DNA from: Timaviella obliquedivisa GSE-PSE-MK23-08B
Lineage (GTDB): Bacteria; Cyanobacteriota; Cyanobacteriia; Elainellales; Elainellaceae
Direction: 5' to 3'
NCBI GenBank assembly: GCA_019358855.1
Contig: JAHHII010000004.1
Location: 124,001 to 188,000, forward strand
DNA length: 64,000 bases
Below are positions 1 to 64,000 of this stretch, in pieces. Made by a program: the position numbers and the translations under genes. Below the pieces are notes generated by a model. It searched no databases and was not told where the DNA came from. It was given only the letters and a program-made list of their open reading frames with translations. Numbering within the stretch: the first letter of the stretch is position 1; every line of letters starts with the position of its first letter.

Positions 1-2
1 CG

Positions 3-548
3 CAGCTTCAGATAGCTTTATTGGCTCAGGAACGGGAAATTCAAAATCGGTTAAGTGAGCTAACTCTCAATGCCGACATGGAAACTCCGGAGGGGCGCAG
101 TGAAATGCTAAAGGAATCGGTGCTGGCGTTGTTGCGATCGCCTGAAAACTGGAGTCATATTTACAGCCACTCGCAAGTTGCTAAAGACCGAGACTCAGCA
201 GGTCAGGTTTTCGAGCAGATCTCGATGACAGAACGCAGCAAAGTAAAAGCCGAAACTTTGGTTAACGTCGGTGGTAAAGTCCGTCATCAAGCCCTCAAGA
301 TTTCTAAGGATGCTGATCCGGGTTCTTACATTATTGTGACGCTGCTAGTTGGCACTGAACACGACCAGCCACTGTTTGACAAAGCACAAACTAGCGAAGG
401 TCTGAAAACCGCTTTACAAAACCTGGGAGCAGTTTCTACAGAAGATTTATTGATTTTGGAGCTACTTTGGAATCCTCAAGACTCTAAGGAAAGTTTGACC
501 TATGACGAAATGCTGGAGGCTTACCCTGAGTTGGAGGCGATCGCATAG
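3..548 (+). CDS. DUF1517 family protein, C-terminal part (truncated by window edge)
   Basis: The reading frame is already open at base 3 and runs to the TAG at 546-548, so only the last ~180 residues of a longer protein are present. The visible part opens with an ALLAQEREIQ-type helix, followed by a mixed alpha/beta segment with a GSYIIVTLLVGT strand and an acidic C-terminus (YPELEAIA). This matches my memory of the C-terminal half of cyanobacterial/plastid DUF1517 proteins, which usually carry N-terminal membrane segments (outside this window). Function is unknown. The in-frame TTG at 21 is only an internal codon. The next gene starts 151 bp downstream on the same strand, with no clear terminator between them. 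Confidence 0.7.
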   Translation, partial: QLQIALLAQEREIQNRLSELTLNADMETPEGRSEMLKESVLALLRSPENWSHIYSHSQVAKDRDSAGQVFEQISMTERSKVKAETLVNVGGKVRHQALKISKDADPGSYIIVTLLVGTEHDQPLFDKAQTSEGLKTALQNLGAVSTEDLLILELLWNPQDSKESLTYDEMLEAYPELEAIA

Positions 549-699
549 TAGAAGAGGATAGTCATAATTTGTTAACCCCTACTGGATTATTAGCCGTGAT
601 AAATTTTAGAGGCGTTCAGTCTTTTGGTAGAAACTCCCACCTATATGGCAGTCTAGCCTTTAAACTAAACACTGTAGAACGCTTTGGGGCAGTCAAACT

Positions 700-1179
700 T
701 TGCTAGACGAACAAGCTAAAAAAACAATGCTACGCAAAATTCCGCACGGGCTTTTCGTCTGCGGTGTTAAAGACGGTGAAGAAGTCAATGGCTTTACTGC
801 AAGCTGGGTGATGCAGGCATCTTTTCAGCCGCCTTTAGTGGTGAATTGCGTCAATAAGACTTCTGGCTCCCACGCCATGATTCACTCCAGTCAAGTCTTT
901 GCTCTCAGCGTGTTAGGGGCTGAACAAAAAGACATGGCTCAAAAATTCTTCAAGCCCCAACGTCGAGTAGGCAACAAGTTTGAAGACGTAGAATTTTATA
1001 CGGGTGAGACGGGTTGTCCCATTATTTCCGACTCGTTGGGATATGTAGAATGTCGAGTTGTTGGCACTGTAGAGCATGGTGACCATACAGTATTTGTAGG
1101 GGAAGTCATTGCGGCTGGCGTTCACCGTGAAGGCGACCCGCTACTGCTAGAAAGCACGGGTTGGAACTACGGCGGCTAG
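700..1179 (+). CDS. Flavin reductase-like (flavoredoxin) domain protein
   Basis: A 159-residue single-domain protein of the flavin-reductase/DIM6-NTAB FMN-binding split-barrel type. Visible family features are GLFVCGVKDG, the GFTASWVMQASFQPPLV segment that builds the flavin pocket, SHAMIHSSQVFALSVL, and the terminal GDHTVFVGEV strand. Short stand-alone members bind FMN and reduce it or pass electrons; the partner here is unknown. The start is a TTG at 700 preceded by a GGGG at 686-689. An in-frame ATG at 727 would remove nine residues, but the longer N-terminus (LDEQAKKT) resembles homologues I recall. A dispersed short repeat lies just downstream (1204-1233). Confidence 0.8.
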   Translation: MLDEQAKKTMLRKIPHGLFVCGVKDGEEVNGFTASWVMQASFQPPLVVNCVNKTSGSHAMIHSSQVFALSVLGAEQKDMAQKFFKPQRRVGNKFEDVEFYTGETGCPIISDSLGYVECRVVGTVEHGDHTVFVGEVIAAGVHREGDPLLLESTGWNYGG

Positions 1180-1203
1180 AGAAGCCTAGAATTTTGCCAA
1201 GCG

Positions 1204-1233
1204 TACTGCTTTGCAGATACCGTAGAGATCGCC
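1204..1233 (-). repeat. Dispersed 25-30 bp repeat, copy A
   Basis: On the minus strand this reads as a variant of GCGACCCTTGCGGTATCTGC followed by GAAGCAG. Related copies occur at 15501-15529, 23605-23630, 29969-29990, 37415-37440 and 63950-63976. This copy sits in the spacer after the flavin-reductase gene. Confidence 0.5.
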
Positions 1234-1412
1234 TTTGGGCAAAGTCGTTTTTGATCAGCCCTATTTGCTGCTAGTGAAATATTGGAGCAAATAGAATATT
1301 AATTTCTCAGGAGGATAGGGTTGCCCGTTCGTCCTTATTAGGTTGCCTAATCTAATGCTTTGAAATTGTCGAGTAATCTTACTGCGAAGAATGCGAAGAA
1401 TATTATAAAAAT

Positions 1413-1444
1413 AAAAATCCCCCACCTTACGGCAGGGGATTTTT
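1413..1444 (-). terminator. Rho-independent-type terminator after psaB
   Basis: The arms AAAAATCCCC (1413-1422) and GGGGATTTTT (1435-1444) pair perfectly around a 12-nt loop. It lies 21 bp past the psaB stop, and the minus-strand product ends in a T-rich tract. T/A runs on both sides mean it could also stop plus-strand transcripts from the flavin-reductase gene. Confidence 0.85.
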
Positions 1445-1464
1445 TCATTTACCGATCGAACTGA

Positions 1465-3678
1465 TTAACCGTAACGGCTAGCAGTCGAAGCAATTAGGAA
1501 TGCCGCGTAAGTCAAGATATACCCCACTGTGAAGTGAGCTAAACCAACCACACGACCTTGAACAATCGACATCGCTACAGGCTTGTCCTTCCAACGAACC
1601 AGGTTTGCTAGAGGCGTGCGCTCATGTGCCCAAACGATCGTTTCAATCAACTCTTGCCAGTACCCTCTCCAGGAGATCAGGAACATGAAGCCCGTTGCCC
1701 AAACCAGGTGCCCAAATAGGAACATCCAAGCCCAGACCGCCAGATTGTTCATGCCGTAGGGATTATACCCGTTGATCAGCTGAGCAGAATTAAGCCAGAG
1801 GTAATCGCGGAGCCAGCCCATGATAGTGACAGACGACTCGTTGAACTGAGCGACGTTACCACTCCAGATTGCCAGATGCTTCCAGTGCCAGTAGAAGGTG
1901 ACCCAACCAATGGTATTTAGCATCCAGAACATGGCAAGGTAGAACGAATCCCAGGCTGAGATGTCGCACGTACCACCACGACCAGGACCGTCGCAAGGGA
2001 AGGCGTAGCCGAAGTCTTTTTTATCAGGCATCAGCTTAGAGCCACGAGCATCCAACGCGCCTTTGACCAAAATCAAGGTGGTGGTATGCAGTCCGAGGGC
2101 GATCGCATGGTGAACCAGGAAGTCGCCAGGACCAATCGTCAAGAAGAGCGAGTTTGTGCCGCTGTTGATCGCATCCAACCAGCCAGGTAGCCAAACGTTA
2201 CCGTAGTTGGGAAATGCAGTGTAAGCCACACTCTCAGGATTAGACAGCAGCGTATCAAAACCGTACAGCAGCTTACCGTGAGACGCTTGAATCCACTGTG
2301 CAAACACAGGTTCAATCAAGATTTGCTTCTCAGGAGTTGCAAAGGCTTGCATCACATCGTTGTGGACATAAATCCCCAGCGTGTGGAAGCCCAAGAATAG
2401 AGAGACCCAGCTTAAGTGCGAAATAATCGCTTCTTTATGCTGAAGTACCCGATCCAACACGTTGTTCTTGTTGGCAGCCGTATCATAATCTCGTACCAAG
2501 AAGATGGCACCATGAGCGAATGCCCCAACCATGATAAAGCCAGCAATGTACTGGTGGTGGGTGTAAAGCGCCGCACTCGTGGTGTAATCCTTAGCAATGA
2601 AGGCATAAGGAGGCATCGCGTACATATGCTGTGCCACCAAAGAGGTAACAACGCCTAATGCAGCCAATGCAAACGCCAGTTGGAAGTGAAGCGAGTTGTT
2701 CATAGTGTCGTATAGACCCTTATGACCTTCGCCTAAGCCACCTTTGGGGGGTTTGTGAGCAGCCAAGATTTCCTTGATGCTGTGACCGATTCCAAAGTTG
2801 GTGCGGTACATATGTCCCGCAATGATGAAGATGACTGCGATCGCCAAGTGGTGATGCGCAATATCGGTCAACCACAACGACTCAGTTTGAGGATGGAAGC
2901 CACCCAAGAACGTAAGCATCGCAGTTCCCGCACCTGTAGCCGAACCAAAGATGTGATCCGCTGTGTCGGGGTCAGCGGCGTAAACGCCCCAGTTACCCGT
3001 AAAGAACGGAGCCAATCCAGCTGGGTGAGGCTTCACTGCTAAGAAGTTGTCCCAGCCCACATGGATACCGCGAGATTCGGGAATTGCCACGTGTACCATG
3101 TGCCCCGTCCAAGCCAAAGAGCTAACGCCGAACAGACCAGCCAAGTGGTGGTTAAGGCGAGACTCAGCATTCTTGAACCAAGACAAACTGGGGCGGAACT
3201 TGGGCTGAAGGTGGAGCCAACCTGCGAACAGGAAGACCGCCGACAGAATCAGCAGGAAGACAGAACCCGTATAGAGTTCGCCGTTGCTACGCATCCCAAT
3301 GGTGTACCACCAGTGGTACACACCAGAGTAAGCAATGTTTACGGGACCAGAAGCACCAGCCCGTGTAAAAGCATCAACCGCAGCTTGACCGAAGTGAGGA
3401 TCCCAGATCGCATGGGCGATCGGACGAACATTCAGCGGATCTTTAACCCACTGTTCAAAGTTACCTTGCCAGGCGACGTGGAACAGGTTGCCCGATGTCC
3501 ATAAGAAGATGATTGCCAGGTGACCGAAGTGGGAAGCAAAAATCTTTTGGTAAAGGTTTTCTTCCGTCATCCCGTCGTGGCTTTCAAAGTCATGGGCGGT
3601 GGCAATCCCGTACCAGAGCCGACGTGTAGTCGGATCCTGAGCCAAACCCTGGCTAAATTTTGGGAATTTTGTTGCCAT
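1465..3678 (-). CDS. psaB: Photosystem I P700 apoprotein A2 (PsaB)
   Basis: 737 residues, the usual length for PsaB. PsaB pairs with PsaA to form the photosystem I reaction-centre heterodimer in thylakoid membranes, binding P700, antenna chlorophylls, phylloquinone and the shared 4Fe-4S cluster FX. The diagnostic FX loop [12 protein letters not shown], with its two cluster cysteines, is present near residue 560. Many His-rich transmembrane helices carry chlorophyll ligands ([35 protein letters not shown]). The N-terminus [20 protein letters not shown] is canonical and fixes the start. It lies 10 bp downstream of the psaA stop, so it is surely co-transcribed. A terminator follows at 1413-1444. 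Confidence 0.99.
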
Positions 3679-3688
3679 AATTCTTCAA

Positions 3689-5950
3689 TTAACCGCTTAT
3701 TGCAATGATTCGAGCCAGGAAGAATGCCCAGGTTGTAACAATTCCTCCAAGGAGGTAATGAGCAACTCCAACAGCACGACCCTGAATAATGCTCAGAGCG
3801 CGAGGCTGAATTGCAGGAGCAACTCTCAACTTGCTGTGTGCCCAGACGATGGATTCAATCAGCTCTTGCCAGTAGCCGCGACCACTAAACAGGAACATGA
3901 GGCTGAATGCCCAGACAAAGTGAGCGCCTAAGAACAGCAAGCCGTAAGCCGACAATGCCGAACCGTAGGAACCAATCACCTGAGACGCTTGCGCCCACAA
4001 GAAGTCGCGCAACCAACCATTAATAGTGGTTGCACTAGCCGCAAAGTTACCGCCTGTCAGGTGGGAGATAGAACCGTCTGGAGAAACCGTACCCCATACA
4101 TCTGACTGCATCTTCCAACTGAAGTGGAAAATCACAATTGAGATGGAGTTGTACATCCAGAACAGACCCAGGAAGACATGATCCCAACCAGAAACCTGGC
4201 AGGTGCCGCCCCGACCGGGCCCATCGCAAGGAAAGCGGAAGCCCAAGTTGGCTTTATCTGGAATTAGACGTGAGCTACGAGCGTAAAGAACGCCCTTCAA
4301 CAGAATCAGCACGGTGACGTGGATTGTGAAGGCGTGAATGTGGTGAACCATGAAGTCTGCCGTGCCTAGAGCGATCGGCATCATGGCGATTTTTCCACCT
4401 ACTGCTGCAACACCACCGCCAAAAGCAAGGCTTGCAGGGCCCATCGCGTTTGGAGCCGTAGATCCAGGAGCGAGGGTATGGATATTTTGAATCCACTGGG
4501 CAAACACGGGCTGAAGTTGAATCGCTGTGTCAGAGAACATGTCTTGAGGGCGACCCAATGCCTGCATCGTGTCGTTGTGAACGTAGAGACCAAAGCTATG
4601 GAAGCCCAGGAAAATACAGACCCAGTTGAGGTGAGAGATGATGGCATCCCGATGACGCAGAACCCGATCCAACAAGTTATTCACATTCTTGGCAGGGTCG
4701 TAGTCACGCACCATAAAGATGGCACCGTGAGCACCCGCTCCAACAATCAGGAATCCGCCGATCCACATATGGTGAGTGAATATCGAAATCTGAGTGGGGT
4801 AGTCGGTTGCAAGGTAGGGATAGGGAGGCATCGAATACATGTGCTGCGCCACAATAATTGTCAACGAACCCAGTAGAGCCAGGTTGATGGACAATTGAGC
4901 GTGCCAGGAAGTCGTCAGAATCTCGTAGAGACCTGTGTGACCTTCACCTGTGAAAGGCCCTTTGTGACCTTCCAAGATTTGCTTCATGCTGTGACCAATG
5001 CCCCAGTTGGTGCGGTACATGTGACCTGCAATGATAAACAGAACCGCGATCGCCAAGTGATGATGCGCCGAATCTGATAGCCATAGACCACCCGTTACTG
5101 GGTTTAAGCCACCCTTAAAGGTGAGAAAGTCAGAATACTCTGCCCAATTCAGCGTGAAGAATGGCGTTAGCCCCTTCGCGAAGCTGGGATAGAGATCCAC
5201 CATTTTACTGGAGTCGAGGATGAACTCGTGGGGCAAAGGAATATCCTTCGGTGCCACACCAGCATCTAACAACTTATTAATAGGAAGTGCAACGTGGATT
5301 TGGTGACCTGCCCAACTTAGAGAACCCAAACCTAGCAATCCTGCCAGGTGGTGGTTCATCATTGATTCCACATTCTGGAACCACTCTAACTTAGGAGCAG
5401 CCTTGTGATAGTGGAACCAGCCTGCAAATAGCATCAGAGCCGCCATTACCAAACCGCCGATCGCGGTGCAGTAAAGCTGGAACTCGTTGGTAATACCAGC
5501 AGCACGCCAGAGTTGGAAGAAACCAGAGGTAATTTGAATACCGTGGAAACCGCCGCCAACATCAGCATTCAAGATCTCTTGACCCACAATCGGCCAAACC
5601 ACCTGAGCACTCGGTTTGATGTGCAGGGGATCAGCCAGCCAAGCAGAATAATTAGAAAATTTTGCACCATGAAAATACATGCCGCTTAACCAGACGAACA
5701 CAACAGCCAGGTGACCGAAGTGTGCGCTGAAAATTTTGCGAGATATATCTTCTAGATCGCTAGTGTGACTATCAAAGTCGTGAGCGTCAGCATGAAGGTT
5801 CCAGATCCAAGTTGTAGTCTTAGGACCCTTTGACAAGGTGCGATCGAAGTGACCAGGTTGTGACCACTTCTCAAAAGAAGTAGGCACTGGGTCTCTGTCA
5901 ACCACAACTTTTACCTTCTTTGCATCCCGCTCCCGTGGGGTAGTTGTCAT
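3689..5950 (-). CDS. psaA: Photosystem I P700 apoprotein A1 (PsaA)
   Basis: 753 residues from the ATG at 5950 ([18 protein letters not shown]), the standard PsaA N-terminus. The open frame extends 18 codons further upstream, but AGAGGAGAG just before 5950 is a strong ribosome-binding site and favours the shorter start. PsaA binds P700 and the photosystem I electron-transfer cofactors; the FX loop [12 protein letters not shown] is visible, as are [19 protein letters not shown] near the N-terminus and [20 protein letters not shown]. It is first in the psaA-psaB operon. The leader region upstream is long (about 620 bp to the divergent gene). Confidence 0.99.
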
Positions 5951-6569
5951 TCGAGACTCTCCTCTCTTTAGACAAGGAAACGAGTAAATTGTCCTCAATC
6001 TCAAGCCTGCGCCGAGACAACAACGTCATGGGCAACAACTTCCTTCCTCCTGATTCAGGGCAAAACCCTTAGTCAGTACAGCCAGACGTGAAAACCTAAT
6101 GGGAGCGTCATAGTAGGTCTTGAAAAACGCCGTAACCTGTAAGAAGGAACCAGATCAATTTTCAGAGTGAATCTGAAATCAAAGGCTGGTGACTTGGATG
6201 GGTATGGTCAGCATTATAGGGCTGGAATCTCAACCTTTTGAGGGATAGTTAACAATAATTCAAATTGAAAAACCCTTTGTGTAGCGGACTTTGGCATGCT
6301 ATACCAGTAAACAATAGGCTTAACATTTAAGTTTCTTTACGAATTGAAAATATTAAGTAACACCTATAGAGATTTTTGTAGAGAACGATTGAAACCCTCT
6401 AGGGTTTGTAAAGTCTAAATTTTTTTGCCGACTTAGGTTCTTTACTAACGCTCTGTTTGGCGATCGAAAGGCGATCGAAATCCTAGCAACATCGCAAGAT
6501 GGGTTGCTTTATCCGATATAGTTCTGAGCAGGCTTGTTTCGGTTGTAGCTCACTCAGGAGTGTTGGGAC
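5951..6569. promoter_or_regulatory. psaA leader/promoter region shared with a divergent lipoprotein gene
   Basis: This 619-bp spacer holds no credible gene. On the minus strand a perfect TATAAT lies at 6218-6213, which would give a psaA leader of about 255 nt; no good -35 box is seen at the expected distance. A small inverted repeat AAACCC-TCTA-GGGTTT sits at 6392-6407, and two GGCGATCGAAA-type half HIP1 sites occur near 6460-6480. CAGGAG at 6555-6560 is the ribosome-binding site of the plus-strand gene. Long, light-regulated leaders are known for psaAB in other cyanobacteria. I did not find a convincing HLR1 (RpaB) direct repeat. Confidence 0.45.
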
Positions 6570-8300
6570 GTGTTGAGGAAAAATTGGCAGTACTTAACAA
6601 AAAGGCTAGTCGCTTCTATGCTGGCAGCCGCTTTAACAATCGGATTATTAAGCTGTAGTCAGCCCAACGCCAAAAGCTCATTTCGGCGACCTGGCATTGG
6701 GGGCAGCAAAATGGCAGAAGTTGCTCCCCCACCAATTATTCAGGAATTGCGACGGGAGCTAGATATTTATCAGCCCCAAGTCAAAATTCTCAGTCCCAAT
6801 GCTGATGAAGTGCTGCAAGACACAAAAGTTTCTGTGCGCTTGCAAGTTCAGGATCTGCCGACCTTTCAAAATGAAGCATTGGAACTAGGCCCGCACCTTC
6901 ATTTAATGTTGGATAACCAGCCTTACGGAGCAGTGTACGACCCCAAACAGCCCATTGTCTTCGACAACCTAGAACCTGGAACTCATACAATCCGAGTGTT
7001 TGCCGCAAGTCCTTGGGATGAGAGCTTTAAAAACGAAGGCGCATATGCCCAAACGACCTTTCACCTCTTTACTAAAACGCCAGAAAATAAACCCGATCTA
7101 TCGAAACCTCTCTTAACTTACAGTCGTCCTAAAGAAAGCTATGGGGCAGAACCAATTCTGTTGGACTTTTACATTTCTAATGTGCCGTTGCACTTAGTTG
7201 CTCAAGAAGACGAAGAGGATGATATTCCTGATTGGCGAATTCGTTGCACAGTTAATGGCGAAAGCTTTATCTTCGATCGCTGGGAACCCATCTACCTTAA
7301 GGGGCTAAAACCTGGCAAGAACTGGATACAGATGGAGCTATTGGATGATCAGGGCAATCCCTTTCCTAATGCTTTTAACAACACGGTGCGTCTAATTAAT
7401 TATCAACCTGGTGGTCAAGATGCCCTTTCAAAGCTGACTCGTGGAGAGATTTCTGGGACGATCGCCCGTAGCATTATTGATCCAAACTACGAGCCGCCCG
7501 TACTAGAGCTAGAACCAATTGAAAAAACTGAGGAGCCATCCTCTGAACTTCTCCCTCAAAAAACTGAGGAGAATTTTAACAAGACTGAAGAGAAGCCTGA
7601 CGTTGCACCTGCTGAGGAAGACATTAAGACATCGCCTGTTGAAGAAGTCCGTCCTGTCCCCGTACAGCCTATTAAAGTGCAGCCTATTCCTGTACAGCCT
7701 AGAGTTAAAAAACCGCTTGACCCTCCTGTCGTTGACCCTCCTAGAGTTGAGCCGTCAATTGTAGAAGAAGTTCCACCTTCGATAGAACCCGTTCTCACCG
7801 CGCCCAAGCGACCCGTTCCAGTGAAAGAGCAACCGATCGAAGAATTACTGATCGCCCCACCTGAAGAGCAAGCCCCATCTCTTATTGTTGTGCCGAGAGA
7901 AGCTGTCGCACCTAAAGCGATCGCCCCTCAAAAACCTGCTGCACCCCAACCGATCATCATCATAGAACCTGTGGAACCAGTCAATTCTCCTGAACCCCGC
8001 AGTTCGGAAGAAGTTCGTCAACGGGCGATGGAGAAAGTTGACGCAGCAGCCGAAAAACTGGATGACACGCTGGATGCTCTGCGAGAGCGATCGGGACAAG
8101 TAAGCCAGGACACTCAAGAGTTCTTCAAGCGTTTCCGCAAAGCCCCAGAGGTTTCTGAAGAGCAAAAACGAACGAAAGGACTTCTAAATCGTTTTCAGCA
8201 GCCTGTCGGGAAGATGAGTGACTTCCCTGGAAAGTCCTCTGAACGGTTACAAGATTCGGCAGATCTTTTGACCCCTGAGTTAGAGCCAGTTAACCCTTAA
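6570..8300 (+). CDS. Proline-rich predicted lipoprotein with Ig-like N-terminal domains
   Basis: 576 residues from a GTG with CAGGAG nine bases upstream. A basic n-region and hydrophobic stretch end in a lipobox LLSC (Cys29), so export and lipidation are predicted. Residues ~50-290 contain two beta-rich segments with Ig-like wording (VKILSPNADEVLQDTKVSVRLQV; LEPGTHTIRVFAASPWDESF). Residues ~310-450 are very rich in Pro, Val and Glu, like a spacer across the periplasm or wall. Residues ~465-576 look helical and charged (RQRAMEKVDAAAEKLDDTLD). I recognise it only as a conserved cyanobacterial protein of unknown function. It is divergent from psaA and 36 bp upstream of the ictB-like gene, probably in one operon. 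Confidence 0.7.
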   Translation: MLRKNWQYLTKRLVASMLAAALTIGLLSCSQPNAKSSFRRPGIGGSKMAEVAPPPIIQELRRELDIYQPQVKILSPNADEVLQDTKVSVRLQVQDLPTFQNEALELGPHLHLMLDNQPYGAVYDPKQPIVFDNLEPGTHTIRVFAASPWDESFKNEGAYAQTTFHLFTKTPENKPDLSKPLLTYSRPKESYGAEPILLDFYISNVPLHLVAQEDEEDDIPDWRIRCTVNGESFIFDRWEPIYLKGLKPGKNWIQMELLDDQGNPFPNAFNNTVRLINYQPGGQDALSKLTRGEISGTIARSIIDPNYEPPVLELEPIEKTEEPSSELLPQKTEENFNKTEEKPDVAPAEEDIKTSPVEEVRPVPVQPIKVQPIPVQPRVKKPLDPPVVDPPRVEPSIVEEVPPSIEPVLTAPKRPVPVKEQPIEELLIAPPEEQAPSLIVVPREAVAPKAIAPQKPAAPQPIIIIEPVEPVNSPEPRSSEEVRQRAMEKVDAAAEKLDDTLDALRERSGQVSQDTQEFFKRFRKAPEVSEEQKRTKGLLNRFQQPVGKMSDFPGKSSERLQDSADLLTPELEPVNP

Positions 8301-8336
8301 TCCAATATCTAAGAACCCAAAATTACCGATCGCACT

Positions 8337-9761
8337 ATGAATGATGTTCTACAACGAATCATTGGGGGTTGGAGCCACCTCTCTCTAGTCAACCTGGCTT
8401 TAAAGCCCTGGGGAGAGTCGAGCTACTTGCATCGAGGGATTGGCTCGCTGCGAAGTTGGCGGCAAGGGAGTTGGTTTTTACGGTGGGCTGATTCCGTTGG
8501 GGCAGGGTTAGCGATCGCCATTTTTGTAACGGCTCCCTTTGTTCCTACTCCTCTCATTGGGCTACTCCTCATTGCCTGTGCCGGATATTGGGCATTATTG
8601 ACCTTATCAGACGATGCCGAGGCGGGCAGCGGTATTACGCCAGTGCACTTGCTCATCGCTTTGTACTGGTGGATTGCGACAGTTGCAACTGGGCTTTCAC
8701 CTGTGCGATCGGCGGCTATTGAAGGCTGGACAAAGCTAACGTTATACGTGCTGCTATTTGCTTTGATGGCACGAGTTTTGCGATCGCCCCGTCTCCGCTC
8801 TACCCTAATTAGTGTTTACTTACTGGTGGCGCTGGTGGTCAGTGTGGCGGGGATGCGGCAATGGATTTTTGGTGCGGCTGCCCTCGCTACGTGGGTTGAT
8901 CCTGAATCGACGCTGGCAGGAACCACCCGCGTTTACAGTTTCTTAGGAAATCCCAACCTTCTAGCCGCTTATCTCTTACCTGCGGCTGTGTTTAGTGCCG
9001 CCGCAGTCTTTGCTTGGAAGAGTTGGATACCCAAAGCTTTAGCGATTTTAATGTGGGGCATTAACTCTACCTGCCTCATCCTTACCTTTAGCCGAGGCGG
9101 ATGGATTGGGTTTGTGTTGGCAGGGTTTGTGTTTGTCATGCTGCTAGTACATTGGTTTAGCATTTACTTACCCCGTTTTTGGCAAATTTGGGCGTTGCCC
9201 ATTGTTTTAGGAGCAACAGCGGCTTTGTTGGTTGTGGCAGTTGTGGCAGTCGATCCCTTGCGCGATCGCGTTGCCAGTATGTTTAGCGGGCGCGACGATA
9301 GCAGTAATAACTTCCGCATCAACGTTTGGATGGCAGTTATTGAGATGGTGAAAGACCGTCCTGTGCTAGGAATTGGACCAGGTAATGATGCTTTTAACCA
9401 GGTCTATCCTAAGTATCAACAAGCTGGATATACCGCCCTTAGCGCTTACTCTGTTGTTCTAGAAATTTTGGTAGAGACAGGCTTTGTGGGGTTAAGCTGC
9501 TTTTTGTGGATTCTGGTGGTGACTCTGACTCAGGGTTGGATGCAAATTCAAAGATTGCGCCAAGCTGCGAGTCGAGAGGGATTCTGGCTCATGGCAGCGA
9601 TCGCGACGATGGTCGGAATGGTGGGGCACGGCATGTTCGATACAGTCTGGTATCGTCCTCAAGTCAGCACATTATGGTGGCTCATGCTGGCTTTAGTGAC
9701 AAGCTATCATCAGTCACGGGTTGCCCCTTCAGAGCAAGCTGCCTTAACTGAAGCCACTTAG
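8337..9761 (+). CDS. ictB: IctB-family membrane protein (O-antigen ligase-like)
   Basis: 474 residues with about ten hydrophobic segments. The N-terminus (NLALKPWGESSYLHRGIGSLRSWR) and the following APFVPTPLIGLLLIA helix match the cyanobacterial IctB family. The central part has the Wzy_C/O-antigen-ligase signature region (TRVYSFLGNPNLLAAYLLPA, then a periplasmic loop with FRINVWMAVIEMVKDRPVLG). IctB was named as a putative inorganic carbon transporter, but direct transport activity is disputed and the fold suggests ligase or polymerase chemistry on glycans. It follows the proline-rich lipoprotein gene by 36 bp. Confidence 0.85.
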   Translation: MNDVLQRIIGGWSHLSLVNLALKPWGESSYLHRGIGSLRSWRQGSWFLRWADSVGAGLAIAIFVTAPFVPTPLIGLLLIACAGYWALLTLSDDAEAGSGITPVHLLIALYWWIATVATGLSPVRSAAIEGWTKLTLYVLLFALMARVLRSPRLRSTLISVYLLVALVVSVAGMRQWIFGAAALATWVDPESTLAGTTRVYSFLGNPNLLAAYLLPAAVFSAAAVFAWKSWIPKALAILMWGINSTCLILTFSRGGWIGFVLAGFVFVMLLVHWFSIYLPRFWQIWALPIVLGATAALLVVAVVAVDPLRDRVASMFSGRDDSSNNFRINVWMAVIEMVKDRPVLGIGPGNDAFNQVYPKYQQAGYTALSAYSVVLEILVETGFVGLSCFLWILVVTLTQGWMQIQRLRQAASREGFWLMAAIATMVGMVGHGMFDTVWYRPQVSTLWWLMLALVTSYHQSRVAPSEQAALTEAT

Positions 9762-9792
9762 CACTAAGTCACTTAGCACAAAAAATTAACAC

Positions 9793-9821
9793 AAAAAAGG
9801 GACGCAGCTTGCCGCACCCCT
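9793..9821 (-). terminator. Rho-independent terminator after the yggT-like gene
   Basis: On the minus strand AGGGGTGCGGC and GCTGCGTCCCT pair over eleven positions (three G-U wobbles) around an AA turn, followed at once by six T residues. It sits ~20 bp past the stop of the YggT gene. The plus-strand copy has no T tract, so the signal is directional. Confidence 0.8.
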
Positions 9822-9843
9822 AAAAACTTAGTCCTGAGCTAAC

Positions 9844-10122
9844 TTATAGCCCTGCTGAAACCAAGCCACCGAGAAGACCCGGAATAATTCCTGAAACAAC
9901 TTGCAATAGCAGGATTGCCAGCATAGGGGAAAAATCCATTCCTCCCAAGGGCGGAATAATAGAACGAAACAGGTTGAGGTAAGGATCAGTAATTTGACTT
10001 AACCAAGAAAAAGGAGGGGTAGACCAGTCAACAGTAGGAAACCAAGTCAGCAGAATCCGGATGATCAGCAGGACGATGTAGATCTGGAGGAATTGGGCGA
10101 GTGAACTGGCAATTAAATACAT
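9844..10122 (-). CDS. YggT family membrane protein (Ycf19-like)
   Basis: 92 residues with two transmembrane helices (LAQFLQIYIVLLIIRILLTWF and MLAILLLQVVSGIIPGLLGG) separated by a loop with PFSWLSQITDPYLNLFRSIIPP. That loop is the hallmark of the YggT/Ycf19 family. Plastid and cyanobacterial members have been linked to thylakoid or nucleoid organisation, and bacterial YggT to osmotic tolerance; the molecular activity is not settled. Its own terminator follows at 9793-9821. The gene upstream on the same strand (cruG) stops 126 bp away. Confidence 0.88.
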   Translation of the reverse strand: MYLIASSLAQFLQIYIVLLIIRILLTWFPTVDWSTPPFSWLSQITDPYLNLFRSIIPPLGGMDFSPMLAILLLQVVSGIIPGLLGGLVSAGL

Positions 10123-10248
10123 AAACCTAATCCTTGGTGCATTATTCCTGAATATTTAGAATATCAATTCTGAATATGACTTAGCACTTAGTTTAGCTTA
10201 TCTGACCAAATTCACTATTTTCTCAATTCTTATCTGCTTAGAATCCCT

Positions 10249-11436
10249 TTAGGAATAATCTCGTCCTCGCCATTGCTTAGGGCTGCGAAGTGATGACAAA
10301 AAGATGCGATAAACAGCTGCCGGATCAGCTAGCGGTGATAGCCAAAATGTCCAAGAAGCTGGTGCTTGGCTGAAGTCGTATGAAGGAGCGATCGCTTTAC
10401 ACAACGCAAACCGCATTGCTACCAAGGCTCCATTGACTCCTAACGCTAGCCAAGCTAACAAGGGCGCATATCCTAGCCCGATACTGACTAGCAGCAGTAA
10501 GACTATGACGATTGGTAGCCCTTGAACTGCCAGCAGAAAACCTAAATCTCCCCACTTTTGCCCCACGCTAGAGGCATCTTTCAAATCGAGCGATCGCCCC
10601 CACTCACGCCAAGTTTCTGCCATGCCCTCGTACATGCGCACTTTCAAAACATTTGCGCCATCCAAAAAACCAACCTTTGCCCCTTGCCTGGCGGCATACC
10701 GTGCCAGCGTCACATCATCGCAGAACGAGCTTTTAGCAACGGTATAGCCGTTAAGGGAAACAAGGAGCGATCGACGGCACAGAAAACACTGCCCATTTGC
10801 CATAACCCGCTCCGCCCCATCGGCGATCGCTCCGGTTGCCCCAAAACGATAGACCAGCGTCATCAACAGTGCAGGCTGCAACCAAAGTTCGCCTAAGCCC
10901 TCCAAAATAAATTGGGGCGATAGTGAGATTAAGTCATATCCTTCTTGCTCAGCCGTTGCAATCAAGCTTGCTACTAGTCCCGGCTGCGGTTGCGTATCAG
11001 CATCAATGCCTAAGACCCATTCACTGCCCTCGGAACTGTGAAGAAAACCCGTATGCAGCGCCCAAGGACGACCCACCCATCCCTGAGGCAGGGGATCATC
11101 TATCATGAGCCGAAAGCGTGGATCGGAACGCTGAGCCGTCTTTACTAAAGCTCCTGTGCCATCTTGAGAACGGCTGTCAACCACAATAATTTCGCGGACT
11201 TCGTAACTTTGTCGGGTCAGACCTGCCAAACAAGGGCTAATTCTTGCTGCTTCGTTCAGTGTCGGCACAACGATGCTGACCTGCCCCAACTGGTCAGGCG
11301 TTGCGGGTTGAGGCTTCAGGGGTGGATGACGACGAGGCGCTTGTAGTAAGCGCGATAAGAGAATGGCGATCGCGGGCATTTGCAGCAGCAGCAGCAATAA
11401 GCTGAACGCTCCAACCAAGGTCAATATATTTTGCAC
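10249..11436 (-). CDS. cruG: Carotenoid 2'-O-glycosyltransferase, CruG-like (GT2)
   Basis: 395 residues: an N-terminal hydrophobic anchor, a GT2 domain (VSIVVPTLNEAARISPCLAG; acidic metal motif in GIDADTQPQPG; GQCFLCRRSLL) and a C-terminal membrane region. In Synechococcus PCC 7002, CruG attaches the sugar at the 2' position of myxol, and it lies beside cruF as here. The start is GTG at 11436 without a strong ribosome-binding site. cruF ends 74 bp upstream on the same strand, so a cruF-cruG operon is likely. Assignment to CruG rather than a generic GT2 enzyme rests mostly on this neighbour. Confidence 0.78.
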   Translation of the reverse strand: MQNILTLVGAFSLLLLLLQMPAIAILLSRLLQAPRRHPPLKPQPATPDQLGQVSIVVPTLNEAARISPCLAGLTRQSYEVREIIVVDSRSQDGTGALVKTAQRSDPRFRLMIDDPLPQGWVGRPWALHTGFLHSSEGSEWVLGIDADTQPQPGLVASLIATAEQEGYDLISLSPQFILEGLGELWLQPALLMTLVYRFGATGAIADGAERVMANGQCFLCRRSLLVSLNGYTVAKSSFCDDVTLARYAARQGAKVGFLDGANVLKVRMYEGMAETWREWGRSLDLKDASSVGQKWGDLGFLLAVQGLPIVIVLLLLVSIGLGYAPLLAWLALGVNGALVAMRFALCKAIAPSYDFSQAPASWTFWLSPLADPAAVYRIFLSSLRSPKQWRGRDYS

Positions 11437-11510
11437 AGTAGTAAATCATTCAAAAGGACTGAGAGCCGATCGCCCACAGTCCCCTAAACTTATAACGATT
11501 TTGGACGATC

Positions 11511-12425
11511 CTAAGCAGCAATTCTTTGTTTTGCAGACTGAGCCTCGTCAGTAATAGCCCCTTCAACAACCGCGAGTGGTGCGATCGCACTGAGTTCAAC
11601 AGTTTGCCCCAACTTCCAACACACGATAGCCGGAGCGACCCCTAGCACAAGACCCAACAGCACCGGAATCCAGAACCCTGCCGCCAGGCTCATCACCATG
11701 GCAAAGACAAAATTACCGAGATAGACCACTAAGGGCAAGTTAAGATGAGCCGGCTGTAGAGTAATCGCTTGTTTGCGCCATAGAACAGCCGCCACTGAGA
11801 TAAAAACGCATCCTGTGCCCATCCAACCAACAAAATTTTGGTAGGGCATTCCAAAAAATGCGCCTGGTTGATGCCAGTACCAGAAAGGCATTGCTGTCTG
11901 GCTCATGGCTGGGTCGAGCACAAAGTCCCACGAAGTTAGCATTAATGCGCCAAAGCCGATCGCGCTGACTTGTCCCAGCCAGCCTAGCTTTTTGTCTAAG
12001 CCTGCCTTTGCTAACAAGTAAGAGCAAAGACCCAAGTAGAACCAAGATAGCGGAATCGTAAACGGCACTAGTCCAGCAATTTTGTAACCCAGCCCACTGA
12101 GATAGCTGTAATTTCCAAAAGGAAACCCAGTGCTAGTTCCCAATAGTTCGCTAGTTAAAGAAATGCCCACCGCAGGCACCATAAATACCAGCCAGTTTCG
12201 TAGACCCAATGTGCGATAGGCGTAAAGGGCAACGGCGATCGTTCCTAGCAAAATGTAAACCACTCCGCCACCCGCCATACTCCACCCAAATAAAGTAGAA
12301 CCCGCAGGCAACAGAGCTAGAAGCTCAGGATGGGGCATCACGACCAAAAGCCCTGCTAAGCCAAAAGCCATCGCAACCAAATGTCCTATCAAACAATAGC
12401 GTTCAACTTTAACCCACTGATCCAT
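11511..12425 (-). CDS. cruF: Carotenoid 1',2'-hydratase CruF (DUF422 family)
   Basis: 304 residues from the ATG at 12425, chosen because GGAG lies eight bases upstream; the open frame continues 31 codons further but without family-like sequence. An integral membrane protein with about eight helices, matching the carotenoid-hydratase DUF422 family (ELLGTSTGFPFGNYSYL; PLSWFYLGLCSYLL; SWDFVLDPAM). CruF adds water across the psi end group of gamma-carotene-type carotenoids, the step before 2' glycosylation in myxol glycoside synthesis. It is co-directional with the CruG-like glycosyltransferase. Confidence 0.88.
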   Translation of the reverse strand: MDQWVKVERYCLIGHLVAMAFGLAGLLVVMPHPELLALLPAGSTLFGWSMAGGGVVYILLGTIAVALYAYRTLGLRNWLVFMVPAVGISLTSELLGTSTGFPFGNYSYLSGLGYKIAGLVPFTIPLSWFYLGLCSYLLAKAGLDKKLGWLGQVSAIGFGALMLTSWDFVLDPAMSQTAMPFWYWHQPGAFFGMPYQNFVGWMGTGCVFISVAAVLWRKQAITLQPAHLNLPLVVYLGNFVFAMVMSLAAGFWIPVLLGLVLGVAPAIVCWKLGQTVELSAIAPLAVVEGAITDEAQSAKQRIAA

Positions 12426-12677
12426 TACAGATTCTCCAAAAATGGCTGCTTTAAAAATCCTTCTTAACGGTAGGCTCTGTAGAGCCAAAGTTAATGACGT
12501 ATTGAATACGTTAACCAATGTGCCTTTGCAAAAGGTTACTGCAAAATTATAAGTTTTGTAAATTTATGAAGCAAGAAAATTATCATCTTGATCAAAAATC
12601 TGCTGACTCAAACGACGCTATAGGGACACATCACGTATAGACTTTAGGGGATATTCTCTACCTTTTGGCGATCGCAA

Positions 12678-13838
12678 ATGACTGGCGTTGTATTGGCAAT
12701 CTTGGTGTTACTGATAGCCTTAGGCTGGCTGTTTGTGGAAAAACAGTATCGCAGCCGTCCGGGCAACGCCCTAGAGGCGACCTCTGGAGCATGGGATATT
12801 AACACCGATCGCCCTGATCAGTACAGACTAGTCGGCAACCTGGAATTAATCAACCACACCCGCCATTTTGAGATTATGGTGCCTGAGCTAACAGCTGAGG
12901 TAAAGTTGCTTTCCAAAGGCAGCTTAGAAGGAATTATGCCAAAGGTTCAAGTCATCTCCAAGCATCCTGATGCAGAAGCCCGTCCTGATGGCTACTGGTT
13001 CGGATACATCGTCAAGCGCAAGCCGACCTACTTTCAGGTGGCGATCGAGATAAATGGACAAAACCTTACTGAACTCCAAGCCGCTTGGGTCAAAGTTCAC
13101 TACATGACCTATGGCCCTGGAGGACGACTCCCCAAAACCCGCCATATTATCATTCCTTTAAAGTTTCCAACTCCCAATGCTGTTCAGCGCTGGCGACCTA
13201 CTCCAATTGCTGATGTTTTACCCGTCCGCACGCACCTCCTGACGCATTTAGACACTCCGGTCGAAATCGTTAAACGCTACGTTCAGCCCCATGCCCAACC
13301 TGGAGATATCATCACCCTTGGTGAAACGCCTGTAGCACTGATGCAGGGGCGATTTCGCCATCCTTCGGATATCAAACCTGGTTGGGTAGCTCGCCGGATT
13401 TGCTACTACTTTATGCCTACCTCTAGCCTAGCAACGGCTTGTGGGTTGCAGGCTCTGGTCGATATTGTCGGGGCTAGACGGGTACTAGGAGCGTTTTTGG
13501 TAGGAGCGATCGCCAAAAAGCTGCTCAATAAACCCGGCGTTTTTTACCAACTGGCTGGAGAACAAGCTCGTCTGATTGATGATGTCACAGGGACCTTGCC
13601 TCCCTACGACCAGTTTATTGTTCTGGGCCCTCACGATCCTCAGGAGGTTGTGAATCAAATTCAGAAGGAAACTGGACTGGCTGCTGCTGTGGTAGACGTG
13701 AACGATTTGAAAGCAGTTAAAATACTAGCAGCAACTGCTGATGTTCCTCCAGGCTTCTTAGAACAAGCGCTCATTAGCAACCCAGCAGGCAATGCTGATG
13801 AACAAACGCCTTTAGTGCTGATCCGTCCCAACCCCTAG
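12678..13838 (+). CDS. F420-0:gamma-glutamyl ligase-like (CofE-family) protein
   Basis: 386 residues with an N-terminal membrane anchor (VVLAILVLLIALGWLFVEKQY). The C-terminal two thirds resemble CofE-type F420-0:gamma-glutamyl ligases (PVRTHLLT, GDIITLGETPVALMQGR, IDDVTGTLPPYDQFIVLGP, AAVVDVNDLKAVKILAAT). Cyanobacteria are not generally known to make the F420 tail, so the real substrate is unknown and the added N-terminal domain (residues ~30-180) is unlike canonical CofE. A GNAT gene starts 19 bp downstream; the pair plus ruvX probably form one transcript. Confidence 0.7.
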   Translation: MTGVVLAILVLLIALGWLFVEKQYRSRPGNALEATSGAWDINTDRPDQYRLVGNLELINHTRHFEIMVPELTAEVKLLSKGSLEGIMPKVQVISKHPDAEARPDGYWFGYIVKRKPTYFQVAIEINGQNLTELQAAWVKVHYMTYGPGGRLPKTRHIIIPLKFPTPNAVQRWRPTPIADVLPVRTHLLTHLDTPVEIVKRYVQPHAQPGDIITLGETPVALMQGRFRHPSDIKPGWVARRICYYFMPTSSLATACGLQALVDIVGARRVLGAFLVGAIAKKLLNKPGVFYQLAGEQARLIDDVTGTLPPYDQFIVLGPHDPQEVVNQIQKETGLAAAVVDVNDLKAVKILAATADVPPGFLEQALISNPAGNADEQTPLVLIRPNP

Positions 13839-13857
13839 GATTAATCCTCATAAACGC

Positions 13858-15054
13858 ATGACTTCAGCCAATCCTCAAAGTTCGACCGTGACGATTCGCC
13901 CTTTCCAGTACCGCGATCTGGAAGATATCGATCGCCTCCTCACTGAAGAAATGGAGCGACAGGGCGGTGATGCCGAACACCTGAAGCAAGAAGCTCAGCA
14001 ACTCCGGCAGCGCTATGGGTTGCTAAAAATTCTGAGTCTCTTTCCCAATCCTCTTCAGCATTCCTTCTGCGCCTATGTAGCAGAACTCAACGGTCAACTT
14101 TGCGGGATGGTTCAAGTCTCGCCCTTTAACCGCACTCGTAGCACTTGGCGGGTCGATCGCGTTTTAGTGGGTTGCGTTAAACTCGCGGCTGGCAGCCCAC
14201 CGCTGATGCTAGACGTGGGCACTCAACTATTGCGTCACTGTTTCCAAACCATTTGGGAAGCGCGGACTTGGCTCATTGAGGCAGATGTGAATGATAAGGA
14301 CACCCTGGCGCTCTATCGGCACAATGGGTTTCAGCAATTGGCGCGGATGACCTACTGGGCGATCGCGCCTGATATCCTTCCTGCTCTGGCTGAACGTGAG
14401 CCAGATTTGCCTAACCTGCTACCCGTTAGCAATGCCGATGCCAGCCTGCTCCATCAGCTTGATACCGCCTCAATGCCGCCGCTGGTGCGACAAGTATTTG
14501 ATCGCCACGTGGTAGACTTCAAAACCAGCCTTTTCAGCAAAATTACCGGAGGGATAAAGCCACGGTTTGCGCCCACTCAGCGCATTAGCGGCTACGTTTT
14601 TGAACCCCAACGCAAAGCAGCGATCGGGTACTTCAAAATCCAGCTTTGCCGCAACGGTAGCCAACCCCATGTGGCACAACTTACCGTTCATCCGGCATAC
14701 ACCTGGCTCTACCCTGAGCTATTGGCGCAGATGGCAAGGCACACCAAAGACTTACCAGCCCAATCTTTGCGACTCGCTTCCTCGGACTATCAATCAGAGC
14801 GCGAGGAATACCTGGAACAAATTGGGGCGGTTCGGATGGAGCACACTTTAATGATGTCGCGATCGGTGTGGCACAAATTACGCGAATCTAAGTTTGTCCT
14901 AGATAACTCTTTGTCTGAAGTTCTTCAAGGATTCCAGACGCAGCGCAAACCGATTCCGGGGCGTTTTTCACCCACGTCTCCAGAGTCTCCTAACCGCATT
15001 GACATTAAGCCCTCTAAAAGTTCTAAGCCTGATCTTTTCAACGATCCCCTGTAA
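13858..15054 (+). CDS. GNAT-family N-acetyltransferase
   Basis: 398 residues. The N-terminal half (TIRPFQYRDLEDIDRLLTEE, CGMVQVSPFN, LDVGTQLLRHCFQTIWEART, DKDTLALYRHNGFQQL) follows the GNAT fold: beta1-alpha1, the acetyl-CoA loop region and the NxxAxxLYxxxGF-like end. The C-terminal half (from ~190) looks like a second, diverged GNAT-type domain (AIGYFKIQLCRNG...VAQLTVHPAYTWLYPELLAQM). The tail is low-complexity Ser/Pro. Substrate unknown. It lies 19 bp after the CofE-like gene, and its TAA stop overlaps the ATG of ruvX by one base. Confidence 0.8.
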   Translation: MTSANPQSSTVTIRPFQYRDLEDIDRLLTEEMERQGGDAEHLKQEAQQLRQRYGLLKILSLFPNPLQHSFCAYVAELNGQLCGMVQVSPFNRTRSTWRVDRVLVGCVKLAAGSPPLMLDVGTQLLRHCFQTIWEARTWLIEADVNDKDTLALYRHNGFQQLARMTYWAIAPDILPALAEREPDLPNLLPVSNADASLLHQLDTASMPPLVRQVFDRHVVDFKTSLFSKITGGIKPRFAPTQRISGYVFEPQRKAAIGYFKIQLCRNGSQPHVAQLTVHPAYTWLYPELLAQMARHTKDLPAQSLRLASSDYQSEREEYLEQIGAVRMEHTLMMSRSVWHKLRESKFVLDNSLSEVLQGFQTQRKPIPGRFSPTSPESPNRIDIKPSKSSKPDLFNDPL

Positions 15055-15533
15055 TGTCCTTGCAAGCGAGTCATCTTCGGCAACCTATCCAGATTTCGGC
15101 ATTAGGGCTGGATGTAGGCAGAAAGCGAATTGGGGTAGCGGGTTGCGACGGCACAGGGTTAATTGCCACTGGACTCACCACCGTGGAGCGACAATCTTTT
15201 CAACAAGATGTAGAGGCGCTGCGGCAGTGGGTCGAAGCGCGGCAGGTGCAGATTTTGGTGATTGGCTTGCCTTATCATCTAAACGGTGAATTGGGTTCAC
15301 AGGCAAGACAGGTACAGAAGTTTGCCAACCGTCTCTCGAAGGCTCTAGATCTTCCTGTCGAGTACGTAGACGAGCGCTTAACCTCAGTCCTTGCCGAAGA
15401 GTTAATTCAGGCAGAAAAACTATCGCTTCAACATCATAAAAGCTTGATCGATCGCAAAGCAGCCGCTATTATCCTGCAACAATGGTTAGATCAGCGACGT
15501 GCTGCTTCGCAGATACCGCAAGAGTCGCCCTAA
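15054..15533 (+). CDS. ruvX: Putative pre-16S rRNA nuclease / Holliday junction resolvase-like YqgF
   Basis: 159 residues of the YqgF/RuvX RNase H-like fold. Seen are GLDVGRKRIGVA (first catalytic Asp), QILVIGLPYHLNGELGSQA, LPVEYVDERLTS (second acidic site) and the final DRKAAAIILQQWLDQ helix with the last Asp. Members process the 5' end of 16S rRNA in bacteria. The ATG overlaps the GNAT stop by one base (TAATG), implying translational coupling. The last residues after LDQRR are encoded by a copy of a dispersed repeat (15501-15529), so this tail is probably not ancestral. Confidence 0.9.
   Translation: MSLQASHLRQPIQISALGLDVGRKRIGVAGCDGTGLIATGLTTVERQSFQQDVEALRQWVEARQVQILVIGLPYHLNGELGSQARQVQKFANRLSKALDLPVEYVDERLTSVLAEELIQAEKLSLQHHKSLIDRKAAAIILQQWLDQRRAASQIPQESP
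15501..15529 (-). repeat. Dispersed 25-30 bp repeat, copy B (inside ruvX)
   Basis: The minus strand reads GGCGACTCTTGCGGTATCTG followed by CGAAGCAGC. It overlaps the last codons of ruvX and supplies its C-terminal residues AASQIPQES. It is closely related to copies at 1204-1233 and 23605-23630. Confidence 0.6.
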
Positions 15534-15659
15534 TCTCTGCAAATTCAGCCTGAAATAAAAAATCGCTTCATTGATCAAAAAAATTCAAAAATGACTTAAC
15601 CTTATTGCGAGATACTGGGAAATGAATTCCGAGAAACGCGTTGGAAAAAAGAGGAAGTG

Positions 15660-16247
15660 ATGGAAGAAGATTTAGTGACAATGACCTTGAAGGACGAAGA
15701 CGGGCGATCGATCCTGTGCCAAGTCGAAAATACCTTAAAAGTCCAGGGCAAAGAATATGTCTTGCTTCTACCCATTGACACGCCCATCGAAATTTTTGCA
15801 TGGGCAGAAGACGAAGAGGATGCAGACGAAGAAGGTGAAATGCTCGTTGATATCGATGAAGAAGAGCTAGAGGATGTTTTCGCTACTGCCAGAGCCGTCT
15901 TAGCAGAACAAGATTTAATCCTGAACCGCACTGCCCTTACCTTAACCGCCAGCGGTGAAATTCCTGAGGTTGAAGAAGACGATATCATAGCCCTGGATAT
16001 TGAAGATCCTGAAGGCAAGTTCAACATGGAGCAGTTTCAACAGCTTGCTGCGTTCTTTTTTGAAGAGCAAGAGTATGTCGTTTGCACACCGCTTGATCCT
16101 CTTCTATTTTTTGCCAAAATTAACGCCCAAGGCGAACCCCAACTTCTCTCTCCTGAAGAGTTTCAAGAGCTAGTGGAACTTGATGAATTTAAGGCGCTTC
16201 AAGCTCAATTAGAGAGTGAAGCCGAAGATTTTGAAGATGAAAACTAA
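15660..16247 (+). CDS. DUF3727 family acidic protein
   Basis: 195 residues from ATG 15660; GAGG at 15651-15654 fits this start better than the GTG three bases earlier. It is highly acidic with two beta-rich repeats: LVTMTLKDEDGRSILCQVENTLKVQGKEYVLLLP at the front, and a second block around EQEYVVCTPLDPLLFFAKI. These are linked by a long Asp/Glu-rich stretch (residues 50-70). It corresponds to the cyanobacterial/plant DUF3727 family, function unknown. It sits 29 bp before mltG and is likely co-transcribed with it. Confidence 0.8.
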   Translation: MEEDLVTMTLKDEDGRSILCQVENTLKVQGKEYVLLLPIDTPIEIFAWAEDEEDADEEGEMLVDIDEEELEDVFATARAVLAEQDLILNRTALTLTASGEIPEVEEDDIIALDIEDPEGKFNMEQFQQLAAFFFEEQEYVVCTPLDPLLFFAKINAQGEPQLLSPEEFQELVELDEFKALQAQLESEAEDFEDEN

Positions 16248-16276
16248 CAAAATTCACGGTTAGCCCCTGATCAATC

Positions 16277-17377
16277 ATGAAGATTGCTTCCCGATTCTCT
16301 AAATGGTTCTTTTTCCTAGCTGTATTCCCTGTCACCGTTGGATTCTGTGGTTGGCAGGGTTGGTCGTGGTGGAGTTGGGCAAGCGCACCGCCGATCGCAG
16401 GTGCAGTCGCGCCTACCGAAAAAAATGCAGTTCAAATTGAAATTCCTCAAGGTGCAGCCGCCCAAGAAATTGGTGAGACTCTGAAGGCAGCCGGATTAAT
16501 TCGGTCTATTGATGCTTGGAACCTATGGACTCGCTGGCAAACTTTGCAAAACCGTGAGGGTAGTTTTCAAGCCGGAGCTTATGAACTCTCGCCTAATCAG
16601 CCGTTAGAAGCGATCGCCAACACCATTTGGCAAGGCAAAATTACTGAACAAAGCTTTACGATTCCTGAAGGCTGGTCGATGGTGCAAATGGCAGACTACC
16701 TGGCTGGGCAAGGGCTATTTTCTAAGGAAGAATTTTTAGCCGCCGTCCAACAGGTGCCGCGCGATCGCTATCCCTGGCTACCCGAAGGCATTCCTCATCT
16801 AGAAGGATTCCTCTATCCTGATACTTATAAGCTTCCCACTGGAGAAGTTAGCCCACCCGTCGTCATTAATCAAATGCTCGATCGCTTTGAGCAAACTGCC
16901 TTACCCATTTATCAACAGGCACAGGGTAAAACCTCTTATACGCTGCTTCAGTGGGTAATCTTATCTAGCATCGTTGAAAAAGAAGCCGTCGTCAGCACCG
17001 AGCGTCCGCAGATTGCCAGCGTCTTTGCCCGCAGGCTGCGAGAGAATATTCCTTTAGGCTCAGACCCTACTGTGGAATACGCTCTAGGAATTCGCCAAAC
17101 GGTTGAACAGCCCCTGACCTACGCGCAAGTACAAACGCCATCGCCTTACAATACCTACATCAATGCAGGGTTGCCACCTACGCCCATCTCCAGCCCCGGT
17201 ATCGCAAGTCTTGAAGCTTCTACCGCTCCCGCCAATACTGAGTTCTTGTACTTTGTCGCTCGCTACGATGGCACCCATGTGTTTAGCAAAACTCTGGCTG
17301 AACATGAAGCGGCACAGGTAGCGATTCAAGATGGGGTCGCTGCTCAGAATAAAGAAAAGCCTGGAACCATAAACTAG
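16277..17377 (+). CDS. mltG: Endolytic murein transglycosylase MltG (YceG-like)
   Basis: 366 residues. One N-terminal membrane helix (FFFLAVFPVTVGFCGWQGW) anchors it to the plasma membrane. Next is a LysM-like segment (VQIEIPQGAAAQEIGETLKAAGLI) and the YceG catalytic domain with LEGFLYPDTYKL, LLQWVILSSIVEKEAV (catalytic Glu in the IVEKE motif) and NTYINAGLPPTPISSPG. MltG cleaves nascent glycan strands and helps set peptidoglycan chain length. Length and motif order are normal for the family. Confidence 0.93.
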   Translation: MKIASRFSKWFFFLAVFPVTVGFCGWQGWSWWSWASAPPIAGAVAPTEKNAVQIEIPQGAAAQEIGETLKAAGLIRSIDAWNLWTRWQTLQNREGSFQAGAYELSPNQPLEAIANTIWQGKITEQSFTIPEGWSMVQMADYLAGQGLFSKEEFLAAVQQVPRDRYPWLPEGIPHLEGFLYPDTYKLPTGEVSPPVVINQMLDRFEQTALPIYQQAQGKTSYTLLQWVILSSIVEKEAVVSTERPQIASVFARRLRENIPLGSDPTVEYALGIRQTVEQPLTYAQVQTPSPYNTYINAGLPPTPISSPGIASLEASTAPANTEFLYFVARYDGTHVFSKTLAEHEAAQVAIQDGVAAQNKEKPGTIN

Positions 17378-17687
17378 CCATTTATCAAGAAAAATCTTCA
17401 ACGAGAACTTTCAAGAAGAAAGGTGGTCAGCACATCAGAAAATGATAGCGGCGATCGCCCTTTGGAAGTCTCTAGACAGATTGGAGAGTGTGAGAGAATC
17501 TAATAGAGGTTCAGGTATTTCTACCATCAGGTAGGGAACAGTAGGTACATCTCTAGGGATAAGGTTTAATTAAGCACGACCTAACTAGATTTACAACCTG
17601 TTTAACTCAAAAGATCTATTGAGCCTTGCCATTAGAGCGCTTCTATCCAACCGTTCATAACCACCTTCAGGCTTTCCTCATTTATTC
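17378..17687. other. Intergenic region mltG-yqeG, no gene seen
   Basis: I see no tRNA, terminator hairpin with T tract or conserved small ORF. One HIP1 octamer lies near 17450, and the second half is AT-richer and may carry the promoter of the following gene. Confidence 0.5.
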
Positions 17688-18236
17688 ATGTTGTCTAAAC
17701 CTTCCCGTATGAACTGGGGTAAACTCTTACAACCAGATTTAATGCTAGGTAATTCAGTTCTTACTCTGACTCCAGAGGTTTTGCAACAGCATAATCTTAA
17801 AGGATTGGTTTTGGATGTAGACGATACCCTCGTACCGTTCAGTATGCCTGAAGCCTCTGAGGAACTGCGGCAGTGGGTCGAACTGCTGCGACCTACCGTA
17901 GAACTTTGGTTGGTGAGCAACAATCTTAGCCAAAATCGCATTAGTCGAATTGCCCGTTCCCTGAACCTGCCTTATATTTTGGGGGCACGCAAGCCTTCCC
18001 GCCGAAAGTTACGACAGGCTACAGAAGCTATGAATTTACCCGTACATCAAATTGCCATGGTGGGCGATCGCTTATTTACTGATGTTCTGGCGGGCAATCG
18101 GCTTGGCATGTTTACCGTTTTGGTGGAACCCATGCTCAACCCCGCGCGGAAGAAACAGCGTTACCACATCCGCAACTTTGAGGTATGGCTTTCTCAAATT
18201 TTGGGCGCGACTCTGTCTCCTAAAGAAGAGCTTTGA
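17688..18236 (+). CDS. YqeG family HAD IIIA-type phosphatase
   Basis: 182 residues with all four HAD motifs: LVLDVDDTLVP (nucleophile and acid/base Asp), LVSNN (motif II), ARKPSRRKL (motif III Lys) and AMVGDRLFTDVLAGNRLG (motif IV). The YqeG/YrrB subfamily contains mitochondrial PTPMT-like and phosphatidylglycerophosphate phosphatases, so a lipid phosphatase role is possible but unproven. The ATG at 17688 has no clear ribosome-binding site; an in-frame ATG at 17709 gives MNWGKLLQPD, which fits homologues equally well. Confidence 0.85.
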   Translation: MLSKPSRMNWGKLLQPDLMLGNSVLTLTPEVLQQHNLKGLVLDVDDTLVPFSMPEASEELRQWVELLRPTVELWLVSNNLSQNRISRIARSLNLPYILGARKPSRRKLRQATEAMNLPVHQIAMVGDRLFTDVLAGNRLGMFTVLVEPMLNPARKKQRYHIRNFEVWLSQILGATLSPKEEL

Positions 18237-18520
18237 TTCTCCTTAAGAAGAGATTTGGCACTCATAAAAGTAATACTTCTCAACATGTTGCAAAATCTAA
18301 ACACAAATATAAAAATAAAGTTAAGGAAATCTTCGGGATCTGACATCACTGATATTCTAATTTCAGTAAGAGATTAAAGGGGTCAGCCAATTTTAGACCC
18401 TTGCCTGTTAAAACTTATTTATTTGTAGAGCGCTAGCCTTCACTGATAGAGGGGTGGCGCTCTATAGCTTTGTCCCTCTTTGTCCTTTGTTCCTCAATCT
18501 CTATCAGATCTTTACTTTCA

Positions 18521-18670
18521 GAGGATGTCTGAGAAGTATCAAGGATTCTTATACTCGCCCCCCAACCCCCCATTCTGGGGGACTTCCGCACCAGTCCTCC
18601 TTCAAAGTCCCCCAGAATGGGGAATTTAGGGGGCGGATCGGATAACAATCTAGACTTCTCAGACATCCTC
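18521..18670. mobile_element. MITE-like inverted-repeat element upstream of proB
   Basis: Perfect 17-bp terminal inverted repeats: GAGGATGTCTGAGAAGT at 18521-18537 and its complement at 18654-18670; an imperfect match continues outward for another ~12 bp. Inside is a second inverted pair built from the C/G-rich blocks CCCCCATTCTGGGGGACTT and AAGTCCCCCAGAATGGGG. The element is ~150 bp, has no coding capacity, and ends 31 bp before the proB ATG. The inner C/G-rich block resembles a repeat I recall as common in cyanobacterial genomes. The rest of the 18237-18701 spacer shows nothing else but a GGGTC/GACCC pair near 18379-18400. Confidence 0.7.
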
Positions 18671-18701
18671 TCAGATAAGATCGAGGAAAATCCGCCGCTT
18701 T

Positions 18702-19808
18702 ATGTCTCAAACCCTCGTCATCAAAATTGGCACCTCCAGCCTCACCCAACCCAGCACAGGGTTCCTAGCATTAGCAACTTTAGCCCAACTGGTCGAAACC
18801 TTGAGCCAGCTTCGTAGTCAAGGATATCAGGTGATTTTGGTTTCGTCGGGTGCAGTAGGCGTGGGCTGCGCGAGGTTAGGCTTGATCGATCGCCCTCGAA
18901 CGATCGCCATGAAACAAGCAGTGGCAGCCGTGGGGCAAGGGCGATTAATGCGAGTTTATGATGACTTGTTTTCTATCTTACAGCAGCCCATTGCCCAGGT
19001 ATTGCTCACCCGCAGCGACTTAGAGCGGCGCAGCAGCTATATCAATGCTTATCGCACGTTTCGCCAGCTGCTTAAGCTGGGAGTCATCCCAATTGTGAAT
19101 GAGAACGATACGCTGGCGATCGAAGAAATTAAGTTTGGCGACAATGATACCCTGTCGGCACGAGTTGCCAGTTTAGTCAAAGCCGACTGGCTGTTTTTAC
19201 TGACCGATGTTGCCCAACTTTACTCAGCAGACCCGCGCTCAAATCCTAATGCCCAGCCTATTTCTATCGTGGATAATATCGCTGATTTGGTCGATGTAAA
19301 AGTGGGCGATCGCGGTTCTGACTGGGGCACAGGCGGTATGATCACCAAAATTGAGGCAGCGCGAATTGCCACAGCCGCAGGAATTCGCACGGTGATTACA
19401 GAAGGGCGATCGCCTCAAAACATTATCAAAATCCTTCAAGGCGAAGCCATTGGTACCCTATTTGAGCCACAGATTGGCAGCATTAATGCTCGTAAGCGCT
19501 GGATTGCCCACGGTTTGACCCCTGTAGGCAAGTTATACCTGGATGCTGGAGCGGTTAAAGCATTGCAAAAATCTGGAAAGTCTCTCTTAGCCGCAGGAAT
19601 TACTGAAGTCATGGGTGAGTTTCATGCCCACGATGCTGTACAGATCTGCGACTCGGCGGGGTTAGAAATTGCCCGTGGCATTGTCAACTACAGCAGCAAC
19701 GAGCTACAGAAAATTTGCGGCGCACAATCAGAACAGATTGCTGAGATTTTGGGTTATGTGGGTGAAGAAACGATCGTCCATCGGGATAATTTGGTCTTAA
19801 GTCTGTAA
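18702..19808 (+). CDS. proB: Glutamate 5-kinase
   Basis: 368 residues: an amino-acid kinase domain ([60 protein letters not shown]) followed by a PUA domain (residues ~275-355, [24 protein letters not shown]). It phosphorylates glutamate in the first step of proline synthesis. GAGGAAA lies about 12 bases before the ATG. A MITE-like element ends 31 bp upstream and may have brought or displaced promoter signals. Confidence 0.97.
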
Positions 19809-19886
19809 TAATTTTTGCAAGTTTATCATCCCTTCGAGCTTTCCAATTGCAGTATCTTTTATTCTAGGTTCTTCGTCAGTAATTTT

Positions 19887-21191
19887 TTATAAGCGGAAGG
19901 TTGCTAAGTCATCTTCATCTTCTGTAGGAACGAGCGCATCTGGGTTAGGTTCTGCACCAATTTTGACTTGAACGACCAAATCTTTCCAAGACACTTGCTT
20001 ATTTTGCTCTAAGACTGAAAGCAGATCGATAAATGCTTTAACAGTGTTGCGGGGCGTGCGAAAATACGCTTCGCCAATGCGTTGAGAGCAATGCAACATA
20101 AAGCCCTGAATTCCTTCATCGGGTAAAAGGTATTGAGTGCGATCGCCCGAGGCAAAAACGTGACGAATTTTGCTTAATAGAACAAATAGATCCTCCGGGC
20201 TGAGGTTGCCGAGTCGAAGGATCGGATTATTGTAATCGACTAAGCCGTTGACCGCAAAAGTATTTTCAGCCAAACGAGATTGTAGAGCCGCGTAGCTGTA
20301 TAGCCCTCGGCGAGTATCCATCAAAAAGTCAGGGGTGCCGCCCATGACAAAGCCTAAACCTACCGAATGACCTTGTAAACAGTCGTTAAGAATACGTAAG
20401 ATTTGTTCGTAGTTGCTTTTACGGGCTTGGGTATTGGCGAGTTTATAGAGGTTTACTAATTCATCTAAACTGATGAGTAATCCAGCGTATCCGGAGAGGC
20501 GAATCAACTGAGTTAAAAGCTTGAGTTGATCATAGAAATTAGCATCATCAACGATAGTTCTTACTCCGAGTGCTTGCCGTGCATCGGTCTTAGTGGTAAA
20601 TTCTCCTCTTAGCCAGCGAATTGCATTCATTTTTAGATGTTCATCGCCGTTATCATGACCTTTCCAATAAGCTGCAATAACTTCAGCAAAATCATATCCG
20701 CCGACCATCTCTGCCAGATGTTCTAAGCGTTCTCGGATGACAGCCTCTGGACTAAGATCACGATCGCGCCCTTCGCTTACTGCTGATGTCACAAATCGTT
20801 CTACAATACTGGGTAACGCGCCGCCTTCAGGCTTAGTTCGGGTCGCTAAGTTTTGCATTAATTCAGCGTAGAGCGATCGCGCTTGTCCACCCGTGGCATG
20901 TAAGCGGCGATCGGGCGTGAGGTCAGCATGAGCCGTAACCAGCTTTTTCTCAAGAGCGATCGATCGCACCAGCGACAGAAAAAAAGTCTTCCCCGAACCA
21001 TATTCTCCAATGACAAACCGGATTGCAGAACCCCCTTCCGCCATGCGATCGAGGTCACGAATGACGGCTTTAATTTCTTCAACCCGCCCCACTTGAATTA
21101 AGTGTTGTCCTTTGCGAGGAACTACTCCTGCTTGCAACGATTGAATGACCATATCTCGGTCTTTAGCTTTAATTAAATTTCCGTTCGTCAC
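19887..21191 (-). CDS. DUF2791 / BrxD-like P-loop ATPase
   Basis: 434 residues. Walker A is GEYGSGKT (residues 62-69) and Walker B is LLISLDEL (238-245). The surrounding text (VGRVEEIKAVIRDLDRMAEGGSAIRFVIG, RTPRNTVKAFIDLLSVLEQN) is that of DUF2791 ATPases, of which BREX-system BrxD is one. Members act with helicases in phage defence or in Ter-linked stress modules. The start ATG overlaps the stop of the TerB-domain gene by four bases (ATGA), so the two are translationally coupled. No helicase gene is adjacent, and proB lies convergent downstream. Confidence 0.85.
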   Translation of the reverse strand: MTNGNLIKAKDRDMVIQSLQAGVVPRKGQHLIQVGRVEEIKAVIRDLDRMAEGGSAIRFVIGEYGSGKTFFLSLVRSIALEKKLVTAHADLTPDRRLHATGGQARSLYAELMQNLATRTKPEGGALPSIVERFVTSAVSEGRDRDLSPEAVIRERLEHLAEMVGGYDFAEVIAAYWKGHDNGDEHLKMNAIRWLRGEFTTKTDARQALGVRTIVDDANFYDQLKLLTQLIRLSGYAGLLISLDELVNLYKLANTQARKSNYEQILRILNDCLQGHSVGLGFVMGGTPDFLMDTRRGLYSYAALQSRLAENTFAVNGLVDYNNPILRLGNLSPEDLFVLLSKIRHVFASGDRTQYLLPDEGIQGFMLHCSQRIGEAYFRTPRNTVKAFIDLLSVLEQNKQVSWKDLVVQVKIGAEPNPDALVPTEDEDDLATFRL

Positions 21192-23506
21192 GCCAATAGC
21201 TCCTGCAAAACGTCTGCGTTAACCTCGAAAGGATGATCGCCTTCAATCACTGATTCATCGTACTGATCAAATGCCGCTTCATTGATTACTTCAAGGGCAC
21301 CGTCTAGCATTAAGTTGAGGGCAAGAGCGATCGCCTCTAACTCTGCTCTCTGCCACTCTGGCTTCTGTGCCAACGCTTGCAAAAGCTGCGAATGTGCGGC
21401 ATCTAGCCCCGCGATTCCAGTTATAGGTGTAGTTTGAGGCGCAGGCAATTCTTCAACAAAAATATCGGCTAACAAACTAGAAACCTCTTGCGATTCAGAT
21501 ATTTTAGATTCAACAATGCTCATATCTAAAACGAGAGGATTTTGTTGAGGGGGAGCCGGAATCTGATGTCCTTTGGTTGGAAAGGCGGCACGAATGGTAA
21601 TGGGTTCGGTAGCAGGACGAGAATTTACCGAGTTTGCGCTGATATCGTGAACGTTGCTGTACAAGATTTGAGGATCAAGTTCGAGCAGGGTATAAACCTT
21701 GGTGAGGCGATCGATTTCTTTAGGTGAGGCTTGACCATCAGCAACAGCGACGCTGACCAGGAAACGGGCGATCGCTCCTCTCGTCTCTGGCAGCACTGCT
21801 TCAACCCGCGTCTTTAAGCCGCGCAAATTTGGTTTTTCCTGAAGCAGTAATTGCAAATGAGCTTGAAAGCGCGATCGCTCACCACGAGTTAAGGGAATCA
21901 AGGATTCCAAATGAGTTCTTAAATAATCTTGCTCAACCGAATTAGGTAACTCATCACCACTGGCAACAGCGATCGCTAAATGAACTGTTAAAGTTGCAGT
22001 TAAATATTCAGGAGAAAGGTAAGAGAGATTGTCGGTATTTAACCGAAAGATGCCGACCCAACTGGCAAGTTTCGGCACTGCACCGCCCAGCCGAACATCT
22101 GGCTCAATGCCGTAGCCCAAACGTTCTAACATTTGCGATAAGCCCTCTGCCTCGCTCTTGCTTAGCTTTTCGGAATTTGCACCTGACCAATATTGGAACA
22201 ACTCTTTACCAGAAACCGCGATCGCATTTAACGATTGAGAGAACTGAGACGCTAACCAGTTTTTGAGGTTTTGGACAGTTTCGCCGCCGTGAGTTGCCAA
22301 TAGTTCGGGCGGTAGAAGAGCGATCGCCGCCGATGTATTACGAGCGTTAGGGTTACGTCCTAGCAAGCGTCCTAGCGGTTCTAATTGAGTTGTGGAATCC
22401 ATCACTAGGCGATCGAGTTGATTAATTTTGCTGGTAAACTTGCTGACATCAGGCAAGTTACCTACATCGACTTGCACAAACCGATTAAAGGTTTGACTGG
22501 CAGGGTAATAATCAATTGAGAGGACAGATTTACCTGGCTTTAGCTTCATTCCCTCGCCGTAATTTTCGGTATAGCGCAATGCAAACAGCGCCTGTAACTC
22601 TTCCATGCAACGAGTCGCAGCCGATCGCAGTCGATTTTTGGAAAGCCGCACATACCAGGCTAGAGCCCAGTTTGCTGGTATTGGGTGTCGCTGTGCAACC
22701 ATCTGACCTAAACCAATTTGCAGCAAAATCAGATTAGCCTCAAACGGGTTCAACGTTTCGTAAAGAGCTTCCTTGGAGTAAATAACGCTGCAAAGATCAA
22801 TAAACAAGTCTGCTTTGTGGGTAAAGGTGCTGTACATCTCAGAGTCTCTATACACTGCCCGCAGTTGCACAACTTCCTCAAGAATCACCTCTAATTCCTG
22901 CATGGATGAATTAGGCTGCCGACCCGCGCCCAATAGATCGTAAAAAACCCGACGTTCTAATCCATAGAAAAACAACCACAGATAAGCCACATGCACATCA
23001 GGCGTGCGTCGTCCGTCGGAAAGCCATTCTAGATAGGCAGCGCGGCTAGTGGGCGGAATGCGTCCGTAGGTGGGGTAGTAGTCTACGTGTTGACCTGCAT
23101 AGTCAGGGCGATCGCTCTTAACTTTAAGGCTGGGAATAATCAGGCTAGGCTCAATAAAGTTATAGCTTTTAACACTGGCTAAACTCTCGCCCACGTAAAC
23201 CATGCCAGGAATGTCGTAGTCGGCGATCGTCACAGTTTTATCAGCCGCAACCCAGCATTGCGCTCTAGAAGAAGACTTAGGACGGTAAGGCTGAAGTTCT
23301 CCCTCGCTCAAAAGCTGCTCTAGCGCTGCCATGATATCCATCGGAGTTTCTGGATGTATCTCAGCCTGACGTGCTTTCATGCGCTGACGAGGACTGAGCT
23401 TTTCGAGGGATTTCTCAGGCTGAATTCTGCCAGGATTAGGCAACTGAATTCTCAAGTCGGCAAGGAGAGTCCAGAGTGGCATGAATTCCATAGGGAGATG
23501 GCGCAA
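21188..23506 (-). CDS. TerB-N/TerB/TerB-C multidomain protein
   Basis: 772 residues. Residues ~95-310 form the TerB-N region (YDIPGMVYVG; YLWLFFYGLERRVFYDLL). Residues ~505-620 hold a TerB-like helical domain with the acidic-loop motif AVADGQASPKEIDRLTKVY. Residues ~655-772 are TerB-C (LDAAHSQLLQALAQKPEW, LDGALEVINEAAFDQYDES, FEVNADVLQELL). The TerB fold belongs to tellurite/phage-resistance-linked Ter modules, and TerB-N/C proteins are known beside ATPases and helicases in predicted conflict loci. The exact start is uncertain (ATGs at 23506, 23491 and 23482, none with a good ribosome-binding site). It is co-directional with and overlaps the BrxD-like gene. Confidence 0.82.
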   Translation of the reverse strand: MRHLPMEFMPLWTLLADLRIQLPNPGRIQPEKSLEKLSPRQRMKARQAEIHPETPMDIMAALEQLLSEGELQPYRPKSSSRAQCWVAADKTVTIADYDIPGMVYVGESLASVKSYNFIEPSLIIPSLKVKSDRPDYAGQHVDYYPTYGRIPPTSRAAYLEWLSDGRRTPDVHVAYLWLFFYGLERRVFYDLLGAGRQPNSSMQELEVILEEVVQLRAVYRDSEMYSTFTHKADLFIDLCSVIYSKEALYETLNPFEANLILLQIGLGQMVAQRHPIPANWALAWYVRLSKNRLRSAATRCMEELQALFALRYTENYGEGMKLKPGKSVLSIDYYPASQTFNRFVQVDVGNLPDVSKFTSKINQLDRLVMDSTTQLEPLGRLLGRNPNARNTSAAIALLPPELLATHGGETVQNLKNWLASQFSQSLNAIAVSGKELFQYWSGANSEKLSKSEAEGLSQMLERLGYGIEPDVRLGGAVPKLASWVGIFRLNTDNLSYLSPEYLTATLTVHLAIAVASGDELPNSVEQDYLRTHLESLIPLTRGERSRFQAHLQLLLQEKPNLRGLKTRVEAVLPETRGAIARFLVSVAVADGQASPKEIDRLTKVYTLLELDPQILYSNVHDISANSVNSRPATEPITIRAAFPTKGHQIPAPPQQNPLVLDMSIVESKISESQEVSSLLADIFVEELPAPQTTPITGIAGLDAAHSQLLQALAQKPEWQRAELEAIALALNLMLDGALEVINEAAFDQYDESVIEGDHPFEVNADVLQELLA

Positions 23507-23604
23507 GAGGATTTGATCAGTGTACCGTTTTATGCTGAAGATGATGGTTCTTCCCCTACTAAAGATGAGGGGGCTATCTACAGACGAAGATAAGCCTCGG
23601 TTGG

Positions 23605-23630
23605 GGTGACCCTTGCGGTATCTGCGAAGC
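23605..23630 (+). repeat. Dispersed 25-30 bp repeat, copy C
   Basis: Reads GGTGACCCTTGCGGTATCTG then CGAAGC. The core TTGCGGTATCTGCGAAGC is identical to the minus strand of copy B in ruvX. Confidence 0.6.
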
Positions 23631-23746
23631 GCGCGCTTGTTGCAGCAGTGCAGTCATAGTTCAGGAGCCGTAAATCCCGCAATGTTAGCTAATTTTAGCG
23701 GAAGGGCGATCGCTCTAAAAGTCAGAAGTAATGAGTCGCAGATTGA

Positions 23747-23932
23747 GGATTTCCTGAAAGGCGCTGCTGAATTGCGATATGAAAATCATGTTCCCCTGCC
23801 CTCGCAGGGAAGGGGCTAGGGGTTAGGTTTCGACAACGCAGCGAGACAGACCTCTCCCTAAATCCCTCTCTTAAAGGAAAGGGACTTTGAAGGATTCATA
23901 TTTTGATTCAGCAATGCCTTCCTGAAAATCCC
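23747..23932. mobile_element. MITE-like element with ~38-bp imperfect terminal inverted repeats
   Basis: The left arm (23747-23786) and the reverse complement of the right arm (23893-23932) share GGATTT, AAGGC, TGCTGAAT and ATATGAA in the same order with few substitutions. The interior (~105 bp) is C/T-rich with CCCTGCCCTCGCAGGGAAGGGG and CCCTAAATCCCTCTC blocks and no ORF. An extra AAAATCCCTGAAAATC direct repeat abuts the right end. It differs in sequence from the element near proB. Confidence 0.6.
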
Positions 23933-23978
23933 TGAAAATCTTTGATGTTGTGAGTAACTAATCTTTGATGTGCTTCTC

Positions 23979-24125
23979 ATGACCCAAGCCCCCGCGACTG
24001 TCGGGAGCCTCCGGGATCTCGCTGCTGACTTCTGACCTGAAGACTCGATCGATGAGTTTCTTGCCTTCGTGCAGCAACAGCGCCAAGAGCCAATTCAACT
24101 ATTTCATGAGTCTTCTTTTAATTAA
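23979..24125 (+). pseudogene. Small ORF interrupted by one in-frame TGA
   Basis: From ATG 23979 the frame reads MTQAPATVGSLRDLAADF, meets TGA at 24033, and continues open in the same frame (PEDSIDEFLAFVQQQRQEP...) to TAA at 24123. The resumed part looks like a real small helical protein; the style recalls short antitoxin-type proteins, but I cannot assign a family. The simplest reading is a nonsense-mutated small gene. Chance is possible at this size. Confidence 0.3.
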
Positions 24126-24192
24126 TACTGATATTCTCCCGCACTGAGAGAGGGATTTATGGTGAGAGGGATTGGGAAAGTTGCACAGCGCG

Positions 24193-24813
24193 TTAAATAA
24201 CGACAGGAGCATTAACATCCAAATCTAAAGCGCTGAGCAAAATTGTTGCTAAGGGTTTTCCCAACCCTAAAGTGGCGATCGAACTTTCTAAGGGAACAGT
24301 GACATCAACTCCTGCCCAATGCCACTTTAGAGTTCCCTGTCCGCTAAATTGTGCTAACTGGGAATTCAGTAGGCTAAATGCGGGTACTTGGATTGGGTGT
24401 TCTATGCCAGATAAATTCCAGTGAGATTTTAATTGACACAGTGGGCGATCGCCTTGCTGAACGCTTACAGATGATGGAGTTTCCCATTCAAACTGAGCCA
24501 TTTCCTTAGGTAACCCCCAAATAGCTCGTCCACCCGCCCTCGAATCAGGATTATCTACATAGATGTGAGAGATCCAAACTCCTATTTTTCCTTGATGATA
24601 AATTAGAGCAGGGACTGCAATCAACTCGCTGTACCGTAATGTAGACCCATCCTCATAAGATCCTACGTAGACACCGCCTAAAGTTTTCCCAGGAAAAAAC
24701 GAGAAAATTTGGAGTTGGCTAGGAATTAAAGAACGCACGCGATCGGTGTCAATCCAGTGTAAGGATAGAAAGCCGTGACCTTTCAATTTCCAGGGTGCCT
24801 GAGGATAAGCCAT
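24193..24813 (-). CDS. Acetoacetate decarboxylase-superfamily protein
   Basis: 206 residues with the acetoacetate-decarboxylase fold pattern: PWKLKGHGFLSLHWIDTDRVRSLIP, GGVYVGSYEDGSTLRYSELIAVPALI, HIYVDNPDSRAGGRAIWGLPKEMAQFEW. The GREIWGxPK-type segment is present as GRAIWGLPKE, including the Lys next to Pro. Cyanobacterial members are uncharacterised; a decarboxylase or a ligand-binding role is possible. The gene follows DUF2993 on the same strand with a 21-bp gap. Confidence 0.75.
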   Translation of the reverse strand: MAYPQAPWKLKGHGFLSLHWIDTDRVRSLIPSQLQIFSFFPGKTLGGVYVGSYEDGSTLRYSELIAVPALIYHQGKIGVWISHIYVDNPDSRAGGRAIWGLPKEMAQFEWETPSSVSVQQGDRPLCQLKSHWNLSGIEHPIQVPAFSLLNSQLAQFSGQGTLKWHWAGVDVTVPLESSIATLGLGKPLATILLSALDLDVNAPVVI

Positions 24814-24834
24814 AAGAATGTTCGTCCGATCGGG

Positions 24835-25575
24835 TTAGGCTTGTGGAATTTTATCAATTACTGTATTCGCCTTTAGAATCATCTGACCGGGCTGTACTTC
24901 AAGCTGGTGGATGGATAGCGACATTCCAGATAGTTCAAAGTTTCGCAAATCTGCTAATGTCATGATTTCTTGCAAGATCATCTGAGTTAACTGAGAACTT
25001 GCGCCGCCATCGGTGCCTGATACTTCTTCAAATACAACTTGCTGTCCCTGCTCTTTAACTGAAGGAACTACGATCGCTTCTACTTCCTGCGCTTCCTTCG
25101 TTTCACCCATTAAAACATCCGCTTTAAGATGAACTTTCCCCTCATCCAAAAACTGAATGTCTACATTCTGAACCTCAATGGCGATTGGCTCACCATTGGG
25201 GCTGATCGTCAGGTTCTGCATCTTGCCGCGAATGTAATCCGAGTTGAATGCTTGATTCACGTCTTCTTGAGTTAGAGTCACATGAGCATCAGCCTCTGCG
25301 GATTGAGTCAATTCAATTTTGCCAAAGATTGCACTTGCTGGGTTAATGGCTACTGCTCCAGTATCAACTTGCAGCTTTTCCATCCGTAGGGAGTTCTTCA
25401 TGACCAGACCTTCTCCCGTTACCGATACCGAGTCAACCTTTCCTTGGATCAATTTCAGAGGATCGGTGCGGATATCAACATTGACTTCCTCAACTTCACC
25501 CAACTGTTGAGTAATCCCAACTTCTGCCGCTTTGCTTAACGCCTGTTCCCCTAAATCTGGTTCGCCCAATCCCAT
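24835..25575 (-). CDS. DUF2993 (LmeA-like) protein
   Basis: 246 residues, starting with GLGEPDLGEQALSKAAEVGITQQLGEVEEVNVDIRTDPLKLIQGKVDSV, which is the typical opening of cyanobacterial DUF2993 proteins. The rest alternates beta strands as in BPI/TULIP-type lipid-binding folds (LRMEKLQVDTGAVAINPASAIFGKIEL, ADAHVTLTQEDVNQAFNSDYI). The mycobacterial LmeA relative binds phosphoinositides. No signal peptide is visible. It is upstream of the decarboxylase-fold gene in the same direction. Confidence 0.8.
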   Translation of the reverse strand: MGLGEPDLGEQALSKAAEVGITQQLGEVEEVNVDIRTDPLKLIQGKVDSVSVTGEGLVMKNSLRMEKLQVDTGAVAINPASAIFGKIELTQSAEADAHVTLTQEDVNQAFNSDYIRGKMQNLTISPNGEPIAIEVQNVDIQFLDEGKVHLKADVLMGETKEAQEVEAIVVPSVKEQGQQVVFEEVSGTDGGASSQLTQMILQEIMTLADLRNFELSGMSLSIHQLEVQPGQMILKANTVIDKIPQA

Positions 25576-25733
25576 TTGCTATCTCCGCTTAATTACCAAG
25601 TTGTTAACCTCACTGGTAATAAAGTAGATGATCGAACTTGCTTAAAGAATCTACACATGAGTAGATCAGGCTGAAAACAATGATCTATCTTTAGGAAGAG
25701 AAAAAGACACATGCTCAAAATATAAATAGTTTT

Positions 25734-28103
25734 CTAGAAATTACCGCCCTTGAAAATCATGTAAATGCCTAGAAGAGCAGCGATCGCCCCCAGTGTTGTA
25801 GACCAGACCGGGTGTTCACTCCGGATTGTTGTGCCTTGCTTGGTTTGGATCGTTTCTACATCAATCCAGGGCGAAACGCCTCGTCGGAACCAGCCTGTCA
25901 CCGTCACGACTTCATCCATAAACTTTTGAGGACGAACGGGTTGCGGCATCAAATCTTTCAAGACACCCAAACTAGAAGTGTGGTGTAGCCGAATCAATCC
26001 GGTTTTGGTGGAAAGCAGTAAATCTTGATGCAGCCAGTTCCCAAAGCCCTTACGCCCCAAAAGCTTACCCTGTATGCGAATGGGCTGACTATCTACAGGG
26101 AGTGCCGTGGGATTACTCAGCAAGGATGATAGATCAGATGTAATTTGAAGATTGCGTTTGATATCTGGAAAGAAAGGGTTGATGCGCCAGAATGTACCAA
26201 TGCTAAAACCAATCAGTGGAGAGCCAATAAGAATCGAGCGATCGCCCCAAAGCCAACTTAATCCTAGCCAGCCTGCTTTATCTGCAATCCACCCAAAACT
26301 CCACAAGGCTAAGGCAATCGCTAGCCCAACGGCAACTCCCAAAAATGGAGCCGCCTGCAATAAAAATCGTCGGTTGTCGTTCTGGTTTTGGCTTATTCCC
26401 CAGTCCAACTCGCTCTCTAACCGCCAATGCTTGGCATACATTCCTAACAAATGTAAGCGATCGCCTAATGCCCCATGACTATTATTAATCGCTAACCACC
26501 GACGATACGCGTTACTTCGCTCCCACTCCAATAATACCGGGCTAGGAAATTCTGTCAGCGCTTGACTTACGGCTACAGGGGTCAGTAAATCTAAGCCTTC
26601 TAATAAAGGACTGGTCTGTCTGTGCCGCAGCGTCTCCTGACCCATGCCGATCGCCATTTTGATCAATCCAAGAGTCAGCGCATTCGGGTTTCCAGTTAAC
26701 TCAGTGGCGGTGCGATCGCTGTAGTAATGGCGCATTCGAGCTAGTGCCAGCCCTGGTAACCGCAGAAAACGATATAGTCCGTAAGCTAGAGAAGAAACGG
26801 CAACAGCAACAGTTTGTAGAACGCGATCGTGTTGGCGATCGCCCCAAGTCGCCACTTGACAGTAAACCCAGTGCGGTACCAGTGCGACTACAGTCATCCA
26901 AGACAAAATTGCAAAGTCCCAATGGATAATATGCGCTAATTCAACAGCATAAAGAGCCGCAATTTCATCTTCACTGAACTGCTCTAATAGTCCCTGACTG
27001 ACAACAATACGAGCGTTCTTTGGGAGATAACCATAGGTAAAGGTCAACGGAGTCGCACCAGGGAGCAAGCTTAAACGCAGGGTCTGCTGCTGCCGCTGTC
27101 CACATCGCTTCAACAACCGTGTTGCCTCTGGGCTATGGCGCTCCAACTCTAGCAGCGTCAGTGATTGAAGTTGATAGGTTCTAGCCAGCCATGCATCTAG
27201 CAACCACGGAGAAGCCGCCAACAGAATCAGCAGCAGCATGACTAGCCCCACAGTAAAGTTGACGTTAAACGCCGCGAAACGCCGCAAGTCGATCGGCCAG
27301 CTAATCTGCCATAACATCCAGTTCAATATGCCCTGCCCAAACCAAGGCAACGCGCACACGCTGCCCAAAAATCCAATAACAGTTAGCCCTTCAACCCCCC
27401 AAAGCTTAGAAACATCAACTTTGCCTAAGTTCGTCCATTTTTTTGCTCTGCCTGCCTGTTTCCAAGTTGCTTTGGGTGAAATTGTGTCCGCTTCTGAGGT
27501 TCCTAAGGGCGGATAAATTTCTGTTTTGATAGATGCTTCTAAAAGGGGCGATCGCCCGGAAGGATGGACTGTGGGTGTGGGCAACTCTTCGGGTGTAGGC
27601 GACTCTTTAGATCCGGGCGATAAGTCGGATTTAGACGACAAGAAAACCGTGCTTCGATTCGTTTCAGCAGGTTTTACCGACGCGAGCACCGATCGCTGTT
27701 GAGGTGCAGCATCGGTGAGAGGGACAAATCCTGTTAGATCAGTTGCAGTCGATTGCGCCTCAGATTGCATCTCAGATTGCGTCTCAGACTGTGCCGCCGA
27801 ATGTGCCGCCAAATGTGCCGCCGAACTCGATCGCTCATTCAACCCTGCCAGGGTTTGCTTTGCCCAACTTTGCACCTGTAAGTTGGCATGACCACAAAGC
27901 AACTGACAGAGAGCGATCGCCCGTTCCCGATCGCCCATTTGAGCATAGGCTTTAACCAACCCCATCTCTGCTCTGGCACGGGTAGGCGCGTTAGGAGTCG
28001 ATTGCTGGACGCTTTCTAAAGTAGCGATCGCTTCGGTATAGTCTTGACGTTTCAGCGCTGCCAATCCTAACTGTAACGAGGAAGATTCGTTCATATCGCC
28101 CAT
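25734..28103 (-). CDS. M48-like membrane protein with degenerate zinc motif, TPR N-terminus
   Basis: 789 residues. Residues ~10-90 are TPR-like (GLAALKRQDYTEAIATLESVQ). Residues 95-230 are a low-complexity linker with Ser/Ala/Gln repeats. Two hydrophobic spans follow (~240-305), then an M48-type domain. The HEXXH site appears as VELAH (387-391), so the first His ligand is Val. The usual REYxAD motif with the third ligand appears as RHYYSD (458-463), Glu replaced by His. LTGNPNAL downstream confirms the alignment. It is therefore probably not a standard zinc protease. More hydrophobic spans and a beta-rich C-terminal domain (KLLGRKGFGNWLHQDLLL) follow. ATG at 28094 is an alternative start. Confidence 0.75.
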   Translation of the reverse strand: MGDMNESSSLQLGLAALKRQDYTEAIATLESVQQSTPNAPTRARAEMGLVKAYAQMGDRERAIALCQLLCGHANLQVQSWAKQTLAGLNERSSSAAHLAAHSAAQSETQSEMQSEAQSTATDLTGFVPLTDAAPQQRSVLASVKPAETNRSTVFLSSKSDLSPGSKESPTPEELPTPTVHPSGRSPLLEASIKTEIYPPLGTSEADTISPKATWKQAGRAKKWTNLGKVDVSKLWGVEGLTVIGFLGSVCALPWFGQGILNWMLWQISWPIDLRRFAAFNVNFTVGLVMLLLILLAASPWLLDAWLARTYQLQSLTLLELERHSPEATRLLKRCGQRQQQTLRLSLLPGATPLTFTYGYLPKNARIVVSQGLLEQFSEDEIAALYAVELAHIIHWDFAILSWMTVVALVPHWVYCQVATWGDRQHDRVLQTVAVAVSSLAYGLYRFLRLPGLALARMRHYYSDRTATELTGNPNALTLGLIKMAIGMGQETLRHRQTSPLLEGLDLLTPVAVSQALTEFPSPVLLEWERSNAYRRWLAINNSHGALGDRLHLLGMYAKHWRLESELDWGISQNQNDNRRFLLQAAPFLGVAVGLAIALALWSFGWIADKAGWLGLSWLWGDRSILIGSPLIGFSIGTFWRINPFFPDIKRNLQITSDLSSLLSNPTALPVDSQPIRIQGKLLGRKGFGNWLHQDLLLSTKTGLIRLHHTSSLGVLKDLMPQPVRPQKFMDEVVTVTGWFRRGVSPWIDVETIQTKQGTTIRSEHPVWSTTLGAIAALLGIYMIFKGGNF

Positions 28104-28235
28104 AATTGGTTCACCAAAGTTGCCCCAAAGTTGTCAGAGGAAGGATACCCGTATCTATCTCTAACCTTTAACTCTATGCTGACCCCGTGCGCTGTCTTAA
28201 AGTAAAAGTAACCGATATAACGAACGGAGGAAACG

Positions 28236-29354
28236 ATGCGTCAGCAAAACCCGACCTGGGATCTGGGAAGATTTGTAAAAACCTTGTCCTATTATGGGGC
28301 TGTTCCATTTCTCAGCGATTTAGACTGGTTCCAGCAGTGGTTTAGCAGTCGTCCTCATCCTAAAGTCAACCCTGCGTCCATCATGGCTCCTTTGGCAAAT
28401 ATGACCAATTGTGATGAAAAAATCGTTTTGGTTGGCGGTACAGGTGCGATCGCCCAACAGGTAATGCAGAATCTAACAACAGATGGAAGCGCTTCACAGA
28501 TGCCTCAAGTTCGCATTCTGCCTTTCACTGTTGATCAATCCCTCACGCCCGACATCCTCCAACACACTACTGCTATCTTGATTGATGCCGCTGACTCAAC
28601 CCCACAATTTATTCAAGCCCTAGCAGCACTTGACTTTGGACAAACGACTCAACCCCTGTTCGATTTCACCCAGTCTTCCAGCAATCTTAAGGAAGTTTGG
28701 GGCGCACTAGATGACGTGGTGATGGGTGGAGTCAGTGAGAGTAATATTCGCTTTAAAGATGGAGTTGCTGAGTTCTCAGGCAATGTTTCGATCGCCAACT
28801 CTGGCGGATTTGCTTCAGTTCGGACACGCAACTTTGAACCCGCGATCGATCTTTCCAACTCTGATGGCATTGCTCTGCGCGTTAAAGGCGACGGCAACCG
28901 CTACAAATTCATGCTCCGGACTGAAGCCCGTTGGGATGGCGTTGCCCACTGTCATTCTTTCGATACGGTTGCAAACAACTGGATTACTGTTCACGTTCCT
29001 TTTACTGAGTTTATTCCCGTTCTACGGGCAAAGACTGTTAGCAATAGTCCGCTTGATACTCAACGGGTTAGTGCTTTTCAGTTAATGTTAAGTAAGTTTG
29101 AGTACGATGGAGCGCTGAATCCTCACTTTCAGCCTGGATTATTTCAACTTCAAGTTGAGTCCATTAATGGGTACAGGCAATCTCTTTTGGATTCTAGGAA
29201 ATCCCATGTTCCTCAACTGCTCGTGGTCAGTGACAGCCCCCAGACAGATGAAATGATTCGTCAGAGCAGCATTCCTCATTTCATTATTTATCCTAGTGAA
29301 AAATCTGTGGACTTGTGTATCGAAAAGATAGCATCTTGCCAAGGAAATACTTAA
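28236..29354 (+). CDS. CIA30 (NDUFAF1-like) domain protein
   Basis: 372 residues with GGAGG before the ATG. The CIA30 domain spans ~140-315 (WGALDDVVMGGVSESNIRF, GGFASVRTRNFEPAIDLSNSDGIALRVKGDGNRYKF, ITVHVPFTEFIP). The ~70 residues before it (IVLVGGTGAIAQQVMQNL) look like a shortened Rossmann segment; longer cyanobacterial relatives carry a full NAD(P)-binding domain there. In mitochondria CIA30 assists complex I assembly; a comparable role in NDH-1 or photosystem biogenesis is only inference. The C-terminus (PQLLVVSDSPQTDEMIRQSS) resembles the last part of a sugar-epimerase-like domain. Confidence 0.82.
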   Translation: MRQQNPTWDLGRFVKTLSYYGAVPFLSDLDWFQQWFSSRPHPKVNPASIMAPLANMTNCDEKIVLVGGTGAIAQQVMQNLTTDGSASQMPQVRILPFTVDQSLTPDILQHTTAILIDAADSTPQFIQALAALDFGQTTQPLFDFTQSSSNLKEVWGALDDVVMGGVSESNIRFKDGVAEFSGNVSIANSGGFASVRTRNFEPAIDLSNSDGIALRVKGDGNRYKFMLRTEARWDGVAHCHSFDTVANNWITVHVPFTEFIPVLRAKTVSNSPLDTQRVSAFQLMLSKFEYDGALNPHFQPGLFQLQVESINGYRQSLLDSRKSHVPQLLVVSDSPQTDEMIRQSSIPHFIIYPSEKSVDLCIEKIASCQGNT

Positions 29355-29458
29355 ATAAAAATCTTTTTCTGATTAATTTTCTCTCCCTCACAAGTTCCTC
29401 AAAGTGTTGCAGTATAGGTAAAGGTATCGCATTAAAGGTTACGCAAAGGTAGGTTTAT

Positions 29459-29992
29459 ATGCTTTACAAGATCTTGGTAGCAGTGGATGAATCGTTCATG
29501 AACCGAGGGGTATTTGAGGAGGCGTTAGATTTATCTCGTAAAACCGGAGCTAGTCTGATGCTACTGCATGTGCTAACTCCTGAAGAGCGCCATCATCCAG
29601 AACTGCCTCGGAGCTATGTTCCCTACTACTACCCGATTGTTACAGATGAGTTATTGCAGCAGTATCAGGCAGAGTGGGAAATTGCTGAAAACCGAGGGCT
29701 AAATCTGCTGCGATCGCTAGCCCAAGAAGCAACAGGGGTAACAGTCGAGTTTACTCAAAACATTGGCAACCCAGGTCGCGTCATTTGTGATGTTGCCAAA
29801 GATTGGGGGGCAACCCTAATTGTTATGGGGCGGAGAGGCAGAACAGGGTTGAGTGAACTGCTCATGGGAAGCGTGAGTAATTATGTGATTCATCATGCCC
29901 CTTGTTCCGTTTTCGTGGTGCAAGGAAAGGTACAAGCTGCGGCAAACGTTACACCTGAGGAAAATACAATCCTTGCGGCATCTGTAAAGTAG
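29459..29992 (+). CDS. Universal stress protein, UspA family (1 of 3)
   Basis: 177 residues. It begins MLYKILVAVDES with the nucleotide-binding Asp, and ends with the ATP-binding loop VMGRRGRTGLSELLMGSVSNYV followed by HHAPCSVFVVQ. ATP-binding Usps are homodimers linked to stress survival. The last ~10 residues (NTILAASVK) come from a degenerate copy of the dispersed repeat. Two further Usp genes follow on the same strand, gaps 124 and 50 bp. Confidence 0.93.
   Translation: MLYKILVAVDESFMNRGVFEEALDLSRKTGASLMLLHVLTPEERHHPELPRSYVPYYYPIVTDELLQQYQAEWEIAENRGLNLLRSLAQEATGVTVEFTQNIGNPGRVICDVAKDWGATLIVMGRRGRTGLSELLMGSVSNYVIHHAPCSVFVVQGKVQAAANVTPEENTILAASVK
29969..29990 (+). repeat. Dispersed short repeat, degenerate copy D
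   Basis: ATCCTTGCGGCATCTGTAAAG matches the core of the repeat family at about 14 of 18 positions and forms the 3' end of the first Usp gene. This is the weakest copy listed. Confidence 0.35.
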
Positions 29993-30116
29993 GGCGCTGT
30001 TTGATTGCACTTAAGCCTGTGCGATCGCAATTCAGTAGGTGGCTGTTGAGTGAGTGTTAGAGCTTCATTGGAACAAATTGTTGATAGCACTTAGAAACAA
30101 CCTATAGGAGGCGCTA

Positions 30117-30542
30117 ATGTTTAACAGAATTTTAGTCACAATGGACAACTCTGATGCAATGAGTCAGTCTACATTTGAGAAAGCATTGGCTTTGGCAAAG
30201 CAAAACCATGCCCGATTGATGCTGCTCCACGTACTGCCCTCTAACTCAGCACAGCATTCTGATATGGATGCGTTGCAATCGCTCCACAAAACTGCAAAAA
30301 ACCAAGGACTTGCTTCTGATGTTGCGCAACTCCATGGAGAGCATGACCATGTTATTTATGACTTGGCAAATCGTTGGGGTGCTGATCTAATCGTATTAGG
30401 TCAGCATGATTCGAAGCAAAATGACTCTGCTCTAAGCGATTGGTTTGCCGAACAAGCCCCCTGCTCGGTGCTGCTAGCTCAGACACCCGATGCGCTTCAC
30501 TTAAAAGCAAGTCAAGTTGAACAATTTGCCATGATGGCTTAA
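30117..30542 (+). CDS. Universal stress protein, UspA family, without the ATP loop (2 of 3)
   Basis: 141 residues, with AGGAGG seven bases upstream of ATG. The N-terminal strand MFNRILVTMDNSD and the AQLHGEHDHVIYDLANRWGADLIVLG segment are Usp-like. The glycine-rich loop seen in both neighbours is replaced by GQHDSKQNDSALSDWFAEQ, so the GxxG-x9-G(S/T) ATP signature is missing. It likely belongs to the non-ATP-binding class. It may form heterodimers with its flanking paralogues; that is inference. Confidence 0.88.
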   Translation: MFNRILVTMDNSDAMSQSTFEKALALAKQNHARLMLLHVLPSNSAQHSDMDALQSLHKTAKNQGLASDVAQLHGEHDHVIYDLANRWGADLIVLGQHDSKQNDSALSDWFAEQAPCSVLLAQTPDALHLKASQVEQFAMMA

Positions 30543-30592
30543 TCCTTTGCTAAGAGCCTCCTGGCAAAGAATCTAGCTCCCTGGAGGAAGCT

Positions 30593-31111
30593 GTGCTACA
30601 AAAAATCGTAGTTGCCTTAGACCGTTCTGAAACCTATCAACACGTTCTAGATGAAGCGTTAGCATTAGCAAAAGCGACACACGCTTCGCTCCTGTTTTTT
30701 CATGTGCTTAATCCAGTCGATCGCGGGTATCCATACCCCCTATATCCTAGTGCTGATGCTTATCCTGCCTTATACGAGGAAACAATTCAACTATACAGCG
30801 AACAGATCCGACGATTTGAGCAGGAGGGCATGGCATTTCTACGATCGCTGGCGCAACAAGCTACCGCTTTGGGTATTTCTGTCGAATGTTCCCAAAGTAC
30901 GGGTGACCCAGGCAGAATGATTTGTCAGACTGCTGAGAATTGGAAAGCAGATGCGATTTTGATGGGACGACGAGGGCGATCGGGATTGCGCGAAATGCTG
31001 CTAGGCAGTGTCAGTAACTATGTGTTGCACCATGCGTCCTGCTCGGTCATGATGATTCAGGGCGTGTTCTCTGATGCTGAGGCATTGCAAGAATATTTAG
31101 ATATTTGTTGA
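30593..31111 (+). CDS. Universal stress protein, UspA family (3 of 3)
   Basis: 172 residues from GTG with GGAGGAAG just upstream. It opens with MLQKIVVALDRSE and carries an intact ATP loop LMGRRGRSGLREMLLGSVSNYV plus HHASCSVMMIQ. It is more like Usp 1 than Usp 2, which suggests tandem duplication with the middle gene of other origin or faster diverged. Its stop region overlaps the end of the convergent glycosyltransferase gene by 15 bp. Confidence 0.93.
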   Translation: MLQKIVVALDRSETYQHVLDEALALAKATHASLLFFHVLNPVDRGYPYPLYPSADAYPALYEETIQLYSEQIRRFEQEGMAFLRSLAQQATALGISVECSQSTGDPGRMICQTAENWKADAILMGRRGRSGLREMLLGSVSNYVLHHASCSVMMIQGVFSDAEALQEYLDIC

Positions 31112-32239
31112 AGTGGATAACACGTTCATATATTGATTCAACGCGATCGCCCCGATTCGTTTCCAGTCTAGGTTTTCTACTGCATAATGTCGTCCTTGCA
31201 GCCCCATCGTTTTCCACTCGTGACGACGTTGCAGTAATGTGATTAAACCCTTGGCGATCGCTGCTGCTGTTGGCTGAACCACAACTCCGCAACCGCTTGC
31301 CTGCACATGAGGCGAAATTCCTGCTACCTCTGAAACAAGCAGCACTCGCCCAGCCATCATCGCCTCTAACGCAGCGAGTCCAAAACCCTCAAAGCGGGAA
31401 GGTAGACAGAAAATATCGTAGTTATTCATCACTGCGATTGGAGACTGCTCATACTCTGGTTCTAGAAACGTGACATTGAGGGAAAGCTGCTGGGCTTGGC
31501 GCTCTAGGGTAAGGCGATCGCCCTGATCCGCTCCTTGAATCACCAGTTCTACTGGGGTTTCTTTTAAGACTTTATGAACAGCTTCTAAAAGTAAATCTAA
31601 TCCTTTATGGTGCTTGTCAATGCGCCCAAAAAAGAACAGCTTAGGCATTAGACTTTTATGCCATCGCAACCTAAATTCTGGCTCTGTCGTTGTGCCATTG
31701 GGAATAGTCAAGATTTGAGTGTGAACCCCCAAGCGGCGTAACCAGTCTCCCTGCCGAGCTTCCAGAACTTGCACGGCTTCAGCCTGCCGAAGCATGTGTT
31801 TCTCCAGCAACCACCAATAAGTCCACTTTAAATGAGGACTCTTCGCAAACATGGATGGACTGTAAACATCATGCGGAGCAATAATGTAGGGCACGTTTGC
31901 CTTGCGGCACAAGCGCGACATAGCGTAGATGCTAGCGTGAAAGATGCCGTTGAGAATAACTAGAGAATGGGGCGGTAGGCAGCGGATGTATGCTTTTAGG
32001 CGAAGAGAAAGTTGGAAGGATGGGCGGGTTTGAATAGGGTTAGCAAAACATTTAAGGGTATAACCTGCCTCGGTTTTTAGGGAGGTATTGTCTGTTGCAG
32101 AACCCTCTGATAGCACAGTAACAGCAGCCCCGGCTGAGACTAAGCCAGATGCCAAGCCGTGTACTGCCTTGACAATGCCATCATGGTGGCGATCGCCCTC
32201 GGTCGAAAAATGCCGAACGTAGAGGTAAATATCGATCAT
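31097..32239 (-). CDS. Glycosyltransferase family 4 (GT-B)
   Basis: 380 residues with a Rossmann-type N-terminal half (VVLEARQ, IAPHDVYSP, IIAPHDVY) and the GT4 C-terminal half: LFFGRIDKHHKGLDLLLEAV, the EX7E-type motif in SRFEGFGLAALEAMMAGRVLLVSE, and a final RHYAVENLDWKRIGA. It transfers a sugar from a nucleotide-activated donor, likely in exopolysaccharide or lipopolysaccharide assembly; the substrate cannot be read from sequence. It is convergent with the Usp genes (15-bp overlap) and co-directional with, but 116 bp from, the TPR gene upstream. Confidence 0.87.
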   Translation of the reverse strand: MIDIYLYVRHFSTEGDRHHDGIVKAVHGLASGLVSAGAAVTVLSEGSATDNTSLKTEAGYTLKCFANPIQTRPSFQLSLRLKAYIRCLPPHSLVILNGIFHASIYAMSRLCRKANVPYIIAPHDVYSPSMFAKSPHLKWTYWWLLEKHMLRQAEAVQVLEARQGDWLRRLGVHTQILTIPNGTTTEPEFRLRWHKSLMPKLFFFGRIDKHHKGLDLLLEAVHKVLKETPVELVIQGADQGDRLTLERQAQQLSLNVTFLEPEYEQSPIAVMNNYDIFCLPSRFEGFGLAALEAMMAGRVLLVSEVAGISPHVQASGCGVVVQPTAAAIAKGLITLLQRRHEWKTMGLQGRHYAVENLDWKRIGAIALNQYMNVLSTSTNI

Positions 32240-32355
32240 TTGCCAGTCTTGACCGCAAGCCCCTCAAGTTACTCTAATGTTCTCCAGTAGTTGTGCGGAT
32301 AATCCGGATTAAATTTGTGTATTGTTTAAATCAACCTTGCTCGTAATCTGAGGAC

Positions 32356-34089
32356 TCAACGCTGCCGCCGAAACAAGCGCTGCATCCACTGCCACAGCTT
32401 TTGCCACCAGGAATGCTGCGATCGCCGAGGACGAGACGGGGCGTTGGGCAGGGAGTTTTCCCACCAGTCAGGGGTAGAAGGTTTTGGTTCACCAATAGTG
32501 GGAACTGCACGAGGAACTGCTGCAATAATTTGATGAAGTTCGTAAATGGCTACTTTGCATTGCTTAACCATATACTCTAGTTGGAGTTCTTTATAGATTT
32601 GTTGCGCCTGTTGGTAGTTTTTTAAGGCTTGCCAGTGGTTGTCAAGTTTGGCTAATGCTTGAGCATTGTTCAAAAGGGAATTAGCTTCACCGTGGCGATC
32701 GCCAATCTGACAGAAGATTTTCAATGATTGTTGATAGAGTTCGATGGCTTGTGGATATTGTCTAAGGGAGTGATAAGCAGTGCCCAAGTTGACTAAAGAC
32801 TCTGCTTCACTCCTGCGATCGCCAACTTGACGTTTGATTTCCAGCGATTGTTGATGAAACTCAATGGCTTGTGGGTACTGCCCAATTGACTTGTAAGCAT
32901 TGCCTAGATTCATCAGAGAAATTGCTTCACCTTTAAGGTCGCCAATCTGACGTTTAATTTCCAGCGATTGTTGATGAAACTCAATAGCTTGCGGATATTG
33001 TTTCAATTTATCGTAAACATTTCCTAGATTGTTCAAAGAACCAGCTTCACCGTCGCGATTATTGATCTCTCGAAAGATTTCCAACGATTTTCGATTAAAT
33101 TCAATGGCTTGCGGATACTGTCCGAGTGACTTGTAAGCAATGCCTATATTATTCAGAGAACCTGCCTCGCTGTAGCGATCGCTCAATTCCCTCGCAATCT
33201 GTAGCGATTGTTCATGAAGTGCGATCGCCTCATGATACTGCGATTGTGAATCATAAAAAAGTCCTAATCTCGTTAAGGTCTGCATCTGCTCTGCCGCTAA
33301 CCCAAACTGCTTCTCAAGCTCTAATGCTTTCTGAAAACTAGCGATCGCCAACTCCTTCTCCCGCTCCAAATCTGTCGCCTCTCCCCGCTCAATCCGCTGC
33401 ATATACGCCTGCCCCAAGCGGTCATACAACGTCGCCAAACTCACTGCATCTTTCCCCTGCTTCGCCTCCGTTTGGGCAATCAACTCCTGCACATCTGCCA
33501 GCGCCAACCCAAAATCATCGGACTGATCGGGTAATGCTCTTTCAGGTTCGGGCATTCGTCCCACAGGCTGCATCCCCACCGCCTCATCTCCCACAAACCG
33601 ATAAACTCCCCGCCGCCAACTCCAAAAATCCGGCGACTTGCGGCTCATCGTGCGCAAAATTCGGCGCGTCACCCAGAGCACGATCGGGTAAGGAAACTCG
33701 CGCAATCCTTCCCTTGTCCATTGCAAATAGCCATAAAACTTGTCTAGCTGCGTAGCATCCTCATCATCTGCCCGCAAATTGAGCCACAGCAACTCCTCTG
33801 CCCCCGTCACCGTTAGCACAATGTGCCGCTGTTGCTCTTTTACCCAGGGGTTAGCAGTAATCCAGTTATCAATGGCGGCTCTGAGGCTAGGTTCTTTTTG
33901 GTTAAGCTGCAACCGCACCGTGTAAATATTAGGGAGCAATTCTTGTTCATAGCGTTCAATAATTTGGGTTCGCAGCGCGCGACTATCGCAGACCGCAATT
34001 AATAACGCTAACGTTCCTTTGCTGGATTCAATTACCGTTACCAGTTCTTCATAGGCATCTTCATTTTGCTGATTAGCAGATTCGTTCAT
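32356..34089 (-). CDS. P-loop-less NTPase-like domain + near-identical TPR array
   Basis: 577 residues. Residues ~10-170 resemble an AAA/STAND-type NTPase fold but lack Walker A (LALLIAVCDSRALRTQIIERYEQEL; HIVLTVTGAEELLWLNL; FPYPIVLWVTRRIL; SPDFWSWRRGVYRF). Residues ~215-500 are TPRs with a strict 40-residue period. Two of them share an identical 18-residue block (364-381 and 404-421), and their DNA is nearly identical too. The C-terminus (561-577) is a Trp/Arg-rich amphipathic stretch. It overlaps the upstream ATPase gene by four bases (ATGA). This layout recalls inactive-STAND/TPR components of predicted bacterial conflict systems. Confidence 0.75.
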   Translation of the reverse strand: MNESANQQNEDAYEELVTVIESSKGTLALLIAVCDSRALRTQIIERYEQELLPNIYTVRLQLNQKEPSLRAAIDNWITANPWVKEQQRHIVLTVTGAEELLWLNLRADDEDATQLDKFYGYLQWTREGLREFPYPIVLWVTRRILRTMSRKSPDFWSWRRGVYRFVGDEAVGMQPVGRMPEPERALPDQSDDFGLALADVQELIAQTEAKQGKDAVSLATLYDRLGQAYMQRIERGEATDLEREKELAIASFQKALELEKQFGLAAEQMQTLTRLGLFYDSQSQYHEAIALHEQSLQIARELSDRYSEAGSLNNIGIAYKSLGQYPQAIEFNRKSLEIFREINNRDGEAGSLNNLGNVYDKLKQYPQAIEFHQQSLEIKRQIGDLKGEAISLMNLGNAYKSIGQYPQAIEFHQQSLEIKRQVGDRRSEAESLVNLGTAYHSLRQYPQAIELYQQSLKIFCQIGDRHGEANSLLNNAQALAKLDNHWQALKNYQQAQQIYKELQLEYMVKQCKVAIYELHQIIAAVPRAVPTIGEPKPSTPDWWENSLPNAPSRPRRSQHSWWQKLWQWMQRLFRRQR

Positions 34090-35465
34090 GGCTCGGTAAG
34101 TTCAGGAAGCACGTCTTCCTGACGCAATAGATCAATGACAATAGGGTTTAAGTCATACCAAAGTTTGGCATTGCGATACTCTAAAATATGCAACCCATGC
34201 AACAAATCTAAAAACCGCTGATCCTCCGTGTCTTGAGGTTTCCCCTGGTCATAAATTCCCTTCAGAAGCTCGTAGTCTTTTTGCCCCAACGGTTCGTCAT
34301 ATTCAATCTGAAAGTCTGTTAACACCTGCTCTAAAATTTCCGCATCAATGTTCACAGGTACGATCGCCTCTGCATTCCGCAAAGCTCGCTGGAGCCGCAC
34401 AGAATACTTGTCACAACAACGACTGGCTAACCGAATCATTTCCCGTAGCACACCGCCGCTTTTAAGAACTAGCTTGCGTTTGGTCTGTGGATCAATTAGG
34501 TCTGGCGATAAACGGCGATCGAGAATCTTCTCAAAACTTTCAACGAGTTTAGGTTGTACAGGAGTTGGCTGAAGCTGATGGCTGTCTCCTTTGGCAAAAA
34601 ACTTTGCCACCCGCATTGTATGAATTTTGTCAGTACTGGCATCAAGCAGCTTTCGCAGTTTGACATCCCGCAATACAAAGATAGGAATTGTGTAGATAAT
34701 CCGAAATTGTGGTTGGGAGAGAGGCTGAATATTGTTACCGTACACTTTCTCGGCAAGATCTGGATTGAGTTTATCTAAATCATCAATAATGACGAGGATA
34801 GGGCGATCGCACCCGGCTTGAATCACTGCTGCGATCTCATTAATCCGACCGATTAAATCAGAAATTTTGCGATCGAATTCAGTTTTAATTTCCTCTCGAA
34901 TGACTGCATTTGCCTTTATATTGCCTTTGAGCGAGATCCAAAACTTGGCGATCAAGTCTGCCAAGTTCAATCCAGCACCTGCTTCATAACCTGCATCTAG
35001 GCTTGCTTCTAGCTGACTCGTCTCCACCTTTGTGTAACGACCGAACCAACGGTAAAAAGCTTTTTTCGTTGAAGGTTTAATTGCAATATTTTTTTGTTCT
35101 GCAACTTCCATCATTTGCGTGGCAATGGTGAACAAAATATTCACATGGTTGATATCTGCCATCTCAACCAGATCGGCAACAGAGAATAAGACCACAAAGT
35201 ATCGCGAATCTAGGCGATAACGCAGTTCCGCCAACAGCGTTGATTTACCGCAGCCTGTATGTCCTGTGAAAAGATGTTTTTCGGTTTCTAAAGAACTCGT
35301 AATCGCTTGTTCTAACTCATCTAACAGATCTGGATCATGCTCCACCCAAAAGCGATTCAAGTCTTCGGCCGTTTGTAAGGGTTGAAGGCGCAAATTATAA
35401 TTTGCAAACCTGAAGGTTTCTAGACGGGTTTGCAGTTCTTCAGGGGTAGTTCCAGGATTAGGCAT
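34086..35465 (-). CDS. P-loop ATPase partner of the TPR protein
   Basis: 459 residues. Walker A is GHTGCGKST (68-76); Walker B is ILVIIDDLDKL (223-233). The layout after Walker B (IIYTIPIFVLRD, RKLVLKSGGVLREMIRLASRC) fits AAA/KAP-like or STAND-like ATPases with a helical lid. The C-terminal ~90 residues look like a winged-helix segment (YELLKGIYDQGKPQDTEDQRFLDLLHGLHILEY). No transmembrane helix is seen. The TPR gene overlaps its stop by four bases, so the two proteins are almost certainly made together, presumably as a sensor/regulator pair. Confidence 0.75.
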   Translation of the reverse strand: MPNPGTTPEELQTRLETFRFANYNLRLQPLQTAEDLNRFWVEHDPDLLDELEQAITSSLETEKHLFTGHTGCGKSTLLAELRYRLDSRYFVVLFSVADLVEMADINHVNILFTIATQMMEVAEQKNIAIKPSTKKAFYRWFGRYTKVETSQLEASLDAGYEAGAGLNLADLIAKFWISLKGNIKANAVIREEIKTEFDRKISDLIGRINEIAAVIQAGCDRPILVIIDDLDKLNPDLAEKVYGNNIQPLSQPQFRIIYTIPIFVLRDVKLRKLLDASTDKIHTMRVAKFFAKGDSHQLQPTPVQPKLVESFEKILDRRLSPDLIDPQTKRKLVLKSGGVLREMIRLASRCCDKYSVRLQRALRNAEAIVPVNIDAEILEQVLTDFQIEYDEPLGQKDYELLKGIYDQGKPQDTEDQRFLDLLHGLHILEYRNAKLWYDLNPIVIDLLRQEDVLPELTEP

Positions 35466-35608
35466 GGGGGCGATCGCAATCTACATCCCTATATTAGTGA
35501 ATTGAGAGCAAAACATTGAACAATTGCCAAGAATGTCCTGAATGCTAAAGAAGTTCTTTGAAAGATGAAACTATAAGCTCTCAGGGTCGTTTCATTGGTC
35601 ACTTCACT

Positions 35609-36697
35609 ATGCCGGATCTATCTCTCCTCATCGCCAGTCTGAATCAGCCAGGAACGGTTCATAAGCCCGTGCTACCGTCCGTTCTTAGATCTGTGTCTAC
35701 TTCAGTGCCTTTATCGTGCATAGCAATTCCTAAAATATCTGGTTCTCCCGAAAGCGCTGTAGTTGACAGCACTCCTTGTCCAGAGTTTAGTCTGGTTACC
35801 GTCTCCACTGTGCCGATCGCTCCGAGCGACCCGCAAGGGATCGCCCTGCCTATTTTTGTCACTGAACCTGCTCTCCCTGCTTTACCGCCTGCTAATCTAG
35901 CTGCGAATCCCTACCTGCCTCAGCTTTCAGTCAAGCTTGATCCTCTACAGCCTGGTTGGACGAGCGACCTTCGCCCTAGATCAACCAGTCAACTTTATCA
36001 ACAGCGCCTAGAGGCATTGCGGCAAGGAAAAACCTATACTCGCTTACCGACTGACAGCTTTTTGAATGCATGGGCGAATGCTGCTAAATCGGTGGCTTAC
36101 GAACAATGGACGGCTTTGCTGGAACAAGAAGCTGCCGCAATGGCGAAAGGTCAGGGTCAGAATCGGCTTACTGTAATTATTGGTGATTCGATTAGCCAGT
36201 GGTTGCCCAATGAGCAACTGTCGAGCGATCGCTTTTATCTTAATCAAGGTATCTCTGGAGACACGACAGGCGGTATCTTACGACGATTATCTGCGCTGGA
36301 TCAAGTACGCCCCGATACCATTTACGTCATGGCTGGTGTGAATGATTTGAAGAACGGTAAAACGGATCAAGAGATCTTGGCAAATCTTCAAAAAATTATG
36401 CAGCGGTTGCGTCAATCCCACCCGCGAGCTCAAGTCATTATTAATTCAGTGTTACCGACTCGTTTGGCAGCTATTCCCAGCGATCGCACCACTTTGCTCA
36501 ATCAACAAATCGCCCAATTGGTTGAACAAGAAGGAGTTAAATACCTGGCGCTAACTTCTGCCTTTACCGATAGTAATGGCATATTGCACCGCGATTTTAC
36601 AACTGATGGGTTGCATTTAAGTCCTCAAGGCTACGCGGTTTGGACTAGCGCATTGCGATCGATTGATGCAGTCACCATGGCAAGGCTAACCCCATAA
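35609..36697 (+). CDS. SGNH/GDSL-family hydrolase
   Basis: The GDSL core occupies roughly residues 190-350. All blocks are present: IIGDSISQWL (nucleophile Ser), GISGDTTGGILRRL (oxyanion Gly), MAGVNDLKNG (GxND, Asn) and DGLHLSPQGY (catalytic Asp and His). The ~150 residues before it are Pro/Ser-rich and probably disordered. ATG 35609 (MPDLSLLIAS) is preferred; a TTG 51 bases earlier keeps the frame open. No clear signal peptide is seen. Probably an esterase or acylhydrolase. One GCGACCCGCAAGGGATCGC stretch near 35828 is a distant relative of the dispersed repeat. Confidence 0.82.
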   Translation: MPDLSLLIASLNQPGTVHKPVLPSVLRSVSTSVPLSCIAIPKISGSPESAVVDSTPCPEFSLVTVSTVPIAPSDPQGIALPIFVTEPALPALPPANLAANPYLPQLSVKLDPLQPGWTSDLRPRSTSQLYQQRLEALRQGKTYTRLPTDSFLNAWANAAKSVAYEQWTALLEQEAAAMAKGQGQNRLTVIIGDSISQWLPNEQLSSDRFYLNQGISGDTTGGILRRLSALDQVRPDTIYVMAGVNDLKNGKTDQEILANLQKIMQRLRQSHPRAQVIINSVLPTRLAAIPSDRTTLLNQQIAQLVEQEGVKYLALTSAFTDSNGILHRDFTTDGLHLSPQGYAVWTSALRSIDAVTMARLTP

Positions 36698-36730
36698 AAA
36701 GCGCTGTTGATCCTATTTAATCAGCAGCGC
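36696..36730 (-). terminator. Rho-independent terminator after the R3H ATPase gene
   Basis: On the minus strand GCGCTGCTGA and TCAACAGCGC form a ten-base stem (one G-U) around a ten-base loop, followed by five T. It lies ~70 bp past the stop of the R3H gene and just after the convergent SGNH gene. Confidence 0.75.
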
Positions 36731-36798
36731 CTAGCCGTCCTAATTCAAAATCCAAACTACTCTAATTGCTTAAGCAGAAAGGGACTTATTAGCCTTCT

Positions 36799-38712
36799 TT
36801 AAGCTGGATAAATCCTCAACCGTCGATTCGGTTCTTCGCCAAAGCTCGACGATTTCAACCGATAATGCTCTACCAACTCATGCTGCATTTTGCGAACTTG
36901 GGGCGATCGCGGCAATAACTCCACAGGCTGACCCTTAGGAATCACAATTTGCTCAACTGCTAACCGCGCTTCTTCCAACGCTTCAATCTCATTATCATCG
37001 CCGTTGCGAGAAAACAAACCAATGTTAATCGGTTCATCTTCACCCGCAACATCCATATGCAGCATCCGCTGAAGCGCTCGAATGATCTGAGGCACGCTGT
37101 TAGACTTAACCGCATGAATCGGAACTTGGCGATTCTGGGCTAGATGACGCAATTTAGAATGGTTTTTGAGATGCGATCGCAACGCCAATACCGCATCTGC
37201 ATCATCAATATCTTTCGTGAGTGTGACCGGAAGATTTAACGCCCGAATGACCTGATCTAACTGATGACGACTCACAGCATAAGGGTAGACGTGCAATGGT
37301 AAGTCTTCACCATTAGCGCCTCGAGTCACACCGACTTCGTCAAACTCAGGGGTGAAGTTCAAGGAGTCGCTGAGAAGTTGATCGAACTGCTGTAGCTCAG
37401 GCTGACGATCAAAGGAGCGACCCCTTGCGGTTATCTCGGAGAGATCCGGCTGACGTTCTAAAAAGGCATGAGAAACCCCGTCCGCCCCTAAATCATTACG
37501 ACGATAAGAAGAAAGCGGTGTCATTTGTCCGGAAGTACGCCAGCCTCCATTGCGACTGCGGCTACCGGGTTGCAAAGCCGCAGCACTTGTCGATGAAGGT
37601 CTATTGGGAGGATGAGGAGCGTCAGGAAACTCGTGGGTAATAATCGTTTTACCCTTCTCGTTGACTGCTCTCACTTGAGGGTTAGGTTGTCGTCCCCGCA
37701 ACAAACTATCGACTGTTTCTGATACATCCTCATGAATGACCCATTTTTGTTGCTCTAGCATCTCTACAGCAATGTCAAATGTGGGTGGAGCTTTGCGCTC
37801 TAAGACGCTCTTTTGGCTGCCTCGCCGCCGGGCTTCATCGTCGCCTAGTGTAACCGATTGAATACCACCCACGAGATCGGACAGCGTTGGGTTTTTAATC
37901 AAGTTTTCAATTCGGTTACCATGAGCGGTGCCAACCAACTGGACACCGCGTTCCGCGATCGTTCGGGCTGCTAAAGCTTCTAGCTCTGTCCCAATTTCGT
38001 CAATGACGATCACTTCTGGCATGTGGTTTTCGACCGCTTCAATCATCACCTGGTGCTGAAGTTCGGGTCTTGCCACCTGCATCCGTCGAGCACGTCCGAT
38101 CGCCGGATGGGGAATATCGCCATCGCCAGCAATTTCATTAGACGTGTCAATAATAACAACGCGCTTGCCCAAGTCATCGGCTAGAACTCTAGCAATTTCT
38201 CGAAGCGCTGTTGTCTTACCTACACCCGGACGACCCAGCATGAGGATCGATCGCCCTGTCTCTACTAAGTCCCTAATCATGCTGATGGTGCCAAAAATAG
38301 CACGACCGACGCGGCAGGTTAAACCAATGACTTCGCCAGCCCGGTTCCGCATGGCGCTAATGCGATGTAAAGTTCGCTCAATGCCAGCCCGGTTGTCGCC
38401 ACTGAACAGACCCACTCGTTCAATGCAGTGATCTAATTCAGCACGGCTTACAGGTGTAGTTGCCAAATACTCAGTTTCACCTGGGAAGCGAGCTTCTGGT
38501 AAGCGTCCTAAATCTAGCACGATCTCTACCAGCTTTTGGCGCTTAGGATGCTGTTTGATCTGCTGACAAAGTTCGTCGGGCAATATTTCTAAAAGCTCAT
38601 CTAAATCATCGGTGACCAAGAAATCTGGGGTGACTTCGTCTTGAATCGTCGTTTGTTCAGATTCAGAAGGCTTGTCAAGTTCGTCGAAAGGATTAGCAGC
38701 GTTGAGTGTCAT
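36799..38712 (-). CDS. SpoIIIAA-like AAA ATPase with R3H domain (Ycf45-like)
   Basis: 637 residues. Residues ~80-350 form a SpoIIIAA/secretion-ATPase-like AAA domain: Walker [19 protein letters not shown], followed by [19 protein letters not shown] and [23 protein letters not shown] low-complexity linker follows (~375-400). The C-terminal ~60 residues carry the R3H single-strand nucleic-acid-binding motif ([30 protein letters not shown]). Cyanobacterial and red-algal plastid Ycf45 proteins share this layout; function is unknown. The linker contains a copy of the dispersed repeat at 37415-37440, translated as part of [12 protein letters not shown]. Confidence 0.88.
37415..37440 (+). repeat. 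Dispersed short repeat, copy E (inside R3H ATPase gene)
   Basis: GAGCGACCCCTTGCGGTTAT then CTCGGA; same core as copies A-C with one inserted T. It is in frame within the linker of the host gene, so the protein tolerates it. Confidence 0.5.
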
Positions 38713-38786
38713 GGGGAGTAATGTCAGGTTCCTGATGGCAGTGGAGCGGTGGTCAGTATTCTGAGTCAGGTCGGAATCTTAGTTGA

Positions 38787-39926
38787 TTAAATGAGTTTAA
38801 CCAGAGGCAATTCTGGAATGGCAGGTTTTAGGGGCATAGTTTTCAGGGGTGAAATTAAGGTATGGGCGAGGTGAACGCAGTCCCACAGCAGATCTGGAGC
38901 ATCCTCAAGACGAGTTGATGAATGAACAGATGTTTGAGTGAGTATAGGTGGATGTCTTGATTGATCTTCTAGCTGCTCTAGAACGGGAGACAGTAAAGCT
39001 CGGGCATAGCTACCGTAGGCAATTCCAGCGATCGCCTTTTTACCACCGTTTCCTCGCAATAATCCTTGCACCCTTAGTTTTTCAACAGTATGACTATTAG
39101 TCCCGCCTGCAAGCTGCACATATCCTGGCAAATCAGCTGCCAGAACCTTCTGTCCTAGCTTTACAGCAGCGCGAGTTGCGCCATCACCTAGGTCACCGCT
39201 CATGGGTCTACCATCAGTCTGCCAAATCAATGCACAAGGGAGAGGAGCAATTAGATCATGAAGCGCCCTTAGGTAGCCAATCAAGTCTTCTCCATTAGGG
39301 CAGCTAATAGCAATAAGTTTAAGCTTAGGGATTTGAGGCGCGATCGCCTCCCAGAGTTTGGCAAAATCCTCCAATCTTCCTACTTGGGTATGAATTTCTA
39401 CAGCATCGACCCCCGTCAGCACCAGGGGGGCGATCGCGGCTGGTGTCAGTCGATGCGATCGCGTTCCAATGATATTGATAGGACAAATAGGCAAGCAGCG
39501 TCCACAGCCATAGCAACGACTGTCAATAACGCCCGAAAACCCCTCAGAACTAAAGGCGATCGCTTGAGCAGGACAGATCGATTCACACGGACGCAGGCAG
39601 TCTGAAGGGCAAAAGGTTGGGTCAAATTCGGCTTTTCGGAAATGAGGGTCTTCCCCATCATTAAGGCTGACCATTAACCATGGATATCCAGGTCGAAAGC
39701 CGCGGGATCGGGCTTCATTAGCAAGACTGCCAGCCACTTGTAGCGCTTCACGGGCGGCAAAAATGACTGCGGGATCAGCAGCGACATCAATACAGTCAGC
39801 ACCCGCCAAGGCGTAGGACAGGGTCAAACTTCGGATTGCAGGGAGGTTCTGAAAGCTGGCTCCGCAAATGAGCTTGAACCAGTTACCGTCCCTTAAGGAT
39901 TGCAGAGGATGAAGTAAGTAAGTCAC
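38787..39926 (-). CDS. ldpA: Circadian clock-associated Fe-S protein LdpA
   Basis: 379 residues from a GTG. The N-terminal part (SLRDGNWFKLICGASFQNLPAIRSLTLSYALAGADCIDVAADPAV) is characteristic of LdpA. Two ferredoxin-like cluster motifs follow: CPSDCLRPCESICP and CYGCGRCLPICP. In Synechococcus elongatus LdpA binds Fe-S clusters and relays redox (light) information to the circadian clock period. Its neighbours are the R3H ATPase (74 bp downstream, same strand) and ndhN (upstream, same strand); I recall ldpA-ndhN adjacency in other cyanobacteria. Confidence 0.93.
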   Translation of the reverse strand: MTYLLHPLQSLRDGNWFKLICGASFQNLPAIRSLTLSYALAGADCIDVAADPAVIFAAREALQVAGSLANEARSRGFRPGYPWLMVSLNDGEDPHFRKAEFDPTFCPSDCLRPCESICPAQAIAFSSEGFSGVIDSRCYGCGRCLPICPINIIGTRSHRLTPAAIAPLVLTGVDAVEIHTQVGRLEDFAKLWEAIAPQIPKLKLIAISCPNGEDLIGYLRALHDLIAPLPCALIWQTDGRPMSGDLGDGATRAAVKLGQKVLAADLPGYVQLAGGTNSHTVEKLRVQGLLRGNGGKKAIAGIAYGSYARALLSPVLEQLEDQSRHPPILTQTSVHSSTRLEDAPDLLWDCVHLAHTLISPLKTMPLKPAIPELPLVKLI

Positions 39927-40078
39927 TCTTCTATACTAAAGGCTTCCTTTAGAAAAGACGATGACCTACACTACAGTTCTTTAAAAAGCGCAACATGAGT
40001 AATAGCTGTGATCCCCAATCAGATCCTAGATGTCTGGAGAAGATGTTCAGTCTTCTAAGAGATCACCGAGTTCATGCT

Positions 40079-40555
40079 CTATGCTGCCCTTAGGAACTCG
40101 CTTAGAGGCTTCCAGTTAAAGCTACGATCGCCGCCCATCTCTACTACTACCTTAATTCTTGGCTCCATTGTCGGTAGCGCGATCAAAAACTGTAGCTCCT
40201 GTTGTGAAAGCACTCCTCCTTCCAGCAGCCAAATCACCAGCCCCTTGGATTTAGGCGGCAGGGTTTCTAACTGATATTTGGCGGCAGGCGGTAAGAAATA
40301 GGTATATCCAACTGCGCCTTCCTTCCCTGTATTTTTTTTACCCAAGTGGGGTGGACGAACCCCATGCACTCCTAGTAGGTAAGCACCTAAATCACCTAAT
40401 CCGCGAGCGCTGATGTTCATCATGCCATAGCCCGCAGCCCTGACTCGACGTTGATAGCGTCCTTCAGCACCGCCCTCAAGAGGAATCGTGATCCCAACTG
40501 CGCCGGAGGTTTCCAGAGCTTTAATGAACGGTTTACCAGTCGTGATCAACGCCAT
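40079..40555 (-). CDS. ndhN: NAD(P)H-quinone oxidoreductase subunit N
   Basis: 158 residues. MALITTGKPFIKALETSGAV, GRYQRRVRAAGYGMMNISARGLGDLGAYL and the C-terminal VVEMGGDRSFNWKPL are characteristic of NdhN, an oxygenic-phototroph-specific subunit of the thylakoid NDH-1 complex that serves respiration and cyclic electron flow. Full length for the family. It is divergent from the ribosomal cluster and 152 bp upstream of ldpA. Confidence 0.96.
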   Translation of the reverse strand: MALITTGKPFIKALETSGAVGITIPLEGGAEGRYQRRVRAAGYGMMNISARGLGDLGAYLLGVHGVRPPHLGKKNTGKEGAVGYTYFLPPAAKYQLETLPPKSKGLVIWLLEGGVLSQQELQFLIALPTMEPRIKVVVEMGGDRSFNWKPLSEFLRAA

Positions 40556-41124
40556 AAGTCCTGTGTCCTTTCCTGTGGTTCACGTCAGCCTTAGCTGATT
40601 ATAGTGAGGTGGCGATCGCACTTCAAGCCACTTCTGTCGCTCTTTTTATAGTCAACTGAATAGTATCCCCTGATCCAGAGGTTTCCATAATTTTCTCTCA
40701 CTGAACCCTACTCTGGATGAAATAAGAAAGGTTGTGTCGTACTAGACATATTTTTAAAGAATTAGTAGACAACCGCATGTTTATTGCTTATGATTGGTAG
40801 CTGTTGCCGAAATAAGGCGATCGAATTACCCAGCGTTAAACATTGGTAAAGCGCTTGAGAATAGTTCGCGCTACAGGGATACTGAGCAGTTTACTGTTCA
40901 AGTCCTGGCACTTTCAGGCTGAAGCGAACGAGATCTTCTTAGAACTCTTCAAGCCTGCTTGAGCTATTGCAAAGGTTTGACGCAACCCTCTTGCCGAAAG
41001 GTAGAGAGTTTTGCGCTGAGCCTCTGCTTTAACCCAACCGGAGATTAACAGACTGGCGTGTTCTGATACAGAGCGCAAGCGCCAGTTTGCTCCAATGCAC
41101 CGTGTAAAACAGGGGAGACGTACT
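40556..41124. promoter_or_regulatory. Divergent ndhN / rplC promoter region
   Basis: 569 bp without a gene. It contains a HIP1 octamer near 40613 and an ACTGGCG/CGCCAGT inverted repeat at 41052-41086 with a 21-nt loop, placed in the probable leader of rplC. The ribosome-binding site AGGGGAG at 41111-41117 fixes the rplC start. A leader hairpin could serve autogenous control of the ribosomal operon, but that is speculation. Confidence 0.4.
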
Positions 41125-41760
41125 GTGTCCGTTGGTATTCTAGGCACAAAACTTGGCATGACCCAGATATTCAATGAGGCAGGACTCGCAGTTCCTGTCA
41201 CCGTTGTTCAAGCGGGGCCATGCACAGTTACACAAATTAAAACCGCTCAGACCGATGGCTACACAGCTATCCAACTCGGCTTCGGTGAGACTAAGGTCAA
41301 ATCGTTGACTAAGCCTGAGTTGGGTCACTTGGTAAAGTCGAGTGCTGCACCGTTGCGGCATTTACAGGAGTACCGTCTCGGCGATGTTACCCCGTATGAA
41401 CTTGGTCAAGAAGTGAAAGCAGATGCGTTTGAAGTCGGTCAGCTCGTTGATGTAGTCGGTACCAGTATCGGTAAAGGCTTCGCGGGCTATCAAAAGCGTC
41501 ATAACTTCAGGCGAGGGCCCATGTCTCACGGTTCTAAGAACCATAGAGAACCTGGATCTACAGGGGCAGGTACCACGCCAGGTCGAGTTTATCCTGGGAA
41601 GCGGATGGCGGGGCAGATGGGCAACGTCCGAGTTACGGTTCGGAAGTTGACTGTAATTAGAGTAGATGCAGAACGTAACTTGATTTTGATTAAGGGTGCA
41701 GTTCCCGGCAAACCCGGCGCATTGCTAAACATTCTGCCTGCAACAATTGTTGGAAAGTAG
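41125..41760 (+). CDS. rplC: 50S ribosomal protein L3
   Basis: 211 residues from GTG 41125 ([16 protein letters not shown]), with AGGGGAG seven bases upstream; the ten extra upstream codons in the open frame are discarded. The conserved loop [34 protein letters not shown], close to the peptidyl-transferase centre, is intact. L3 is an early 23S rRNA-binding protein. It is the first gene of the cluster here; rpsJ, which precedes it in E. coli, is absent, as usual in cyanobacteria. Confidence 0.98.
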
Positions 41761-41781
41761 CGGGAGCGGAGAGAGACTGCA

Positions 41782-42420
41782 ATGGTTGATTGCACAGTAA
41801 AAAATTGGGATGGCGAAGACAGCGGTACAGCATCGCTGGAATTAAAAGTTGCCAAAGAAGAAACTGCTTCCCACGTTGTTCATCGAGCGTTAGTTCGTCA
41901 GATGAACAATTCTCGCCAGGGAACGGTTTCGACTAAAACCCGTGCTGAGGTTAGAGGTGGTGGACGTAAGCCTTGGCGGCAGAAGGGAACAGGGCGCGCT
42001 CGTGCGGGTTCTAGTCGTTCTCCTCTGTGGAGGGGGGGTGGAGTGATCTTTGGCCCTAAGCCCAGAGATTTCTCGGTCAAAATGAACCGCAAAGAGCGAC
42101 AGTTGGCACTGCGAACTGCATTCTACGGTCGGGTAGAAGACTTAGTAGTGGTTGCAGATTTTGCGGAGCAGTTATCTCGTCCTAAGACCAAAGACTTGCT
42201 GTCGGCAATGTCTCGCTGGGGCGTTGAGCCAGAATCTAAGGTGCTACTAATTGTTGCTGAACGCAATGAGAACGTGTATCTGTCAAGCCGCAACATTGCT
42301 AAGCTGCGGATGATTTCTGCCTCAAACCTGAATGTCTTTGACATTTTGGCAGCCGATAAAATCGTGGCGACTGAAGAAGCGATCGCAAAAATTCAGGAGG
42401 TATACGGTGGCCAAGTTTGA
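41782..42420 (+). CDS. rplD: 50S ribosomal protein L4
   Basis: 212 residues; [34 protein letters not shown] is the extended loop reaching the nascent-peptide exit tunnel. In E. coli L4 also represses the S10 operon; the same in this organism is not shown. Its last 14 bases overlap the start of rplW. Confidence 0.98.
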
Positions 42421-42709
42421 TCCTCGTAATCTTCCAGATTTAGTACGCCGTCCTTTGGTAACAGAGAAAGCGACCTTGCTGTTAGAGCAAAATAAGTACA
42501 CCTTCGAAGTTGCCCCTAAAGCAACTAAGCCGCAAATTAAGGCAGCGATCGAAGAGTTATTTGAAGTTAAAGTCGTCGATGTAAATACCCAGACTCCTCC
42601 TAGAAAGGATCGCCGCGTGGGTAAGTTTTTAGGACACCGCGCTCAATACAAAAGGGCCGTTGTCACCCTGGCATCAGGGGATTCAATCACCCTGTTCCCT
42701 GAAGTCTAA
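42407..42709 (+). CDS. rplW: 50S ribosomal protein L23
   Basis: 100 residues from GTG 42407 with CAGGAGG six bases upstream, which overrides the longer open frame. The sequence [25 protein letters not shown] and the C-terminal [18 protein letters not shown] are typical. L23 lines the tunnel exit and docks trigger factor and SRP. It overlaps rplD by 14 bases, pointing to coupled translation. Confidence 0.97.
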
Positions 42710-42731
42710 AATTCTTTGAGAGCTTGAGATT

Positions 42732-43595
42732 ATGGGTATTCGTTCTTTCAAACCTTATACACCTGGCACCCGACAGCGTGTTGTCTCAGATTTTTCTGAG
42801 ATTACGAAGTCAACACCTGAGAAGTCGCTAACTTACTCGGTTCACAGCCCCAAGGGGCGGAACAACCGAGGTGTCATCACCTGCCGTCATCGGGGTGGTG
42901 GGCACAAACAGCTATACCGGATGGTGGATTTCCGTCGGAACAAGCACAACATTCCTGCTAAAGTAGCCGCTATTGAGTATGACCCTAACCGGAATGCTCG
43001 TTTGGCGTTGCTGTTCTACCGCGATGGTGAGAAGCGCTATATTATTCATCCCGCTAATTTGGCAGTAGGGGCGATCGTTATTTCAGGTTCCGATTCGCCT
43101 TTTGAAGTCGGGAATGCCTTGCCATTAGGCAATATGCCCTTAGGTACAACCGTTCATAACGTTGAGCTAGTTGCTGGCAAAGGCGGACAAATCGTTCGTG
43201 CAGCAGGTACATCTGCTCAGGTAGTTGCGAAAGAGGGTGATTACGTCACGCTGCGTTTGCCTTCTACTGAAGTTCGTCTTGTTCGCAAAGAATGCTACGC
43301 CACCATTGGGCAAGTCGGTAACGGCGACGTTCGCAACACTAGCTTTGGTAAAGCTGGACGCAAGCGCTGGAAAGGTCGTAGACCTCAAGTTCGCGGTAGC
43401 GTCATGAACCCTGTGGATCACCCCCATGGTGGTGGTGAAGGACGGGCACCGATTGGTCGTCCTGGACCTGTTACGCCTTGGGGTAAGCCAACGTTGGGCT
43501 ACAAGACTCGGAAGAAGAAGAAGCTGAGCAGTCGGTTAATTGTTCGTCGTCGTCGTCGTACCTCCAAGCGAGGCAGAGGCGGTCGGGAGTCTTAA
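42732..43595 (+). CDS. rplB: 50S ribosomal protein L2
   Basis: 287 residues. The C-terminal [18 protein letters not shown] loop with the invariant His near the peptidyl-transferase centre is present, as is the basic tail [18 protein letters not shown]2 is needed for subunit association. Gap to rplW is 22 bp. Confidence 0.99.
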
Positions 43596-43633
43596 GGTTC
43601 TACACGTTTTTCTGTATGTGAGTTGAAATTATT

Positions 43634-43912
43634 ATGTCTCGCTCTCTTAAAAAAGGTCCGTTTGTTGCAGACCATTTGCTCAGCAAAGTAGAAGCGCTCA
43701 ATAACAAGGGCGAAAAGCAGTTGATTAAAACCTGGTCAAGAGCTTCTACAATTTTGCCTCAAATGATTGGACATACCATTGCCGTTCACAACGGTCGCCA
43801 GCATGTGCCCGTCTATGTGACTGAGCAAATGGTAGGTCACAAGCTAGGGGAATTTGCCCCAACCCGAACCTTCCGGGGTCACGCCAAAAGCGATAAGAAG
43901 GCACGTCGATAG
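43634..43912 (+). CDS. rpsS: 30S ribosomal protein S19
   Basis: 92 residues, [16 protein letters not shown] at the start and [21 protein letters not shown] at the end, full length. S19 binds 16S rRNA in the head of the small subunit with S13 near the A site. 38 bp after rplB. Confidence 0.98.
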
Positions 43913-43932
43913 GAAGCCGCTAGGAGAAAACG

Positions 43933-44289
43933 ATGGCTCTTGAAAATGGAGAAGTTAAGGCGGTTGCTCGCTTCATTCGGATGTCACCCCACAAGGTACG
44001 TCGAGTCCTGGATCAAATTCGGGGGCGTTCTTATCGGGAAGCGCTGATCATTCTGGAATTCATGCCCTATCGAGCGTGTGAACCCATTTTGAAGGTGCTC
44101 CGGTCAGCAGTAGCGAACGCCGAGCATAACGAAGGATATACCCCAGCAGATTTGGTGGTTGCTCAAGCATTTGCGGATCAAGGTCCTGTGCTAAAGCGTT
44201 TCCGCCCTCGTGCACAAGGTCGGGCATATCAAATCCGTAAGCCGACTTGTCACATCACGATTACCGTTGCCCCTGGCGCGGAAGCATAA
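43933..44289 (+). CDS. rplV: 50S ribosomal protein L22
   Basis: 118 residues. [30 protein letters not shown] and the tunnel-facing hairpin [28 protein letters not shown] are intact. The AGGAG ribosome-binding site lies eight bases upstream. Contributes to the exit-tunnel constriction with L4. Confidence 0.98.
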
Positions 44290-44322
44290 TCGCATCACAT
44301 TATTGATCTCAGAGGACGCACC

Positions 44323-45078
44323 GTGGGACAGAAGATTCATCCAGTCGGCTTCAGGCTCGGTATTACCCAAGAGCATCGCTCTCGTTGGTTTGCCGATTCC
44401 GACCGCTATCCAAAACTTCTTCAAGAAGATTACACCATCCGGAACTTCATTGAGAAGAATCCTTATAAGCTGAAAAGCTTAGACAGCCCTGGTATTTCTC
44501 AGGTGCGAATTGAGCGCAAAGCCGATCAAATTGATCTCGAAGTCCACACGGCGCGTCCTGGCGTTGTGGTTGGACGGGGCGGTCAGGGCATCGAAGAATT
44601 AAGAGTTGGTTTACAAAAGGCGTTGGGTAACACCGATCGCCAAATCCGCATCAACGTCATTGAAGTGGCGCGAGTCGATGCTGATTCTGGCTTGATTGCT
44701 GAGTACGTGGGGCAGCAACTCGAGCGTCGGGTTTCCTTCCGCCGAGTGGTTCGCCAAGCAATTCAGCGGGCACAGCGAGCAGGCATTGAAGGGATCAAGA
44801 TTCAGGTTAGCGGACGACTTAATGGAGCAGAGATTGCTCGGACTGAGTACACGCGTGAAGGTAAGGTGCCGCTCCATACTCTGCGGGCTGATATTGATTA
44901 CGCTTACCGCACAGCCCAAACTATTTACGGCATTTTGGGCATTAAAGTTTGGGTGTTTAAAGGTGAGATTATTCCTGGTCAGGAAATCGAGGCTCAACCT
45001 GCTAACGCTCAACCTCGTCGTCGGCAACAACAGCAGCGCCGTCGTCAGCAGTACGAAGACCGCTCCAACGAGGGATAG
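44323..45078 (+). CDS. rpsC: 30S ribosomal protein S3
   Basis: 251 residues from [28 protein letters not shown] opens it; the KH domain is seen at [15 protein letters not shown]. The C-terminal tail is extended and rich in Gln and Arg ([17 protein letters not shown]), longer than in E. coli but common in cyanobacteria. Helps form the mRNA entry tunnel and helicase. Confidence 0.98.
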
Positions 45079-45083
45079 AGATT

Positions 45084-45506
45084 ATGTTAAGTCCTAAAAG
45101 AACTAAGTTTCGGAAACAGCATCGCGGGCGGATGCGCGGGATGGCAACTGCTGGCAACAAAGTCGACTTTGGCGATTTTGCATTGCAGGCATTAGAGCCA
45201 TCCTGGATCACTGCTCGCCAGATTGAAGCTAGTCGGCGTGCTATGACTCGCTATATTCGCCGGGGCGGTCAGATCTGGATTCGGATTTTTCCAGATAAAT
45301 CGGTGACCATGCGTCCTGCTGAAACTCGGATGGGTTCAGGTAAAGGGAACCCTGAGTTTTGGGTAGCCGTTGTGAAGCCGGGTCGAGTGATGTTTGAAAT
45401 TGGCGGTGTGCCTGAAGAAACTGCCCGTGAGGCGATGCGCCTGGCATCCTTTAAGTTGCCAATCAAGACTAAGTTTATTGTTCGCCCAGCGGAAGGAGAA
45501 TTTTAA
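45084..45506 (+). CDS. rplP: 50S ribosomal protein L16
   Basis: 140 residues, [19 protein letters not shown] with the family-typical Arg-rich start; [29 protein letters not shown] is the conserved core near the A site. Five bases after rpsC, two before rpmC: tight operon spacing. Confidence 0.98.
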
Positions 45507-45508
45507 TC

Positions 45509-45730
45509 ATGCCTTTACCCAAGGTTGATGAAATTAAAGATTTGAGCGATCAAGAGCTGAGCGATCAAATTACGACGGTTAAGAAGGATCTGTTTCAACT
45601 GCGCTTTCAGAAAGCTACCCGTCAGATGGATAAGCCCCATCAGTTCAAGCACAAGCGCCATCGTCTGGCTCAACTCATGACCATTGAACGACAGCGCCAA
45701 TTAGCGGCTTCCGCCAGTTTAGAGGAGTAG
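45509..45730 (+). CDS. rpmC: 50S ribosomal protein L29
   Basis: 73 residues, two long helices ([43 protein letters not shown]). L29 sits beside L23 at the tunnel exit. Gap to rplP is two bases. Confidence 0.95.
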
Positions 45731-45735
45731 GCTTT

Positions 45736-45987
45736 ATGGCAGTCAAAGAGAGAGTCGGCTTAGTAGTAAGCGACAAAATGCAGAAAACGGTGGTGGTGGC
45801 GATCGAAAACCGTGCACCACACCCGAAGTACAAGAAGATCATGGTTCGTACCAAGCGATATAAAGTCCATGATGAAGAAAATAAGTGTCAGATAGGCGAT
45901 CGCGTTCGCATTCAAGAGACTCGTCCCCTTAGCCGCACCAAGCGCTGGGCTGTGATTGAGATTCTGGGTAATGCCCCCGACGTTTAA
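45736..45987 (+). CDS. rpsQ: 30S ribosomal protein S17
   Basis: 83 residues with an OB-fold; [40 protein letters not shown] is the classic S17 core, and [14 protein letters not shown] near the end confirms it. A primary 16S rRNA binder. Five bases after rpmC. Confidence 0.97.
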
Positions 45988-46023
45988 GAGCCACATATTT
46001 CCGATAACTAGGGGAACAAGGCG

Positions 46024-46389
46024 ATGATTCAACAGGAAAGTTATTTAAACGTAGCGGATAACAGCGGCGCTCGTAAGCTGATGTGTATCCGTGTATTAGG
46101 CGGCAACCGTCGCTATGCCGGAGTTGGTGATGTGATCATTGCCGTTGTGAAAGATGCAATTCCCAACATGGCCGTGAAGAAATCTGATGTAGTCCGGGCA
46201 GTTGTAGTCCGCACGCGCAAAGGATTACGTCGCGATAGCGGTATGAGCATTCGATTTGATGACAATGCTGCTGTCATTATTAATGCAGACGGAAACCCTA
46301 AGGGAACGCGGGTGTTTGGTCCAGTTGCACGGGAACTGCGCGACAAAAGCTTTACTAAAATCGTGTCTCTGGCTCCGGAGGTGCTGTGA
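46024..46389 (+). CDS. rplN: 50S ribosomal protein L14
   Basis: 121 residues; [27 protein letters not shown] and [31 protein letters not shown] are full-length L14. L14 forms an intersubunit bridge and is the docking site of the silencing factor RsfS. The last base of its TGA is the first base of the rplX ATG. Confidence 0.98.
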
Positions 46390-46739
46390 TGCCAAAACAA
46401 ACTAAGAAAACTCCTCAACGCACCACTATTCATGTCAAAAAAGGCGATACCGTTCAGGTCATTGCTGGCAGGGATAAAGGCACTATTGGCGAAGTCTTAA
46501 AGACTTATCCTGCCAACAGTAAGGTGTTAGTGAAAGGAGTCAACATCAAGACTAAGCACATTAAACCTCAGCAGGAAGGTGAATCCGGTCAGATCACGAC
46601 GACCGAGTTTCCCATTCATAGCTCTAATGTCATGGTGTATTCCACCCAACAGAAGATTGCTAGCCGTATTTGTTACACCGTCGATGCGGATGGTCGTAAA
46701 GTACGAATGCTGAAGAAAACGGGCGAGATTATTGACTAA
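46389..46739 (+). CDS. rplX: 50S ribosomal protein L24
   Basis: 116 residues from ATG 46389; GGAGGTG five bases upstream favours this over the GTG at 46386. The KOW motif [23 protein letters not shown] is clear. L24 initiates large-subunit assembly. TGATG overlap with rplN indicates coupling. Confidence 0.96.
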
Positions 46740-46783
46740 TCATTCTTCCCTGACCAAGTCCAGGGACATTTAAGGATAAACAG

Positions 46784-47329
46784 ATGAACGATACACTGAA
46801 GGCTCTTTACCTGGAAAAAGTTGTTCCTAAGCTTATGGAACAATTCCAATACCAAAACATTCACCAGGTGCCCAAGGTTATTAAAGTAACCATGAATAGG
46901 GGTTTGGGAGAAGCCGCTCAAAATGCTAAGGCAATGGAAGCTTCGATTAATGAGATTAGTGTGATTACAGGACAAAAACCTGTTGTGACCCGTGCGAAGA
47001 AGGCGATCGCCGGATTCAAAATTCGTCAGGGAATGCCTGTAGGTATTATGGTGACGCTGCGTGCAGACCGGATGTACTCCTTTCTTAATCGCCTCATTAA
47101 CCTGTCTCTCCCTCGGATTCGAGATTTTCGGGGCGTTAGTCCGAAAAGCTTTGATGGGCGTGGGAACTACACGCTGGGCTTGCGTGAACAGTTGATTTTC
47201 CCCGAAGTCGAATACGACTCCGTAGACCAAGTCCGAGGCATGGACATCTCCATCATCACAACTGCCCAAACCGATGAAGAGGGTCGAGCCTTGCTAAAAG
47301 AACTAGGAATGCCCTTCCGGGATAACTGA
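46784..47329 (+). CDS. rplE: 50S ribosomal protein L5
   Basis: 181 residues; [27 protein letters not shown] and [29 protein letters not shown] are diagnostic. L5 binds 5S rRNA in the central protuberance. One HIP1 site lies within it near 47001. Confidence 0.98.
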
Positions 47330-47354
47330 GGCATATCTTCACAAAGAGGAAATT

Positions 47355-47756
47355 ATGGCGGCTAATGACACAATTGCAGATATGCTGACGCGCATCCGGA
47401 ATGCAGGTTTGGCGCGGCATCAGACGACAGACATACCATCCACTAAAATGACCCGCAGTATTGCGGCAGTGTTACAAAACGAAGGCTTTATCGAAGGCTT
47501 CTCTGAAACAGAGGACGGCGTTAAGCGGACGTTAGTGGTGGCACTAAAATATAAAGGTAAGGCGCGTCGCCCTTTAATCACAACCCTTAAGCGGGTGAGC
47601 AAGCCTGGACTTCGGGTTTATTCCAACCGTAAAGAACTCCCTCGAGTTTTAGGCGGCATTGGGATTGCCATTATTTCGACCTCCAGCGGCATCATGACCG
47701 ACCGCGATGCTCGGCGGCAAGGGTTAGGGGGCGAAGTCCTCTGTTATGTCTGGTAG
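47355..47756 (+). CDS. rpsH: 30S ribosomal protein S8
   Basis: 133 residues; [19 protein letters not shown] at the start and [26 protein letters not shown] at the end. rpsN (S14), which precedes S8 in many bacteria, is missing here, as is usual for cyanobacterial spc clusters. Confidence 0.98.
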
Positions 47757-47794
47757 GGCATAGAAAAGAATTTATTTGTCCAGGAGAAACGATC

Positions 47795-48334
47795 ATGTCT
47801 CGTATTGGTAAGCGCCCTATCCCTGTTCCCCCCAAAGTGACCGTCACGATTAGCGGTCAGCACGTTGCTGTGAAAGGACCCAAAGGTGAGCTATCGCGCA
47901 CCCTGCCTCCTGAAGTGGAGGTTGTCCAGGAAGGAGATACTGTTCTGGTGAATCGCCGGAATGAGTCCCGACCTGCTCGGCAACGGCATGGACTTTGCCG
48001 TACTCTCATTGCCAATATGGTAGAAGGGGTTTCTCAAGGCTTTCAGAAGCGCCTAGAAATTCAAGGTGTGGGCTATCGGGCTCAGGTTCAGGGACGGAAT
48101 TTGGTGCTAAACGTGGGTTACAGCAACCCGGTTCAAATCGAGCCGCCTGACGGAATTCAGGTAGCGGTTGAGAACAACACCAATGTCATTGTCAGCGGCA
48201 TTGATAAAGAAATTGTCGGCAACACTACTGCTCGAATTCGGGCAGTTCGTCCGCCTGAGCCTTACAAAGGTAAAGGAATTCGCTATGCCGGAGAAGTGGT
48301 CAGACGTAAAGCCGGTAAGGCAGGGAAGAAATAG
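47795..48334 (+). CDS. rplF: 50S ribosomal protein L6
   Basis: 179 residues, [12 protein letters not shown] to the conserved [28 protein letters not shown]6 sits at the factor-binding region beneath the L7/L12 stalk. CAGGAGAAA precedes the start. Confidence 0.98.
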
Positions 48335-48336
48335 CT

Positions 48337-48699
48337 ATGAAAATGACGCGCAAGGAATCAACTCGTCGTCGTCACGCTCGGGTTCGCAAAGACGTGACAG
48401 GGACGACAGAACGTCCTCGGCTAGCCGTTTATCGTTCCAATCAGCACATCTATGCTCAAGTAATCGACGATACAAACCATCATACGATGGCTTCAGCTTC
48501 GACTTTAGAAGCAGATCTCAAGAAAGTGTTAGATTCGGCGAACAACTGCGACGCTTCGGCACAAGTCGGTAAATTGTTGGCAGAACGGGCGATCGCCCAA
48601 GGCATTAAGCGGGTAGTGTTCGATCGGGGGGGAAACCTCTACCACGGTCGAGTCAAAGCTTTGGCAGATGCAGCACGTGAAGGCGGACTAGACTTCTAG
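48337..48699 (+). CDS. rplR: 50S ribosomal protein L18
   Basis: 120 residues; [20 protein letters not shown] and [26 protein letters not shown] are the family ends. Binds 5S rRNA with L5. Two bases after rplF. Confidence 0.98.
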
Positions 48700-48710
48700 G
48701 AGAAATAAAT

Positions 48711-49247
48711 ATGGCTTCTAATACTAAAGGTGGCGGTAAGAAAGGCGGTCGCGCCAAAGAGAAAGAGTCTGAGTGGCAAGAGCGTGTTGTTCAGATCAAG
48801 CGAGTCACGAAGGTTGTCAAGGGTGGTAAAAAACTCAGCTTCCGGGCGGTCGTAATTGTTGGTAACGAACGCGGTCAAGTTGGCGTTGGAGTCGGTAAAG
48901 CCAGCGACGTAATTGGCGCGGTCAAGAAAGGCGTTGCTGACGGTAAGAAGCATCTTGTCGAAGTGCCTTTAACTAAGTCAAACTCAATTCCTCATCCGGT
49001 TAACGGCGATGGCGGTGGGGCAAAAGTGATGATGCGCCCTGCCGCACCTGGTACTGGCGTTATTGCTGGGGGTGCGGTTCGGATGGTTCTGGAACTTGCT
49101 GGCATCCGCAACATTTTGGCGAAGCAGTTAGGTTCAGGTAATCCACTCAACAATGCAAGAGCCGCAGCGAATGCTTTAGGTTCCTTGCGAACTTTCTCAG
49201 AAGTAGCTGAAGAGCGAGGAATTCCAGTTGAGAACCTCTATGCTTAG
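48711..49247 (+). CDS. rpsE: 30S ribosomal protein S5
   Basis: 178 residues; the double-stranded-RNA-binding-like N-terminal domain ([25 protein letters not shown]) and the C-terminal [29 protein letters not shown] are intact. Affects decoding fidelity. AGGAG precedes the ATG. Confidence 0.98.
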
Positions 49248-49305
49248 ACCTGATTAGCCTTAGAGTCACTTGGCAGAACTTACAAGCTTTTTATTGGATA
49301 CAACC

Positions 49306-49755
49306 ATGAGATTAGAAGACGCTTTACCCCAAAAGGGTTCTCAAAAACGTAAGACCCGCAAGGGTCGGGGCATTGCTGCTGGACAAGGTGCAAGCTGTGG
49401 CTTTGGAATGAGGGGTCAAAAGTCTCGGTCGGGTAGCGGCACTCGCCCTGGCTTTGAGGGAGGACAAATGCCTCTGTACCGCCGTATTCCCAAGCTGAAG
49501 CATTTTCCTTTAATCAATCGGAAGCAATTTACGATTATCAACGTTAAGGATTTAGCAGGGCTAGATGCGAATAGCGAAGTGACTCTTTCTTCTCTAATGG
49601 AAGTCGGAATCATCACGTCTGATGATGGACCTCTGAAGATTTTGGGAACGGGTGAGATTACAGTAGCTTTGAAAGTGAAGGCAGTAGCATTTACTAAATC
49701 TGCTCGCGCTAAAATCGAAGCAGCAGGTGGCAGTTGTGATGCACCTGATCAATAG
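49306..49755 (+). CDS. rplO: 50S ribosomal protein L15
   Basis: 149 residues from ATG 49306 ([22 protein letters not shown]), the usual cyanobacterial start; the 12 upstream codons of the open frame are not family-like. [30 protein letters not shown] is diagnostic. No good ribosome-binding site is visible. rpmD (L30), often before L15, is absent, as expected. Confidence 0.96.
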
Positions 49756-49857
49756 CGCTGGCGATCGAATTTGTGAAGTCGAAAGTTCCGCGCTATAGAA
49801 TGTATCAAGTACTGAATCTATCCGTCCCACTACCACTACGCATAGAGGGAAACCTGC

Positions 49858-51171
49858 ATGGTTGTCAATCGAGATAAAGCGCCATCTGCACAAGAAACAT
49901 TCGTGCAGATGGCACAAGCAGCCGGACTCCGAGGTCGGCTGCTTGTTACTGTTGGACTATTGATCTTAGTTCGCCTTGGCATTTATCTGCCTATTCCTGG
50001 CATTGATCGAGTTGCATTTCAGTCTGCGCTTCAGGGCAGTGGATTGGGCAGTCTCGTCAGTTTTCTAGACGTGTTAGCAGGGGGCGGTATTTCAGCACTA
50101 GGAATTTTTGCGTTAGGCATTTTGCCTTACATTAATGCTTCTATCATTATTCAACTCATGACCGCTGCAGTTCCACAGCTAGAGGATTTGCAAAAGAACG
50201 AGGGAGAAGCAGGAAGACGAAAAATTTCTCAAATTACTCGTTTTGTTGCTTTGGGTTGGGCAATTCTCAACAGCATCATGATTACAACTTTGCTGGTTAA
50301 CCTTAAAGCTCTTAGTCCTGAATTCACATCGATCGCAGAAACGGTCATTGCTCTCACGGCTGGCTCTATGTTTGTCATGTGGATTAGTGAGGTGATTACA
50401 GAGCGGGGCATCGGGAATGGCGCATCACTGCTGATTTTTGTCAGCATTGTCTCTACCTTGCCAAAGTCTTTAGGTCAAACCTTAGAACTGGCTCAGAGTG
50501 GTGATAGCAGCATTGTGGGTCGAGTTATTATTTTGCTCGTTGTCTTCTTGGTCATGATTGTTAGTATTGTCTTCGTTCAAGAAGGCACTCGACGCATTCC
50601 AATCATTTCTGCGCGTCGCCAAGTGGGTAAGCGTACCTATCAAGAAAAGAGCAGCTATCTTCCTCTACGCCTCAATCAGGGTGGAGTTATGCCGATTATT
50701 TTTGCTAGTGCAATGTTGTCATTACCCTTTGCTCTAGGTCAAGCATTTTCTAACAACCAAGCCATTGCTACAGTTATTAGTTATATTCAACCGGGTACGT
50801 GGCTCTACCCATTGCTTCAAATGGTGTTAATTGTATTTTTCAGCTATTTCTATTCTTCGCTCATTGTTAATCCTGTAGACATGTCGCAAAATTTGAAAAA
50901 AATGGGTGCTAGTATTCCTGGCATTCGTCCAGGAAAGGCAACAAGTGAATATATTGGGCGGGTGTTAAATCGTCTAACCTTTTTGGGAGCAGGCTTCTTG
51001 GGACTAGTAGCGATTTTGCCGACTGCGGTTGAAGGTGCTACTCAGGTCAGAACGTTCCAAGGATTAGGTGCAACTTCCATTTTGATTCTAGTGGGCGTGG
51101 CGATCGACACAGCCAAGCAAATTCAAACCTACGTGATTTCTCAGCGCTATGAGGGGATGGTGAAGCAGTGA
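49858..51171 (+). CDS. secY: Protein translocase subunit SecY
   Basis: 437 residues with ten hydrophobic helices. Family signatures: GIYLPIPGID, LDVLAGGGISALGIFALGILPYINASIIIQLM (plug region), ISEVITERGIGNGASLLIF and RQVGKRTYQEKSSYLPLRLNQGGVMPIIFA. It forms the Sec channel in the plasma and thylakoid membranes with SecE/SecG. Overlaps adk by four bases. Confidence 0.99.
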   Translation: MVVNRDKAPSAQETFVQMAQAAGLRGRLLVTVGLLILVRLGIYLPIPGIDRVAFQSALQGSGLGSLVSFLDVLAGGGISALGIFALGILPYINASIIIQLMTAAVPQLEDLQKNEGEAGRRKISQITRFVALGWAILNSIMITTLLVNLKALSPEFTSIAETVIALTAGSMFVMWISEVITERGIGNGASLLIFVSIVSTLPKSLGQTLELAQSGDSSIVGRVIILLVVFLVMIVSIVFVQEGTRRIPIISARRQVGKRTYQEKSSYLPLRLNQGGVMPIIFASAMLSLPFALGQAFSNNQAIATVISYIQPGTWLYPLLQMVLIVFFSYFYSSLIVNPVDMSQNLKKMGASIPGIRPGKATSEYIGRVLNRLTFLGAGFLGLVAILPTAVEGATQVRTFQGLGATSILILVGVAIDTAKQIQTYVISQRYEGMVKQ

Positions 51172-51719
51172 CGCGGCTAATTTTTTTGGGCCCTCCAGGC
51201 GCAGGGAAAGGAACCCAGGCACAAGAGTTAGCAAAAACACATGCGATTCCTCACATTTCAACAGGGGATATTCTACGGATTTCTGTGTCTGAAAGGACAG
51301 AGTTAGGTCTGAAGGCAGGGGCTTACATGGATGCTGGGGAGTTAGTTCCTGATTCGTTGATTATGGAAATGGTGCGCGATCGTCTCATCCAGGCTGATAC
51401 CATTTCTGGGTGGCTCCTAGACGGATTTCCTAGAACCGTTGCCCAGGCTACCTTCTTCGACCAACTCCTTCAGGAGATTAATCAGTCTTGCGACTTAGTG
51501 ATTAACTTTGACGTGCCTGACGAGATGCTAGTGGAACGACTCTTAGTACGGGGACGAAAAGATGATAGTGAAGACGTGATCCGCAACCGTTTGGAGGTCT
51601 ATCGACGGCAAACTGCACCCTTGATAGACTTCTACCAAGAGCAACACCTGTTAATCACCATCGACGGTTCTCGATCAATTGAAGAGGTTGCAGCACAATT
51701 GGCCACTGCCATTCAGTAA
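51168..51719 (+). CDS. adk: Adenylate kinase
   Basis: 183 residues, the short form without the zinc/LID insertion. The P-loop GPPGAGKGTQAQEL, substrate site HISTGDILR and LLDGFPRTVAQA are present. Balances ATP, ADP and AMP. The GTG start lies inside the secY stop (GTGA overlap), so translation is coupled. Confidence 0.98.
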   Translation: MTRLIFLGPPGAGKGTQAQELAKTHAIPHISTGDILRISVSERTELGLKAGAYMDAGELVPDSLIMEMVRDRLIQADTISGWLLDGFPRTVAQATFFDQLLQEINQSCDLVINFDVPDEMLVERLLVRGRKDDSEDVIRNRLEVYRRQTAPLIDFYQEQHLLITIDGSRSIEEVAAQLATAIQ

Positions 51720-51921
51720 TTTTTGGATAGGCAAAGGGACTGACTCGTACAAATATCTTGCTAAGGCAAGTCTTTCGTGGCATCGCCCCTGTCTAAACCG
51801 CCACACTTTATAGGAAAGTTTGCTAGGCTAGGTTGTCAAAACTTTTTATAAGAAAACTTTTATAAAACTTGTAATCTTAATTTTTTAGATTGTTCATCAA
51901 CTTACAGTAGGGAAGGTTCTC

Positions 51922-52149
51922 TTGTCTAAACAGGATCTCATTGAAATGGAAGGAACAGTGACAGACTCACTGCCTAATGCCATGTTTCGAGTTGACCTAG
52001 ACAATGGGTTTAATGTCTTGGCCCATATTTCTGGAAAAATTCGCCGGAACTACATCAAAATTTTACCGGGCGATCGTGTCAAGGTAGAACTAACTCCCTA
52101 CGATCTAACAAAAGGTAGAATTACCTACCGACTTCGTAACAAGAAGTAG
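51922..52149 (+). CDS. infA: Translation initiation factor IF-1
   Basis: 75 residues with the OB-fold sequence [51 protein letters not shown]. The start is TTG at 51922, supported by GGAAGG five bases upstream; no in-frame ATG or GTG fits the conserved N-terminus. The 202-bp spacer before it carries a small CTTGC-TAAG-GCAAG hairpin and an AT-rich duplication (AACTTTTATAA-like), so an internal promoter is possible. Confidence 0.97.
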
Positions 52150-52252
52150 GTGAAGTTCTAAGAAATGCAGCCCTTTAAAGTTAAGTCATTTGACAAGTGC
52201 TGTAGATATAGATATTATGTTGTGTTTGTAGTCTTTGTGGTAACAAGGGGAC

Positions 52253-52366
52253 ATGAAAGTCCGAGCATCTGTACGTAAAATTTGCGAAAAATGTCGCGTC
52301 ATCCGTCGTCGGGGTCGTGTAATGGTGATTTGCTCAAATCCTAAGCATAAACAACGTCAGGGTTAG
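52253..52366 (+). CDS. rpmJ: 50S ribosomal protein L36
   Basis: 37 residues, [20 protein letters not shown] at the start and [11 protein letters not shown] at the end. The Cys/Cys/Cys/His zinc-ribbon ligands (C11, C14, C27, H32) are intact, so this is the zinc-binding form. AAGGGG lies just upstream of ATG 52253. Confidence 0.97.
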
Positions 52367-52483
52367 AAGCTGTCTGCATCTGTTAGCAGAACTCAGAACG
52401 TGCCCAGGCAACTGTTTTAGAGTTGGATTCTAGCTATATTTTTAAGTCTGTCGCTAAAAGCAAAAATCAGAGAGGTTTGAAGC

Positions 52484-52867
52484 GTGGCACGAATTGCCGG
52501 AGTAGACCTTCCACGCGATAAGCGTATTGAGATTGGTCTGACATACATTTATGGAATTGGCTTAACTAGAGCCAAGCAGGTAATCGCCAAAACGGGGGTT
52601 AATCCTGATACCCGTGTTAAAGATTTAAGCGATGCTGATGTTTCTCTTCTACGGGAAACAGTTGAAAGTGATTATCAAATTGAGGGTGATCTCAGACGCT
52701 GGGAATCAATGAACATTAAGCGATTGATGGACATTGGCACCTACCGTGGTCGTCGTCATCGATTGGGGTTGCCAGTTCGGGGTCAGCGAACTCGGACTAA
52801 TGCCCGCACTCGCCGGGGCGGTCGTCGGACGGTCGCAGGGAAGAAGAAAGCTCCTGGTAAGAAGTAA
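52484..52867 (+). CDS. rpsM: 30S ribosomal protein S13
   Basis: 127 residues from [29 protein letters not shown] and the C-terminal [22 protein letters not shown] tail that reaches the P site are typical. Pairs with S19 in the head. Confidence 0.98.
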
Positions 52868-52898
52868 GTCATAGAGAATTTCAAGTAAAGGCACGAAT

Positions 52899-53294
52899 AT
52901 GGCGCGACAACCAACAAAAAGGACTGGAGCTAAAAAATCTAAGCGCAACGTACCCAGCGGTGTAGCTCACATCCAGTCCACGTTTAACAACACGATTGTG
53001 ACAATCACTGACCCCAACGGTGAGGCAATCTCCTGGGCTTCATCTGGTTCTAGTGGCTTCAAGGGCGCTAAAAAGGGTACTCCTTTTGCTGCCCAAACAG
53101 CAGCAGAAAGAGCCGCTCAAGGCGCAACTTCACAAGGAATGCGTCAGGTTGAGGTTTTAGTCAGTGGTCCTGGCTCAGGTCGGGAAACGGCGATTCGGGC
53201 ACTTCAGGGTGCAGGTTTGGAAATCACCCTTATTCGGGATGTAACACCCATTCCTCACAATGGCTGTCGTCCTCCTAAGCGTCGTCGAGTGTAG
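52899..53294 (+). CDS. rpsK: 30S ribosomal protein S11
   Basis: 131 residues; [30 protein letters not shown] and [16 protein letters not shown] are diagnostic. Located on the platform by the E site. Confidence 0.98.
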
Positions 53295-53406
53295 GCAGGA
53301 GTTGTTGCTTGATTATAGGTCACTCTTGATTCAAGCAATATTTAAGTGAGATGGGTTAGGGAAGTAGGTTGCTTTCCAGGCGGTTAAGGAAAAGGGAGGA
53401 TCGGCT

Positions 53407-54354
53407 GTGCCACAATTTCAGGTTGAATGTGTAGAAACTGACATTGCAGATGACCAGAGTTCATACAGCAAGTTTGTTTTAGAACCCCTTGATCGGGGAC
53501 AAGGCATCACTGTAGGGAATGCTTTACGGCGTGTTCTACTGTCAAACATCGAAGGCGCAGCTGTTGCTGCTGTTCGCATTGCAGGGGTAAGCCATGAGTT
53601 CATGACTATTCCGGGTGTGCGGGAGGATGTCTTAGATATTCTGCTGAACATGAAGGAAGTTGTTCTGAAGAGTTACTCGGCTCAGCCTCAAATTGGTCGA
53701 ATCCGAGTTGAAGGTCCTGTCACTGTGACTGCTGGTATGTTTGATTTGCCTACGGAGGTAGAAGCAATCAATACTGATCAGTACATTGCGACTCTAGCAG
53801 CAGGTGCAACTCTAGAAATGGAGTTCCGGATCGAGAGAGGTGTCGGTTACCGAGCGATCGATCGCAACCGTGATGACGCAGGCGCACTGGATTTTCTGCA
53901 AATTGATGCAGTATTCATGCCTGTTCGTAAGGTGAATTACACCATTGAGGACGGTCGAGTAGGCAACTCGGTTGAGAAAGATCGTTTAGTCATGGAAATT
54001 TGGACAAACGGCAGCTTAACCCCTCAAGAGTCTCTAAGTCAGGCAGCAAATATTTTAGTGGATCTATTTAACCCACTGAAAGAAATTGATTTTCGACAAA
54101 TTGATATTGAGGATGATGGTGAGATTGATCCTAACAATCAAATTCCCATTGAAGAACTCCAACTCTCCGTCCGGGCATATAACTGTCTGAAACGGGCACA
54201 GATTAACTCTGTTGCAGATCTCTTGGATTACACTCAAGAGGATCTGCTTGAAATCAAGAATTTTGGAGCAAAGTCGGCTGAAGAAGTCATTCAAGCTCTC
54301 CAAGATCGGTTGGGCATTACCTTGCCCCATGATAAAGCTTCTCGTCCTACGTAG
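53407..54354 (+). CDS. rpoA: RNA polymerase alpha subunit
   Basis: 315 residues from GTG. N-terminal dimerisation domain: FVLEPLDRGQGITVGNALRRVLLSNIEGAA. The C-terminal domain binds UP elements and activators: LSVRAYNCLKRAQINSVADLLDYTQEDLLEIKNFGAKSAEEV. A 112-bp spacer separates it from rpsK. Confidence 0.99.
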   Translation: MPQFQVECVETDIADDQSSYSKFVLEPLDRGQGITVGNALRRVLLSNIEGAAVAAVRIAGVSHEFMTIPGVREDVLDILLNMKEVVLKSYSAQPQIGRIRVEGPVTVTAGMFDLPTEVEAINTDQYIATLAAGATLEMEFRIERGVGYRAIDRNRDDAGALDFLQIDAVFMPVRKVNYTIEDGRVGNSVEKDRLVMEIWTNGSLTPQESLSQAANILVDLFNPLKEIDFRQIDIEDDGEIDPNNQIPIEELQLSVRAYNCLKRAQINSVADLLDYTQEDLLEIKNFGAKSAEEVIQALQDRLGITLPHDKASRPT

Positions 54355-54411
54355 GGCAGGAATATTGCAGGCTAGCCTGTGTTTACTATTAACCTCTAGT
54401 TTCTAATTGCT

Positions 54412-54762
54412 ATGCGTCACCGTTGCCGCGTTGCCATGTTGGGGAAACCCGCTGACCAACGCAAAGCGCTTTTAAGAGCGCTCACTACTGAATTAATTCG
54501 TCATGGTCGGATCACCACTACCAAAATCCGTGCTAAAGCGGTGCAGGCAGAGGCTGATCGAATGGTCACGCTGGCGAAGGATGGATCGCTTGCAGCTCGT
54601 CGTCGAGCTATGGGCTACATTTATGATAAGCAGTTGGTTCACGCCCTGTTTGAGGGAGCACAAGAACGGTATGGTGCCCGTCAAGGTGGCTATACTCGGG
54701 TGCTGCGAACCATCAACCGGCGGGGTGATAATGCTGAAATGGCAATTATCGAACTAACTTGA
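54412..54762 (+). CDS. rplQ: 50S ribosomal protein L17
   Basis: 116 residues; [34 protein letters not shown] and the terminal [21 protein letters not shown] are full-length L17. Precedes truA by seven bases. Confidence 0.98.
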
Positions 54763-54769
54763 TTGTGCT

Positions 54770-55660
54770 ATGTCAGTAAAGCTGTCTCAAACGATGAACT
54801 GTTTAGATGCTGAAGTTTCTTTGGCACTTAAACAGCAACGAGTTGCTTTAGTCATTCAGTACTTGGGCACTCATTTTCATGGTTGGCAGCGGCAGCCGCA
54901 CCACCGTAGCGTTCAAGAAGAAATTGAAGCTGCGCTTCAGTCTGTTCTTCAATGCTCTGTTAAATTGCATGGTGCAGGCAGAACAGATTCGGGAGTTCAT
55001 GCTGCTGCCCAAGTGGCGCATTTTGATGCTGAAACGCTGATCCCTGCTCATCGCTGGGCTGATATTTTGAATGGGCGTCTATCATCAGACATCGTTATTC
55101 GGGCAGCAGCAGTAGTGCAAAACAATTGGCATGCTCGGTTTTCGGCTCTTTGGCGGCGCTATCGGTATACGATTTATACAGAGGCGCGCCCCAACTTGTT
55201 TGTTCGACCTTTTGCCTGGCATTATTACCATGCTCCGCTGGACGAGTCGCTGATTCAAGCTGCTTTAGCTCCGCTCCTGGGTCGTCGTCATCTGGCGGCA
55301 TTTCATCGGACTGGTTCTAGCCGTCCTCACTCTTGGGTGGATGTTCAGGCAGCGGAATGTACGAGGCAGGGAGCGGTAATACAAATCGAAATTCAGGCAA
55401 GCGGTTTTCTGTATGGCATGATGCGCTTGTTAGTGGGGATGTTGGTGGAAGTAGGGCAGGGATTGCGATCGCCTGCACAATTCACTGAAATCTGGACAAA
55501 CCAGCGGCGAGACCTAGTGAAGTATGCGGCACCGCCTCAAGGGCTTTGCCTACTACGGGTTGGTTATCCCGATTTTCCCTTTCCGCCCGAGCTATGGTTT
55601 GATAGCCAGCCTCGATTTGTGTTTCCGCCCCTGAGTGAATCTGCTTATTGCCTTATGTAA
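54770..55660 (+). CDS. truA: tRNA pseudouridine synthase A
   Basis: 296 residues. The catalytic motif GAGRTDSGVHA with the nucleophilic Asp is intact; VALVIQYLGTHFHGWQRQP and GFLYGMMRLLVGMLVEVGQG are typical. Makes pseudouridine at positions 38-40 of tRNA. An earlier, less conserved ~25-residue lead suggests the true start could be slightly downstream. Confidence 0.96.
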   Translation: MSVKLSQTMNCLDAEVSLALKQQRVALVIQYLGTHFHGWQRQPHHRSVQEEIEAALQSVLQCSVKLHGAGRTDSGVHAAAQVAHFDAETLIPAHRWADILNGRLSSDIVIRAAAVVQNNWHARFSALWRRYRYTIYTEARPNLFVRPFAWHYYHAPLDESLIQAALAPLLGRRHLAAFHRTGSSRPHSWVDVQAAECTRQGAVIQIEIQASGFLYGMMRLLVGMLVEVGQGLRSPAQFTEIWTNQRRDLVKYAAPPQGLCLLRVGYPDFPFPPELWFDSQPRFVFPPLSESAYCLM

Positions 55661-55724
55661 GCTTCATACCTCGGACAAATCTAACCCTAAGTTTTTGAAT
55701 GTGTTTAAAGGATATTAAAGCGCT

Positions 55725-56180
55725 ATGAACAAGACCTATCTCCCCTCCCAGGAGTCGATTGAGCGAAATTGGTACATTGTTGATGCTAATCAGCAACGGC
55801 TCGGACGACTTGCTAGTGAAGTTGCTACTATTTTACGAGGGAAAAATAAGCCTACTTTCACACCTCACCTTGATGCAGGTGATTTTGTTGTCGTCATCAA
55901 CGCTGAGAAAGTTGAAGTGACTGGGAAGAAACGTTCCCAAAAACTTTATCGTCGTCACTCGGGTCGTCCGGGGGGGATGAAGACAGAAACCTTTGAGAAA
56001 TTGCAAGCCCGTATTCCTGAACGGATCATTGAACAAGCTGTTAAAGGAATGCTGCCCAAAAATACCTTGGGTCGCCAGTTATTTACCAAGCTGAAAGTTT
56101 ATGCAGGTGGTGAGCATCCTCATCAAGCTCAGTCACCTCAAGTATTGACAATTAATACACTTCCTGGAGGGAAAGACTAA
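55725..56180 (+). CDS. rplM: 50S ribosomal protein L13
   Basis: 151 residues; [35 protein letters not shown] and [23 protein letters not shown] are diagnostic. An early assembly protein of the large subunit. Its TAA shares a base with the rpsI ATG. Confidence 0.98.
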
Positions 56181-56593
56181 TGCAAGCGACTGATAAAAGC
56201 GATCGCGTCGTTTACCTAGGCACTGGTCGTCGGAAGACATCGGTTGCGCGGGTACGCCTCGTTCCAGGTTCGGGTCAACTGATTATCAACAAGAAACCAG
56301 GCGATCTCTATCTTCAGTTTAATCACGGCTATCTAGCAGCAGCGAAAGCTCCTCTAGAGACTCTGGGTCTAGAAGGGGAATACGATATTTTGGTTAACGT
56401 CCACGGTGGCGGATTAACTGGGCAAGCAGACTCTATTAAATTGGGTGTGGCACGGGCGCTTTGTCAACTCGATCCCGATAACCGTAAGCCCCTAAAGGTT
56501 GAAGGCTATCTTACCCGTGATCCACGGGCAAAGGAACGGAAAAAGTACGGTTTGCACAAAGCGCGTAAAGCTCCTCAGTACTCCAAGCGTTAA
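56180..56593 (+). CDS. rpsI: 30S ribosomal protein S9
   Basis: 137 residues; [19 protein letters not shown] and the extreme C-terminal [11 protein letters not shown] tail that touches P-site tRNA are present. TAATG overlap with rplM indicates coupling. Confidence 0.98.
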
Positions 56594-56685
56594 TCTGAAA
56601 AGGGCATTAATCTGGGAAGGTGAGTTATTGCCTCGCCTCTTCAGAAAAATTTCGATAGAATTGTAAAGGCATTACAGGCACAATC

Positions 56686-56919
56686 ATGGCTAAAGATATT
56701 CATCCTAAATGGTATCCTGACGCAAAAGTTTACTGCAACGGCGAGGTCGTGATGACCGTGGGTTCTACTCGACCCGAACTGCATGTTGATGTATGGTCAG
56801 GTAATCATCCCTTTTACACAGGCACTCAGAAAATTATTGACACCGAGGGTCGTGTTGAGCGCTTCCTCCGTAAGTACGGCATGACAGATGCTTCGCAGGC
56901 TGCCCCCGATCAAAAGTAA
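56686..56919 (+). CDS. rpmE: 50S ribosomal protein L31 (C-minus form)
   Basis: 77 residues; HPKWYPDAKVYCNGEVVMTVGSTRPELHVDVWSGNHPFYTGTQK. Only one Cys remains of the zinc ligand set, so this is the zinc-independent type. A long hairpin terminator follows. Confidence 0.96.
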   Translation: MAKDIHPKWYPDAKVYCNGEVVMTVGSTRPELHVDVWSGNHPFYTGTQKIIDTEGRVERFLRKYGMTDASQAAPDQK

Positions 56920-56942
56920 CGGTCTTGCTGAACAAAACTGCG

Positions 56943-56985
56943 GCGGTTAGCTCAATGATTAAAATCAGAGCTAGCCGCTATTTGT
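56943..56985 (+). terminator. Hairpin terminator between rpmE and prfA
   Basis: GCGGTTAGCTC (56943-56953) pairs with GAGCTAGCCGC (56968-56978), one G-U, and the loop itself contains TGATT/AATCA. A T-rich TATTTGTTGTT follows. It marks the likely end of the ribosomal transcript, partial or full. Confidence 0.7.
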
Positions 56986-57030
56986 TGTTAATCAGAGACT
57001 AGATCCCCTAACTTCCTGATCTTGAGGTAA

Positions 57031-58146
<1,116 letters not shown>

Positions 58147-58232
58147 CGGTTCGGATCAGTGATTGTCAACATCTTAGTATCTCACCCAAGCAGCTTCTGT
58201 CAACCCGCTGTACCCAAGTTGTTGGGCAGCAG

Positions 58233-59555
58233 TTAACTTGCTTTAGGTTGTTTTTGCTGTGGAACAATGGGTTTTAAGGAAGACAATATTACAGATCTAT
58301 TTGTTTCCATAGCCTGCTTAATAAATTCTGTAATGATGTCTTCGTTTTTTACTTGAGAGCCTACCCAACCGTCCTGAACAAGCCCAATGAACAACGTGTT
58401 ATTGAAATACCTCCCCACATTATTAAAAGTCATTCTTCTTCCACCTTTAGGTCCTAGAGTTTGATCTGAACAAATTAGGAGTTTCCAGTAATCAAGAGGA
58501 ATATACATCCCTTGAATCATATCTGTGGAAGTGATATCTATGATTTCTGCTGGACATAACTTAAAATAGAGATTACCTTGATTGAGTCTATAGTCTACGA
58601 GTTGATTGTCCAAAGGAAGAGATAGCTGTAAGTTGTCATTAAGTATTTGGTCTAACTTCTCCATTCGACTTAGTTCCTTTTTGTAAGACTCGTCATTCAG
58701 TCTATACATAAGTCCATCACTTTCTCGCATCATTCGTTTGTACTGGATTAATATGTAAGACTTGAATTTGTGAAAGTAATAGATTAAATCAACACCCGCT
58801 GTTTGCTCTACAACATGTCTATTGACATTCATAATAGTAAGCTGCTCATTGCCCTTTTCAAATATCGCAGTTCCGACCAAGTATCTTTGAATTCTCTTCC
58901 AATCACCAAATATCTCTGCATCATGGGCAATCATTTGGTCTTCTATGAGAACTGCACTTCTTAAGCCCTTTAAGAATGGAGCTAATTTCTCTTCAGGTGG
59001 TGTCCAATCTGTTAATTCAATTGGATCAAAATCAGCTATTCTTAAAGACAAATTAACAGCATCACGCTCTTGAAGCAGGATTTCTGCACCCGATCTATCT
59101 AACAAACTTCGGGTAATTTGCCTTAGACTATATAACCTGTCAAAATCCTCAGAAGCTTCCGGTCTTAGTCTTTTAATAGCACTTGTAACTTCATTCCATG
59201 TTTTCGGAGGTACTCGTTGTCCTGTCCCCGTCGAAGACTTGTTAAAATAACGTTTTACAGAAGATGAGAGTAATGTTTCTATTTCTCCAAATGGAATACA
59301 TGGTGTGAATTGAACAAAATTAGACAGGCGAATTATGTATTTGTCTGTAACTACTTTTTTACTACGACGTGCTATCGCAGCGTAGTGGATATTGTGCGTG
59401 TCAAAAGAAATAAGGAATATCTCAGCATACTTTGTTTGCCAATCAGATGCGCTCATTGTATCTGTAAATGTTTTGTCATACTTAATACACCCTTTTAATA
59501 AAGATGCGCGGTTTGATTCATCAACAACCCAAATAAAGCCTCCATACTCACTCAT
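58233..59555 (-). CDS. Orphan protein with a possible PD-(D/E)XK-like motif
   Basis: 440 residues, no family recognised. The gene is visibly AT-richer than its neighbours, suggesting acquisition. A stretch at residues 250-274 reads E-x3-GVDLIYY-x7-ILIQYKR: Asp256 and the Q-Y-K pair (271-273), each placed as in PD-(D/E)XK nucleases that use QxK (for example Mrr-like enzymes). The N-terminal ~100 residues are beta-rich (FIWVVDESNRASLLKGCIKY; EIFLISFDTHNIHYAAIARR). It stands alone: convergent with prfA, and behind it lies 1 kb of repeat-rich DNA. Nuclease activity is an inference from a weak motif. Confidence 0.5.
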   Translation of the reverse strand: MSEYGGFIWVVDESNRASLLKGCIKYDKTFTDTMSASDWQTKYAEIFLISFDTHNIHYAAIARRSKKVVTDKYIIRLSNFVQFTPCIPFGEIETLLSSSVKRYFNKSSTGTGQRVPPKTWNEVTSAIKRLRPEASEDFDRLYSLRQITRSLLDRSGAEILLQERDAVNLSLRIADFDPIELTDWTPPEEKLAPFLKGLRSAVLIEDQMIAHDAEIFGDWKRIQRYLVGTAIFEKGNEQLTIMNVNRHVVEQTAGVDLIYYFHKFKSYILIQYKRMMRESDGLMYRLNDESYKKELSRMEKLDQILNDNLQLSLPLDNQLVDYRLNQGNLYFKLCPAEIIDITSTDMIQGMYIPLDYWKLLICSDQTLGPKGGRRMTFNNVGRYFNNTLFIGLVQDGWVGSQVKNEDIITEFIKQAMETNRSVILSSLKPIVPQQKQPKAS

Positions 59556-59760
59556 ATTAATTTAGACTGCGCCGTCCATTAGAAATTACTACATAGCTGT
59601 GTGTTCCTAGAGTAACCACACCAGCTAACATTGACCTAGTTATTTGGCAATCTACTCTGATTCAACTCAAACTTAAGTAATAACAAGTAGGTCTCTAGAT
59701 TGTCCCTGCCAGGGACTCAAGCCGCCCAAGTTCTTTTTAGAGAGAAGTTTATCACATTAC

Positions 59761-59840
59761 CCTAATTTAGGTGGATCAAGAACCTTTCGGTATATTACGC
59801 TGATTTAGATAGATCGCAAGAATCTTTCCGCATATTTACT
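59761..59840. repeat. Imperfect 40-bp direct duplication
   Basis: Copy one (59761-59799) and copy two (59800-59840) share ATTTAG, GATC, AAGAA, CTTTC and ATATT in register with scattered substitutions and a two-base indel. Ends at the terminator stem. Confidence 0.6.
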
Positions 59841-59868
59841 TAAAGAGAGCCGCTGACGGCTCTCTTTT
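59841..59868 (+). terminator. Orphan Rho-independent terminator
   Basis: Perfect 11-bp stem AAAGAGAGCCG (59841-59851) / CGGCTCTCTTT (59856-59866) with a CTGA loop and a run of five T on the plus strand. No plus-strand gene precedes it after prfA, so it may end a small RNA. Confidence 0.75.
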
Positions 59869-59960
59869 TGCTTAAAAATTACACCAATGCTGGCACTGGG
59901 ATGTTCAAGTGAGGATACAGCGGATGAAAGTACTTAAAATTAGATGTAGGGTGCCCTGAA

Positions 59961-60086
59961 TCTAATTCTAAGTGCCTTTAATCTAATTTTAAGTACTCTA
60001 AATTCAATTCTATGCGCCTTCAATCTAATTCTAAGTGATGTAAATCTAATTCCGATCGCCCTAAATCTAATTCCGATCGCCCTCAC
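59961..60086. repeat. 21-bp tandem repeat, six copies
   Basis: Six copies in exact 21-base register starting at 59961, 59982, 60003, 60024, 60045 and 60066. Consensus TCTAATTCTAAGTGCCCTAA plus one A; the last two copies carry TCCGATCGCCC instead. A reverse-complement 16-base half-copy (AGTACTTAAAATTAGA) lies at 59929-59944. No spacers, so not CRISPR. Confidence 0.85.
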
Positions 60087-60437
60087 TTAAAGAATGGTTA
60101 GCTGAATACTTTTACGCGCTTCATTACACCAGATTCTTACCGCATAGCTATGATTTTTTCTCAGTATGCTGAGAAGCAAAAATACCAATCTCAACAGTAT
60201 CATAGTGAACGATCGCCCTCCGCTATCTATACCGTAGAAAACAACTAAGTTTAACAACAGGAACTATCTACAATACGTGAGGTAGAGATTGGGCGATCGC
60301 TTCTGCCATAACCCGATCGCTTCTGACAGTCTGCGGCAATAGCGTTGTTGCGCGGCTGACGTAATGACTGATTCGTCAAGATGAAAGAAACTGGTTTTAC
60401 AAGACGAGTATATAGGCTCAATTAAGATCTAGCTTCT

Positions 60438-60525
60438 TAGGAGACTGAATCAGTTTGGCATAATACTCTAGGAGACAATTAGCCCGAATCAATGCGGCAC
60501 AATACCTCAGCCGGAGGATTAACCA
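60438..60525. repeat. Tandem repeat of ~31-40 bp, about 2.4 copies
   Basis: TAGGAGAC-x-GAATCA-x-GGCATAATACTC (60438-60468) recurs as TAGGAGAC-x-GAATCA-x-GGCACAATACCTC (60469-60508), with a partial third copy (GGAGGATTAACC). The second copy has a nine-base insertion. Confidence 0.6.
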
Positions 60526-60598
60526 GAATTCTTCGCTTCTTTTGGTAAAGCTTGACTTCTAAGCGATCGCCACTTACCCAAATCAAAACAAACCCTAA

Positions 60599-62077
60599 CT
60601 ATTTCAATCGCAATTCCAGCGCTGCCCGTGCCTGCTCCCGATCATCAAAATGAACCTTCTCCGTCCCCAAAATTTGATAATCCTCATGCCCTTTTCCAGC
60701 AATTAGCACCCCATCTCCCGGCTGCGCTTGCAAAATAGCAGTCCGAATTGCCTCCGCCCGATCACCAATCACCGTCGAGTTTGTCGCATCTGGAATTCCT
60801 GCCACCACATCCTGCAAAATCTGCTCAGGGTTTTCGGTGCGCGGATTATCAGAAGTGACGACTGCCCAATCAGATAACGTTGCCGCGATCGCCCCCATCT
60901 GCGGACGTTTTGTGCGATCGCGATCGCCTCCGCAGCCAAACACACAAATCATTTGACCCTGAATAAACGGTCGCGCCGCCCGTAGCATGTTTTCCAAGCT
61001 GTCCGGCGTGTGGGCATAGTCTACAATCACGCTGATATCTTGATCAGGCTGAATTTGCACCTGCTCCATGCGTCCAGGTACGCCCGTAAAGTAAGGGAGA
61101 GATTGGGCGATCGTCTCCAACTCCACGCCCATGTGCAACGCCGCCCCCGTCGCCGCCAACAAGTTCGACAAATTAAATTGTCCAACTAAAGGCGATTGAA
61201 ATGTTGTCTTTCCTTTTGGAGTATGCAAAATGCCCTTCACCCCTTCCGACTCATACACCAAATCACTCATCCACAAATCAGCCGCCGCATTTTCTACGCT
61301 GTAAGACCACACCTCGCCAGCCGCCGAGTCTAACAGCCGTCGCCCATAAGCATCATCCAGATTCACCACAGCCCGCCCCTTCAAATAATCTGTATTGAAC
61401 AGCAGCGCCTTTGCTTCAAAGTAATCTTCTAAATCTTTGTGATAGTCCAAATGGTCTTGCGTCAGGTTTGTAAATACAGCTACTTCAAAAGGACAAGTGA
61501 ATACTCGACCCTGTGCCAATGCATGGGAACTCACTTCCATTACCAGAGTTTTACAGCCAGCAGTTACCGCTTCGGAAAGCTGCTGCTGTAGTTCTAGGGC
61601 AAAAGGCGTGGTGTGAATGGCGGTCTTTTGGTGCCCTTGCCAACGAGAATAGAGCGTTCCCAGTAACCCCGTAGGCTGTTGCGATCGGGTGAGGAAAAAC
61701 TCAATGAGGTGCGTCGTAGTCGTTTTGCCATTTGTCCCCGTTACACCCACCAGCTTTAAGGTCTGAGCAGGATTGCCATAAAAAGCTGCTGAGACAAGGG
61801 CGCAAGCTTGAACCATGTCAGGACAGGAAATTACGCAGGCGTTGCCAACAGAGAACTTTTGAGCCGCAGTAGGAGAAACCAAAGCCGCGATCGCCCCAGC
61901 CGCGATCGCGCTTGTCCAAAAGTCGCCGCCGTCTACCCGCGTTCCTGGCATTCCGATAAACAAATCACCCGGTTTACAGGCATGAGAATTGGTGACAATG
62001 CCCGTCACTTCAGCTTCTAATGCTGGATGTTGAGGTAACGCCACAGGCAACACAGCCAGTAATTCTTTTAATTTCAT
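60599..62077 (-). CDS. murE: UDP-N-acetylmuramoyl-tripeptide synthetase MurE
   Basis: 492 residues. VTGTNGKTTTT (residues 112-122) is the Mur ligase P-loop; EVSSHAL and TNLTQDHLDYHKDLEDYF belong to the central domain; CVFGCGGDRDRTKRPQMG and the DNPRTENP motif (which marks the meso-diaminopimelate-adding enzyme rather than the lysine one) are in the C-terminal part. Cytoplasmic peptidoglycan precursor synthesis. Gene order upstream is a glutaredoxin-like gene, 38 bp away. Confidence 0.98.
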   Translation of the reverse strand: MKLKELLAVLPVALPQHPALEAEVTGIVTNSHACKPGDLFIGMPGTRVDGGDFWTSAIAAGAIAALVSPTAAQKFSVGNACVISCPDMVQACALVSAAFYGNPAQTLKLVGVTGTNGKTTTTHLIEFFLTRSQQPTGLLGTLYSRWQGHQKTAIHTTPFALELQQQLSEAVTAGCKTLVMEVSSHALAQGRVFTCPFEVAVFTNLTQDHLDYHKDLEDYFEAKALLFNTDYLKGRAVVNLDDAYGRRLLDSAAGEVWSYSVENAAADLWMSDLVYESEGVKGILHTPKGKTTFQSPLVGQFNLSNLLAATGAALHMGVELETIAQSLPYFTGVPGRMEQVQIQPDQDISVIVDYAHTPDSLENMLRAARPFIQGQMICVFGCGGDRDRTKRPQMGAIAATLSDWAVVTSDNPRTENPEQILQDVVAGIPDATNSTVIGDRAEAIRTAILQAQPGDGVLIAGKGHEDYQILGTEKVHFDDREQARAALELRLK

Positions 62078-62115
62078 TGCGATCTCCTGATGCCTCTACT
62101 GCACGTCGCCTATTT

Positions 62116-62379
62116 TTAACTCTTTTCAGCGCGATCGGCACAATATTTTGTTAACAATTGGGCAATTTGTGGCACAGACGATCGGGGAGAAAACCGAGGC
62201 AGCGGTACAGCAGCAGGCATCATCAGCACGACTGGAACTTCGTACTCATACAATTGAAACCACTCATTACGGGTAGTAATATCTCGAACTTCTAGCTCAA
62301 CGCCCTGAATCTGTCGCAGCTTTTCTTCCAAGCCTTCACACAAATGACATCCAGGCTTACTGTACAAAACAAGCTGCAT
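62116..62379 (-). CDS. Glutaredoxin family protein (DUF836-like)
   Basis: 87 residues with a thioredoxin-fold start MQLVLYSKPGCHLCEGLEEKL; the redox motif is CHLC (11-14). The YEYEVPVVLM strand-turn carries the cis-Pro. Short NrdH/DUF836-type members reduce small disulfides; the partner is unknown. Lies between the sensor kinase and murE, all on the minus strand with gaps below 40 bp, likely one transcript. Confidence 0.88.
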   Translation of the reverse strand: MQLVLYSKPGCHLCEGLEEKLRQIQGVELEVRDITTRNEWFQLYEYEVPVVLMMPAAVPLPRFSPRSSVPQIAQLLTKYCADRAEKS

Positions 62380-62412
62380 ATTTTTCTCTTGTATAAATGA
62401 CGAGACGATCTA

Positions 62413-63912
62413 CTAATCATCTACCCTACGATTATCTAACGGCAAGAAAATAGTTAGCACTTCTCCCTGCTGAGGATGCTGCCGCACAATTAACTTACCG
62501 CCTAACGCTTGGAAAAAATTCTTTGTCACAGGCATACTCAAACTCAAATTCCCTGTTTCTGGCTGAAACATTAATAGCTGCCCTAACGACTTAAGCACGG
62601 GTGCAAAACCATATTTGTCTTTACCGTCGACACTACAATCAGCTTGTGATTGCGACTTAAATTGCAGCTTCAATTGATGCCCTGCTAACGTTACCTGTAC
62701 CTCAATATGACTACCCGGCGGCAAGCTATGGGTAATGCGATCGATTAATCCCGTTAACGCCTGGTCTAACATCGTCGGATCAGTCACAACCATCGGCATT
62801 TTCTGCGGCAAGATAATGTCTAGCGTATGGCGATGCTGCTGGGCTTGCTGCTGCCAGCGGGGTGTGTTCTGCTGAAAAACCTGTGCCAGACAGATAGGCG
62901 CGAGGGGTGAAAGGGGAGTGCTAGTATCGGTAGTTTCTAGCTCCACGGCTTTGAAAATTAGGCTGAACCGATCGATTTGTTCAGTGCATTCTTGATCGAT
63001 CATTTTTAGACGCTTAATGACATCTGCACCCAGTTCCTTGCGTTTTAGTAATAAGCGGGTCAGGGTACGAATCGTAGTCAGCGGCGTGCGCACTTCGTGG
63101 GCGATCGCTTGTAATAATTCTGTATCTGCCCCCCCCTTCTTCTGCGATTTTTTGGCTTGCCAAGGCTTACTGAAAGACGATGCAAACGACATTGCTGCAA
63201 ACTTAGCTCCCGTTTGAGCCGCTTTGGGCACAATGTGAACCCGCTTCCCCTCTGTTTCCGAGTCAGATAAATTCGCTAGCATTAAGCGGCTAAACTGCAT
63301 CACGGTACGATAGTCGGGCGCAACTGTAGGGAATTGCTCGACTAATCCATTGAGCAAACTCAGCGGCTGAGGCGCAACCAACATAAGACGAGCTTGCAAC
63401 GATCGCCAGACTTGCCAGACAACTTCTGGTTCAAAGGAAAATAAGAATGCAGGCGTGCCATCCTCTGTTTCGCCCAACGCCATCGCCAAACTAAAGTGAG
63501 ACGTTAACACTAAACAAAATGGCTCAGCCGCCAGCGGGTCATCGGGTAGCAAGGGTAGAGTGGGCGGCGCAGTCTCACAACCCTTGCCCCCCATGGCTGC
63601 CGGAAGCCGCAGAGAAACCTGACCTGTGTTACCCACGGTAAAAGTCCAAGTCGCCACTTGGTTAACTAAATCAGGTTGAGTTAAGACTGGCAAAGGCCCA
63701 GAGAGCAGAATACCCTTCACTGAGCCAGGAGTTTCTGTCGACGCGATCGCCTGTTGCAAAAGCTGATTCAAAGCCGCGATCGCCCCAAACCATTCGCGCT
63801 CAGCCTTAACCCGCCGCTGTGCTACAGACCTAGGGCGTGAGCTTAAATTTGGCTTATCAAGAGCCAGAATTTCACTAAAAGTTGGCAGATACCACTTGTA
63901 CACAGGTTCCAT
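62413..63912 (-). CDS. Sensor histidine kinase with degenerate ATP-binding domain
   Basis: 499 residues. No transmembrane segment is apparent. Residues ~40-230 look like a divergent GAF-type or unknown sensor region. The HisKA H-box AIAHEVRTPLTTIRT places the phosphorylated His at 272. The following HATPase region (from ~390) keeps only parts: where the N-box Asn is expected the sequence reads LTGLIDRITHSL, and the DxG of the G1 box is not evident (FKSQSQAD), though GGKLIVRQHPQQGEVLTIFLPL ends it normally. It may be unable to autophosphorylate unaided. No response regulator is adjacent. Confidence 0.8.
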   Translation of the reverse strand: MEPVYKWYLPTFSEILALDKPNLSSRPRSVAQRRVKAEREWFGAIAALNQLLQQAIASTETPGSVKGILLSGPLPVLTQPDLVNQVATWTFTVGNTGQVSLRLPAAMGGKGCETAPPTLPLLPDDPLAAEPFCLVLTSHFSLAMALGETEDGTPAFLFSFEPEVVWQVWRSLQARLMLVAPQPLSLLNGLVEQFPTVAPDYRTVMQFSRLMLANLSDSETEGKRVHIVPKAAQTGAKFAAMSFASSFSKPWQAKKSQKKGGADTELLQAIAHEVRTPLTTIRTLTRLLLKRKELGADVIKRLKMIDQECTEQIDRFSLIFKAVELETTDTSTPLSPLAPICLAQVFQQNTPRWQQQAQQHRHTLDIILPQKMPMVVTDPTMLDQALTGLIDRITHSLPPGSHIEVQVTLAGHQLKLQFKSQSQADCSVDGKDKYGFAPVLKSLGQLLMFQPETGNLSLSMPVTKNFFQALGGKLIVRQHPQQGEVLTIFLPLDNRRVDD

Positions 63913-63949
63913 CCGATTGATCGTAAGCGTAGCTTCTTAGAGCGCACCC

Positions 63950-63976
63950 TTCGAGATACCCACAAGGGGTCGCTCC
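63950..63976 (-). repeat. Dispersed short repeat, copy F
   Basis: On the minus strand GGAGCGACCCCTTGTGGGTA then TCTCGAA; shares GCGACCCCTTG and GTATCT with the other copies but has TGGG where they have CGG. Lies just upstream of the kinase gene. Confidence 0.4.
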
Positions 63977-64000
63977 TCCAACGTTGCTATTACGACAATA

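Follow-up and report, generated by a model that had tools for sequence, protein, structure and literature searches.

Inactive STAND-type modules are part of several described conflict systems. In the nSTAND2 two-gene counter-invader system, an active STAND protein is encoded together with a STAND protein whose NTP motifs are eroded, and heteromeric assembly of the two has been proposed (Kaur et al. 2021, PMC8195603, Fig. 6C). The inactive subunit carries variable fused domains, most often GT4 or HEPN, and a conserved arginine finger is found in both proteins (PMC8195603). Inactive STAND-type domains, named iSTAND and iSTAND2, also occur in the MoxR-vWA ternary conflict systems of cyanobacteria (PMC7159879, PMC8195603; PF19995), and the BrxB/BrxF iSTAND of BREX is a small P-loop-less STAND-like protein for which the role of a regulatory sensor was proposed (PMC12839542). 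A description of the ATPase-partner pair analysed below was not found in the papers searched; a mention in supplements is possible.

The window, i.e. the whole 64,000-nucleotide stretch of Timaviella obliquedivisa DNA under analysis, contains a gene for a P-loop ATPase followed by a gene for a TPR-containing partner (Table 1). An earlier note on this DNA had described an ATGA overlap joining the two genes and an active-looking ATPase with the motifs GHTGCGKST and IIDDLD. The overlap is present on the minus strand, as are both motifs, which are conserved among relatives, and by this layout the ATPase and its partner are translationally coupled. Inspection of the ORFs revealed no MoxR or vWA gene adjoining the pair. 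The locus has no BREX genes, and no effector gene lies beside the pair. Elsewhere in the window, three tandem ORFs at 29459-31111 (141-177 aa) resemble universal stress proteins by sequence, while ORF sizes and order suggest an S10-spc-alpha ribosomal protein gene cluster at 41095-56593, which places the pair ~6 kb from putative core housekeeping genes.

Table 1. Features of the ATPase-partner locus (positions in the window)
Feature	Position	Strand	Residues	Basis and remarks
ATPase gene	34086..35465	(-)	459 aa	ORF; P-loop core, helical lid, C-terminal winged-helix-like region
Walker A, GHTGCGKST	35238..35264	(-)	68-76	sequence
Walker B, IIDDLD	34773..34790	(-)	226-231	sequence
SGGxxRE motif, invariant	34440..34460	(-)	336-342	alignment of relatives
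Winged-helix-like C-terminal region of ATPase	34119..34343	(-)	about 375-449	AF2 model
ATGA stop/start overlap of ATPase and partner genes	34086..34089	(-)		sequence
Partner (TPR protein) gene	32356..34089	(-)	577 aa	ORF; pseudo-NTPase domain, TPR array, amphipathic tail
P-loop-less ORC/STAND-like N-terminal domain	33574..34077	(-)	5-172	AF2 and Foldseek
Invariant arginine R126	33712..33714	(-)	126	near end of helix preceding strand 4
DFWSW motif	33616..33630	(-)	154-158	D154 and W158 essentially invariant
TPR array	32584..33438	(-)	218-502	Pfam TPR matches
Amphipathic Trp/Arg-rich C-terminal tail SWWQKLWQWMQRLFRRQR	32359..32412	(-)	560-577	hydrophobic moment

The AlphaFold2 model of the ATPase (pLDDT 92.4) consists of a P-loop core, a lid and a winged-helix-like end, the latter built of three helices, a beta hairpin (residues 427-439) and a further helix. 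The nearest structures identified with Foldseek are Cdc6/ORC1, Apaf-1, TnsC, an archaeal STAND-type ATPase and the plant resistosomes; a single-sequence search found no solved-structure relatives by sequence. In an alignment of non-redundant ATPases, GxxxxGK[ST] is present in 80/80, D228 and D231 are kept in 99%, and R318, G337, G338 and R341 are invariant (100% of 80). The position of the SGGxxRE motif resembles that of sensor 2 in ORC/STAND ATPases, and a corresponding role is inferred. As modelled, the protein appears to combine the traits of the STAND/ORC clade, namely a P-loop core, a helical lid with GGxxR, and a winged helix.

The ATPase also passes the Pfam threshold for KAP_NTPase (PF07693; 23.4 bits, cut-off 20), and 35 of 38 ATPase relatives match this family at E 0.01, with weak matches to AAA_16, NACHT, ATPase_2, DAP3 and nSTAND3. 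It therefore resembles KAP/STAND NTPases (PF07693, AAA_16, NACHT, DAP3) in its score above the KAP cut-off and its STAND/ORC core, but differs from them in having no sensor on the same chain and a separate pseudo-NTPase subunit. KAP NTPases typically, though not in all members, have transmembrane segments within the P-loop domain; neither the sequence nor the model of the ATPase shows an apparent transmembrane or hydrophobic insert.

The N-terminal domain of the partner was modelled with AlphaFold2 for residues 1-205 from an alignment of 34 related sequences (mean pLDDT 86.5). Five strands were predicted (residues 28-34, 56-61, 90-95, 135-140 and 159-165) with helices between them, the first strand being followed by helix 37-51. 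The beta1-alpha1 turn, at the usual P-loop position, comprises two residues, and there is therefore no space for a P-loop in this domain; a Walker A motif was found in 0/168 distinct relatives. In a Foldseek search of the PDB, the 12 best matches were ORC/Cdc6 subunits (human, fly, yeast and archaeal) and TnsC, at E 1e-4 to 1e-3, and nearly all of the best 50 were AAA+ or other P-loop ATPases. Since the query-normalised TM-scores against ORC/TnsC are 0.39-0.46, this likeness is a distant one. The earlier note had compared the first ~160 residues to an NTPase fold devoid of Walker A, to be checked by predicting the structure of residues 1-170; the outcome was an ORC/STAND-like fold with no P-loop rather than an unrelated one.

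At the level of sequence profiles, the domain stands apart from known families. No convincing Pfam match was obtained with the 34 members scanned. The candidate assignments that were tried failed: as a paralogue of the ATPase that could be recognised by sequence the domain had an hhalign probability of 0.2%, as BrxB 0.3% (a weak test, with only 3 BrxB rows), and as a known iSTAND it was unsupported, PF19995 not being among the matches listed (25 of 27 families for the 34 partner members, E up to 1). This absence of a profile match to the ATPase, BrxB or any Pfam NTPase, together with TM-scores below 0.5, would suit an unrelated Rossmann-like alpha/beta module for dimerisation or docking that does not derive from an NTPase. 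We consider such an origin improbable, because the structural matches are nearly all to ORC/Cdc6, TnsC and other AAA+ or P-loop ATPases, the order of strands and helices fits an NTPase, and the invariant arginine would otherwise be unexplained. This residue, R126, is an arginine in 80/80 non-redundant partners despite the missing P-loop, and is a candidate trans-acting arginine finger. D154 and W158 are each present in 79/80 partners, the remaining row being a gap.

Confinement of the pair to one genome would have spoken against the reading of the earlier note. The pair proved, however, to be conserved across Cyanobacteriota. The Timaviella genome itself contains four ATPase-partner pairs (in the window and on contigs C23, C2 and C3), and the ATPase was detected at E 1e-20 in 28/98 related genomes, followed by the partner in almost every case. 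Of 386 genomes sampled from the phylum, 89 had the domain; 84 of these 89 also had the ATPase, which was detected in no other genome of the sample. When 84,980 species' genomes were scanned with a single short motif, 335 relatives emerged, and the 80 of 335 that are listed are all cyanobacterial; non-cyanobacterial phyla were covered by this short-motif scan, and the full profiles were run on cyanobacteria.

Among the pooled loci, which are biased in that some were found via the ATPase and others via the domain, so that the two directions were counted separately, the ATPase lies directly upstream of 158/168 distinct partner domains and a partner domain lies downstream of 185/193 distinct ATPases. 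The gap is at most 20 nt in 134 of the 158 adjacent pairs. ATPase and partner distances across 80 non-redundant divergent pairs are strongly correlated (r = 0.947; maximum after shuffling, 0.27), the correlation exceeds that obtained by shuffling within subfamilies (r 0.855), and the subfamily clusters of the two proteins match one to one. These sequence comparisons show that the ATPase and its partner have been passed on together, as one unit, across very deep divergence.

Exceptions to the pairing were also recorded. Five ATPases lack a detected partner: L233 and L243, described below, L258, whose partner falls just below the threshold, the fragment L030, and L069. At L223:2869-6284, two tandem ATPases precede a 186-aa partner domain that lacks repeats and may be a decayed or truncated copy, and L186:5254-5760 encodes a stand-alone 168-aa pseudo-NTPase domain with no adjoining ATPase. 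A fifth domain copy in the Timaviella genome (L211:4546-6885; contig C4, about 455-457 kb) is part of a 779-aa protein, and here too an ATPase of the family is missing next to it. A homologue of this protein in a distant genome (L199) has a similar, PSQLLPKILPRL-like C-terminal motif, and the two therefore look like a conserved orphan branch of the domain.

The partner encoded in the window continues into a TPR array, in which homogenised 40-aa (120-bp) units span about residues 271-470 (tandem repeats with a period of 120). The repeats at residues 311-431 share 60-72% mutual identity, compared to 38-47% identity with the full repeats of the closest relative; within that relative, the TPR repeats are near-identical. 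Homogenisation of the array in the window partner, which the earlier note had proposed, is thus real and far beyond chance, though moderate in extent. The accompanying statement that homogenised TPRs are a published feature of conflict systems found no counterpart in a word search of the main text of the papers cited.

The C-terminal tail of the partner has a hydrophobic moment of 0.64 (shuffle mean, 0.30; 1.9% of shuffles are as high), and in several relatives whose tails are related to it, a transmembrane-like helix takes this position. A universal membrane tail on partners was rejected, as a transmembrane-like C-terminus occurs in only 9/175 complete partners and is a minority feature. Within the window locus, the tail is the only candidate output. 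The view of the earlier note that no effector is encoded beside the pair was thus borne out for the window, where one of its suggested substitutes, the tail, is still a candidate, but relatives of the pair are fused to effectors or share operons with them.

Such effectors occur in minority variants of the pair, TPRs being dominant among 67 partner C-termini scanned. Partners of the TPR-CHAT type are found in Microcoleus-type cyanobacteria (L082, L084; CHAT match at E 1e-41). When read by eye, the fused CHAT domain at L082:5965-9615 has its catalytic His changed to Gln, and that at L084:5965-9378 (L084/L189) its catalytic Cys changed to Ser. With one catalytic position altered in each of these two domains, an active CHAT effector is doubtful, and their sequences suggest pseudo-proteases or a non-proteolytic role. 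Partners of about 1,000-2,000 aa carrying nSTAND1 and WD40 (L183, L184, L185, L187, L213, L239 and others; nSTAND1 match at E 1e-33) were in some cases assigned by eye from sequence. They are also encoded on conjugative Acaryochloris plasmids (L237, L238), and the genes near the conjugative plasmid copies include NACHT, HicAB, integrases, NB-ARC and TIR.

A three-gene operon encoding an ATPase, an ATPase-TIR protein and a double-domain partner was found in L235 (Calothrix sp. NIES-4101 plasmid4) and L250 (genome G116), where the second ATPase matches TIR_2 at E 1e-33 and 1e-31. Two ATPases together with two partner domains are as predicted by one domain per ATPase. Behind the TIR lies a conserved small domain of ~70 aa (LSARQFNMLIFALNPPPGEIP...; L250:6475-6822, L235:8986-9336), which has no Pfam match and is reminiscent of effector-associated domains.

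L233 (Nostoc sp. C057 plasmid p057_J) encodes a SAV_2336/vWA-type protein whose C-terminal part is the ATPase, preceded by a MoxR gene and a VMAP-M1/VMAP-C gene, and in L243 (G247) the ATPase follows iSTAND (PF19995, E 1e-20), MoxR and vWA genes. These are the only relatives with MoxR/vWA genes beside the ATPase. In these loci the ATPase occupies the effector position of the published MoxR-vWA-VMAP and MoxR-vWA-iSTAND systems, and the family is therefore in use within known conflict systems. The survey for variable effectors proposed in the earlier note consequently met with success, in the form of CHAT, nSTAND1-WD40, TIR and the MoxR-vWA use of the ATPase.

In its organisation, the present pair resembles nSTAND2 as published: a two-gene unit with ORC/STAND-like modules in both proteins, one of which lacks NTP motifs and bears variable fusions. 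The fusions themselves differ, in that partners carry TPR, CHAT or nSTAND1-WD40 and TIR is found on an ATPase, while neither GT4 nor HEPN was seen in the long partners or among 25 of 127 families listed for the 67 C-termini. The counterparts of the nSTAND2 arginine fingers would be the invariant R126 in the partner and R318/R341 in the ATPase, their finger role being putative. The partner is like iSTAND in being an inactive STAND-type domain, and the ATPase also stands beside a true iSTAND-MoxR-vWA set (L243); unlike iSTAND, the partner domain has no PF19995 match among those listed, and MoxR and vWA genes are absent from the usual loci. With BrxB/BrxF it shares the P-loop-less STAND-like character, but neither profile similarity nor BREX genes. 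The logic of NTPase, TPR/WD40 sensor and effector is that of nSTAND1-WD40 and Avs/NLR-type sensors, and some partners contain an entire nSTAND1-WD40 unit. In contrast to these sensors, the array and the ATPase are on two proteins, and the dead domain is on the one that bears the sensor.

In the gene neighbourhood of the usual pair, a linked third effector gene was sought and rejected, as no recurrent neighbour of this kind was found; 284 of 317 neighbour clusters are singletons. Those neighbours that do recur, named by eye and in mixed orientations, are Uma2-like, kinase, ABC-transporter and NB-ARC-type genes. Another conceivable reading of the pair is a DNA-associated module, i.e. a TnsC- or ORC-like loader or regulator with partner TPRs that recruit DNA-processing proteins. 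DNA-bound ORC and TnsC are indeed among the Foldseek neighbours and the ATPase has its winged-helix-like region, but no transposase, helicase or nuclease is recurrently linked beyond the ubiquitous Uma2-like gene in mixed orientation, and the partners bear immune-type domains instead, which makes a DNA-associated function very improbable.

Other observations count against a role in conflict. No recurrent defence neighbour is present at the usual loci, housekeeping-type genes surround the window copy, PADLOC returned weak generic ATPase and TPR matches with no clear defence model, and a phage origin of the pair was dismissed because neither phage records nor viral contigs yielded a match. The changed catalytic residue in each CHAT domain, the TM-scores below 0.5 and the absent profile homology between domain and ATPase likewise weigh against the switch favoured below. 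In Nostoc species, the pair is kept as a stable, near-constant copy with 7 detected TPRs, which would sooner be expected of a core regulator than of a gene in an arms race. The bare loci, the unmatched defence models, this Nostoc copy and the orphan form with its conserved C-terminus (L211 and, in a distant genome, L199) would all be expected of a regulatory or scaffolding switch outside conflict, a two-subunit, MalT-like STAND-type transducer serving growth, stress or filament physiology, whose TPRs bind endogenous partners. Such a switch is less easily reconciled with the TIR, CHAT and nSTAND1-WD40 variants and the use in MoxR-vWA-VMAP/iSTAND systems, with plasmid copies inside immune-gene clusters, or with the patchy distribution and array turnover, and we regard it as rather unlikely.

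The effector-bearing relatives (TIR, CHAT, nSTAND1-WD40, MoxR-vWA) therefore make a predicted role in conflict or cell-death signalling likely. We favour, with moderate confidence, an ORC/STAND-type switch that consists of two proteins, depends on ATP and most likely acts in a conflict (immune or programmed-cell-death) network. The candidate conflict or signalling module of the earlier note accordingly gains support from the ORC/STAND-like fold, the conservation of the pair and the effector-bearing relatives, its role being a prediction.

In the proposed mechanism of this switch, the ATPase and its partner would form a hetero-oligomer, for which ORC, with its active and inactive subunits, and nSTAND2 may serve as precedents by analogy. 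The partner's R126 would be donated to the ATPase site or would hold that site off; acting in trans is one possible function of this residue, holding a structural interface another. The TPR or WD40 array would recognise a ligand, e.g. an invader or damage protein, and ligand binding would trigger ATP-dependent assembly and switch on the output. For relatives, the predicted output is a TIR NADase, CHAT or nSTAND1-WD40. The window copy may use its tail, either as a membrane-active element or as an anchor, or may recruit an effector in trans. A more specific picture, which we put forward tentatively as possible but short of probable, is an undescribed cyanobacterial immune-type machine in which a sensor- or effector-bearing pseudo-NTPase completes the site of a separate ATPase via an invariant arginine. 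Such a machine would parallel the apoptosome or resistosome in an ORC-like form with two subunits, and would have several paralogues per genome and exchangeable TPR, WD40, CHAT and TIR parts.

If the proposed switch is correct, it would define a common two-gene family of cyanobacteria, present in about a fifth of the sampled genomes with up to several copies each, and would link a partner domain that has no Pfam entry to TIR, CHAT and MoxR-vWA conflict systems. It would also offer a model of STAND-type ATPase trans-activation by a catalytically dead partner, with K74 and R126 as named residues, and could help to place many of the TPR and WD40 proteins that lack annotation in multicellular cyanobacteria.
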